From Cenococcum geophilum 1.58 (lineage: Eukaryota > Ascomycota > Dothideomycetes > Gloniales > Gloniaceae): a DNA stretch of 64,000 bases. A program made the position numbers and the translations under genes. The notes under the pieces are model-generated. The model saw nothing but the letters and a program-made list of their open reading frames with translations, ran no database searches and was not told the origin of the DNA. Below, in pieces: positions 1-64,000 of the stretch. Within the stretch, counting starts at the first letter, position 1; each line of letters opens with the position of its first letter. The stretch spans positions 5,113,092 through 5,177,091 of the forward strand of contig KV748176.1 in NCBI GenBank assembly GCA_001692895.1, written 5' to 3'.

Positions 1-65
1 ATAATAACCGTTTAAATAACTAGCTAGCGAATACTATAAACGATTTAATTAATTAATTAAATTAA

Positions 66-351
66 GGTAATATAAATAGGTAGGTATAGATAGGTAGGTA
101 TAAACAAATAGGTATAAATAGGTAGGTATAAATAGGTAGGTATAAATAGGTAGGTATAGATAGGTAGGTATAAACAGATAAATAAATAGACGGATAAATA
201 GATAGATGGATAAATAGATAGACGGATAAATAGATAGACGGATAAATAGATAGACGGATAAATAGATAGACGGATAAATAGATAAATAGATAGATAGATA
301 GACGGACGGATGGATAAACAGATAGATGGATAGATAGGTAGGTAGGCAAGC
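66..351. repeat. Tetranucleotide microsatellite (GATA/GGTA/GACG)
   Basis: This is an almost pure run of 4-bp units: GGTA/TAGG at the left, then GATA with regular GACG variants, then GATG. Long open frames on the minus strand here encode only Tyr-Leu-Ser-Ile repeats and are a by-product of the period. I see no gene. Confidence 0.95.
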
Positions 352-840
352 ACTAGGCCAATTAACGATTTAAAGCCTCTGCGAGAGGCTTCCCCCTTAA
401 CGCCTAAGCAGGTAGCTTTACATTTTATATAGTTATAATATAAATATATTTAAAAGTATATTATAGCAATCCATAGGAATATATAATAATTTGGTTATTA
501 TATAATTATAATTTATATAGTTACCATTTATATAGTTTTTATAATTTATATAGTTTTTACAATTTGTATTTATAAGGCGCATTTTACTACGTTTTGCTAT
601 TAAGTGGTGCAAATTTGTTGCAAAATGCGCGGTTTACGCGAAACGCTATTAACCATATACGACTGTGTAAACTATATAGTCTGCATAGTTTGCAGCAAAT
701 TGCCGCAAACCGCAACAACAAGCCTAAATTTTTTCTTCTGATAAACAGAAAATCAATTAGTAAAAAGAAAAGAAAAGAGTATATTAAAGAAAAACTGTCG
801 GTCTGTTCTATATGTATTATTAATGTGGTTTTAGATAATG
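352..840. other. A+T-rich spacer without recognisable gene
   Basis: The sequence holds runs of TATATAGTT-like repeats (about 480-560) and a short hairpin GCCTCTGCGAGAGGC near 375-389. A patch at 590-720 keeps CpA and GC and so looks less RIP-mutated. An open frame at 594-887 runs from this spacer into the Gypsy-1 remnant and has no recognisable domain. Confidence 0.5.
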
Positions 841-1359
841 CGAATAAATCTAAGGGACTAGATCTAAAGGAGGGGGATAAAGTATAGCTACTATATAAAA
901 ATTTTAAAAGTTAATAACTAAGTAAGAAGTTAGACTATATTAGACTAGGACTATTTAAAATTATAGCTAAGATTTTAGAAATTATATATAGACTTAACTT
1001 ACTAGCAAAAATAAAAAATAACCCTATATAGCATATTGCGATGCTAGAATTAGTATATAAAGATATTAAGCTACTAGTTTATAAAGTAGATACGTATAAA
1101 GGATAAGAAGAAAACAAATAGTAAGTTTTAAAGGTTATTAGTTATAAGGACATTAATAACAAAATATAGTATAAAGTAAAGTAGATAGGCTATAATAAGA
1201 TTACCTAAAAACTACTATAGAACCTAAAAAACGCTATAAGAAATATATAGAAGTATTAAAAGAAACCAGGTTAGGTAATATTAAGGAGCTAAAAATAAAG
1301 GGATTAGTTAAAGGTAATAGATAAGCTAGATTATTTAAGGGATTTACTACTAACGTATA
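841..1359 (+). mobile_element. Gypsy-1A: 3' end of a Ty3/gypsy pol (fossil)
   Basis: The sequence matches the integrase C-terminal part and chromodomain of Gypsy-1 at 21,480-21,990, and runs straight into the LTR at 1360. It is therefore the 3' end of a second Gypsy-1 copy lying upstream of, and sharing an LTR with, the main copy. It is broken throughout by RIP-type mutation. Unlike the main copy, it lacks the ~640-bp tail between pol and LTR. Confidence 0.8.
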
Positions 1360-1779
1360 TATTACAGACCTTATATTAGCAGTAGTGCGACTACTAAGAG
1401 TGGATATAAACGGGTTAGTTAAGATAGTACGGGAGGCGCTAGAACCGATCGAGCTATAGGATAAGGGGTAGCCGAGTTATATAGCCAGTTACGTTATAAG
1501 TTTGGAACGTAGGAACGTAGGAACGTAGGGACGTAACGTACTAACGTACTAATATACTAACGTACTAAACCCTTTACTATAGGGAGGAGTTATATATTTA
1601 AGGACATGTGGTCTCTATAGATAGTTTCTCTTTTTTATAGTAAATCTTAGAATATAATTAGAGTTAATCTATTAGGTAACCACTTCACTAGTTATTATTA
1701 CATTATTAACTTTTTATTTACCTCTATACCTAGCCTATTAATAAGTCTACTATAGTATTTCCTATAAGGCTTTATTATA
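1360..1779 (+). repeat. Gypsy-1 LTR, copy a
   Basis: This is about 420 bp, matching LTRs at 22,639-23,050 and at 23,671-30,334 (split). The reconstructed termini are TGTTACGGACC at the left and CTTTGTTACA at the right, both altered here by C-to-T type changes. The interior carries short ACGTACTAA and GGAACGTA tandem units near 1503-1565. Confidence 0.85.
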
Positions 1780-2092
1780 TATTTACTACTAAGGTTATAG
1801 TATTAATAAAGTCGAATAATATACTACTAAAAGCAGCCGCTATAACGCCGTTAACGGCAGCAACTATATTGGGATTAGGTAACGACACTAGTATAATAAA
1901 TACTAACTCTTAACTAGTTACCGTTAGATAGCTATAGGAAATAGTTAATTAATTAATAGATAATAATAGAATATTTAAAGAAAGGATTAATAGAATTAGA
2001 GCAGCTAAGGTTAAGTTACCCTTAATTAAGCGATTCTTAGGGAAGAAGTTAAAACTTAAGGGATTTCTTACGTAAATACACTTTAAGGTTAT

Positions 2093-2311
2093 TGTATAAT
2101 TACAGCACATGGTACACCAAACGCGTAGTTACGCGTTTGGTGCACCAACCACTTAGGTGCTAACTAATTAGGGGGAGGCGCGTTAGTATATAGACTATAT
2201 AGTCTACCTTAATAGAATCAACAGTTACCACCATCCTAAAGAGCATACGATACTATACGTATTTCGTGCCCCGGGATATAACTTACTTATATTATTAAGT
2301 TAATATAAATA
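2093..2311 (+). repeat. Copia-1 5' LTR
   Basis: It begins TGTATAATTACAGCAC and ends AAATA (AAACA in the partner). Near 2112-2140 it holds a perfect hairpin with arms CACCAAACGCGT and ACGCGTTTGGTG around a 4-nt loop. A CCCGGG lies near the right end. Confidence 0.95.
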
Positions 2312-2529
2312 CTAATTAGTAAGCGCGCACAGATCAGCAATCACTTAACACCTCCCCCCGAGCGATACANNACAGNNACCACCNGTTTAGACTCCTAGTA
2401 CAACCTACTAGAAGGTTAGAAGCCGGGGATTACGGAACTATCACCAACTCTATATACTTATTTAAGTCTTAGTACGGTTTACTGGAAGTTTATAGACGTA
2501 AATACAGACCCTTACAGAACCCCCTATCC

Positions 2530-2700
2530 TTAACCCCTTAAACCTTAAACCCTTTCGGACCTTTTACGGAAACCCCCTACCCCCCTACAAACCATTACGG
2601 ACCTATTAATCGCCGTTACGGACCATTATAAGACCTCTTAAACTATTACGGACCCTTTAATTAATTTTACGGACCGTTATAAGACCTCCCCCACCCGTTA
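2530..2700 (+). repeat. Copia-1 leader: imperfect repeats of TTACGGACC
   Basis: Four copies of TTACGGACC lie about 22-29 bp apart between 2594 and 2680, in a C-rich leader before the gag start. Each is followed by a TTATAAGACCTC-like or TTTAATTAA-like stretch. The same 9-mer recurs through the coding part of this element. Confidence 0.75.
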
Positions 2701-5700
2701 TAAGCTACTACTACCCGCTACATACTATACTACATAGTATGGCAGACATAAGTAAGCAGATTAATAAAGGTCAAGAGAAATAGAGACAAGGAGTCAACCT
2801 TACGTCTATAGCTAACGTTAATAACTATATTAAGTACAAAATCCTTAAATATAGATATTTTAAGCTTATAAATAACGACCTATAGGAGCAATATAAAGAA
2901 GACTTTGCGGACTTTACGGAAGATATTCTTAAGACTTATAACCCTACTGCTATCCGTAACCTACAAACCCTTTTACGTCACTAAGGTGTATAGGTTAAAA
3001 AGGATAAATAAGTTACTATTATATGGTCCTTATATAACATAATATAGAAGGAGGACCAAACAGAATAGACTAAAGAGGAAATCCTAGACTAGGTCAAAGT
3101 CACTAATAAACTCTTTGCTTCTCCCAAACTTAATAGCATTACTAGCCTTATACCTAACCTACTTAACCAAATTTATCCTATAAACCTAAGCAATTTTGGA
3201 ATTAATCTTACGGGCTAAAGCATACCTAGTACTTAAGTTACGGACCGCAATACCCCCATAACCCAAATTACGGACCGTAATACCCCCGTAAACCAAAATA
3301 CGGACTAAAACCCTCCCGTCGCCCAAGCTACAAATCTATAAACCGCCTAAGTCATAGATCCGCAACCCACTTAAGTAAAAACCTACGGCAAGGAACTAGC
3401 TAACTTAGCTAAGCTCTATACTAACAAATCCAAGTATAGCAGTAAAAACAATAACTTTAACTTTAAACTCACTATCTTTACGGACCTCTATCAGAAGGCT
3501 AATATTCCTAAATAGGAATTCAGCCAAGCCTATTCCACTATACTACGCGGCCTAGCCCTTAACCACTACTATACCAACCTTAAAAGCAACCCCCTTAGTG
3601 TCTCCTTTAATAAGCTATACAAAGCTACACGTAACTACTTTAAAGGGCTAGAATATAGGCGTAATATCCTTACCCAATGGAATGCGATTAAGTTACGGAC
3701 CGTAATTAATAAGAATACCGAAAAGTCGACTATAGAGTGCCTGCAAATTCTTATTAAAGACCTCCAGCACCTATAGCACGGCCTTAACATTAAGCTTTAA
3801 ACGGATGACTTCCTATATAATAAGCTTATTACAGCTTACTAAAAAGTAAAACCCTATAAATACGCCTACTATAAGCCCGTAGACACCATAGCTGGTCTTA
3901 TTAACGATTTACGGTCCTCCATTATAACGTACAAAGTCTTAAACCCGCCAGATAGTACCTAAGCCTTCATTACAGACCTGCAAAACCCGCAAACTAACTT
4001 AGACGCCTACTTTATAGACCGCCGCTACCGCCAGCAGCACCCGCATCAACTAGGTCCTACCTATAACCCCTATAGCAACTCCCGTATAAAAGCATACCCC
4101 CGTAAACAAACTAGCCAAAAGTGCTTTATATACGGTAAGGAAGGATATTAGTCTACAAGGCATACCTAGGAAGAACGTACTAAGTCTAAAAAGAGACTTA
4201 ATAACTATATTAACCAGTTCATTTTAAAATACGAAGAAGAGGAAGTAAAAAAGCCTCCTAATAAGTCAATAGAAGCCCTTATAATTAACTTTAACTTAGA
4301 TACTTAGGAACAGAAGACCTTAGAGACGTTCCTAACTACTTTCGGACCTTTTACGGACAGCTAAGCCTTTAATATTATAACCGTATTAGCTAACCGCTCC
4401 TTCGTACACTTAATTACACCCAAAAACCAGCCCATAAATATACCCGTTAGACCCATTATAGACGTCACAAACCATAAACAGAACCCATTTACATATATCA
4501 CCACTAAACGCTACACCCCCAAAGAATTCTACGGCGTTATAATTAATACAGGTGCCTTTAAGAAATCTACTGTAGGTTACGGACAATACCTTATATATAA
4601 GACCACCACAAATGACAATACAGATATTAATACTATATAAACTAGGGCCGTAAACGTCTAATTTGGCATCAGCTCAACCATATCAATTAGATCAGTGGCA
4701 GTTAAGACCCCAATTAGCCTAATTAACTTCCACGTAGTAAAAGCGGACACCCCTTTTCTACTCTATCTTGCGGACATAGATAGGTTACAAGTTTACTACA
4801 ATAATATTACGGACACCGTAATTAGCCCCATAACTGCCCCAGGAAGCAAGCATATTACCCTACCAATTATATAACAATTTAGACACCCGTTCCTTATATA
4901 GGGAGAGACTTTACGGACCTATATTTAGGAATCTTTTAACTATAACCCATGCTACCTTACTAGTACTAAAATCCACTAACTATACCGCCGCTTTAGCTAC
5001 CTATCAGCCGAAAAGCTATATAGAGTCCTTAAACACTCTAGATATAACAACGTTAATAGGAAGGCAATTAACCACCTAACTAAATACTGCTCTTTTTACT
5101 AGAAATACGGACGTTCCTCAAGCAGATTTAAGTTCACCCTTTATAAGGACCTTAACTTCAACCACTTAGTATACGTAGACATTATATATATTAACAGCAG
5201 TCTAGTATTATATATAATTAACGAGGCAACCTGCTATTAAGCCGCCTGTTAGTTGCAAAATATATCCACAAAACATACTTAGGACATTTTACGGACCTAT
5301 TAGATTAATACATACCTTAGACCTCCTAAGTATATTACCTACAACGCTAGTAAGAACTTTATTAGCAAGGAATTCCAATAGTATACTATAGCCATGGCTA
5401 TTTTAACAAAAGCCGTTCTAGTTAAGGCGCACTAGTCTATTAGGCTTATTAAGTAAGCTTACCTAGCCCTATAGAGAGCTTACCAGATTATTATAAATAA
5501 GTATAAGGACATCTAAAAGGAACTGGCTTTACAGATAGCCGTAAAAGCCGTTAATGACACCGCTAGCCCTAACAGACTAGTACCCACCCTCTTAGTTTAC
5601 AGAGCCTACCTAAGGATAAGCAACCTAGGCCCTACTACCCCGTCTATTATAGAATAAGCAGCTGCAATACGGAAGGCAATAGCCGAAATAGTCAAATTAC

Positions 5701-7922
5701 GGGCTAAACAAGCCGTTAACAGCGCTTTATATCACCGCAACGGACCTAACACGACTTTAGTTTATAACCTCCCGCTCAATTCTAAAGTCCTTATATGGCG
5801 TAAGAGCGGCAATTGGACTAAACCTTACCGTTTACTGGCTATAGAAGACAAAACGTATTATATACAACTCCCTAGCGGACCAACTAACTTCAGAAGCATA
5901 TCCGTAAAACCCTATTTTCGGTCCAAAAATACCTATGCTGTTAAACTAGATAAACTAAAAGCACCCGCCAAACCAAACGAACTAGAAACACCCCTACCTA
6001 CTCTAGAAGTCCCCTATAAACCTACTAAACCTACCATAAAGCGTGGCCAAGGACGCCCCTAAAAGCACCCTATAACGGAGAACCCTATAACAAAAAACCA
6101 CCTAACCTCCGCAGGCATATCCGCAAAGCAATCTCCGCCTATAAATATATTAGTTCTGGTATAGGAAACCCCTTTTACGGACTCACAACGCAAAGAGATC
6201 AACGGACTACTTAAAAAGGGCGTCTTTACAGTCATAACGGAGAAAGACGTTCCGTAAGGCGTCCGTATATTTAACTCACGCTTCATTAACAAGATTAAGC
6301 ACCCTAATACTAATAAAGCCTTTAAGAAGTCAAGGCTCATTATATAAGCCTATAACAACTAGGGAAAGGACTTAGTCCTTATGCAATCGCCCATAATTTA
6401 ACGAGTCAGTTAACGGATTATACTTATACTTACGCCTGGACTATAGTAAACTAAGCCCATAGCCCTCTATTTACGGGATATCTTATAAGCCTACGTACAA
6501 TCCAATACCTACCTAAGTAGGGACATCTTTATACGACCACCCCTTAAGCTTAACTTATAACTAGGAACAATTTTACGGGTTATAAAACCCCTTTATAGAG
6601 TGCCAGAAGCTAGAAACCACTGGTTCAAGACGTACCACCAGCATTACATCCGTAAACTTAAAACGGAACAGTCAACCTACAACCCCTGCCTTCTATATAC
6701 ACTATCAAACGGCCTTAATATTATTAGACTCTAAATAGACAATACCCTCTTTATAGCGGACCGGACTTTTACGGACGCTAAAGAGAATAAATTATAAAAG
6801 GCTAAGTTCCTAGTAAAGCCGCAAGAGCAGTTAACTAAGTAGACCCCAGTTAAGTTTAATAGAGGCTTAATTATATAAAAGGGCAACCTAATCTAGTTGA
6901 CTTAGAAACGCCAAACTTAAAACCTAAGGCTTGTTATAGCAAAGCCTACGGACCTTACTAGTTCCCGCGGAGAGACCCGTAAGACTGTAAATATAAAGGA
7001 CTAATACGTCGCACAGCGTATAAGAGGCGCCTATATTGCCATAGTCTGTCAACCCAAATCTGCCTATGACTTATCCTTTACAGCCTAGGTAATAGATCCA
7101 CAAGAGGAAGATATTAAGCAGCTAAATAAGCGTATTTAGTGGCAAATTAACAATGCAACAAGAGGACTTACTTTTATACCACTAAACCTAAATTTCCTTA
7201 GCGTAATAGTATTTACGGACGCCTCCTTTGCCAATAATAGGGACCTATTATCGCAAATCGGCTTTATAATTATACTTACGGACCGTAATTAGGACGCAAA
7301 TATACTATATTGGTCTTTAATTAAATGCAAATAAGTAACCCGCAGCGTACTAGCTTCTAAACTATATACACTAGCCCATGGCTTTAATATAGCAGCCGCA
7401 ATCAAATCAACAATCTAGAAGATCCTATAATTGGAGCAGCTACCCCTAGTTTTATACACCAATTTAAAGTCCCTCTACAACTGCCTAGTCAAACTAGGTA
7501 CAACACAGGAGAAGAGGCTTATAGTCGACCTAATATGCTTACATCAGGCCTACGAACAACGTAAGATTACGGAGGTCAAATAGATCAGCACCGAAGACAA
7601 CCTAGCAGACGCTATAACTAAGGCAAAGCTGTACCAAGCTCTTAAAACCCTAATTAACACAAATAAGCTCAACCTAAGGGTTACAAAATGGGTGGAACGA
7701 GACTAACGGAGCACTTACGGTTCATTTACGGCCCGTTGGAAGGCCGTACGGTCTACTTTACGGACTGTAAGTAGGACTTACGACCAGCTTAGAGCACCGT
7801 TTGGAAGGCAGCCCAGAAGGCACCTTAGGAGGGATTTCCTATATATTTCTTTTGTGTTTTACGGCTCCATTAAAGCAATTACGGAGGTTAGATATAATTA
7901 AGTCATTTCCAAGTACCGCCAG

Positions 7923-8141
7923 TGTATAATTATAGCACGTGGTACACCAAACGCGTGGTTACGCGTTTAGTGCACCAACCACTTAGGTGCTAACTAATTA
8001 GGGGGAGACGCGTCAGTATATAGACCACATAGTCTACCTCAATAGAATCGACAGTCACTACCATCCCAAAGAGCATACGATACTATACGTATTTCGTGCC
8101 CCGGGATATAACTCACTTATATTATTAAGTTAATATAAACA
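7923..8141 (+). repeat. Copia-1 3' LTR
   Basis: This is the same 219-bp length as the 5' LTR, running from TGTATAATTATAGCAC to AAACA, and is followed by TSD GTTAT. The internal hairpin is kept with transition differences. Confidence 0.95.
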
Positions 8142-9395
8142 GTTATATAAGGAGTAAAGCTAGGAACGCTTATAGATTAAGTTACTTATATAGGATTATT
8201 CTTAATAGGGAGGGCACTTAAGTGGTTTAAGCCTTATCTTATGGAGGTATAGAAATACGGCATAATAACTATTAACTAAAAGGTATAGTATATGTTTATA
8301 AGTTAAAACGGGTTCGTGAAATGCCTAATATAAATATTTAGAGACCTAGAGGCAACTACTATAGTAAAAAGAAAACTTTAAAACCTAGTATAAAGAACTT
8401 TAGTAATTAAATATATAATATAGTTTTAAATATTAGTAATATAAGTTAAATAAAATAATAAGGCGCTTATAGCACAGTATAGATAAGGACTTAAGGTAAA
8501 GGTCTAGGATATAATTATTCTAATAAAAGATGCGGATACTCTTAGGGAATTAATTAATTAAGCAATTAAGATTAATAATAGGATCTACTAAAGAGAGCAG
8601 ACTAAAAAGGGTTAGGATAAAGTTCTATAGTTATATAAGGCGTAAAGTACGCAATAATAAAGTTAAAGCTAGAAACTATAGTATAGCGCAGAGCTAATAG
8701 AGCTAAGTAGTACTAAAGAAAATAGAAAATGGAATAAACGACTATAGAAATCTAGAGGATAAGGATTAAATAATTAAAGGTCTAAGGAGTAGAGACTAAA
8801 CTAGGGATCTTAGTAATAGAAGATGTTTAGGCGGACTCTATAGTAAGAAAAATGGGTTAAAAAAGGGGCTTATATAAATTACGGAAAATAAGGTTATTAT
8901 ATTAAAGACTATAAAAGTAGTTAGAGTTATTATATAGTAAAGGGAATAAGATTAGTAGAAGATATATATATATAGAGGGATAATAGCATACTATAAGGAA
9001 CAAAAGAATGTTTAATTAAGAGTTTTGCGTTTTATTATAATAACGTATACTAAATTTATAAAGACGCTAAGTATAGCGTAAGCTATTAGCCATAGGAGCT
9101 AAAATTATTAGAGTTTAGAGGAACTAATAAACCAATTTATAGATTAGATATTAAGGATAATAAATTTAATATTAGCAAAATATTTAGTAATAATAAGGTA
9201 ATAAAAGCAGCTTACTAAAAGTATATAGACCTTAGAGATATTATAAAAGAGGTAGAGGATAATTCCACTATAAAATAGGGAATATTAGTAGGGATTAAGA
9301 CCCCACTAAATATAATATCTATTGCTTCGTAAGACGTAAGAGAAGTAGGATAATAAACCACTTTGGCACTTAATAAAGGTAAAAGGCTACAGGCT

Positions 9396-9605
9396 TAAGA
9401 TTCTTAAGAAGAGATAAGAGACGCTTAGGATTCCTAAGATAGGACAAGATAAGCTTAAAAACTTATAATAGATAATAACCGATAGAGTAGAGTAACGGCT
9501 TAGTTTAGTTATATATAAATAAGCTTAAAATGAAGTTTTTTAAAGGTATAAGACTCTTAAGACGAAATAAGTAAAATTTAAGACTTTTAAGATAAAATAA
9601 GAACA
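9396..9605 (+). repeat. Approximately 30-bp repeats in Gypsy-1 gag-pol linker
   Basis: Related units reading like TTAGGATTCCTAAGATAGGA recur as pairs at about 9396-9455 and 9549-9605. In the Gypsy-1 reading frame they encode short acidic, glutamine-rich repeats. They lie between the zinc-knuckle region and the Copia-2 insertion point. Confidence 0.5.
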
Positions 9606-9670
9606 CTATAGAAGCCTAGTTAAACTAAGGCTGGAGCTAAGCTTAAGAAAAAAGTAAGCTTAAGATTAAG

Positions 9671-9840
9671 TGTCGGAACGTTAATCACGTGACGTAGTCA
9701 CGAGACTACGAAGCGAGACTAACTGGTCTGACCTCGGAGTAACCCCTTTCTTCTAAAAACAATTAACTACCAACTTCAACACCGCATACGTACCACTACA
9801 AGTGATATTCGTGCACGTTGATAAAGTGAGCATACTAACA
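9671..9840 (+). repeat. Copia-2 5' LTR
   Basis: This 170-bp LTR runs from TGTCGGAACG to ACTAACA. It keeps more CpG and CpA than the surrounding DNA. It differs from the 3' LTR at under ten sites, nearly all transitions. Confidence 0.95.
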
Positions 9841-9879
9841 CTAATCAGTAGACGTATAGATTAGGAAATACGCAATAGC

Positions 9880-10180
9880 AAAGCTTGAAACCACGCATTG
9901 GCTTAACTACTAACGCGTTAAATCGCAGAGCTATCGCCCTATTTTAGTTAAAGGAGAAAACTACGTTACCCTTAAAGCTTAAAACCACGTATTAGCTTAA
10001 CCGCTAACGCGTTAAATCGCCTAGAGAACCGTATCTTTACTTAGAGAGAGCTACGTTATCCTTAAAGCTTAAGACTACGTATCAGCTTGCTAATGCGCTA
10101 GATTGCCTAGAGGACCCTTAAAGCTTAAAACCACGTATTAACTTAACTGTTAACGTGTTAGATTGCCTAGAGGACCATAT
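9880..10180 (+). repeat. Copia-2 leader tandem repeats (four units)
   Basis: Four copies share the words AAAGCTTAAAACCACGTATT, TAACGCGTTA and ATCGCCTAGAG. They start near 9880, 9976, 10,063 and 10,122. Spacing is about 60-95 bp, with the last two nearly head to tail. They lie between the primer-site region and gag. Confidence 0.85.
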
Positions 10181-10245
10181 CTCTGCTAAGAATTGTCTAT
10201 AGTATCTAAGAACTGTAGATTCGTTAATAGGACATATATATACCT

Positions 10246-10350
10246 TTATACCCTTAACCTTAACCTTAACTATACCCCTAACCTTAATATAACCTTAACC
10301 TTAACCTTAACCCTAACCTTAAACTTTAACCTTAAACTTAAACCTCTAGA
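10246..10350 (+). repeat. CCTTAA hexamer run (telomere-like, inside Copia-2)
   Basis: This is a degenerate run of AACCTT/CCTTAA hexamers with one CCCTAA and one TATACC variant. It lies wholly within the Copia-2 leader, so it is not a chromosome end. Confidence 0.85.
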
Positions 10351-13300
10351 ACCTTTACTTAACCTTAAACTAAATATATACAAAAACACGACAACATGGA
10401 AATTAACTAGAAGGAAAGAATTGCTAAATACAGTAACAGAATTGACTTAGAGACGGCTATAGATAACGATCTAGCGGAGTATATAGAGACTAAGATGCAC
10501 CTATATACACAATCCAACCTTACAGACTCTTTATTATAGATAGTATTTTAGGAAAACTTTAAGGACTTTACGCTAGAAATCTTTATATAAGTATAATCTA
10601 ATACTAAAATAGGAATCCGTAAATACCTAGTTAAGAAAGGAGTATATATTGTTAAGTAAGATAAGAGATACTCCCTTAGCAAGGTACTAACGGATATTAC
10701 TAATAAAAAAGAGTTTCACGAATAGACGGACAAAGAGATTAGTCTAGCCCTTAATAATATTAAGCTAATAATTACTATGGCTCTATAAGACCGACTTAAT
10801 GCGACCTTAAATAAGCTCGCTATACCACTAGCTACTCTAATCGCTGCACCGCTAGCTACTCTAATTACTACACCACTAGCTACTCCAATCGCTGCCCCCG
10901 CTACCCCTACTACCCCCCCTAGATCTACTTCTACCGCTGCACCGCCAGCTACTCCAATTGCTGCCCCTACTACCCCTACTACCCCTCCTAGTCCTTAATC
11001 CTCTAATTATAACTAAATCCACGCTCTTATTAACTAACTGCTATAGCTAAGAGAGCAGCAACCACAGCAGCTATAGTAGCCGTAGTAACCGTAGCAGCTA
11101 TATATATATATACTACCTAAACCAGTTATGCCTAGTATAGAGCAAGGACCTAGATAAGGACCTAAATATAGTAAAGAGGTGGCTATAATTATAAAGATTT
11201 ACATAGACGACCAAAAGTATAATAGAGTTAGTAACAGCTTTGACTTTAAGTTAACTATCTTCTATAATATCTGTAAGAGATCTGGCTTGCCACCAGAAGG
11301 CTATATAGTAGCATTCCCTAGCATGCTAAAAGGGCTTACTTAGGACTACTACTATAATAGTAACCTTAAGTTAAGACCTTTTACTAAAGCCTATAACTAT
11401 ATACAACAGTTCTTTAAAGGGCTAGAATACTACCGCAAGAACCTTATAGAGTGGAACAGTATAACCCTCTAAGGAGTTATGGACGAGAACCCTAATAAGT
11501 TAATCTATTAGAACTTCTAACTACTTATAGATAAGCTGCTAAAGTAACATTATAAACTATACCTAGACTTTTATATAAACCGTATTCTTATAAATAAGTT
11601 AGTTACTACTTACTAGGGAGTATTAGCATGCTATATTGCTGTCTCTAACCCTTTAGAAAACCTTTCTCAGTTAATTAGTAAGCTATAATCCTCTATTATT
11701 ATATGGGAAAAAGAACACCCCCTATAGGCCTTAATAAGATCATCTTACTAAGCCTTTTTTACAGATTAACGCTACTACTGAAATGACCAGAATCGAGACC
11801 GAAACACCAATCGCTATAGTAGTAATTGCCCCTATAGGACTAACGGCAGACTAAGGGCCAAGTGCTACGTCTATAAGAAGGAGGACTGCCGTTTATAGAA
11901 ATATATAGAGGAGGAGCGTAATCGGTCCAGAGACGACTATAAGAGACGTTTTATTAATATTAAGGGCCGCAATAAGGGCAACTTTAACAACTACTTTAAG
12001 CAATACGTCGCTGCTTGTAAAAGAGATAAAGATAATAACTTAGACTTTAAAGCCTATATATATAACACTAACGGCTTTAGGAGCGATGCCGGAGAACCTA
12101 ATAATAGTTCTGCCTATATCACCACCTTTAGAACACTTACTACGGAGAAAGCAACCTCTATAAGCGTAGAGCTAGCTAATAAGGCTTATATATACCTACT
12201 TATAGCTTTAAAACTTACTACGAAGTCTACTACGGAACCTTATATGGAGACCGACCCATTTACCTACAGTATGGCCACAACTACAGCGCCACGATATACC
12301 TCGACGGTCTTTATAGGAATTATAATCGATATAGGTACTTCGCGTAAGTCTATAGCTGGCTACGGCCAATTCTAAGCTTTATAGACCGTAGACAAGTCCG
12401 TAAGCCTTAATAGGATTAGAGCCTCTACGTCTATCGGAACTATAGACGTTAACAGCCTTATAGGTAAGGTATAATTCTATATTATTAAAGCAGATACTCC
12501 TTTTCTACTTTACCTAGTAGATATGGACAGACTTTATATTAAATACGATAACCTAAAGGACGTTATTATTACTCGCACTAAAAGGGTGCTAGTAGTTAGA
12601 CGATTTGGCTACCCATTTCTCTTATAGAGCTTCTCCTTACAGTCTTATTTAGTTAAGTTTTTTAATACAAACCCTTGCTACTTAACTAACGTAGAACTAC
12701 GACACCTATACCATCGATTTGGTTACCCATTAGTTAATAAACTATAAAAGCTTCTTAACAAGGCTGGCTATAGCTATAACACTAATAAATCTGCTATTAA
12801 AGAGCTAACTAAACTCTGCTACTACTGCTAGAAGTTTAGTAAACCCCTAGGTAGATTTCGCTTTACCTTATAAGACAACGTTAATTTTAATTATAATATT
12901 ATCGTTAACATTATGCATATTAGCGGCTCCCCCCTACTATACGTAGTTAACAAAGCAACTCGATTTTAAGCTGGCAGATAGCTATAAGACATTAGCGCTA
13001 AGCATACTTAGGACGTTCTTTAAATATGCTAGATTAATAGCTATTTAGGACTACTAGACTTAATCATTATAGACGCTAGGAAGAACTTTATTAGTAAGGA
13101 GTTTAAGCACTACGCTGCTACTATGGGAGCAATTATAAAGTCGGTTCTAGTCGAATCACACAATTCTATTAGAATGGTAGAACGCTACTACGGTCCGCTA
13201 CAACGAGCCTACCAGATTATTACAACTAAAATCCCTAAAATTAGTAAGGAGATGGCCCTACAAATGGCCTTTAAAGCTATTAATAACACAGCCGGCCTAG

Positions 13301-15552
13301 AAGGCCTAGTCCCTATACTCCTAGTCTTTAGAGCCTACCCCCAAATAGTCGAATTAGACGCGCTATTACCTTTAGTTATATAACAAGCTGCGGCTATTAA
13401 GAAAGCAATAGTGGAAATCTAGAAGCTATAAGCTGAATAACAGATCGCTGACGCTCTTAATATACGAAATGGACCACAAACTGACGCTATTTACGGCCTT
13501 CCACCTAGTTCGCCTGTCTTAGTCTGGAGAGAAGGTAATACTAGCTAAAGTAGTTATTAGGACGGACCATATATACTACTTACCGTTAACAGTAAAACCT
13601 ATACTATAAAGCTACTAAATAGGCCTACAACCTTCCGCTCTATAATTGTAAAACCTTACCTACTAGACCTATAAGACCTAGTCGAACCACAAGAGTCTAC
13701 TAAATTAGATAAACTAGTACCTTTACCAGCTAAACCTTAATCGTTACCTAAGGCTAAACTATAGCTTCCGCTAAAGCGAGGTAGAGGTCGCCCCCATAAA
13801 TATCTATTGCTTACGGCCGTTATAAATATAACTGTTATGGATACTATAATAGATATAGACGCTTTCACAGGTAATATTGCGGATATTGCGGATATTATAG
13901 ATATCGCTATCTACTTATAGGACGATGATACCGCAGATACGGCTAGCACTAGAATTTACTTATAGAACAATAGCAACACCTAATTTAGCGCTTTACGATA
14001 AAAGGAGGTTATAGGCCTACTCGAGAAAGGCGTCTTTAAGATTATTAAACTACACGATATACTAAAGGGGGTTAAACTCTTTAATTTATAGTTTGTTAAC
14101 AAGATTAAGAATAAAGGAACCAATAAAGCCTTTAAGAAATTATAACTTATTATATAGGCCTATAATAACTTAGAGAAAGAGCTGGTCCTTACTTAGTTAC
14201 TGATAATTTAATAAGTTAGCCAGCGGCTAATTCTCTATATTGCTGCTATACTACCGTAGACACGACTTTACCTCTAAGATATCTTATAAGCCTATATCTA
14301 GTCTACTACGAACCTAAACCGCGAGTTCTACGTATAACTACTATATAAGCTAAATAAATAATTAGGAATTAATACGAACTCCGTTCTAAAGGTTATAAAG
14401 CCACTTTATAGAGTACCTAAAGCTAGAAACTACTGGTTTAAGACTTACTATTTATACTACGTTAATTAGCTGCGAATAGACCAGTCCATATACGACCCTT
14501 ACTTGCTTTACAGCAATAAGCCTTTTGGAATCGTCGGCCTATAGACTAATAATACACTATTCCTCGCAGATAATACCTTTATAGAGGCTAAATAAAGCGA
14601 ACTATATAAGGCCGAATTTATAGCTAAGGAGTAAGAGTAACTGACCGCTAATATACCAATTAAGTTTAACGGAGGACTTATTTAATTAATATAAGATAGG
14701 AGTATTACGCTAACGTAAAAGCGCCAGTATAAGAACCGTAGTATGGTTAATACTACGCTAGTAGATAGTACTAGCTCCAAAGGAGTTACGCGTGGCCTAC
14801 TTACGCTAAAGGACTAGTATATCGCTTAACGCGCCAGAAGAGCCTATATTGCCTTAGTCTATCAGCCAGAGGCCTTATTTAACCTATCCCTTACTACCTA
14901 GGTAATTAATTTAGTTAAAGATAATATAAAGAGTTTTAATAAGCAATTAAGCTAGCAGATTAAGAACGCAAATAGAAGCCTAAAGTTTGTTAAGCTAGAC
15001 GTTAATACCTTATAACTCCTAGTATTTACGGACGCTTCCTTCGCCAATAATAAGGACCTATCTTCGTAAATCGGCTATATACTTATACTAGCAGACGCCT
15101 TAAATAAGGCAAATATCGTCTATTGGTCCTTAATTAAGTGCAAAAGAGTTACTAGGAGTGTATTAGCCTTAAAGCTATACGGTATAGCGCACGGTTTCGA
15201 TATAGGCGCTATAATTAAATCTACGCTAGATAAGGTCCTACAGGTCAACTTGCCACTCGTTCTTTATACTAATTTAAAGTCCTTATATAACTGTCTCGTT
15301 CGACTAGAAACTACATAAAAGAAACGCTTAATAATTAATATAATGTGCCTTCGCTAAGCTTACGAATAAAAACAGATTACTAAAGTTAAGTAGATTGATA
15401 GAGATACTAACCCTATAGACGCTATAATAAAGGGTAAGCCTTATACGGCACTATTACAACTTATTAATATAAATCGAGTCGAATTATAGGCCGTAGGGTA
15501 GGTTAAACAAACGGATTTGGCTTTAGTAGGTACGGACTCATACTATACAGAG

Positions 15553-15650
15553 CCAGCCGCTAAGGCGCTAGTAGCAGGCGAGCTAATAGCGATTTTCTAT
15601 CCCGGGGATGGAAAATCCTAATTGGCCGGTTTAACGGTATGGCAGAATCC
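15553..15650 (-). repeat. Module A in Copia-2 (orientation reversed relative to the other Copias)
   Basis: The palindrome core at 15,591-15,617 has 13-bp arms GATTTTCTATCCC and GGGATGGAAAATC with one mismatch, around a single G. Flanks (GGCGCTAG, GAGCTAATAGC, CCTAATTGGCC, GGCAGAAT) match the modules in Copia-1b, Copia-3 and Copia-4. Relative to the coding strand it is inverted compared with those three. Confidence 0.8.
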
Positions 15651-15791
15651 AATAGGCGACACGCTTTAGGATTAAAGGTAGAGCTATTACATATTATGGA
15701 CGGAAGAGCTAGCTATTACATATACACTACAAGTAGTCTAGAAGACTTGACTTTAGAGTATAGATTAGCCTTCTTTTTAGAGTTGCTCCAG

Positions 15792-15961
15792 TGTCGGAAC
15801 GTTAATCACGTGACGTAGTTATGAGACTACGAAGTGAGACTAACTGGTCTGACCTTAGAGTAACCCCTTTCTTCTAAAAACAATTAACTACTAACTTCAA
15901 CACCGCATACGTACCACTACAAGTGATATTCGTGCACGTTGATAAAGTGAGTATACCGACA
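15792..15961 (+). repeat. Copia-2 3' LTR
   Basis: This 170-bp LTR runs from TGTCGGAACG to ACCGACA, followed by TSD TTAAG. Confidence 0.95.
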
Positions 15962-16907
15962 TTAAGAATCCTATAGGACTAAAATTTCTAAATATAAATA
16001 AGGACTATTAAATAAACTAAGATTAAGAAGTAAGAAGACTTTAAGGACCTACTTATAAGACGCAAACTAAAGGAAACTAGGGAGGAATTTAGGTAAAGAA
16101 TCCTCGCTTAGTAAGAGTAAAAGCTAAATTAAAAGATTAGTATACTAGGTTGTATAAGGGACAGAGCACCTATATAAAGAATTACTAATAGGCCTAGGGC
16201 AGGCATACTAAGAGCTAAGTGGCTTACTAAACTAGAAGATAAAGAGAATTTAGGGATCCTAACTAGGTTTAAGGAACGATATATAAAGGGCTATTACAAT
16301 ATAGTAATAAGAAGATACTTCCTTACGGATAAACCGTATATACTTTAACAGCTATACTAAAAGTGATATAGGCAACGACACAATAATAAGTAGGAAGATT
16401 TCTATATATAGTTAGATAAACAAGTTATCTAGGACCACCTAATTATAGAAAAAGCTATAACTTATATTAAGGGAGCCTTAATTATAACGTTAAAGGATCT
16501 AGAGGAATAATTAGAGGACTAGAGAAGTAAAAAAATGTATTTTAGTACTTATAAATAAAGTTATAATATTTAAATTAATATAATAAAGGTTTAAACTTAA
16601 AGATAAAAATAAGTTAAGAGTTAACCTAAAGTACCTAGTATACTATACGCTATTATAGATTGTATACGTAGATAATATATATAAAATGTATAAAAATCCA
16701 AAGGAAAAAAATTAGAAGTACCCTATAAGGATATATTAGGCGCTAAATAAGCGATAGTATAGAAATACTAAGTATATACATAGATAGCATCTAGTAGAAG
16801 TTTAGGAGTTAAGAGACTTAATACTTTAACTAAAAAGATTCCTTATAAAAGAATACTTAGACAAATAATAGTAGTGGGAATGCCTAGAAAATATATGTCT
16901 ATAGTAT

Positions 16908-18202
16908 TTTTTTTTTATATCCGTTGTATTATACTACGTACAATACTGCGCATGCAGCCTCTAGGCTATGGCGCTATAGTCCTATATACATGAATCCTTC
17001 TAAGGCAGCTTAACATGCACTAGTAACTAAGTAGACACTCCGGCCCGGTTTTAAAAATGCTAGGGGAGCTCTAGCTGCTGGTGTTTTTTTATTCTGGTAT
17101 TTTGCTCACTAATATCTAGTTTCGCACCAAGGAAATTCGCACTAAGGAAATTCTGGCTCTTTTATCTATTTCTGCCGTATTCTGCTATTTCTAGAGTAGA
17201 AAAAGCGCTCTAAAAGATAGATTTTAATTTTAATAAAATAGTTTTGCATATAAGAATAAGAGAAACCTAATAGCTTACTAGCTTGGAAGCAGCTACCAAT
17301 TACCCCCATACAACTTTTTTTGGAATTCTGTACCCTGTTTCTTCTCCTTGCTTAAGAAAAGGGTAGGGAATTAGTAATTAGTAGGTACTCTCCCCAAAAG
17401 TAACCTACTAATGGTATTTTATAAGGGCGAACCTCGNTANNTAAACCCACTCCCATAGGAAAATTTTCACGAGGTTGTCTGTATAGGGTATAAATACCAA
17501 TTCGCCCATACACCTTATATTTTACGTGCTAAAGTAACACGGGCCGGCCCCCTTCCCCTTTCCCCCCTGCTGTGGCTACCCTATCTGCGCATCTGCGGTA
17601 CGCCTATAGTGCGGTGTTGTATGGTATATTGTAGCGGTAGTGGTGGTGGTAGTGGTTGCGGTTGTGGTAGAGGTCGTCTGCAGCCTGATGGCTGTAGACA
17701 GGTTGCGGTGGAGGTCGTCTGCAGCTTGATGGCTGTAGACAGGTTATGGGAGGTCGTCTGCAGCTTAATGGCTGTAGACAGGTTGTAGTAGAGGTCGTCT
17801 GCAGCTTGATGGCTGTAGACAGGTTGTGGTAGAGGTCGTCTGCAGCCTAATAGCTGTAGACAGGTTGTAGTAGAGGTCGTCTGCAGCTTGATGGCTGTAG
17901 ACAGGTTGTGGTAGAGGTCGTCTGCAGCCTGATGGCTGTAGACAGGTTATGGGAGGTTGTCTGCAGCTTGATGGCTGTAGACAGGTTGCGGAGGTCGTCT
18001 GCAGCCTGATGGCTGTGGACAGGTTGTGGTGGAGGTCGTCTGCAGCGCGATGGCTGTAGACTGGTTGCGGAGGTCGTCTGCAGCGTAATGGCTGTAGACT
18101 GGTTGTAGTAGAGGTTGTGATGTGTCTGGTATTTGGCGTCTGGTGACGTGTCCGTAGGGGCTATATAGCCAGGAGCGAAGGGGGAGACGACGACGGAGGA
18201 GC
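16908..18202 (-). mobile_element. Poly(A)-tailed retroposon with minisatellite head, antisense in Gypsy-1
   Basis: A perfect 13-bp direct repeat ATGTCTATAGTAT flanks the insert (16,895-16,907 and 18,203-18,215). The left end is a T-run (16,908-16,916), read as a poly(A) tail on the minus strand. Target-primed insertion of a non-LTR type retroposon is therefore the natural reading. The minus-strand 5' part is a ~40-bp minisatellite, and the 3' ~730 bp show no coding frame I recognise. CpA and GC are far better kept than in Gypsy-1, so it is younger or escaped strong RIP. It could be a SINE-like or LINE-derived non-autonomous element, or a processed transcript. I see no LINE protein. Ambiguous bases lie at 17,437-17,441. 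Confidence 0.75.
17670..18115 (-). repeat. Minisatellite, about 11 units of 36-41 bp
   Basis: Each unit contains GAGGTCGTCTGCAGC followed by TGATGGCTGTAGAC and AGGTTG(T/C)GGT. Units vary in length by short deletions of the GGTAGTG-type spacer. Several copies show TGATGG to TAATGG or TAATAG, a mild RIP-like effect. A minus-strand open frame (17,947-18,204) is produced by the repeat and is not taken as a gene. Confidence 0.92.
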
Positions 18203-21050
18203 ATGTCTATAGTATATTAAGGACAAAAAGCGAACTAGGTATTAGCTAAAGAATAAGCTAAGTATATAAGGATTAAGTAGCTAATAGTTAGAAAAAGTAA
18301 AGGCCTATAGGACTAAAGGGAGCTAGTAGTAGAGCCTTAGACCCTTAAAGGAATTTAAGGATAATACCTAAATTTATAAGTTAATTAGTAAGATTAGTAG
18401 TTTAAAGTACTAATAGATAGTAGAGCAATACGGAACTATATCTTATTAGTAGCAGTTAAAAAATAAAACTACCTTATAGGTAGAAGGAGTAACTTTACCT
18501 ATTAGTTATAATTTTAGGAGATCTGATAACTTATAGAGGAGGGATTATTAACCTTAAAACAGGACCTATTTAGATAACTATTAAAGGGAGACGAATTAAG
18601 ATATCTTTTAATATCCTACTATTAGGACGGAATAAGGCAGTATTAGGTATACCTTAGTTATAAGAATATAATCTAAAGATTAATTAGATTATAGGTTAGG
18701 TTAATATTAGAAATACTTAATACTGTAAGATATAATAGTAAACCAAGTTAGTATAGTACTAAGTTAGAGCAATATACGAAGAGACTAAGTAAGGCTTAAG
18801 TTACGTACTAAAAAGATACTATAAGTATAGTAGGAAACTATAGAGCCTAGAAAGTAAAAAGCTAGCAGATTATATAGTATAGAACTATAAGATAGAGTTA
18901 GAACTAGAAATAAGTCTAAGGTTTTTTCCAACCTATAAGCTTACTTAAGAAAAGTTAAGAGCACTTAAAGAGTTTATCTAAAAGAACTTATAAAAGGGAT
19001 ATATTAGACCATTACAATTATTAGCAGGTTATCTAGTATTATTTATACTAAAAAAAAACGGAAAACTTAGATTATATATTAACTATAGGTAGTTAAATAG
19101 CATTACTTAAAAGAATAGGTATCCTTTACTCTTAATTAGTGAAATTTAAGATTAGATAGGTAATATACAAATCTTTATAAAGATAGATCTGAGATAGGCG
19201 TACTATTAGATTAGAATTAAGAAAGGCGATAAATAGAAGGCAGCCTTTAGGTTAAGAGAAGGACTATATAAACTATTAGTTATATAATTCGGATTAACAA
19301 ATATACTAGTAACGTTTTAAAAAAGAATTAATAGCGTGTTAGGAGAACACCTTAATAATATTATTATCTACTTAATAACTAAGAAAAAATATAGAGAATA
19401 CGTTAAATAGGTCTTAAAGAGACTATAAGAAGAATAGATGCTAATAGCAATTAAGAAATATAAGTTCTTCACTAAAAACAAAATTTATTAGATTTATTAT
19501 TAAACTAGGTTATATTAGTATGGACTTAAAGAAAATTAAAGCTATAGTAAGTTAGCAAAAACTAGAAAACGTAATACAGTTAAGATTATTTTTAGGGTTT
19601 TGCAACTACTATAAAAGGTTTATAGTATAATAGTTAAAGAATATTAAACTATTTACTAGGCTTATAAAGAAAGAGGAACTATAGGTATAGGGAAATAAGT
19701 AAAGGAAGCTATTTAAAGAACTTAAGGAACTGTTTACCTAGGAGCTAATTTTTAAAATCTATTAACTAGAATTAGATACGGTTATAGAAATAAACGTATT
19801 AGACTATATACTAGGAGTATATTTGCTATAGAAGTATAGGAATATATAGCACCCAGTAGTATACTATAGTTGGAAGATAATACCACTAGAGTTAAACTAT
19901 AATATCTATAATAAGGAGTTATTAGGTATAGTTATAGTACTAAAGAAATAGAGAGCATTTTTATAAGGCGTAGAGAAACTATTTATAGTTAAAATGGATT
20001 ATAAAAACCTAACGGAGTTCCTAATAATAAAAGAACTTAATTATAGATAGGTTAGATAGGTAGAAATGCTTATAGAATACTATTTTAAGATTTAGTATAC
20101 TAAAGGAACTAAAAATATAAAAGTAGACGTACTTAGCAGAAAAGCTAAACTATAAAATAATAAGAAACTATTAGGAGTAATACTACGCAGAGATAATAAC
20201 GGATTAATTAGGTATAATTACCCTAAGCTAGTAGCAACTTAAGAGGATAGAGAACTAAAAAGAGTTTACGAAATACTAGAGAGCTTTTAGGTATAAAGAA
20301 TTCTAGAAGTACAGCTAGAAGATCTATAGGTAGATATATACGAAAATTAAGATGTAAAGTATATCCTAAAAAGTATAGCAGAGCATTTTATAGAAGATTT
20401 CTATAAGGGAATAACTTAAGAACACAACGGAGCAATAGGCTTAGTATTAAGACTTTAGAAAGAATACATTATTAATGGAATCTAGGGTATAGCTAGAAAA
20501 GTAATAAAGGAGTATTTAGATTACTAAAGAAATAAACTAATAAGGTATAAGCTATATAGAGGGCTATAACCTATTAAAATACTAAAGAGACTATGGGAGG
20601 TTATATTATGGGACTTTATTATTAAGTTACTAAAGTTAAGAGATCTTATTACCGGATAAGAATATAACGCGATTTTAGTAATAGTAGATAAGTTAACTAA
20701 ATAGGGCTACTTTATAGCATGCATAGAAGAAATCTTAGCGGAAGATATTACTAGAATCTATATTAAAAAAGTGTTTATAAGGTATAGAGTACTAAGTAAG
20801 ATTATATTGGACAGAGATTTAAAGTTTATAGCAGTATTTTAAAAGGTATTCCTAGCGGAATAAGGAGTTAGAGCAGCAACTTCTATTATATATTATCCGT
20901 AGACGGACGGATAAATAGAGAGATTAAATTAGACGCTAGAATAATATTTAAGGCATTATATTAATTATATACAGAATAATTAGGTATTATTATTACTAGT
21001 TATACAGTTTATATATAATATAATACTATAGAAAGGAATAGGTATATTAC

Positions 21051-21303
21051 TGTCACGGAAGTAGGCACGAGCTGGAATACAATATACTAAACAGGGTAGT
21101 AATTAAAGAAGGTTACGTACGCGTAACTATGCGTGGTTAATATAAAGATATTTAGATTTAGAACAGAACAAAACAGAATAGGTTAGGTACGGGTATAAAT
21201 AGGGGTTGTAGGGGAACGTGCGTAGGTGTCTTGGGACGAACGTGAGCACGGGTCAAGAACGTCAAAACGCGCAGAGACGTGAGAACGTATAAGTCCCGTG
21301 ACA
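21051..21303 (+). mobile_element. Solo LTR of an otherwise absent family, in Gypsy-1 integrase
   Basis: This 253-bp sequence has 8-bp inverted ends TGTCACGG and CCGTGACA and TSD ATTAC (21,046-21,050 and 21,304-21,308). It contains a TATAAATAG-like box near 21,195. Its CpA/CpG-rich composition contrasts with the host element, so it is lightly mutated. No internal region is present, as expected after LTR-LTR recombination. Orientation cannot be fixed beyond the likely promoter direction. Confidence 0.88.
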
Positions 21304-21997
21304 ATTACTATTTAAGGTAAATTATAGATATAAGCTAAGAACATTATTATTACTACGGTAAGTAAAGAAAATAAGTAGTATAGTCAAAGAAAGAATAAAA
21401 ACACTAATAAATTTTTATATAAACCTTATAGAATTAGTAAAGAAGGTATAAGAGAAAATAAAAAAGTACTATAATACTAAAAGATCTAAGGGACCAGATC
21501 TTAAGGAGGGGGATAAAGTGTAGCTACTACACAAAATTTTTAAGAGTTAATAACTAAGTAAGAAATTATATTATATTAGGCTAGAACTTTTTAAAATTAT
21601 ATAAAGGATTTTACCGGTTATATTTAAGTTAAACCTACTAACTAAGATAAAGATCTACCCTATATAGTATATTGTAATACTAGAGCCAGTATATAGAAAT
21701 ATTAAGCCACTAATCTATAAAGTAGACACGTATAGAGGATAAAAAGAAGATAAATAATAAGTTTTAAAGATTATTAGTTATAAGGACATTAATAATAAAA
21801 TATAGTATAAAGTTAAGTGGATAGGCTATAATAAAACTACCTAGGAACCACTATAGAATTTAAAAAATGCTATAGAAAAGGTATAGAAGTATTAGAAGAA
21901 AACGGGTTAGGTAATATTAAGAAGAAGCCTAAAATAAAGGGATTAGTTAAAAGTAATAGGGGAGCCAAATTATCCAAGGGATCTACTACTAGCGTAT

Positions 21998-22638
21998 AAA
22001 TTATTTCCACCTCTTCTTAAATAGAATCCTTTTTAGCCTCCTAAGCCTTAAGTTTAGATAAACCTTACTCTACTAAGCGAAGCTCTTTTAAGCGCACCTT
22101 TTTACGCACCTTTACTAGATGGCTTAGGCGAGCATAAGCATCTAGTTAAGCTTTTAGAGCCTAAGACGCCTTATTAAAACTACGCTAAACTTTAGTAAGG
22201 GCCTTAGCTAGCTTGCCCTTTAGTCTTTCGGCCGCTACTAATATATATAATCCTAGGATAAATTAGATAAAAAACTAAACGGTTATAAAGAATAATAAGA
22301 CGTATATACTTAGCATTAAAGACGGATTAAAAATTATAAGATAACCGTATATTCGCTTATATATACTTAGTATAAGAAGAAGGTTAGCAACTAAATAGAG
22401 CTACGATTATAATATATACTAACTTCTTCTTCGTATAACGAGAATAGGATGGTATAACTTTACTAAGTAATAGAATAAACGTTACTAGCTAGTTATAACG
22501 GTTAGATATAAAAGATTTAATAGGAGGTATTAGGAATAATAAAGGTTATTAAATTAAAGATGGGAATGCTATACCTTTAATAGATAACTTAGAGATAAGG
22601 GATATCTTTAAGGACAAAGATAAAGAGGAGGGGGATGG
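21998..22638 (+). repeat. Gypsy-1 tail, copy 1 (non-coding on +, frame-bearing on -), ending in a polypurine tract
   Basis: This 641-bp segment lies between the chromodomain and the 3' LTR and ends in a polypurine tract (about 22,622-22,638) next to LTR TGTTACGGACC. The minus strand from about 22,275 to 22,005 carries a coding-like frame rich in Lys, Arg, Ala and Leu, with a helical, possibly coiled-coil character. It is conserved in the second copy at 23,051-23,670. It is fossil and broken like the rest. Confidence 0.7.
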
Positions 22639-23050
22639 TGTTACGGACCTTATATCGGCAGTAGTGCGACTACTAAGAGTGGATATAAACGGGTTAGTTA
22701 AGATAGTATAGGAGGCGCTAGAACTAATTAAGCTATAGAATAAAGGGTAGCTAAGTTATATAGCTAGTTACGTTATAAGTTCGGAATATAGGAACGTGGG
22801 AATATAGGGACGTAATGTACTAACGTACTAACGTACTAAACCCTTTACTATGGGGAGGAGTTATATATTTAAGGACACACGGTCTCTATAGATAGTTTCT
22901 TTTCTTTATAGTAAATCTTAGAATATAATTAAAGTTAATCTATTAGGCAACTACTCCACCAGTTATTATTACGTTGTTAACTTCTTATTTACCTATATAC
23001 CTAGCCTATTAACAAGTCTACCGTAGTATTTCCTACAAGGCTTTGTTATA
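22639..23050 (+). repeat. Gypsy-1 LTR, copy b
   Basis: This 412-bp LTR runs from TGTTACGGACC to CTTTGTTATA. It keeps its TG start and directly follows the polypurine tract. It is the 3' LTR of the main Gypsy-1 copy and also the left LTR of the next segment. Confidence 0.88.
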
Positions 23051-23670
23051 GTATAAGTTATTTCCACCTCTTTTTAATTAAAATTCTTTTTAGTCTCTTT
23101 AGCCTTAAGCTTAGCTAAACCTTATTTAATAAGACGTAACTCCTTTAAGCGTACTTTTTTATAAACCTTTAAGAGATAGGTTAATTAAATATAAGTATCT
23201 AACTAAGCATTTAGAGTCTAAGATACTTTATTAAAGTAACGTTAAACCTTAACAAAAGCTAGAGATAGTTTACTCTTTAGTTTTTTAGTTACTTTTAATA
23301 TATAAGACCTTATACCAAATTAGATAAGGTATAAGACAATTATATAAAATCGCAAAATATATATACTTAGCGTTAGAGATAGATTAAATGTTATAGGATA
23401 ACCGTATATTTACTCGCGTATACTTAGTATAAAAAAAAGGTTAGTAACTAAATAGAGCCGCAATTATAATATATACTAACTTCTTCTCTATATAACGAGA
23501 ATAGGATAGTATAACTTTACTAATTATAAAAATTATAGTTACTAGCTAATTTTAATAATTAAATATAAAGGATCTAATAAAAGGCATTAGAAATAATAAA
23601 GGTTATTAAATTAAAAATAGGAATACTATGCCTTTAATAAACGACTTAAAGATAAAAAGGAGGGGAATAG
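23051..23670 (+). repeat. Gypsy-1 tail, copy 2
   Basis: This 620-bp copy of the tail at 21,998-22,638, including the antisense coding-like part (about 23,290-23,057) and the final polypurine tract, lies directly between two Gypsy-1 LTRs. It is more A+T-shifted than copy 1. Confidence 0.8.
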
Positions 23671-23848
23671 TATTACGGACCTTATATTAGCAGTAGTAGC
23701 GCTACTAAAAAGAGATCTAAATAGATTAGGTAAAATAGTATAGGAGGTACTAGAACCGATTAAGTTATAAAATAAGGGGTAGCTAAGTTATATAGCTAGT
23801 TACGTTATAGTTTTAGAATATAAAAACGTGGGAATATAGGAACGTAAT

Positions 23849-24063
23849 TGTATAATTACAGCACCTGGTATACGAACGCGTAAATACACGTTCGTGCACC
23901 AACCACCTACGTGCTAACTAATTAGGGGGGAGGCGCGTCAGTATATAGACCACGTAGTTTACCTTAATAGAATCGACAGTCACCATCTAAACAAGCATAC
24001 AATACTATACGTATTTCGTGCCCGTGGATACAACTCACTCGTGCTATTAAGTTAGTACGAACA
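23849..24063 (+). repeat. Copia-1b 5' LTR
   Basis: This 215-bp LTR runs from TGTATAATTACAGCACC to GAACA. The hairpin seen in the Copia-1 LTR is kept but with different arm sequence (ACGAACGCGT and ACACGTTCGT). Confidence 0.93.
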
Positions 24064-27000
24064 CTGATTAGTAAGCGCGCATAGATTAGTAATTACTTAA
24101 TACCTCCCCCTAAGTAATACACACGACAGTAACTACCTATTTAGACTCCTAGTATAACCTGCTAGAAGGTTAGAAGTTGGGGATTACAGACTTATCTCTA
24201 ACTCTGTATACTTATTTAAGTCTTAGTACGGTTTACTAGAAGTTATAGACGCGAATATAGACCTATACAGAACCCCTATCCTTAACCCCCTTAAACCTTA
24301 AACCTCTTCGGACCTTTTATAGAAAACCCCTACCCTCCTGCGAACCATTATAGACCCATTAATTAATTTTATGGACTGTTATAAGACCTCCCCCACCTAT
24401 TACAAGCTGCTACTACCCGCTACGCACCACACTATACTATAGTATAGCAGACATTAGCAAGCAAGTTAGTAAAGGTTAAAAGAAGTGGAGATAAGGAGTC
24501 AACGTTACGTCTATAAACAACGTTAATAACTATATTAGTTTTAAAATCCTTAAATATAAATACTTTAAGCTTATAAATAACGACCTATAAGAGTAATACT
24601 AGGAAGACTTTACGGACTTTATGGAAGCTATTCTTAAGGCCTATAACCCTATTACTATCTATAAACTATAAACCCTTTTATATAACTAAGGTGTATGGGT
24701 TAAAAGAAATAAACGAGTTACTGTTATATAGTCCTTGTACAATATAATACACAAGAAGGACTAAATAGAATGGACTAAAGAGGAAATCCTAGACTAGTTC
24801 TAAGAAACTAAGGAACTTTTTACTTCTTCTAAACTTAATGTAATCGCTAGCCTTATACCTAACCTACTTAACTAAATTTGTCCTATAAACCTAAGCGGCT
24901 TTAGACTTAACCTTATTAGCTAAAATATACCCTACTCTTAAGTTACGGATTATAATACCCCTATAAACTAAAATACGGACTAAACTACCCCTGCTATTTA
25001 AGTTATAGACCTATAAGCTATATATCCGCAAGCTATAAATCCATAAGTTATAGATCCGCAACTTACCTAAGTAAAGACCTATGGTAAGGAGCTAGCTAAC
25101 CTAGCTAAGCTCTATACCGATAAATCTAAATATAGCGGTGAAAATAATAATTTTAACTTTAAACTAACTATCTTTACGGACCTTTGCTAGAAGGCCAATA
25201 TTCCTAAATAAGAGTTTAGTTAAGCCTACTCTACCATACTGCGCAGCCTAGTACTTAACTACTACTACACCAACCTTAAGAGTAACCCCCTTAGTGTCCC
25301 CTTTAATAAGCTATATAAAGCTACCTATAACTACTTTAAAGGACCGGAATATAGGCGTGATATCCTTACCTAATGGAATGCAACTAAGCTATAGACCATA
25401 ATTAACAAGAATACTAAAAAATCGACTATAGAGTGCCTGCAAATTCTTATTAAAGACCTCCGGCACCTATAGCACGGCCTTAACGCTAAGCTTTAAATAG
25501 ACGACTTTCTATATAATAAACTTATTACGGCCTGCTAGGAAGTAGAGCCCTGCAAGTACGCCTACTATAAGCCTGCAGATACCTTAGCTGGCCTTATTAA
25601 TGATCTACGCTCCTCTATTATAACCTACAAAGTCTTAAACCCACTAGGCAGCACTTAAGCCTTTATTATAGATATTTAATATCCGTAAATAGACTTAGAC
25701 GTCTACTTTACGGACCGCCGCTACCGCTAGCAGTACCTGTACCAACTAAGTCCTACCTATAACCCCCGCAGCAACCCCCGTATAAAAGTATACCCCTATA
25801 GACGAATAAGCCAGAAATGCTTTATGTGTAGTAAGGAAGGATATTAGTCTATAAGGTATACCTAGGAAGAACGTAATAGGTCTAAGAAGAGATTTAATAA
25901 ACGGATTAGCTAGTTTATCTTAGAATACAAAGGAAAGGAAGAAGAGGAGCCCCCTAATAAGTTAATAGAAGCCCTTATAATTAACTTTAACCTAAATAAC
26001 TAGGAATAGGAGACCCTAAAGACGTTCCTAACTACTTTTAGACCTTTTACAGATAGCTAAGCCTTTAATATTACGACCGTATTAGCTAACTGTTTCTTTA
26101 TATACTTAGTTACGCCTAAAAACTATTCCGTAAGCACCCCTGTTACGAACGTTATAGATTATAAGCAGGACCTATTTATATATATCACCACAGAACGCTA
26201 TACCCCTAAGGAATTTTATGGTGTTATAATCGATATAGGCGCCTCTAAGAAGTCTACTGTAGGCTATGGACAATACCTTACATATAGGACTACTATAAAT
26301 AACGATACGGACATTAATATTACGTAAACTAGGGCCGTAAACGTCTAATTTGGCATTAGCTTAACTGCATTAATTAAATTAGTTATAGTTAAGACCCTAA
26401 TTAGCCTAGTTAACTTCCATATAGTAAAAGCAGACACCCCTTTTTTACTTTGCCTTATAGATATAGATAGGTTATAGGTTTACTATAACAATATTACGGA
26501 CACCTTAATCGGCCCTATAACTGCCCTAGGAAGCAAGTATATTACCCTGCCAATTATATAATAATTTGGACACCTGTTCCTTATATAGGGAGAGACTTTA
26601 TAGACCTATATTTAGGAATCTTTTAACTATAACCTATGCTACCTTACTAGTACAGAGATCCACCGTCTATACTACTATTTCGGCTACCTATTAGCCGAAA
26701 AGCTATATAAAGTCCTTAAACGCTCTAGACACGACGACGTTAATAGGAAGGCAGTTAATTACCTAACTAAATACTGCTCCTTTTGCTAGAAATACGGACG
26801 TTCCCCAGGCCGATTTAAGTTTACCCTTTATAAGGACCTTAACTTTAACCACTTAGTATACGTAGACATTATGTATATTAACGGTAGCCTAGTATTATAT
26901 ATAATTAACAAGGCAACCCACTACTAAGCCGCCCGTTAGTTATAAAATATATCTATAAAGTACACTTAGGATATTTTACGGACCTGCTAGATTAATACGT

Positions 27001-29539
27001 ACGTTAAACCTCCTAAGTATATTACCTACGACGCCGGTAAGAACTTTATTAGTAAGAAATTCTAGTAGTATATTACGGCTATAGCTATATTAACAAAAGC
27101 TATTCCAGTTAAGGCGTATTAGTTTATTAGGCTTATTAAGTAAGCTTACCTAGCTCTATAAAGAGCTTATTAGATTATTATAGATAAGTATAAGGATATT
27201 TAAAAGGAACTGGCTTTACAGATGGCCGTAAAAGCCGTTAATAACACCGCTAGCCCTAACAGACTAGTACCCACCCTCTTAGTTTACGGAGCCTACCTAA
27301 GGATAAGCAACCTAGGCCCCCTTACCCCGTTTATTACGGAACGAGCAGCTATAATATAGAAGGCAATGGCCGAAATAGTTAAATTACAGGCCAAATAAAC
27401 TATTAATAACGCCCTATACTACCGCAATAGACCTAATACGACCTTAGTATATAACCTCCCGCTTAACTCTAAAGTTCTTATATAGCGTAAAAGCAGCAGC
27501 TAGAATAGACCCTATCGCCTACTAGCTATAGAAAACGAGACGTGCTATATATAGCTTCCTAGCGGGCCAACTAGCTTTAGAAGCACGTCCGTAAAACCTT
27601 ACTTTCGATCTAAAAACACCTATAATGTTAAACTAGACGAACCGGAAGCACCCGCCAAACTAGATAAACTAGAAGTACCCCTACCTACCTTAGAAGTCCC
27701 CTAGGAACTTACTAAACCTACTAAACCTACCATAAAGCGTAGCTAAGGACGCCCCTAAAAGTATCCTATAACTAAGAACCCTATAATAAAGAATTACCTA
27801 ACCTCCATAGGCATATCCGTAAGACAATCTCCGCCTATAGATATATTAGTCCTAGTATAGGAAACCCCTTTTACGGACTTACGGCGTAAAGAGATTAACG
27901 GACTATTTAAAAAGGGCGTCTTTATGGTTATAATAGAAAAAGATGTTCCGTAAGGCGTCTATATATTTAACTTATACTTTATTAATAAGATTAAGCACCC
28001 TAGTACTAACAAAGCTTTTAAGAAATTAAGGCTTATTATATAAGCTTATAATAACTAGGGAAAGGACCTAGTCCTTACGTAATTACCTATAATTTAATAA
28101 GTTAGTTAACGGATTATACTTATACTTATGCCTAGACTATAGCAAACTAAACCTGTAGCCCTCTACTTATGGGATATCTTATAAGCTTACATACAGTTAA
28201 ATACCTACCTAAGTAGGGACATCTTTATATAACTACCCTATAAGCTTAACCTATAACTAGGAACAATTTTATAGGTTATAAAACCTCTTTATAAGGTACT
28301 AGAAGCTAGAAACCACTGGTTTAAGATATACTACTAGCACTATGTTAGTAAACTTAAAATAGAACAGTTGACCTATAACCCCTACCTCCTATACAGCCTA
28401 TTAAACGGCCTTAGTATTATTAGACTTTAAACAGATAATACCCTATTCCTAACAGATTAGACCTTTATAGACGCTGAAGAAACTAAACTATAAAAGGCTA
28501 AGTTCTTAGTAAAGCCGTAAGAGTAGTTAACTAAGTAGAATCTAATTAAGTTTAATAGAGGCCTAATTATATAAAAGGGTAACTTAATTAAGCTAACTTA
28601 GGAACGTTAAGCTTAAAACCTAAAGCCTGTTATAGTAAAGCCTATGGACCTTACTAGCTCCTATAAAGAGACCTGTAAAACCATAAATATAAAGGACTAA
28701 TACGTTATACAGTGTGTAAGAGGCGCCTATATTGCTATAGTCTATTAACCCAAATCTACCTATAATTTATTCTTTATGGCCTAGGCAGTAGATCCGTAAG
28801 AAGAAAATATTAAGCAGCTTAATAAGCGTATTTAGTGGCAAATTAATAATATAGCAAGGGGACTTACTTTTATACCACTAGACCTAAGTTCCTTTAGCTT
28901 ACTAGCATTTATAAACGCCTCCTTTACTAATAATAGGGACCTATTATTATAAATCGGCTTTGTAATTATACTTATAGACCATAATTAGGATATAAATATA
29001 CTGTACTGGTCTTTAATTAAGTATAAATAAGTAACCCGCAGTATACTAGCCTTTAAACTATATATACTAGCTTATGGCTTTAATATAGCAGCCGCAATTA
29101 AATTAACGGTCTAGAAGATTCTATAACTAGAGCAGTTACCCCTAGTTTTATATACTAATTTAAAGTCCCTCTATAACTGCCTAGTTAAACTAGGTACGAT
29201 ATAAGAGAAGAGGCTTATGGTTAACCTAATGTGCTTATATTAGGCCTATAAATAACGTAAAATTATAGAGGTTAAATAAATTGGCGGCGGAAATAACCTA
29301 GTAGACGCTATAACTAAGGTAAAGCCGTATTAAGCCCTTAAAACCCTAATTAATATAAATAAGCTTAACCTAAAAGTTATAGAATAGGTAGAACGGGACT
29401 AATAGAGTACCTATAGTACGCCTACGGCCTATTAAAAGGCCGTACGGCTTATTATACGGCCTATTCTATAGACCGTAAGCTATTAGGTAAAAAACGGTAG
29501 AAAGCTATAATAAAACTTAGTAGACTTATATAACCTACC

Positions 29540-29660
29540 AAATTCTGCTATATTTTGCCACAGTAGTTAAATCCACTAATTATAATTTTCTATGCCGGGC
29601 ACGGAAAATTGCTATTAGCTCGCTTAGCACTAGCGTCTTAGCGGCCCTTAAGATCTAACT
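29540..29660 (+). repeat. Module A in Copia-1b
   Basis: The palindrome core at 29,584-29,610 has 13-bp arms AATTTTCTATGCC and GGCACGGAAAATT around one G. Flanks, read on the reverse strand, match the Copia-2 module (GCCGCTAAG.CGCTAG, GCGAGCTAATAGC). It lies in an insertion absent from Copia-1, between two copies of CCGTAAG-type sequence. Confidence 0.78.
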
Positions 29661-29870
29661 TATGGCTCGTTTACTGCCTATTAAAAGGCCGTATAGTTTA
29701 TTTTATGGACCGTAAGCAGGACTTACGGCCAGCTTAGGGCACCGTTTGGAAGGCAGCCCAAAAGGCACCTCGGGAGGAGTTTCCTATATATTTTCTTATA
29801 TATTTTATAGTTCTATTAAGGCAATTACAGAGGCTATATATAAGTAGTTTTATTTTCTAAGTACCGCTAG

Positions 29871-30085
29871 TGTATAATTATAGCACCTAGTATACAAATA
29901 TGTAAATACGCGTTTGTGCACTAACCACCTACGTGCTGACTAATTAGGGGGGAGGCGCGTTAGTATATAGACTACGTAGTCTACCTTAATAGAATTAACA
30001 GTCACTATCTAAACAAGCATACGATACTACACGTATTTCGTGCCCGTGGATACGACTTACTTGTGCTATTAAGTTAGTACAAACA
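29871..30085 (+). repeat. Copia-1b 3' LTR
   Basis: This 215-bp LTR runs from TGTATAATTATAGCACC to AAACA, followed by TSD GTAAT. Confidence 0.93.
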
Positions 30086-30334
30086 GTAATATACTGACAT
30101 ACTAACGTACTAACGTACTTAGTATATTTCTTAGGCATAGTATTATATATTTAAAGGACTACAGTTCCTACCCAGATAGTTCTCTTCTTTATAATAAATC
30201 TTAAAATATAATTAGAGTTAATCTATTAGGTAACCTACTCCACTAGTTATATTTACATTATTAACTTAACCTATACCTATATACCTAGTCTATTAACAAA
30301 TCCACCATAGTATTTCCTATAAGGCTTTATTATA

Positions 30335-30600
30335 TTACCTCTTTAAGGATTCCTCTCTTTTACCAATTTAGCCTATTCCATAATTATGCCTTTATAGCCC
30401 CCTATTTATAAAGTCCCCTTATAATTAACTAATTCTATATAGAGTTAGCAGGGCTAGCGGAGTCTCTTTAAATAGAAAAAACATTTTATTATAAATATTT
30501 TAGCCTTTAAATAGTCTATTAAATTTTATAACTGATATAAAAGCTATAAATATTTAAAATCTACGCATTAGAAATATTTCGAGGCCCTACTTAATAAGCT
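30335..30600. other. Short spacer, nothing recognised
   Basis: This A+T-rich sequence lies between the Gypsy-1 complex and the Copia-5 LTR. I see no gene, repeat or clear duplication. Confidence 0.4.
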
Positions 30601-30904
30601 TGTCAGGAATGTTATAGGCAGCTTAGGGAGGGTTTATAGAGCTAACTTAAGCAGCTAGAATATGTCTGAGTGTAAGCTTTGCAGCGTAGGAGAATTAAGT
30701 AAACGACTTAATTATAAATCTATGGAAATTAGGTAAAATATATACATAAATATAGAGGCTTAACCGTAGGGTTTATGACTTAATCTTTAACTCATTTGAG
30801 CCATATACGAGGTATGCGAGGTATATAAAGGTAGTGCTAATGCTGTCTTGGAGCCTTCTAGGCTACAGCCTTATATCTCGGCACAGCACCAGTAGTCGGT
30901 TACA
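30601..30904 (-). repeat. Copia-5 3' LTR
   Basis: This 304-bp sequence, read on the minus strand, runs from TGTAACCGACTACTGG to TTCCTGACA and directly follows a purine tract. The TG...CA ends and that position support an LTR. No partner LTR is present, so the limits rest on termini and context. Confidence 0.7.
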
Positions 30905-31570
30905 TACCCCCCTAGATTTAACGGTGTAGTTAAAGCTATAGAAGACAAAAATAAAGGCAGAGACTATACCAAAATAGGAAATTTAGATACAATTTAAGAG
31001 TAGCTAAAAGGTAGCGGTAATATTTTTAGTCCGTATAGCGCTATAAGTAGCTTTAGAATATGTCCATTTTAATTAAATCCTTCTAGGCAGTAGCAGTATA
31101 CTAGTTTACTAAGCTTAGTATTTATAAATGCGTTTATGGCGTTATACTCTTAAATTTCCAAATTAAATGCGGCTACTATAGCCATAAGGGCACAGAATAT
31201 TTAAGTAGCTAGGGTTACCATATAGGTCTCTTCTTTAGTAATCTATAGGTCTCCGCGGACACATAGTTAAGCTTTAAGCTTTTATAGGTAGCCATCGCTA
31301 TTAAGCTTATATTTAAAGACCTATTTTAGTAAAAAGATCTGCTTATTGCTTACCTCTTTCTTTAGTATGATTTTAAATATCCCTTAGCGTTTTAGGTTAT
31401 TGTATTCTTTTTCTATAGCCTTTTAGAAGCTAGTAGTTAATAGATACTTTCTTAGCTTTTTAAGGTTCTTTAGTTTAGGAAGAAGATTGTCCTAATATAG
31501 AGATAAGGATCTAGTTTAGTTGACCTTTACTAGTCCTATAGTAAATCTAGCGTACGTTAGGAAAAAATTT
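30601..31570 (-). mobile_element. Copia-5: 3' fragment of a third-type Ty1/copia element (fossil)
   Basis: On the minus strand the N-terminal half of a copia-type reverse transcriptase is readable (about 31,500-31,010). It is followed by a short purine tract (about 30,907-30,915) and then an LTR (30,904 to 30,601). The RT differs clearly from those of Copia-1, -2 and -3. It is a fragment, with no 5' LTR or gag in the window. The LTR is much less A+T-shifted than its neighbours. Confidence 0.72.
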
Positions 31571-31656
31571 ACCAGCATTTTCGCAGCATTTGGCGGCATT
31601 TGGCGGCCAAATGCGCAATCCGTGCACTATAACGTGTAGCGTATAGTATTAACTTA

Positions 31657-31937
31657 GGTACGGCATACTGCCGTATCTAACAACGCGGTACAGCATACTG
31701 CCGCATCTAATAACGCGATGCAGTATACTGCCGTATCTAATAACGTAGTGCAGCATACTGCCGCATCTAGCAACGCGGTGTAAGCATACTACTATATCTA
31801 ATAACGCGGTGCAGCATTCTGCCGCATCCAATAATGTAGTGTAGTATTCTGCCGCATCTAATAACGCGGTGCAGCATTCTACCGCATCTAGTAACGTGGT
31901 ATAAGTATACTGCCGTATCTAATAACGCGGTGCAGCT
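31657..31937. repeat. 30-bp minisatellite, about 9-10 units
   Basis: Units of 30-31 bp share the words GCATACTGCCGCATCTA and TAACGCGGTGCA, with C/T variants. A minus-strand open frame at 31,649-31,831 is a repeat product. The stretch to the left (31,570-31,640) contains GGCGGCATTTGGCGGCCAAA, a GC-rich island with little RIP. Confidence 0.93.
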
Positions 31938-32879
31938 AATTACGTATTTATAGCCACCTAGGCAAGTAGTGCCTTTATTCTATTAAGCTCTCTCTACACT
32001 TAATACGCAATTAATATATAATACCCCCCTTACGTATTCTATATATCTTACTTACTTTAAGTAATAGATAAGCGTTGCTCTTCCTACGCACTTAATAGTA
32101 TTTACTTAGTCTACGCGGTTAGTAGTATTTACCTATTCCGCGTAATTAGTATACTTTACTTAGTCTACATAGTTAGTACCCTTTATTTATTTTACGCAGT
32201 TAGTACCCTTTACTTATTTTATATAGTTAGTATTCTCTACTTATTCTATATACCTGGCACACACTATATAAAGAACGTATTTTAACCTAATAGTAGTATA
32301 ATATAACCTTAATACGCCTAGTAACGCCCTTTAGTTAACCTGCTATTTTAAGTTTAATATTTATATAAGTCCCGCCGCGATAGTAGCACCGTACTATTAA
32401 ACCCCTAATTATCTTTATTCTCGCCATTATTTTTACTATTATTTTCCCTATCTATCCCACTGCCTTCTTTACTCTTATCCTCTTTGTTACTATTATTTTC
32501 CTTATTTATTCCGCTGCCTTCTTTACTCTTATCCTCTTTATTAGTAAATTCCAGTATTACTAGTCTATCTCTACTCCGTAGGCGGGCCTTTATATCCTCT
32601 AGTATAGTACTATTTATAATATTTATAACCTTAGACTTACCGGTAAAAGTATACCGTAAAATATGGTAATTAATTCCTATTTCCTATTTATTATTACCTT
32701 AAATTTATTTAAGGCGCGCTTAAATAGCGTTAATATTATAGTTATATAGTATTAAAATCGTTTTATTAGTATACTGTAAAAAGGAGACCTTATATATAGT
32801 TTTAGGGTTTATTCTTTATAATAAATGCGCTAAGCTACCGTTGTCCTATTATATTATCTTTATTAGCCTATATATAACA
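31938..32879. other. A+T-rich spacer with two small tandem repeats
   Basis: I see no gene. About six 27-28-bp units with TTTACTTAGTCTAC and CAGTTAGTACC lie at about 32,099-32,262. A ~54-bp unit containing CTGCCTTCTTTACTCTTATC is duplicated at about 32,440-32,547. An open frame at 32,484-32,669 overlaps the second repeat and is not supported as a gene. Confidence 0.6.
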
Positions 32880-35083
32880 ATTAAAATAGCGTAATATTAT
32901 AATATAGGAAACGGCGGTAAAGTGCTATAGTATATAGCGAGTATCGCGATATAATATTATAATGCGATTAATATAATATTATATGTTTACACTTATAGTA
33001 TACGGTTATTAAGTAAACCTATTATTATACTTAGAATCTAGTTCCTCTAAATCTTCTATAATATCCTTAAACGGATTGCTAATTACCTACTAAGTCTATA
33101 GCATCTTGTCTCTAGTTATGTTCCGTATTTTATTAACTTATTATAGAAGTAGCCTATATAGCCTTTTGTTATACTTAGGTTAATAGCTCTTTTAGGTATT
33201 CTATAGTCGCTCCTAACTATCTATAATACGCTTTAGTAAGTATAGTAAGAGGCTTCCTATAGATTTACCTATAATTATAGCATTGGCTTTAAACTTATAA
33301 ATAACTTATATTCCGCTTTTATAGTCCTTAAGAGTATATTAAATCACTATATATATAAGCTATATCGTATTAGCTATAATAGGCGAGAAGAGGTTAGTAC
33401 TATTCTTATTAAGGGCGAGTAACCTTAGCCCAGTATTAAAGAACACACGCTTAATATAACGTGCGATAATCAGCGCCCTAAATCTTATCTCTCTATTCTA
33501 GCCTTAGTTAGTTAGGTATAGTAAAAGGTAGAGTACTAATTAGGCCACTAAGCGTAAAGCAGTCATCTTTAAGTAGTTTTACTACTTTCTCTACTATAGC
33601 CTTGGTATCTAGTTTAAGGCAGTTATAGCTCCTAGCAACGGTATTATGTACTACATTTATTATATAACACTAAAATATACTAAGCTAGTTATATAGCTAG
33701 AAAATCGGTTAGTATAGTGCTACTAAATCTAAGGACCGCAAACCTTGCGTGCCGCCAGCCCCGGTAGCATACTTAATACTCCATTTATTGGGTTTTTATA
33801 ACAGTCTGTAATAGTAATTACCTCTTTCTACATCTGCTTTATTAGTATATTTAAACCGCTTATATTTATTTCTAGCTAAAGAGAGAGATAGAGCTCTTTG
33901 GGTATAGAGCCTATTATTACTTATATAATAAGACGTGTCTAAGTAATACCGTATATCTTTATATTAACTAGGCTAAGTAGCTACTTTATATATTATCTAA
34001 AGTCATCCTATAGCGGTTATTTATTTAAGTAATATATACGTTTCTTTTAAGTATAGGTTTTAGATATCTTGCGGTTACTTAGGGTTTATAGGCTTTTATC
34101 TAATAAGAACAGGACTGTCCGTTAGGATAATATTATTAAAATTAACAATAATAGGTTGTACTATAGCACATTAATAACAGCCTTGCCTTTTAATAGAGAT
34201 AGTTACAGTATAGAGCCTAATATCATCCCCTTTAAGATTTAAATTATCTTAGGAGCTATTACTTAACTTATAGTGTCTTTATTTACTTTTCTACGGGATA
34301 GATAGAGGATAAGTATATTAGTTTAGTAGAACTATTTAGCTTTTACACGCACCTTACTTCCCTAAAAGACGCTAAATAGTTTAGAGTCTTATACTTAATA
34401 TACTTTAAACAATAACCTAGTTAACTTTTATAATATAAATTAGGCATTTCTTACTAAGTGTATAAAAAGAAGCTTTAATAAACTTATAATAATAAGTTAG
34501 GAGGACGGCCTAACTATTTATTAGGCTTTATAACGGGGCGATTAGATTACCTTACTATAGCATAGGGTCCTACTTTGCGTAATATTTTTTCTATACCGTA
34601 TAGAAGCCTAATTCCTTACGATATTTGCCTACTCTTAAGGTAAATAGTACAGTATATAGGATATAAAGGGTAGCTAGCGCGTAGAGGGCAATATATAGTA
34701 GTGTTATATTCTAGTTTATTATAGTCGCGGTAATCTACCCCTTTATTACAATCCGGCGCCGCTAGTTATAACTTACCGCTATTTCAGCTAAGTTATATTT
34801 ATTTACCGCTTAGTATAAGCCTACTTCCTTATATATACATTAATCTATACCCTATTTATTTGCTTAAAATCTTTATTATATATGGTATTATATATATCCC
34901 AATCGCTATAGTTGTTTATAAAGAAATTGTCTATAATGTTAATATCCATTAGCACGAGTGAGATAGGCCTCGCGATATAGTTAATATTATATATCTAAAG
35001 GGTATCCAGCGTACGTTTTGTCCTGCTATTAAATGGCTTTATACTTTATACTCTAAGCATTTTAGTTCTTATATTAATCTTAC
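32880..35083 (-). pseudogene. Degraded, unidentified coding region 3' of the Plavaka transposase
   Basis: The minus strand shows long stretches where one frame is clean apart from TAG/TAA codons of the kind RIP creates, especially about 34,930-34,400 and 34,150-33,500. The encoded product is basic in its first third (Arg-rich, with an RGR-type stretch near 34,735). I do not recognise a family. It lies directly downstream of, and in the same orientation as, the Plavaka-type transposase, separated by a 250-bp insertion. It may therefore be a second gene of that transposon or the remains of an unrelated gene. Reading frames shift several times. Confidence 0.35.
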
Positions 35084-35091
35084 CACTATTA

Positions 35092-35341
35092 TGGGAGGGT
35101 ACGACCTCTCTAAGATAGGAAAGTCACAGTGCCGTCAGTCAGTCTGTCTGTCGGTCGGTCAGTCGGTCAGTCGGTCGGTCAGTTAGTTATAATCAGTTAG
35201 TAAGAAAGAAAGAAAAGAGTGTATTTCTGGTAACTGGTAGAGTCGTAATATGTATGTATGAGGAAAGAAGGAAGGAAGCCGAAGGCTGTATAAATACAGG
35301 AAAATGCCAAGATACTAGGCGTCGTCCAATCTACACCACCA
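35092..35341. mobile_element. 250-bp insertion with GTCA/GTCG microsatellite, flanked by CACTATTA
   Basis: CACTATTA occurs on both sides (35,084-35,091 and 35,342-35,349), as an 8-bp TSD would. The insert keeps CpA and CpG, unlike its surroundings. It holds a GTCA/GTCG/GTCT run (about 35,133-35,190), a GAAA run and TATAAATACAGG (about 35,289). No convincing terminal inverted repeats are visible. Alternatively, CACTA at 35,342 could be an end of the Plavaka transposon itself. Confidence 0.4.
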
Positions 35342-35349
35342 CACTATTA

Positions 35350-38300
35350 CAAACTTAGAGGGTCTCTACTAACGCACTAGCGTATTTTAGGTATTTACCC
35401 TCACTATCTAATTACTTAGTATTCTGGATTGTAAATAGCAGATAAAGCCTCCCTACTTTATTACTATGGAGGCTATTATTTGCCCGCTTATATTCTTATA
35501 CTATTACAGCATTATAGCGGGGGGCTTTAGTGTTAGCTTATAACGGGGTATATTAAGCAAACACCTTATTAAGCTTATTAGTGTTAGTAGCATCCTTCCT
35601 AAAGTAAATATAGTATACAACGCTGTAATAGATACTTAAGGGTATCTTTAATACCTAATTATTATCGGCCTCTAGTTAGTTAACGTCCTAGTCTATTTAC
35701 TAGATTCCATTAATCTACTTACGGTATTCCCTTATAAAGGGGGCTAGTTTAGATATAAGGTCGGTAATCTCCATCCGGCGCTATACCTCCTTAACTATAC
35801 GCTAGATAGATATATTGATTCTCTAGTCTTAAAGTGTCTAAGTTATATAGTTGTCGAAGTTCTATATATACGAGCGATGTACGCATATATTAACTATAGG
35901 GCCTAGTTATATTATCTGTATTACGCTTATTAGGTCTACTATATTAATTATATTAGTTAACGCCTATAGCTTAAGTTCGTTTTAAAGTATAGTGTTAAGA
36001 TATATAGTGTTATATCGTAGCATCTACTCTTTATAGTTGTTCCATTTATTAGTCCTATGGTAGAATGCCTTCTATAGCTTATATACTTACTCCAAATACT
36101 CTATATCTATGCCTCTAATTACTTCTAGTCGCTAGATACTCTCTAGATAGTAGGTAATAGTATATAACTTAGGAATATTAAAGTGTGGTAGTCCTACCTT
36201 GCTTAGTTAAAACGGAAGGAATATATTCTTTATCTTATCTATTCTATAAATAGCTACTACTAGGTACCGGATGGTTAATTCGTCGTGTAATATATATTAA
36301 AATAGTATAGTAAAGTCCATAAACGCCTAAATAAATAACATGGCGCCTTTATTCTATTTTAGTAAGGGTGCTATAGCGGGGACCAATTATTATAATAGAG
36401 ATTTATACATCTTTCCTGTCTATTAGCCAACATTTACCCAGCTATCCCACACTATTATATTAGTAAATTGTTCCACCTATATAAAGCGGGTGGTAATAAG
36501 TACATTAACATTTAATATCTCCTGGCCATAACCATCTGTGCATAGGATATTAAGGCCCCAATATTTTCCGGCCTATATTTTGCTTTATATAAGCCCCTTA
36601 ATCTAGTGCATAAAATATTTACTAGTGAGGCCTTTAAGCACCTAGTGTAGGAAATTAGGCGCTATTATCTTGTGGATATTAAATAGATTATAGCCCTATA
36701 TAAAGTTGCGAAACGGCTAAATATAATCTAAGTTATCCTTCTTATTAGTATTACAACCTTCCTACTACATTTATATTTGGTTTTTTGTCAATTAGTATAT
36801 ACGGAACGGCTATAGTCGCTAGATGGCAGTTGTTAGATTATGCTGTTTATTCGTATATATATAACAAGTTAAATATTTACGGCCACTTTTAATACCTATA
36901 AGCGTGACCTATTCTTTATAATTAGCTATAAATATAGCTAGAAGTAGAAAGCAGTGTTAATCCTAGCTATCCGCGCATAGGAGATATACTCCTTCTTTAC
37001 TAGCTTTCTCTAATACTATAGGCATTATTAGCATAACTATATTAGTAGTAGGGTTGTTACTAAAGCATATGTTTAAGGATAGCCGTAAGGGTTTTATATT
37101 GTACCGCTAGTTATATTATTTAGTTGCTAGGTATATAGACTAGGAGGTATATAAGTAGTAATAGGGCTAGTCGATTTACGGATCGTTAAACGCGCAGTTT
37201 AATATTTCTAATTAAAATATAGAGCGGCCATGCTTTCTTACCGCCGGTGTGTTATATTAGTTAGGTTTTATCGCTAGCTAATATAATTAGCACTATAGTT
37301 ACGCCAAGTAGTAGCTGCTCTTACGTCTCCTACTACTAGTCTACTATATTAAGCTTATTATATATTCTTATTCCTACTAATAAGTACTACCTTACTAGTG
37401 AGAAAGTTATATCTCCTTAAAAAGGGCCGTAACTAATAAGGAAGGATATAATCTTTAGAGCATTTTGGTAACGTACTAGCAGCTACTAGTCCCCTACGGT
37501 TATAATTATTTTAATCTACTATGGTTAATTACTCTTAAATTATATCTATTTCGAAAGTAGTTTTACTTTAATATTATTAGCACTCTAGTAAGAAAAATAG
37601 TTAGTAAACACTCCCTAAAGCCTAATATCATTAAACCACTCGTTAATAGCGCGGTTAAAAGTCCTATGGCTTACCTACTATAAGACCTATACGTATTCTG
37701 CCTTATTACCAAATAGATAAAATAGGGAAGGTATCTTATTTAGTGTACTACCAGTACGCTTAATATATAGTATAATGTTGTATACTACCGCAGTATTATC
37801 CGCAGTTTATAGATTTTCTTAGTTCTGTCCTAAAGGCTTTTCCATAACACGGCTAGTAGCCTCTTTAAATATTTTAGTCCAAAAGACGTCTATAAATATT
37901 TTAGTTAAAGTTTACTAATTAGTCTTAACTATTGCTAGGTTGTATACCCTATTAAATATTACGGAATTATTATTATAGTGCATATCCGCAGCCCTATTAT
38001 TTAGCTTATTAATAATATTATCGCCTAGAGCTTATATAGGTGGCTATTTATTACTTTACTCTAATTTGGCCTTATAATTAGTTATATAATACCCTTCCAA
38101 GGTTTAATAGTATAATAGTGCATCGTCGTCTATATATTATATAAGTGGCCACTTATTATATTACTTTAGCTTAGCCCTATAATAGGCTGTCTAATACTCC
38201 TCTAAGCTTTAATAGCGTAAGGGTATATTATTGTTTATCTCTTTAATATTAACGCCCTCGTGTCTACCCTTCTTCTATTTTTATTATCTTAGACAATATT

Positions 38301-38360
38301 ATTTATAATAGGTTAGACCGCCTATACTTTTTACTTTAGTCCTACACTTTCTATATTGCC
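35350..38360 (-). pseudogene. Plavaka-type (CACTA-like, fungal) transposase, RIP-degraded
   Basis: Read on the minus strand, this carries landmarks of the Plavaka transposase family. An ASDKTQL block is followed by GGKKAWPLYI (about 37,290-37,230), as in family members where an SDGTQLT-like stretch precedes a K.AYP.Y segment. Downstream are a CADSQ-like stretch (about 36,990-36,960), a CLTC-like stretch (about 36,880) and an NIHKIIAPNFLHQVLKG segment (about 36,690-36,630), matching the family's PDLLHQ..KG. The coding length is near 1,000 codons, usual for the family. Dozens of in-frame TAG/TAA codons and a few frame changes show it is dead. The N-terminus near 38,360 is uncertain, and I could not find confident terminal inverted repeats. 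It is a plain DNA transposon gene acting as a nuclear DDE-type recombinase when alive. Confidence 0.72.
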
Positions 38361-38699
38361 GCTAAATAGAGCTTATTTATAAATTGCCGCATTAAGCTAC
38401 AATTTACTACAGTTTAGTTAGAAGGGGGCCGAAAATAATATCTGTATAGAACCGTATATTTAAAATAGTGTTTATAGCTTATGCTATATTATAAGCCAGT
38501 TAAGATAGGAGGAGTATAGTAAGAGCACGGCAATATCCGTGGACACTAAAGCGCTAAATAGCATAACCCGTTACGTTTTACGCTAATTTACACTAAATCG
38601 CGTTACGTTAGGCTAGGAGACTCTACTTATTACTAACGTTATGCCGCCTCTCTATTATACTAAGCACAGAATTCTAAACACTACTATTCCCTACTTAGG
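38361..38699. other. Spacer upstream of the Plavaka transposase
   Basis: This spacer lies between a minus-strand and a plus-strand coding-like region. Two related words, ACACTAAAGCGC and ACACTAAATCGCG, occur about 60 bp apart (38,536-38,610), and GTTACGTT recurs. The CACTA words could belong to a transposon end, but I cannot pair them with an opposite end. Confidence 0.35.
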
Positions 38700-40110
38700 A
38701 TACTAGACTGTTTTTTACAATAGGACGCAATATATAATAGCGGTATACCGTAAATATAGCATAGTATAACTCTGCAAGCGCCATAGACCCGCGAAAAGAT
38801 ATATAGCTTACTACTAGCATAGGCATTACTACGGAGAGACTTAATACTATTAAGCGGACTTTTAAGCAGGTTATTATTAAGGACGGTATCCTATATATTT
38901 TATTTCGCGGATAACTAAATAATTTACTACGCAAGCAGGTAATCCAGAAAGTTATCCGTTAGGTAGTAGAATGTAAAAAGGCACCAGCGCTATGGGTATA
39001 TAAGGCTATATAGAACATACTAGCCTACGTATAGTTAAATATACGTAAGAAGATAAAGGTGCTAGGGCGGCCTAGCATTAACTATATAGTAGATGCGGAA
39101 AGGGGGTATACAGCTACCGCAAACTTATAAAGTTTATTTTAGCTTAACTATATACAAAACTGCGGCTATAATCTTAAACGATTTATTATACTACTTTATA
39201 GGTGGAAACTAGATAGTACGAACTTAGTCCTAAGTATAGATATAGCCTTAAGTTTAGTGTCGCTGTCTAATACGCCTTAAGACCTACGCATAGTTAAATA
39301 TTAGCTACTAGTTAAGATATTTTTAGAGGCCGGGGTGGATTATAATAAGGAGTGGATATAGGCCGCCTATATAAAGACTATGCCTATCCAAAACAATAGG
39401 GCCTTAAGGGCTGCTCTGTTAAGGGCAGTTTATTATAGGGTAGGCTAGGTTATATTTACGGCTATCTATAAAAATAGTATATAGGTGTCCGTTATAATTA
39501 TAATATATTACTAACGTTTATCTAGCCCTATTTTTAGCGTAATACGTTTTATTAGGCGGGCTAGAAGGTATTAATTAATTATAGTTAATTTAATCTACGT
39601 AAAGATAGTAACTTTAGTTAAGTTTACCTTATAGCAAGACCTCCTATTATACTAGGAAGCTCTAAGATTATTACCTATATATACAATCTTAGGTTATCCA
39701 GACGTAGTATAGCAAATTACCTTTACTATAGGCTCTTTTATTAGGGGCAACTATATAGATATTATATTTGTCCTGTATTTTACTAGCTAGTAGCTAGTAT
39801 AGTAGGACAGGTATTATTCTAAGGGCCTATAGTATTAGCGATAAGTTTCTTAAAATATAGTAACGGCGTATTAATACTAGGAATAGCATACCTAATATAA
39901 GTAGGAGAGGGCGTTAGGTCACGTTGCCTTAGCGGCAGCTATAGTAAGAAAAGGATTAAATCCTATTTAAGGTTATTATAGTTTAGCAAAAATAGAGGCG
40001 GCCTATACTATATAGAGAGTAATTAATAATAGTTATAGTTATTGGCGAGATATCTAGACTATAATCTAACTAGTTAAGTACTTAGGGAACATTTAGTTAT
40101 AAGTTTAGAT
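38700..40110 (+). pseudogene. Degraded coding-like stretch of unknown family
   Basis: One plus-strand frame is largely continuous apart from RIP-type TAG/TAA codons, notably 38,850-39,830 and 39,890-40,080. It has normal-looking Ala/Arg/Leu-rich composition, such as the segment at about 39,390-39,450 and an ALGHVALAAA-like stretch near 39,910. I recognise no domain. It is flanked by two minus-strand genes (Plavaka transposase at the left, UPF1-like helicase at the right), so it is convergent with the helicase. A competing minus-strand frame is also fairly open over part of the region, so the strand call is tentative. Confidence 0.35.
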
Positions 40111-40789
40111 TAGAATAAGGGCTTTAAAATAGAGTTAATCTAAAGCTCTAATCTAATTCTAAGGCGACTATTTGGTTAAATTCTAGTTTAACTTAACTTT
40201 AGCTATAAATTTTTAATATTCTAAAAAACACGCTAAAAGTTACTAAAAAGTTAGCAACTTACTATATATAGAATCTAAACTAAGGTCTTAGCGTTAGTTT
40301 AAATCAGGAGCTTAAAGCTCCTTATTTAAACTCTAAATTAAATCTAAAGGCTTTAGATTATATACGTCTATATAACCCGTAGAGCTATAAACGCGTATTA
40401 AATCGGGAAGGAACGCATTCTTTCTACTAGACTTTTAGTTTAGATTTAAAAGTAATAAATTATAACTAAACAACCCCTTAAAATCTAGATTACGGATTAG
40501 TATTAATTAACCGCTAGCCTAAAAGGGATAGAAACTAGAATTACTAGGCTTTATAAATTAGGCTATCTTCACCATAATACGCTTATCTATTTTAGAGATT
40601 ATAATTATTAAGAGTCTATCTTATTTAGCTATAATATATAATGTCACAATATACTATATTTTACCCAGTGCTATAGCAAAATTGCAAATATTAAAGGCCT
40701 ATAGCTACTACCGCTCTTAACTTCTATTTAGTGTCCCTATTTAAGGGTCTCGCTGCTAATAAAGTTTATAATATCCATTCTTACTACCC
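40111..40789. other. Non-coding stretch rich in inverted repeats
   Basis: It holds a 35-bp near-palindrome at about 40,297-40,331, with outer arms GTTTAAAT/ATTTAAAC and inner arms GGAGCTT/AAGCTCC. Further imperfect inverted pairs of TTAGATTAGAATAAGGGCTT against its complement lie around 40,100-40,190. The word TCTAAA/TTTAGA recurs. No gene is seen until the helicase C-terminus near 40,790. Confidence 0.6.
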
Positions 40790-43700
40790 TCTTTATATTC
40801 CAACGCCACTAATATCCTCTCTATTATCGTTATCCTTATTATTATTACTAGCACCACCCTAGCTATTATTATTAGCGCCCTCTCCATCAGCCTTATTCTA
40901 CGCTTTAGTATAATTACTAGTGCTACTAATATTTACTACACCCGCGAAGTTAAGGATAGCAATATTAAAGTTAACGTCTATACTATATAAAATGGGTATA
41001 TAATCGGCTATACGCTAGCGGTAAACATATTATATAGTTTCGTTAACGTTAAACAGGGCAATAAGTTACTAGAAGTACTCTTTCTGCTTAGGATTCTTAA
41101 GGTTAATAAATACCTTATTATCCTTATACTACTTCTTAATTTTATAATACACGGTGTTTATAAAGGTCATATTACTAGTATAATAATTATAGACTACCTA
41201 GGGACTACTAATAATAATAAGGCCCGCTTGTGGTCTAGTAATTATAAAAAGGTTCCTTACTATATCTTAGATAAATTTTAGCGGACTAGCAACTATTATA
41301 TTATATACTAATAACTCCACCTAGCCGCCTTAGATGCCGTTAACGGTAAAAACCTTAATCTCGCTAACTACTGGCGCAAATTCCCGCCACTTGCTGCTAT
41401 CTTACTAGGTATAGCACTATTCTTTAAGCGTATGCAGCGCTGCGGAGTAGATAATAAGTTAGGCTATATATAGAACGGTAAGGCTAACCTCTAATAGCTT
41501 AAATCTAAAGTCTATTAGCGCTATAGCCATCTAAAATGCGCGTTAAGTATAGACCAGGTTATACGTTAATTGGCTAAGCTTATTTACCTATATAATACCA
41601 TTAACGGCGAGGAAGGCAATAGGGTAGTCGCAGCGCAGCACATCCTTAAAAAAGCTCGCCGCTAGCTTTAACTACTCTTAGTCTTTAACTATTAGGCTTA
41701 TCTAAAGCTAGCTATATAATAGGACGATATTTATAAGATATATAATATCTTTAATAAATTAATATTACAGTAAAAACTATACCGTATCCATATTAGCCAT
41801 AAGGAGACATATATAGAAAGAGATAGATTTCTAATAGTAGAATAGATTATCGAAATCGGGACTAAGGATTGGTTTTGGTTAGTATATATCACTGAGGAAA
41901 ACCTAAGGCATAGGGTCGTTAGCCTAAATCTATAGACCTCCTTAGATTAAATATAGTCTGCTCTAGGCAAACCTAGTAAGACTATTTAGCTTAGACGCCT
42001 TCTTAGCCTTGTCATAGAAAACTACGCGTATAACGCTGATGGAATGTATATAAGTCTGCGAGACCATATTAGGTATTATAAAAATAATATTAGCCTTCTT
42101 AGCCAGGTCTGTAATAACTACATTAGCCGTAAGTATTAATCCTATCTTATTATCTTACGTTATATTATTACTAAGCATAAATTAGTGCAAGTATTAGCGG
42201 AATTTGGCGTATTTAGTTATATTAGGGTCTGCGATAAAATATAGGTTTCTATCGCTATCCGGGACACCTATAAGGCGTAATAACCACTAACCTTTAGACA
42301 AATTTATAACCTATAACCGCTTATTAAAGCTAGTAGTATTACTAGCCTTAAACGTACAGTAGAGCAGGAATGCTATATTTAGCATAAACGCGTCCTTGTT
42401 AATTATAGCATAGTCATCCTATTCCTTAAAATACTTAGGATAAGTATTAATACCTGCCGCTGTTCGCTATATAATAGTATCCCGCTTATAGACCTTAGTT
42501 TCCATTAAGTATATATAGCGGCAAAGGACGATAGGAAATTTAGCGGGACGGCCTTATATAATTAGTGCCTTATAGTCCTCTATAAGCGCATTATTAATTA
42601 TCTTAGCCAGTATATCTAGTTAGTAATTAAACGGCGACAGGACCTAGATTCTAGTAGGATCCTACTAGGGCGACCTAAGTTAATACTAGTATTATACTAA
42701 GATAGTTAGAAAGGTTAATTTCCTAACACCACCGGGGCCTTATATTAGCAAAATACCGCCTATTATATATTTAAGCGCAGTATAGGCACCTATTTACTCT
42801 TTATTAAGTAGCGGTAAGACAGCTTTAAGGGTATTATTAACCGAGTTCTTCCTATACTTAGTAATATTATAGTTAAAGTAATTAATACGCGGGAGATCTA
42901 TAAAGTTGTTAGATAGTGTAATTTAGCGCTTAATATAGAAACTATCGCCTCCTTACTATAGGTAGTATAGAGTATTAATCTCTTAGGAGATTCTAACCTT
43001 AGGTTAGGAACACGCTTAGTTACAAGATATTTAATACCCTATACTATAATTAGGGCCTTACTTAGGTTACTAACTATTATAAAGTTATTGCTACTTAGGA
43101 TATGCTCCAAAGCGAATATAGGGTTTAGTATAAACTTATAACCTACTTATAGTTAAAAGATAAAAGTATAGTAGTTATAGCCGGAGTTAAAGGGAGTAGT
43201 ATTAATAATAACTCCTTTCCAGCTAGCCTGGCTATCTGCGTCTTTACCTAGAAATAAGATATTAATAATAGAGTCGGTATAAAGGGCAAGACTATTAACC
43301 ATCTAGATAGTAGCGTAGTAGACTTAGTCCGCGCTACCTAGGAAGGTAATAAGACGAATAATAGTAGGTACCTAGGGGTTCTAATTAACGGCCTTAAGGC
43401 TTACAACTGCGGCATAGAACTAGACCATAAAATACTTAAGAACGCTATTAAACTAATACCTCGCGGGGATTTTATATAATAGTTAGTCCTTTACTAAGAG
43501 CTATATACCAAGCTAGATATTTATATTATAGTTCTTCCACTAGCAACCTAAAGGATTATTAACGCTCTACTGTTATAGGCTTGTGTTTAAGCTCGCAATA
43601 TAACTATTACGCTATTTAGTACCTAGTGTAAAGAAGTAGACAATAACCGTAGGACTATTTAATAGCATATCTCAAGCTTTATGGATTTATGGCGTAAATA

Positions 43701-45150
43701 GGCCAAAGTCCCTATTAATAATGAAGTACTTACTAAATAACGTACGCGTACCTAGTGCGAGTTTATTAGAGGCGATAATAAACCTAATATAGTAAAGTTA
43801 TAGGGTCGTGGCATTTTGCGGGAGAATGCGAGTAAGATACTTAAGCGTAGTTAGATATAACAGTTGTTAAGTAACTAGAGAAGTAGCATTAGCAGTATTA
43901 ACCTTAACGTCGCTAGCGATGTTGGCATCTATAAATTGGATAGACGCCGTCTTATATAAACAATAAGTAGGCATTCTACTAGTTTTATAAAATACCTAGA
44001 ACGTAATGCTATATGCTATAATATACTCTTTAATAATTTGCATAACAAACTAAACTATAAAGTAGTTATTATTTAGAAGCTGGAGTATATTTAAAGGTTT
44101 AGCTATTACGGAATTACTATCCTCTATATAGGTGTCTAGATTATCTACTAGGCTATCCACTACCAGATAGAAGCCGGCTATATTAAGAGGTTTAGGCAAT
44201 AAAGAGGTGGTAGCTATACTTAAAGCGGTAGTACTTAGTGCATCTACCTTGCCCAAAGCAGTTATGGCGTCTATCGCCTAAATTAAAGTAGGTCCACTTA
44301 TATAATTATTAATATTATACCCTATAACTTCGCAGTTCTTATATACCTAACTATAAAAGATAGTTTAATAGTTTAGGGAGCTATAGTTTAGGTAAGTCCG
44401 CTTCTTCTTACCCAATAGCTAAAGACAGTCTCGCTTTCTATAGCCTATAGCACTATATTAGTTATATATTATACTAAAATAGTTACTCTTAAGATAACTA
44501 GCTTCCCTATAATTATTATATATAGGGTTAAGGTAGTTAGCTTTAAGATAACTAGCCTTACCGCAGCCGTAATAAAGTTAAAAGGCTTTCTTAAAAGGAT
44601 AATTGGCGCGTATATAGCCGGTAAATAAATAAAGATAGTATTTTAGAGCGTTATTGGCCAAGAGGTATAGACTGCCAAGCTCTAGAAGAAGAGGCTTATT
44701 AAGCGTAGGGCCTTTGCTATTACCTTATAAGACACCGGAGCCTATAGTTACTATAGTTAAGGCAATCTTAAAAACCATAACGCCCTTAGCAAACTTTTTA
44801 TAGTTATAAATATAATTAATATCGCAAGTTATAAAATAATTAGTAGGTAAGTCTATTTTAGTAGCAGGCTATATTAAGCAGTGGTTATATAAACGTATTA
44901 GTAAATATAGATTCTTTATTATATAGCTAAGGCTAAAGATAAGGTAGCTAACTTACTATATTATAAGGCTCTATAGCTTAGATAGATCTATAAAGGCACT
45001 AGTTATAAAGGTAGATACTAGTAGGGTAAGAGTAAAGGTAGGTAGTTAGTAGAGTTAGGTTAATTAGTAAAGGTAAGGAAATAAGGCGCGCCCTAATAAA
45101 ATTATATAAGTAAGGCCTTGGTAGTAAAGTATATAGTTATATACTCTATA
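40790..45150 (-). pseudogene. UPF1-like superfamily 1 helicase with three CCHC zinc knuckles, RIP-degraded
   Basis: The minus strand encodes a protein of about 1,400 codons. From the N-terminus there is a poorly conserved part, then three zinc-knuckle-like repeats of CxxCGKxGHLKxNC type (about 44,577-44,534, 44,520-44,474 and 44,450-44,405; several Cys/His now read Tyr). A central region is followed by a helicase core. The core has a Walker A GPGGVxK block (about 42,750-42,725), an APSN-like motif Ia ending in DIL (about 42,650-42,620), a DEAG-like motif II (about 42,022-41,996), a DGFQG-like motif V (about 41,345-41,330) and a TRAR-like motif VI (about 41,245-41,225). The C-terminus is Asn/Gly-rich. 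This motif set is that of UPF1/senataxin-type RNA/DNA helicases. Key Gly/Ser/Glu residues are mutated and dozens of stops are present. It is divergent from the SNF2 gene at 52,936. Confidence 0.78.
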
Positions 45151-45580
45151 GGTTAAACGCGTATAAGGGTAAATCTATAGTAATAAGACTAACCTATAAA
45201 GGAAGACGTGGTATAGTATAAGTTATAGGGACTACTTTACCTAGCCTATCTCTTAATATAGGCCAGGTAATAGTCCAGTACTATTAAGCTCTTATAGTTT
45301 ATAATATAAGTATATAAACGTATAAAAGGGTAAGGGAAAAAAGAAGTAAGTAGTAAAGTAAAAGCACTTTATTATAGGCAGGCTAATTATATTATAGGTA
45401 AACGGAAACTTAAATACTATAATCTATTAAAAATGTCACTAATAAGCACAGCCTACTACTACTAGAAAGTATAAGTCTTTTCCTCCCTTAATTAGTAAGA
45501 GAAAAGGTATTATTAACTAAATAATCTCTTACTAGAGTACTAGGTGGGGAGCGGGATATTATAAAACTATATATAGTTTT
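45151..45580. other. Left half of the intergenic region between two divergent helicase genes
   Basis: This A+T-rich sequence lies upstream of the minus-strand helicase. A TATATATAG stretch lies at its right edge, next to the Copia-3 target site GTTTT (45,576-45,580). I see no gene. Confidence 0.4.
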
Positions 45581-45753
45581 TGTCAGGAATAAGGCAAGCG
45601 GTTGTTACGTATCGTCACGTATCGCCGCGGCACTAGCGTGGTGAGGAACCTTAGGTTCCTTACCCACCCCCTAATTCTAAATAATAAGCTTTACAACTAA
45701 CATTTACTATATCTACTTAAGTAGCATTAGTGAGTTACCCTGTAACACTAATA
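45581..45753 (+). repeat. Copia-3 5' LTR
   Basis: This 173-bp LTR runs from TGTCAGGAATAAGGC to CACTAATA. It contains the palindrome AGGAACCTTAGGTTCCT (near 45,644-45,660) and CCGCGGCACTAGCG. Confidence 0.94.
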
Positions 45754-48700
45754 CTAATTAGTGGTTAAATATATAGTCAACTACAGAGCAGCTAGGTTAT
45801 TAATAGAAAAGATAGTCTTGTATAGGGGTGCTATATACGCTTATATAGAATAGATCCCGGCGATACTATACTACCTTAGACTTACGGAAAACTAGTAACA
45901 GAAGTGTTACTAAGTACTAGGAGATACTAAGTTGCGTCTATTACGCAGAACAATTATATTTACGAAGATTTAGTCGAGTACTTTAGGTTAGAAGTGTTAC
46001 TAAACCTAAGGTCCCAAGTTGACGTCCGAAACGCGTCAAACAACATCTTAAATTGCCCACCTTTGGACAGCAAACCTATAAGATCCTATAAAACCGAAAA
46101 TCCTACCTACCTTTAACGTATAACACCTCGTCAATTCTACCTACTATAGCGTTAACCTATCCGAAAAAGTATAAAAAAGATATTAACCCGGAGATATAGA
46201 ATAGAGCTATAACTAACTTTATAACCGCTAAGCAACAGGACCTAAATAGATTCTTAATATACCGCATGGAATACTATAAAGATAGCAAATACAATAATAC
46301 CGCGCTATAGTATTATATAAAGGAGGACTTTATTAAATAGATAAAGGAAACATAGGTTCCTATAAATAAAGATATCGTATAGGACTTCCGTAACTTCCTT
46401 TAGGAGTATAGAGTATTTATCCCTATAGATAGGGGTAGTATTAAGGACAACATTTAGGAACACGTTGTTAATATAAAGGAAGAGCATAAATAGACTCTAT
46501 AAGAGATTAAGCACCAACTACATACTATAAAGAAGCTTAAATTACAATGGAACCTAAGTAATACACTACTAGAGATACGTTCTAACTCTATCGCTCTAGG
46601 CACGAGTTCTAACATTCTATATCTATTGCCTCTACCTCTATCTTTAACTCCCCTATATCAACCAGCTTAACCCACAGCCTTAATTAACAACCCCTAATAA
46701 GTATAAGATCCCCTTTTTTCGCGGTCTAATAACCTTTAAACTCCGCTAATTAGATCTATATTACTATCGCAGCCTATAATATAATGCAGCTAAATACTAA
46801 TTAGAGGCACCTTAAAAATGCTTATAGAGCTTATAAAGCTCTATTTAGAACAGGAGAAGAAGTTTAGCAAAGAACTATATAATATCCTTAATTCAAAGTT
46901 ATATATCTTCTATAACTATTGCTAGAAGGTTAGACTAGAACCTAATTAATACCATATTACTTATTTAGTTATGCTTAAGGGCTAAGCTAGTACCTTCTAT
47001 TATAATTGTTTGGTAGAAAAAGGATATAATTTTAACCGAATAATATATAAAATAAGATGCCACTTTAAAACAGAGGAGAATAAGTAGTAGTATATATTGG
47101 AGTGGAGAGAGACTACCTTTTTAAGAATTATTGCTATAAACCTAGGTACCTCTTAACTTAATTGTCTTTAAAAGCTCTTTAATTAACTCTAGATAATTTA
47201 GTATAGTTTATCCAAATTATATTAAGAGGACTTTAGCCTACGCGATTAAGTCATTAGCGTATACTAAGGTGTTAAAGAATATAACCTTACTCTCTTTAAC
47301 CCTATAAGTACTTATAAAGGAGTATATACTTAATTAAGATCCTCTATTAGCACCGCCCTACGCTCTTAAGAAGTATAGCAATTTAACGCCCAACTCTAAC
47401 CTACTTTAATCGACCCAGCTAACCAATATGATTATAACTGGACTAATTAAATATATAGTGGTCGTAGCAGGGGATACGGTAGAGGGTATAATTAACGTCA
47501 ACTATAAAGTAATTATGGAGGTCCTCGTAGAGGTTTATTTCATAACAATTAGTAGAAGAAATGCTACGTTTATAAGAAGCCAAATTACTAGTTAACTAGA
47601 CACCCCCTTAATAGATAAAAGGAGGCATATAATAAGTTTCGCCAGAGTGCACGAAACGTTAAAAACTAAGAAGTCACTACAGCCTACTTCTAAAGCTTCC
47701 TAGTTTAATATAAAGGCGAAGAAGATCTTAAGGGTGAGATTAATAAGGCTAAACAGCTCCTTATAGATATAAAAATTGAGGACTACTCTTTTAACCAATA
47801 CTTTACCAAGTATGGTAAGGTAAATGGCGCATAAACCGTTGCTATCCTTAATAACCAATCTACGCTCCATTCTGTTATAAGGTTAGATATCTTTAATAAG
47901 TTAAAGAAAAGTTCCACGTTCTCCTTTAATAACAGATACTCGGCGAACGTCTTTTATGGTATTATACTAGATACTAGAGCCGCAGGAGTATTTATAGTAG
48001 GAGAACCTTAAATCCAAGCTCTTTAGTAGCTTAATAGTTCTATCTAGATTAACTAATTAACGGCAGGCCAATATATAATTTGCTTTAGCAAGGGTACTAT
48101 AATCTCTTTCAGCACAATTAAGGTCTAAACCCCATTAGGATATATTACTTTCTATATTATTCCCGCAAATACCCTATTCCTATTCTGCATCTAAGATATA
48201 GATAAATTAGGCGTTAAGCTTAACAACCTTAAGAATATGCTTGTTTAGGGAGATAATTAGGTACCCGTTGTACGCAAGTAGGGTCACCCTTAGTTGCTCC
48301 TTTAACAGCCAAAAAGGAGCGTTGCTTAGAGTTACTTAACTAAGTTAGAGCTACGTTAACTACATCATCGTTTTAGCCACCTATCCGTTTACTAACTACT
48401 TAGGGTTCTTCAACAAGTAGGTCATAAAGTTAAGGTTAAGGCAATTAAACATCTTATAAAGTACTGCTATTACTACTAAATAAACTAAAAGTCCCCTAGC
48501 CAATTTAAGTTTACCCTTAAAGACGACTATAACTTTAACTTCTGTATTATTATAGATGTTATATATCTTAGCAGCAAGCCAGTACTCTAAGTTATTAACT
48601 TCTTAACCTCCTTCTAAGCCGTACACTTTTTAAAAGATATATTAGCTAGGAACGTATAGGATACTTTTTAATTATATTAGATTAATGTCTACCTAAAACC

Positions 48701-51155
48701 CCCTAATTAAATCGTTTACAACGTAGAAAAGAACTTCTTATTTATAGAGTTTTAATAATAGGTAAAGGCAATAACAATTAAGGTTAAGGAAGTCCCCGTT
48801 AAGGCATATAATAGTATTAAAAAGGTAGAACAATACTATACGCCATTACGCCGCGTATATAAGATTATTTCTTTAAAACTAGAGGGTGCTAGCGAAGAGC
48901 TTATCCTATAGATAGCTATTAAGGCTATTAATAATACCGCTGGCCCAGATAGGCTTATACCTACGTTACTAGTCTTTAGCGCCTACCCTCAAATAACTAA
49001 TAATTCTTTATTATCTCTCTCTATTATATAACAAGCTAAGGCGATTTATAAGGCAATAAAGGAGGTATAACGTCTCTACGCCACGCGCCAGGTCAACGAC
49101 GTACTAGGAATAAGAAATGGCTTAAACACCTTAACTACGCTCAATCTGCCACTCCAATTTAAGGTACGCGTATAGCGTAAAAAGGGAGGATGGTTAGGCC
49201 TACATAAACTTATTATAATTAATAGTCAGACTTATATTCTTTAGATGCCCTATAGACCTACTTAATTCCGTTTAACTATTATTAAGCCTTATTATAAAGA
49301 TAACAGTTCCAAGCCTTTATAGGATACCTTAGAAGATACCCTAGAAGATACCTTAGAGGAGAACCACGATTAACGTGCCCTAGAAGGCGACTACGACCCT
49401 AATATAACTATAGTAGATACGCCGCAACCACGACGTAGTAGAGGTCGCCTAAAGGGATTACGAAACCGCCAACACCTTATTAATTTTAAAGAGCAACTTA
49501 TTGCCGCCATTAAGAATAGAGTCGAGCTATTAATGGCCTTTATAACAGCTAAAGAGAAGGCTAACTTTAAGCTCGCAAAACAGCTCCAAAAGGAAGGCCG
49601 TATTATAACTTTAGGAGCTCCTTTCTAAGCATCTAATAAGTAGGAGATTAACGGTCTTATTATAAGAGGAGTCTTTAAATTTAAGAAGTATAACCCTGCT
49701 AAGTCCAATAGGGTTTATATATTTAGGTTAAGAATAGTTAATAAGATTAAAGGTAAAGCTACCGATACCCCATTTAAGAAGTCAAGGCTAGTTATTTAAG
49801 GTTATAACGATAATAGTAAGGAAGTAATTCTTATGTAATCCCCTATAATTTAACGAGCTAGTTAGCGAGTTATTATTACGCTAGCTCCCTCCTTAATAAA
49901 GAATGGAATAGCGGTTTATTTATAAGATATTACCTAGGCCTATACCCAATTAGAGATACGCCTTTAGCGCTTAATACTAGCATACCTTCTAGAGCAAATT
50001 CGCCACTAATATCCCGAAGATACGATTATAGTTATGCTTAAGCCACTATATAGAATCGCAGAGGCAGGAACTTATTAGTGGGCTACTTATAGTAAGCACT
50101 ATAAAGAGAAGCTTTTAATAACTACTTCTATATTTAATCCCTACTTCCTTATTATAGCTACAGGAACTCTATTTAGAATTATTAGTATATAAACGGATAA
50201 TATAATTATCTTAGGAGACAACCAATTTTTAGCTCTTAAAGAAGATAAGCTAGTAAAGGTAAACCTTATAGCAAAGCTAAAGGAAAGACTTAATTTAATA
50301 ATACTATTACTCTTTAATGGATGCATTATTTCCCTAAATAAGGATTCTATTGCCCTATACTAGAAAGGTTAAGGTAAGAAGATTAACGTTATTAATATTA
50401 ATTCTCTAAAGTAAGGATATGTAGAGTAACGCGCTTGCGGAGCTTATATAGCTTTTATCTGTTAACCTAAAGCTTCCTTTAATCTCTTTATTACTACCTA
50501 ATACCAGGAACTAACTAAGGATGATATTTTTAACCTAAATAAGCGTCTTTTCTAGCAAATGAACCATCTTAATTGGGGACTACTCTACGTACCTATTAAT
50601 CTTCCTACCGCTAAGCTATTTGTGTTTATTAATAGATCGTTTATAAATAATAAAGATTTTAGCTTTTAGCTAGGATATAAGATTATTATAGCAAACAAAT
50701 CTACTAGAGAGAATGACTTTATAATCTACGGCAATCTTATCTATTAGAGCTTAACTAAGAGTAAACGCGTTACTTAAAGCGTTTTAGCGTTAGAGATATA
50801 TAGAATAGTTAGTGGAGTTAATATGGCAATTATAATTGGAACTACCCTTAAGATAATTATAGATTAACTTAAACTTCCTATTATCCCTATAATCGTATAC
50901 ACCAACTTATATTCCCTCTATAAGTGTTTAGTTAAGCTTAGTACTATAAAGGAGAAGCGCCTTATAATCAATATTATAGCACTTTAGCAGTCCTATAAGT
51001 ATTAAGAACTCTTTAAGATTTAATAGATTAATAGCTAAGATAACCTAGTAGATATAATAACAAAGGCAAACCCAAATAAGGCACTAGAGACGTTTGTTAA
51101 TATAAATACTCTACATATACGAGTTAAAGGTTAGGTTAAAAGGGAAATTTAGAGA

Positions 51156-51214
51156 AGTTAAGATCTTATAGAACTTCGACCGCCGGTTAAAGTTATCTAA
51201 TTAGTTAGATTCTT
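51156..51214 (+). repeat. Module B in Copia-3
   Basis: The palindrome core at 51,172-51,194 has arms AACTTCGACCG and CGGTTAAAGTT around one C. Flanks (TTAAGAT at the left, ATCTAATTAGTTAGATTCTT at the right) match Gypsy-2 and Copia-4 in the same orientation relative to coding. It lies just after pol. Confidence 0.8.
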
Positions 51215-51244
51215 GCTAAGAGCACTACGCCTAATTAATTTAGG

Positions 51245-51345
51245 TGGCGGTATAGAGTTCTGCCAACGCTATTCGTTAAGCTAGCTAATTAGAATTTTCC
51301 ATCCCTAGGATGGAAATTGCTATTAGCTTAGCTAAGAGCGGTAAG
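51245..51345 (+). repeat. Module A in Copia-3
   Basis: The palindrome core at 51,293-51,318 contains AATTTTCCATCC and GGATGGAAATT around a CTA-type centre. Flanks TTAAGCTAGCTAATTAG and GCTATTAGCTTAGCTAAGAG match the other modules on the reverse strand. It lies between module B and the 3' LTR. Confidence 0.8.
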
Positions 51346-51495
51346 CAGAACTAACATCTTCGTACAAACCCATACATCTACCTACGCTACCTCTTCCCCT
51401 TTATTTCTTCTTCTTCTTCTCCTTAGCTTTATATCTTTATATAGTAGCAATCTACAAGTATATATAGATAGTAACTATAAAAAAAGAGTTGCTAG

Positions 51496-51668
51496 TGTTA
51501 GGAATAAGGTAAGTGGTTATTACGTATCGTTACGTGTCACCGCGGCACTAGCGTGGTAAGGAACCTTAGGTTCCTTACCCACCCCCTAATTCTAAACAAT
51601 AAGCTTTACAACTAACATTCACTGTGTTTACTTAAGTAGCATTAGTAAGTTACCCTATAATACTAACA
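51496..51668 (+). repeat. Copia-3 3' LTR
   Basis: This 173-bp LTR runs from TGTTAGGAATAAGG to TACTAACA, followed by TSD GTTTT. The AGGAACCTTAGGTTCCT palindrome is kept. Confidence 0.94.
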
Positions 51669-52080
51669 GTTTTAAATAGATCTAAAATAAAAATATTAAA
51701 TTTAAGAGACTCTAACGTAATAAATACTATAGTAGAATACTAACCTCTTATATAATACTAAATAGATAAATAGTAAGATAAGTTAATATTACTAAGTGGC
51801 TGAATGCTAGTATATATAATATATTTACTATTCTAAAATGCCTTAAAATATTATAAAATGCTATAAAATGCTATAAAATGCTATTAATTATATAAACTTA
51901 TAATATAAGATATAAAACCTCCTACTACCTTTTGTGGTAGATATGCGTTTAAATAAGTATTAAATATTTATACACAGACGTAAATCCCGTGTACTAGATA
52001 ATTATTATTCCGGATAAACTTATTTAGTAAGCCCTTAAGTGCTATATAGTATAATAATAACACTAGTAATTATAAAGTAA

Positions 52081-52402
52081 GTATAATATATTACTATTTA
52101 CTAGAAGTACTACCTATTATATACTAAGTACTTTATAGCAATAGAGTCCGCATATATAAACGCAGGCTAGCCCTCTAACTTTAGTGGCGTGTATATCTAC
52201 CAACTTTATACAATAATAAGAAATATAGTAATGCCTATAATAAGTATAATACGTTACCGTCTATTAGAAATACTACCTATTATATAATAAACACTTTATA
52301 GTAATAGAGCCCGTATATATAGATATAGGCTAGCCCTTTAACTCTAGCGGCGCGTATATATACCAACTCTATATAATAATAAGAAATATAATAACGCCTA
52401 TA
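52081..52402. repeat. 163-bp tandem duplication
   Basis: Two head-to-tail copies start at GTATAATA (52,081 and 52,244). Shared words include GAAATACTACCTATTATATA, AGGCTAGCCCT and ACCAACT.TATA.AATAATAA. The copies differ at many sites, mainly transitions, so the duplication predates much of the mutation. Confidence 0.85.
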
Positions 52403-52504
52403 ACCTCCTATATTCTACTATACCATAATAACTAGTTACCCCTTTATAGGCACTTAATAAATTGCTTATATTAAAAACTATAAGAGTTTAGCGGTGCTAG
52501 ACTG

Positions 52505-52531
52505 CTACCTAGCCCTAAATAGGCTAGGTAG
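52505..52531. other. Perfect 10-bp-arm hairpin
   Basis: Arms CTACCTAGCC and GGCTAGGTAG surround the 7-nt loop CTAAATA, about 400 bp upstream of the SNF2 start codon. Its role is unknown, and it may be a remnant of a small element. Confidence 0.6.
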
Positions 52532-55500
52532 GGTAGTCCCTATAAGTTATATAATTATACCCTTATTTAACTATATAGTATTAAGTCTAGCTATATTTAC
52601 CCTAACTAGTAGTAGTAAACTATAGCTAATTTTACCTTTATGCGGGTACATGTGGGCAATTATAAGATTTACCTCTTTATCTCTTCTTAATTAACTTTAC
52701 TTACTCTACCTTCTATCTCTCTTATAACTAACCTCTAACTATATCTAACACTAAAGTTATACTAGTGTAGCGGTAGCTAGCTACCATATAAAGCCCTCCT
52801 ACTTTAATAGTTACCTTCTACTTAATATATACCGTAATATTATATATACCTAACTAAATAAGCAACTTAATAATAATGTAAATATAGGTAAAGCTGGACG
52901 CGTAGTATAAGGTAAACCTAAAGCTAATTAAAGATATGGATATTACCTAAGGCTTTAGAATAAGCATTAAAAACTATAATAGACTAAAAGAGACGGTTAA
53001 AGATATCGCAATTAAAGTTAAGCCTAAGTACGTAATATATTACGGTAACTCTATAATAATAAAAAAAGGGCACGTTAAGGAGTTTTATAAGTAACTCCTG
53101 TAATTTACTAATACTCTACTAGATTAGAAACTATAGGTAATCCTAAAAATTATAAAAAGTGCTTATTTTAATTACGTAAGGAAGGTACTAAGTACCTCTA
53201 AAAGTAGGTACACTCTACGTAAATATATATTACCCCTAAAGACTAAAGTATAAGATAAGATAACGCTACCTTAGCTACTATATACGACATAGCCTATAGA
53301 TATTACCATAACCCTACTATATAGTATCCCTTTACCTTAGCTAGCAACCCTAGCGGTAAGCAATATAATTAATATAAAAGATATTAAGATTAAAATCTAA
53401 TCCATAAGCTTAACGGGCAGGTTAATAGTTAGGGTAATTTAAATCTTATATCTAATAAGCGGAAACCTATATATAGCTCTAAGCAAGCTATAAAAGGAAC
53501 TATAAGCCTATATAGAGCTTAATATTAACAGTCCGCCTAAAAAGAATATCTATATATCGCCGTAAAGATATAAAAACCTCGTAATATAGTTAGAGGGTAT
53601 ACTTATTACAGCTCTTAGCGAAATAGTAAGAAATGGTATAAAGGAGGCCGTGCTTATAGTATTACTTTTACCTCCTAGCTTAAACTCCTAAGTCGCTACT
53701 ACTAATAATATACCGCTAGCTATTAAATCTAAAGCGCCTAAATATAATGGATATAGTATAAAAGATAGCTAGTAGGTCCTAACGCCGCGTAAGGCTAGCG
53801 GTAAAAGTAAATTAGGAGAAGGTAAGAAGCGGAGTTAATTAGAATTAGCAGTATATAGCTCTAAGGAAGATAGTAAGGGCGAGCCTATTAGGTATAAGAA
53901 ATTAGATAATAGTAAGACTAAATTAAGTAGATATAATAAGTGGCCTTAACTAAGATTGGCAATAAGTGCTTTAGCGGAGGATAATAAAAGCAAGCCAGCC
54001 GCGCCTAAAAAGTTAAATAGTTATAAGGCTAACCTAAATAGAAGTAGGAAACGCCCTTAAGTAGAATTAGCGGTAAACACCTTTATAGAAAACAGTAATA
54101 ACAAGCCGGTTATACGTAGAAGGTAATTAGTAAAGGAAAGACGTAACCTATCTGCCTATAAGCCTATATTAGTAAGTAACAGTAGTACTAAAGAAATTAC
54201 CGCAGATAATAGTAAATTACTATAACCTATTACTAAACCTAAAGGTATATACCAGCCTAATAATATAATAGATAACCCTACTACTATATCGCTAACCGTT
54301 AATACCCCTTAAGATATTACCGTAGAGGATAGTAAATTGCCGTAATATGCTGGTGGATATAATAATTAGTTCTTATATTATACTAACTCTAAGGATATAA
54401 AGAGTGGAGATAAAGATAAGGATTTAGTTAATAATAACAACTAAAATATAGACGTAGAGGAAGAGCTTAACTAGTAATCTTTCTTAGCCTAGCTTTATAA
54501 GGCTAGGAAGAATAACCTAAATAGTGTACTAGCGTATATAATAGAGGCGGATCTTCTACTTACTCTAAAGTATTTCCTACTTATCTTATTAAAAGCACTT
54601 TCTAAAACTACCCTAATTAAACTCCCTAATTAGGGCCTCGTATTAGGCTTTAAATTTAGCCTATACTAAGTAGTATATATAGCTTAGGTATTTAAGTAAG
54701 AGAGGATAATTAAAGGAGGTAGTATCTATATAGATAAACCTAGCGCGGGTAAGACTATATAAATAATCACTTAATAGCTAATAAACTACTTTTATTATTA
54801 GAATGTAATAGACGTTTAAGAGGCCTAAGCTACTAAGGATATAACCCACTACCTACCTAAGATATATCCGCCGGATATAAAATAGCTATAGGTAGCAAAG
54901 TAGCTAATTATATACTACTGTAAAGATAACTTTAAGAAACTATACCCTATAGACCCACAGCAAGGCTGCTTAGTTGTCCTTATGCTAACCCTAGGCCTGC
55001 TAGGATTCCTAAAAAACGTGAGTGCAATATTATAAGACGGCGCGATTATAAAGCGCCCTAACCCACCCTAGATTATAATTCTCGCCCCTAGCTATAATAA
55101 AGTTAAGATATTTAGTAAACTAAAAAAGGACAAATAGCTATAAATCTATAAGGCTCTTAAGTAGACTAATAAGGAATAATAGGAGAATAATAATAATATA
55201 TATCTGGTTGGCAAGACTCTCCTATTATACCTATAGGGTAAAGCTAAGTTTAAGAATAATTATTACCCTACTTCTAATATAACGGAACTATTAGCGCTAA
55301 GACACTTAACCTAATTCCTTCTAATTACTACGCGAAATTATATTACTACACAACTAATATACGGGTTTATTACTATATAAACTAGTATATAGAAATACCT
55401 AAAGGGTGAAACCCCTAGATTATATTAGAAATTAAAGAGTATAATATAGGTTAGGCGTATCCTCTAGGATAAATACTACCTAGATATAACCGGTAGAGTC

Positions 55501-56472
55501 TTAATATTGTTTATTAAGGATGTAGTTAAGGAGTACCATATTATATATAATTGTAGCCCTACTATATAGGGTATATCTAGTACGCCTAATAATAGGAACC
55601 TAATATAACTAATATGGTTTATTATAGTAGGATTAAAGAGGCCTAAGTAGAAAGAAGTGGATAAGCTAAAGGGAATGGAGTTTAAAGTACTGCTTAAGCT
55701 TAAAGAAGAAAATATCCAACTAAAGAAGAAGGAATTTAACCATTTTTATAAGGATGCGAAGACTAACCCATTTAGAGTAATAGCAAATAAGAAATTCGGT
55801 AAACTAGCTACATTTTTCCGCATAGTTATTTTAACGTTTTAGATATATAGAGGGGAGTTAATACTCTAGTTTAACTAGTAAAAGCTTATCCTAAAGAACA
55901 GCTGTCTTAAATTAGTTATATTATAGGCCAACCCTAATAATACTAAGGCGGCTATAATTATAGCTATAGAGGACTAAGTAAGGATAGAGCAGAGGCGCTA
56001 ATATAAGGAACTTCTAGCTATATAGAAGGAAGATAGTAATAATCTAAATACTAAACCTAAAATACCGAAACTTACCTAAGCTAAGTTATATACTAACGCA
56101 AAAACGGTAGTAAGCGTAGCCTAGGTTGTCTAATACTGGGACTAGTATACCCCTATTATAATTAAGTCTAATAAGTCTAATAAGTCTAATAATAAATNCC
56201 TAAAAACTTAGAGTTGCATACTTAAGGACCTAATTATCGCTAAGTAAACTACTAACCTACTTAGTAAAGAGTTCACCAATATACTTAACCGCTATTTTTA
56301 ATAGAATATAAAGTTCTTTTAAGCTAAAAAAATTTGTAATTATATTTATATTAAAAAACAAACGAATAGTTTAGCGTATAAGATTATTATTACCACTCGC
56401 TTACCTCTTATACTAGCTTATTAGTTTAATAGGCTATATAAAGAATATAGTAAAGATAAGGTGCTCCGTTAT

Positions 56473-56664
56473 TGTCATGGGACGGGGCAGTGGCTATAAG
56501 ACATATATATTTAAGGAGTCTACAAGACGTTACGCGATTAATCGTAAGGGTCGAGGGCGTAAGGAGGTGATATACCTACGCGTAGCTAATATAAGCTGTA
56601 CGCGAGGTGTATATAAGAGCACGGGGCTCTCCTATAGAGGCCCCTACGGTAGGGTTCCGTAACA
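56473..56664 (-). repeat. Gypsy-2 3' LTR (left)
   Basis: This 192-bp LTR, on the minus strand, runs from TGTTACGGAACCCTACCG to GTCCCATGACA. A purine tract (complement of 56,665-56,677) adjoins it. A plus-strand open frame across it (56,477-56,662) is incidental. Confidence 0.94.
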
Positions 56665-56804
56665 CTACCCCCCCTCCTATAGAGGCGGAGCTCCGGCGAC
56701 GCTGTGGTTACTATATATATATAAAAGGGATACTTAGGGTATAGAAAAGAAGAAAGGGGGGTATTACTAAAGGCTTAAAACAATGTTATATAATAAGGCT
56801 TAGC

Positions 56805-56865
56805 ATCTAAGAATCTGACTAATTAGACAACTTTAACCGCCGGTTGAAGTTCCTGGATATCTTAA
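56805..56865 (-). repeat. Module B in Gypsy-2
   Basis: The palindrome core at 56,829-56,851 has arms AACTTTAACCG and CGGTTGAAGTT around one C. The plus-strand flanks GAATCTGACTAATTAGAC and CCTGGATATCTTAA match the Copia-4 module and, on the coding strand, Copia-3. This places a near-identical ~55-bp block in a gypsy and two copia elements. Confidence 0.82.
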
Positions 56866-59800
56866 TAATATTCCGGTTACGTAATCGCACTTTACCGCAA
56901 TTTAACGGCAATCTAACGGTAATTTGCCCTTATATAGTAATGTACAACGGTTTAACTCTATAAGGGCTCCTATAGAGGATTAGGTATAAAATCTCTACTT
57001 AGGCCCAGTTTCTGTGGGTTCGCGTAGTAAAAGTTGCTAATTAGATCCTTTGCATTTTCAAAGTCTTCCTATAGTTGCTATTCTGGCTAATCTATGTCGA
57101 ATCCTATATATATAGCTCTATAGTAGAGCCGTCGTCCTCTGCTTTTACCAAAGTATTTAGAGTTAATAATTTGTTTAACGGTCCACTCCTTATGGTTCTT
57201 ATCTTCGTTTTTATCTTAGATTAGTACTAGTAGGGGTTTAAGCTATGTCTGCCCCGGTAAGGGGTTAGGCTGGTGAAGGTGTAGTAGCCATAGGTAAAAT
57301 ATAGGCTATATCCCGCGGGTAGCTAGGGTAGGTAGGAGCTCTAGCTCGTATATGGCTCCCCTATTAATAACTCGTTTAATTAGGTAAGGGCCGAGGTTCT
57401 TATAATTAAGTGACTTTATAGGCCTCTATGTAGAGATATTACGTGCATTTAGCTATACCTAGTTGCTAATACGTATCTTTAGTGGTGGCGTTCTATAACG
57501 GTCGGCAAAGTAAGCCTGCTTTGCTTAAGCCTAGGCCATTTCTCCCTTGTAGTAGTTAAGTAGATTTTTCATGCGGTCTGTATACTAGTTGGTAAGTAAT
57601 ATCTTAAGGCGTTTTCTATATAGCAGTTTCTTATTAATAGGTTCTAGTAGTTCTATGCCGGATTAGGGATAATATTCCTTATTCGCGAAGAACGGGGTAA
57701 GTCCTATAGTAGTTAAGACGTAGTTATTCGCTATAAATTTACCTAGTAGGAGGTGATCTACCCAGTTATCTTAACTATAGGCAACTACCTATTATAGGTA
57801 CGCTTTTATGCTAGCATTAGCGTTTTCTAGTTGCCTAGTAGTTTTATAGTAGAAGGATATAGATATCTTAATAGAGATGCCAAGGCGTTAGCAGATTTGT
57901 CTCTATATATTAGAGCCGAACTATATACCTTAGTCGGATGTAATTGAGTTAGGTAACCCATATAATCAGTAGATTTCGCGGAGGAAGGTATTAGTAACGT
58001 TGCTAACGGCTACGCCTTTAGTTAGGACGTAGTGGCGCTCTTTTATAAGTTGGTATATTATTATAAGGATGTTCTTATAAGTACGGCCATGTCGCTTATA
58101 GGGTAGTAGGTTAATAACGAAATCTATAGCGATATCTGCCTATTGTTATATAGGTACTAGTAGAGGGTGTAGTAGTCCTTAGTACTTTATATTAAAGGCC
58201 TTAGCGCGCTTATAACCGTGGCAGGCGCCTATAAAGCATTTAACTAAGTCTATTATTTTAGGCTAGAAGTAATATCGGCTAAGAAGCTTATAGGTTCCTC
58301 CTTTGCCTAGGTAGCCGCTTAATCGGAGGTTATAGGCTATTTGGATTAGTTGCTATTATAGATTTTCTAAGTTAGGGATAAATAGACAGCCTCTATAATA
58401 GAGCCTGTTCTCTTTTACTTTTAAGGCTGCTATATTAATCTAGCCTAAGCTTTAGAGTTTAGTTAGCAGCGTACGGGCGCTAGCGGTCTTTGCGGCAATA
58501 AGTTAATATAGTAATAGGTTAACAGAGGTGTTATATACTATAGTAATAAGCTTATTAATTTTAGGAGGTAATTCTAGTTCTATAGTATAGAGCTAAGGTA
58601 TAGTTAGCTCTATTATAGGTAGTATACCTAGGGCCAAATTCCGTGCTTTTAGGATTGTCTATTATTAGAACTAGTTATAGGGGTTATTTTTAGACTAAGG
58701 AAGGTCTTATAAGCGGCGTATTAGGCTATTAGGCTTAGTACCTTATACTTCTAGCCTATATGCAATTTTAAAGTTAAAACTAGAGAGGAACTCGTTCTAA
58801 CGTGCTTGGCGTTAGTTTAGCTATTTTATAGTTATAAAGTACTTAAGGTTGCGATAATCCATAAGGACTTTAGTTAGCTAGTTAAGTTCTACTAAGGAGA
58901 GTTCCGGTTAGAATTCCTTAAACGCTTATATAATTATAAGAAGTTCCTTATTATAGATCTTATAGTTACATTCTTATAGTATAAGCTTAGATAAATAGAA
59001 TGCAACTAGGTGGAGGAGACCGTCGTCGCCTATCTAGGAGAGGATGCCTACGTTAACGTGGTTTAAGGAGTCAGTCTTAAGATAGAGTTATTATCCTGGT
59101 ATAAAGTAAGCTAGGATAGGTGCTTTAGTAAAAGCATCTTTAAGGTCTTAGAACGCCTTCTTATATTTAGGCGTCTAGATAAAATATAGATATATTTTTC
59201 TTCCTTTTGCGGAAAGGCCCTTTGTTTATATTATTGCTATAAGTAGTGCTATAACACCTAAGAAGTTATATATGAATTTTTGATAGAAGTTAGCGAAACT
59301 AAGGAAAGCTTATACGTCTTTAATACAGTTAGGGATTTGCTATTTAGTAATTATATATACCTTCTTAGGGTCCATACGGACACCCTTAATAGTAATAATT
59401 AGTCTAAGGTATTTTACTTCTATAACTAAGAATTTATACTTCTTTAAATTAATATAAAGTCCTACGTCCCTAAGGCGCTGTAGGACCTTTTGAACGTACT
59501 CGGTATACTTAAAAGGGTTATTGCTATAAATAAGTATATCGTCCAGGTACGTAGAGTAGAAGTCGTTAAGGTAGTCCCGTAAGGTGTTATTAATATAGCT
59601 TTAAAAGCTGCCTAGGCCGTTATATACGCTAAAGGGTATAACGGTATATTTAAATTAGCTAAAGTGCGATGCGAATGCGGTTTTCCATTTATTACCTTCT
59701 TATATTTAGAGGCGGTTAAAGGCGGCAATAATATTAAGCTTAGTATAGATTTTGCTTAGCTAAGCCGCTTAAGAGTCTTATATATAAGCGGTATAGGGTA

Positions 59801-62623
59801 TTAGTTCTTAATTGTAATAGTATTAAGTCCTCTATAGTTAACGTAGAATTAAATACCTCCTTTTAGCTTCTTAGTAAGGAGGATAGGGGCGGCTGCTAGG
59901 GATATGCTAGGGCGAATAAACCCTTTATTAAGGTGTTCGTTAATATACTTTTTAATAACTAGAAGTTCGTCTTTTAATATTAGGTAGGGTCTCTTATAGG
60001 GTAGCGTTTTTCCTTATTTAATATTAATNGTATAGTTATTAGGTTAATATAGGGGGAGTNTATNTNCGCTCTTTTNTAAGTATANNTTAATAAAGTTATA
60101 GTACCTCTTAGGGAGGAGCTTGCGGAGTTCCTTATTAGTAAGTCCTTTTTTAAGCTTTATAAACTTCTTAAAGTCTAAAGGTAAAAGTCCGTAGAGTTTT
60201 GTGGGGGCATTATTTTTTAGGAGGTTAACTATATCTATTCTGTTACTATAGAGGATATAGTCCTGTTCTTTATTAAGCTTATATAGTTGTAATTAAAAGG
60301 CTACGGTAACGGTCCAGCCTTTCCTACGTGCTATATAGTAGAAGGCCGCGGCACTTATATAGTAGCAGTTGGTCGTGGGTAGGGTAATAAGGGGTTCCTT
60401 AGGTTGGTATCCTAGGGAGTAAATAAAGGCGGCTAGGCCATGTCCTAGGTAGGTCTCTTTATAGTATTTAGAGTTAAAGGTTACTTCTCTCTTTTTCCAG
60501 TTAATGGTAGGGTTATATTATTTGAGCTAGTTTATTCTAAGGATAATAGGGTAGTTAGTAAGTGGTATAATATAGGCCTAGAGTTCTTCCTGGTGCCTAT
60601 TTATGTCTAGGTAGAGTTATGCTATATAGGTAATCTTCTATATAGTATAACTACCGTCGGCGAGTTATAGGGCGCGGGCTTTAGTAAGGGGTAAGGTAGG
60701 TAGGTTATAAGTATATATAAATTAGGTATCTATAAATTTATTAATAGCTCCGTAATTAATTATAGAACGGCTTTTATATTATTTTTTAGCAGTAGTTCCT
60801 ATTACGGGTAAAACTATCTATTTCCGTCTATTTATCTTTACTAAGTTATTTATTAAGCAGGCCGATATATAGATCCCCTTATCGTTAGGGCGTCCTAACC
60901 TACGACTTAGGGCTAGGACTTGGCGTTTTCTGTTTCCGTATCCAACTCTACTGCTATTACTACGTCTTTATCTTATATAGTAGTGGCATATAGCAACATA
61001 TTTAGTGTTTAAGGTACTAGGTTAGGTATTAGGCGGCGGCTGCTAAACCTAGCTATTAGATAGTTTAGGCTATAGCTATAACAGCCTTCTTAATAATATC
61101 TATAGCAACGTTTTAGCTTCTAAAGTAGCTCGCGTTTTTTATCTAGTAGCTTCTACGGGAAGGTTAGTATAGAAAGGTCAATATTAGGACTAGTAGTGTT
61201 GCTTAGGGTAATAGGCGTTAGTAGTTTAGTAGGTCCNAAGGGCTTCTATAGGGANGTCTTNNNGTAANGGTTTATANTAGCNATCTAATTTANTTATCNT
61301 TTAATCTTCCNTATAGCTGCTACTATATTATAAATATTATTATAGTTATAGCTGGCGGCTGCGTAACTAAGGCAATAAGTGACTTTTTTAAGGAGATCTT
61401 CCTGGTCTTTAGTATTGTCTTGGGCGAGGGCTCTAGTATATTCCTAAAATTTAACATAGAACTTATTAAATAATTTAGTAGGGCTTATCTTTAGGGCACG
61501 TAGTTTAGCTTAGTTGGTGGCTAGTAGGTTATAGTCGTGGTATATTAGGTTAAGATTATTAAGGACTTTTTAGTAGGACTGCTACTTCTAGGGGCTATTA
61601 GTCTCCCATTAGGTAAAGAGTCTATTAAATAGTATACCCTTTATTCGCCCGATAATGTAGCCAATCTTAGTATCTTTTGTAGGAAAAAGGCAGGCGCTCT
61701 AAGTTAGTTTCTTGCGGATTTACATCTTTTAGTGGCTATATTCTTTACGGTCTCCCTAGAAAACTAGGGGATTAGAGTAATGTATATTAGACCCTACGGT
61801 AGTAGCTTAGGTTTAGTCATTATAGCTTTCATTATTACTTTAGTAGGGGTTCCTATTAGGTAAGGCTGCTTAGTACTGACCCTCTGTTAAGCGTTAAGTA
61901 GGTAAAGTTGCCGGGGGCGTAGAGACTTAAGTGGCGTTATATATAGTAGAGAGATATCTAGCGTTGTTATAAATGTACTCGTTAAGCTAAGATTGTAGAT
62001 ATTTAATTATGCCTTCTCTTTTAGTGACCGTAGCAATAAGTGCGATTTTAGCCTTCTTTAACTATTAGATGTCGCGTTTAGACACGCGGAGGTCGTCTTT
62101 AGTTTCTTAACGCGTGTTGTTAGTAAGTGCCTCGCGAGCTTGTAGGTCTTGGATAATATCACAATCTTAGGCAGTACGCATCTTAGCTTGTATAAGCTTT
62201 AGGTAGTAGTTCTATAGAAGGCGGTAGTATTTATTAGGTTCTCGTGCTACCATTTTTACAAACGTCTCAGCGTCTCGTATTTTAATTTTAATAGGTAGTA
62301 GCCCTTCCGCTTGCTTGTCCGTAGTTATATAGTTAATAAAAGATAAGACATTATTAGTGTCTATCTCCTTAGGGGTTAAGGCTAGGGCTAATAAATTAAA
62401 TTCTCCTAGGATTGATTGGCGTTATAGGTTAAGTATAGGTATTGGATTATTCTTTAGGTTTAATATAGTAGCTAGTAAGGAATATCATCTTACTATTATA
62501 GGTTCCTTAGAAGTATAAAGTGAGGTAACTTATAGGCACGCTGCTTCTAGTAGCGCCTATAGTATTGCAGAGATGTAGAATTAGTTATAGGCTAGGTGTT
62601 GGTGGTAAAAAGGCGCAACGTAA

Positions 62624-62815
62624 TGTCATGGGACGGGGTAGTGGCTATAAGACGTATGTATTTAAGGAGTCTATAAGACGTTATGCGATCGATCGTAAGG
62701 GTCAAGGGCGTAAGGAGGTGATATACCTACGCGTAGCTGATATAAGCTATACGCGAGGTGTATATAAGAGTACGGGGCTCTCCTATGGAGGCCTCTGCGG
62801 TAGGGTTCCGTAACA
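62624..62815 (-). repeat. Gypsy-2 5' LTR (right)
   Basis: This is the same 192 bp length as the left LTR. On the minus strand it is followed by TTACGTTGCGCC, the primer-site position, which does not start with the usual TGG. Confidence 0.94.
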
Positions 62816-63217
62816 GTTATATAGCTAATATATCTAATATTAAAAAAGCTAAGGCTAGGTAAACCTTTAATACTAATAACTCTAAGTAGATCCTACTTTA
62901 TACCTTTATATTAATTAGGCTGTCTATTAACCTATAGCGCATAAATTATACTATTATAGTTAAGCTAAGCTATAAGCTTTTAGAGGTAAAGCAACTATTT
63001 ACTTAAATAGATTAATAAGGATAGACTAAGCCCGTCTACCATAGTATTATTATAGCTAATTAGAAGTCGAGTATTAAATAGAGGATATTAAAGTTAACTA
63101 AATTTACGTTGTTACTGCATAAGTTGGTATATAAGGAGAAGGCTAATTTAAGCTTAAAAGTAGGCTAAGGCAAGAAGGAAGACACTAAGACTATTTAATA
63201 CTAGTAATAATTATAAG

Positions 63218-63438
63218 TGTTAGACTTATAAGGGGATATTACGTAGCTACGGTTCATAGATAGTATGATAATTATTATTCTTATTAATTAATTCTTAAAG
63301 AAAGGGGTAAGGAACTTAAGGTTCCTCACCACTAGTGCCGCGACGGCACGTGACGGCAACTTGCCGTATGTAACGGCAACTTGCTATATATGGTAGTAAT
63401 ATACCTTATATAGTAACTACTTGCCTTTATTTCTAACA
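63218..63438 (-). repeat. Copia-4 3' LTR
   Basis: This 221-bp LTR, on the minus strand, runs from TGTTAGAAATAAAGGCAAG to AAGTCTAACA. It shares with the Copia-3 LTR the AGGAACCTTAGGTTCCT-type palindrome and GGCACTAG. It is longer because of a duplicated ACGGCAACTTGC stretch (about 63,352-63,391). Confidence 0.75.
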
Positions 63439-63627
63439 CTAGCAACTCTTCTTTTATAGTTGCCATCTATATATATATACCGCTTAACTAGTATAATAAA
63501 TATTAATCCTCCTTACTTACTATTGCTATTATAATATAAGTCTCGCTATTCTAAAATTTGCCTCTTAACACGTAGTGCTTTCTTACTTAGGAGTTATAGG
63601 TAAATATTATGTTCACAAGGCCGTTAA

Positions 63628-63705
63628 GGCGCTAGTAGTAAGTAAGCTAATAGCGATTTTCTATCCTAGGGATAGAAAATCCTAATTAGCTAGATTAAGT
63701 TAGGC
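63628..63705 (-). repeat. Module A in Copia-4
   Basis: The palindrome core at 63,655-63,681 has arms GATTTTCTATCCT and GGGATAGAAAATC around one A. Flanks GTTAAGGCGCTAGTAG and CCTAATTAGCT match the Copia-2 module on the plus strand, although Copia-4 codes on the minus strand. Confidence 0.8.
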
Positions 63706-63734
63706 TTCCCCTCTAAAAAAGTTTTAGTAAGAGA

Positions 63735-63790
63735 ATCTAACTAATTAGATAACTTTAACCGCTAGTTAAAGTTCCTAAATATCTTAAGAC
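63735..63790 (-). repeat. Module B in Copia-4
   Basis: The palindrome core at 63,751-63,773 has arms AACTTTAACCG and AGTTAAAGTT-type. Flanks GAATCTAACTAATTAGAT and CCTAAATATCTTAAG are nearly the same as at 56,812-56,865 in Gypsy-2. Confidence 0.82.
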
Positions 63791-64000
63791 CTTATATAAC
63801 TATAAAATTTCTAAGGACTCCCTTTTAACCTAACCTTTAACTTATATATATAGAGTATTTATATTAACAAACGTCTCTAGTGCCTTATTTAGGTTCGCCT
63901 TTATTATTACATCTACTAGGTTATCTTAGCCATTAATTTATTAAATTTTAAAGAGTTTTTAACGCTTATAGGATTACTAAAGTACTATAATATTAATTAT

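Follow-up and report, generated by a model that had tools for sequence, protein, structure and literature searches.

The window analysed here, a 64-kb stretch of the Cenococcum geophilum 1.58 genome, contains four complete Copia elements (Copia-1, Copia-1b, Copia-2 and Copia-3) and part of a fifth, Copia-4, which has pol on the minus strand by homology and extends past the window end. The GalEa Conserved Hairpin Site was found after the 5' LTR in 4/4 complete Copia elements of the window, in 0/1 Gypsy elements, and in 0/2000 random stretches. In Copia-2 this GalEa-type hairpin motif is formed by CTAATCAGT and ATAGATTAG. Four of the five elements, all except Copia-1, carry a palindromic module, and its location between pol and the 3' LTR, first described in a sequence-only reading of this DNA, holds for all four window copies. 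The coordinates are collected in Table 1.

Table 1. Modules, carrier elements and second palindromes in the window (numbered from its first base)
Feature	Position	Strand	Evidence and remarks
Gypsy-type LTR fragment with core 15591-15617, in the pol-3' LTR spacer of Copia-2	15556..15671	+	profile 121-260/264, nhmmer E 4.3e-22
LTR fragment in Copia-1b	29531..29651	-	profile 114-248, nhmmer E 2.3e-20; module antisense, i.e. LTR in the carrier's sense
LTR fragment, version B, in Copia-3	51258..51458	-	profile 36-215, nhmmer E 1.9e-21
LTR fragment in Copia-4	63587..63708	+	profile 95-209, nhmmer E 2.2e-23
Second palindrome near the Copia-3 fragment	51171..51221	-	BLAST of the L063 element to the window, 92%; motif scan
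Second palindrome near the Copia-4 fragment	63717..63787	+	order and polarity to the LTR fragment as in L063; BLAST, motif scan
Second palindrome in the module-free element 56470-62815	56813..56865	+	BLAST, motif scan; polypyrimidine edge after the element's left LTR
Copia-2 carrier	9669..15956	+	LTRs 9669-9835 / 15790-15956, self-BLAST pair 95.8%; GalEa-type hairpin motif
Copia-1b carrier	23849..30085	+	LTRs 23849-24063 / 29871-30085; GalEa-type hairpin motif
Copia-1b segment missing from Copia-1 (195 bp), holds the module	29463..29657		alignments
Left copy of the ~54-bp direct duplication bordering the Copia-1b insert	29409..29462	+	aligns to Copia-1 7713-7766
Right copy of the ~54-bp direct duplication bordering the Copia-1b insert	29658..29711	+	aligns to Copia-1 7713-7766
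Copia-1, close relative of Copia-1b, without module	2093..8139	+	single-copy stretch 7713-7766
Copia-3 carrier	45581..51666	+	LTRs 45581-45751 / 51496-51666; GalEa-type hairpin motif

The coding capacity of these elements is eroded. Pfam searches were uninformative for six window ORFs and gave a single weak match, to a domain of unknown function, for seven carrier ORFs, which we attribute to frames broken by RIP-like decay. CA and TG occur at 0.45 and 0.35 of their expected frequencies and TA at 1.58, the pattern that repeat-induced point mutation (RIP) would leave. BLAST with reverse transcriptase (RT) sequences was uninformative on the Copia elements, and an RT profile search was used in its place. 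This search puts the pol of Copia-1 on the plus strand (6234-6887, E 9e-4); the pol strand of Copia-3 and Copia-4 is taken from DNA homology and LTR position, with no RT match of their own. A far less decayed piece of Copia RT (30982-31377, minus strand, E 6.6e-35) lies ~0.9 kb past Copia-1b, and direct-repeat arrays with self-matches at ~40-bp and ~60-bp steps were observed at 17660-18118 and 31640-31936.

The four palindrome cores reported in the sequence-only reading are real. The core of the Copia-2 copy reads GATTTTCTATCCCGGGGATGGAAAATC, and comparison of the window with itself pairs 15556-15623 with 63620-63687 on the same strand (88%) and 15556-15635 with 29645-29566 on the opposite strand (79%), while the 51.3-kb copy surfaces as inverted repeats. 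The flanks proposed to be common to all copies do recur in general, except at the 51-kb copy, whose left side is different (version B) and by eye resembles an inverted partial copy of the left sequence of version A. The proposed length of ~100 bp is an underestimate in places, with homology extending over 51258-51458 and 15556-15671. The inverted placement in Copia-2 was also borne out, the module being sense to pol there and antisense in Copia-1b, Copia-3 and Copia-4.

To the genome search suggested in that reading, the answer is ~3,000 copies in 177.2 Mb (177.19 Mb) on 162 contigs. A degenerate core pattern (34 places, up to 3 mismatches) gave 2322 + 2214 matches on the two strands versus 0 + 0 for the reversed control. 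The pattern matched both strands at 58 of 116 sampled sites, so the true copy number is nearer 3,000 than 4,536, and the latter figure was rejected as double counting. Furthermore, a search with nothing but the 25-base left flank (3 mismatches allowed) gave 1072 + 1153 matches versus 1 + 0 for the control, far more than chance likeness of the flanks would produce.

Our sample consists of 116 module copies. Of these, 74 lie in L039-L108, the loci that surround 70 of the first 100 pattern matches listed; these matches all fall on contigs C1 to C3 and have zero mismatches to the core pattern; the remaining copies came from likeness searches and are biased towards Copia-1b. Single-linkage clustering of the flanks merged nearly everything and was discarded. 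The flank clusters used below (L0, L1, ... L16) come from a community method applied to short flanks, and their numbers are labels rather than families proved by a pol tree.

The origin of the module became visible at locus L100, which holds a 271-bp LTR that includes the palindrome and has the same build as a 210-bp core-less LTR described below. Searching the genome with this 271-bp stretch returned full-length, sharp-ended relatives; the 40 best of 3872 scored candidates include matches as long as 1-271. Twenty LTRs were fetched with their flanks. By our reading, six have unique DNA at the left and a polypyrimidine edge (the polypurine tract, PPT, read backwards) at the right, eight have a common internal leader at the left and unique DNA at the right, and six have unique DNA at both sides and are solo copies. 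Exact 5-bp target duplications border three of the six solo LTRs (GCCTA at L193, GCATT at L199, CTAAG at L201), and the other three (L191, L195, L198) have target duplications with one C/T difference; L195, L198 and L199 have one common target site. On C23 (905921-912111), two core-bearing LTRs lie on one strand, 5.9 kb apart, with leader and PPT facing inward and outer flanks alike at 4 of 5 bases. The core is present in all 20 fetched LTRs, which were chosen by likeness to the core-bearing LTR, and in L100, one copy having a 6-bp deletion. With its sharp ends, direct pair and target duplications, the 265-271-bp stretch around the module is an LTR.

A profile of 264 positions was built from 21 LTRs, L100 included, and run against the window with nhmmer. 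It matched all four modules, in every case as a partial LTR (E 2e-23 to 2e-20), and beyond them gave just three weak signals, which echo the palindrome on the opposite strand of the Copia-2, Copia-3 and Copia-4 copies. Partial coverage is also the rule in the genome sample, where 110 of 114 copies cover fewer than 230 of the 264 positions. The four that cover at least 230 are L062, L074, L086 and L100, of which L100 is itself part of the profile and is an LTR with its own internal leader adjoining. The fragment's left end falls at profile positions 100-129 in 75 of 114 copies. Such a recurrent left edge is unlike random truncation, and the less alignable LTR stretch next to it may explain part of the recurrence. 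Matches of version B in L3, L4, L5 and L11 reach barely beyond the core and the right part of the LTR.

These fragments also bear on whether the module is a mobile unit of its own, for example a ~100-bp non-autonomous element of MITE or SINE type inserted independently into many elements. Homology across unrelated contexts is prominent only at about -48 to +58 around the module centre, the module occurs in both orientations, some copies have GGCAGAATTT repeat tails, and the left end is recurrent, all of which such an element could explain. However, full LTRs contain the module with homology continuous at both sides, which strongly disfavours this origin, and by eye no target duplications were seen at module ends in the few copies inspected. 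No tRNA gene was detected in 10 scanned loci, and Rfam gave zero gathering-level matches in the window and none that was credible in seven loci; a tRNA- or SINE-like origin was rejected on these results. A known RNA family was likewise rejected, the matches being sub-threshold ones of microRNA type (best E 0.008) and one to a viral stem-loop. We therefore regard a MITE- or SINE-like origin as very unlikely. The self-mobile unit suggested by the sequence-only reading finds no support, since the module is interior to a 265-271-bp LTR with proper ends, target duplications and element context.

The affiliation of this LTR comes from its core-less sister. Loci L063 and L029 contain a common element (90% over 772 aligned positions) whose first 210 bp include the module flanks without the palindrome; in L063 a copy of the core-less lineage occupies 559-768 (minus strand). 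The 210-bp LTR had 1757 candidates at first look, with sharp-ended matches in the best 40 scored. Its flanks fall in two classes, either outer DNA plus a backwards PPT or the common internal leader plus outer DNA, with a few copies that by eye belong to neither, and on C18 a pair lies 8.1 kb apart with CTCTG at both outer sides. The palindrome is missing in 20/20 fetched sister LTRs (L163-L182), which were chosen by likeness to the core-less LTR. In the L063 internal region beside this LTR we found a chromodomain match (PF00385, E 2.7e-4, below the curated cut-off); the L029 copy gave none. The source group thus appears, from a chromodomain beside the core-less sister LTR, to be of Ty3/Gypsy chromovirus type. 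Taken together, the profile result and the sister LTR adjoining this apparent chromodomain make the module ("Module A" in the sequence-only reading) very probably an internal piece of a Gypsy LTR.

The core-less L063 element also has a second palindrome (of AACTTTAACCGSCGGTTAAAGTT type), located inward of its PPT. This abundant second palindrome, in the form AACTTTAACCGCCGGTTAAAGTT, gave 2709 + 2700 genome matches versus 1 + 1 for the control, and because it is palindromic most of its sites should count on both strands. The second palindrome lies beside the module in the Gypsy order and polarity in 24 of 35 L0 copies, 4 of 5 L4 copies, L066, and the 51- and 63-kb window copies. In Gypsy family L3 it is on the pol side in 8/8 copies. 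It was not found beside the module in the Copia-1b and Copia-2 window copies, nor in L1 (0/31), L2 (0/14), L5 to L8 (0/12) or the singletons L10 to L16 (0/7). Capture of a Gypsy 3' end is therefore supported in some families only.

Across the genome sample, the module keeps a fixed kind of place in its carriers. In the resolved families, the outer end of the carrier is found on one side of the module, in most cases at a distance of 285-590 bp (extremes ~205 and ~660); L8, L11, L13, L15 and L16, in which the end was not placed, are left out of these distances. The near end is the 3'-LTR side wherever pol is placeable. Among loci longer than 2.5 kb, the Copia RT profile matched on the module-consistent strand in 7 of 31 L1, 1 of 11 L2, 2 of 2 L6 and 1 of 15 L0 loci (the last at E 0.008). 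Gypsy frames with an SH3_Tf2-1 match were found in five of eight L3 copies (E 1e-14 to 0.004), of which four have it at one offset and L047 at another, and in L066 (E 9e-13); the Gypsy matches in L5 were weak (E 0.003 and 0.006). Those that turned up in L0, L1, L2 and L4 loci are scattered in their offsets, and we take them as neighbouring elements. At L049, the module centre lies ~110 bp past the stop of a frame whose motifs we read, as an assumption of ours, as those of a tyrosine recombinase; the tested part of this frame had zero Pfam matches. In L049 and L099 the module is followed by long GGCAGAATTT-type repeats. As judged from such matches, the carriers are apparently GalEa-type Copia elements in the main, with other Copia elements, Gypsy families and one element read as tyrosine-recombinase-bearing (L049) besides.

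Close relatives differ in whether they have the module and in how it is oriented. Copia-1 gave zero matches to the LTR profile, which confirms the earlier statement that it lacks the module, and the pair Copia-1b and Copia-1 thus shows presence versus absence among close relatives. Both flanks of the Copia-1b insert align to one single-copy Copia-1 stretch. The Copia-2 relative L005 has pol sense to the module (Copia RT profile E 0.004); in the Copia-2-like loci L065 and L074, the module is inverted relative to Copia-2. The pol of L065 is 73% like that of Copia-2, and 67 of 77 module positions are identical despite the opposite orientation. Among relatives of Copia-3, the L0 group has the module antisense and the L7 group has it sense, and version B occurs as well.

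These mixed orientations among Copia-2 and Copia-3 relatives favour repeated acquisition over one inherited copy, and a single inherited module with one local inversion was rejected on the same evidence. A broader form of vertical descent, in which one ancestral capture was followed by inversion and loss, would explain why sampled members of the larger families have a common module and adjoining element end. However, the carriers span Copia and Gypsy, the better-conserved module of Copia-2 and its 73% relative L065 is oppositely oriented in the two, and the Copia-3 relatives have antisense, sense and version B modules. We consider this explanation extremely unlikely.

Chimaeric copies of the module were seen as well. 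An A-type left side is combined with a B-type right side in 9 of 40 copies selected by the left flank (L129, L135, L140, L144, L146, L148, L149, L153 and L154), and also in L063; these chimaeras are joined at the palindrome. L161 has an exact A-type left flank and a GGCAGAATTT side, with the palindrome missing.

Very probably, the module is an internal LTR part (probably U3) of Ty3/Gypsy chromovirus-type elements that was captured several times by other elements, in the stretch from pol to their 3' LTR. We demonstrated that the module belongs to an LTR, that carriers have it as partial copies in both orientations, and that it was captured more than once; the capture step itself and the direction from Gypsy LTR to Copia are what we infer. 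Fragments of the Gypsy LTR would enter the pol-3' LTR spacer of other elements, on several occasions, in some families together with the stretch just inward of the Gypsy PPT, and would then multiply along with their carriers. For LTR-sense copies we favour template switching of reverse transcriptase onto the 3' end of a co-packaged Gypsy RNA, and for antisense copies nested insertion of an LTR followed by deletion. The spacer would be a place that tolerates such passengers. Template switching is in keeping with the long duplication in Copia-1b and with the Gypsy order next to the L0 and L4 modules. No clean 5-bp duplication was seen by eye around carrier copies, L062, L074 and L086 included, in the few copies inspected. 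A more speculative, rather unlikely idea is that the U3 palindrome serves strand transfer as a hot spot or docking site, at which Gypsy 3' ends recombine time and again with co-packaged Copia RNAs in either orientation. If true, the palindrome would have made one LTR piece a 3'-end part now shared across retrotransposon superfamilies.

The sequence-only reading had also proposed that the fold of the palindrome matters, from a stem change that keeps pairing. The change itself is genuine: one stem pair covaries among C-G, G-C and A-T. Covariation was counted in 40 copies picked by the left flank only, since in pattern-selected copies, which were rejected for this use, the core pattern fixes most letters. 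The core was seen by eye in 39 copies, and 38 passed a strict core filter, which dropped L133 despite its core and L161, where the core is missing. Three steps from the centre, a Watson-Crick pair (C-G, A-T or G-C) occurs in 28 of 38 copies versus 12.9 in shuffled sets, and 0 of 5000 shuffles reach 28. For the one further pair with changes in both arms (k=6), no association was found in the 38 copies (p 0.26). Two RIP events can turn G-C into A-T, and a change from C-G to G-C is beyond RIP.

This covariation would be expected if the module were a selected structural element of RNA or DNA (packaging, termination or dimerisation) that is kept near the 3' end of carriers, the LTR being one of the places where it resides. 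One LTR has a better fold than its own shuffles (z -2.7), and in every resolved family the module is near one element end, both in keeping with such a role. However, only one pair is informative, and hairpin-templated repair could also keep the paired arms alike. Identity in the module is 0.78-0.91 versus 0.57-0.88 in the other 20-position bins of the LTR (last 4 positions excluded), so conservation in the module does not exceed that elsewhere in the LTR, and the palindrome is missing altogether from an abundant sister LTR. Moreover, an identical fold would be needed from both strands. Conservation and the palindrome-less lineage together give little sign of a required fold. We hold a selected structural element to be unlikely; the claim that the fold matters is not supported, and a captured LTR fragment riding as a passenger is the simpler view of the palindromic module.

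These results carry a warning: a repeated structured motif common to unrelated retrotransposons can turn out to be part of the LTR of yet another element. The thousands of copies are a dense natural record of how Copia and Gypsy elements share parts in a single type of slot, usable to test the frequency and the sequence features of RNA recombination across retrotransposon superfamilies. No prior report of the module was found in the titles or opening abstracts of the one literature library searched.

Among known systems, the source resembles the LTRs and solo LTRs of Ty3/Gypsy chromoviruses in its 210-271-bp repeats, TG/CA-type ends, 5-bp target duplications and PPT, and perhaps in the apparent chromodomain near the 3' end of the sister element. 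It is unlike them in that one lineage here has the palindrome and its sister lineage is without it. The main carriers correspond to the fungal GalEa Copia elements, which, in the part of the published account consulted, have a Conserved Hairpin Site with CHSeq1 and CHSeq2 after the 5' LTR (PMC5445492), and both sequences follow the 5' LTR in the four complete Copia elements of the window. For C. geophilum, the sections consulted give 177.57 Mb and 10.4% GalEa Copia (PMC5445492; PMC5023957). As described there, the GalEa hairpin is located after the 5' LTR (PMC5445492), whereas the module is located before the 3' LTR and has a different sequence. Mosaics formed by template switching or recombination are described, in the portions consulted, for LTR retrotransposons (Sabot and Schulman 2007, PMC1950507) and for grass centromeric retrotransposons (PMC4079200), and as there, new elements arise here from parts of two parents. 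The published mosaics, as far as these portions go, join related parents (PMC1950507, PMC4079200), whereas here Copia elements and other families have a piece of a Gypsy LTR, in one sort of place and in both orientations. Retrotransposon mosaicism itself is thus known, and the module is best described as a fragment of a Gypsy LTR that Copia elements and others have captured.
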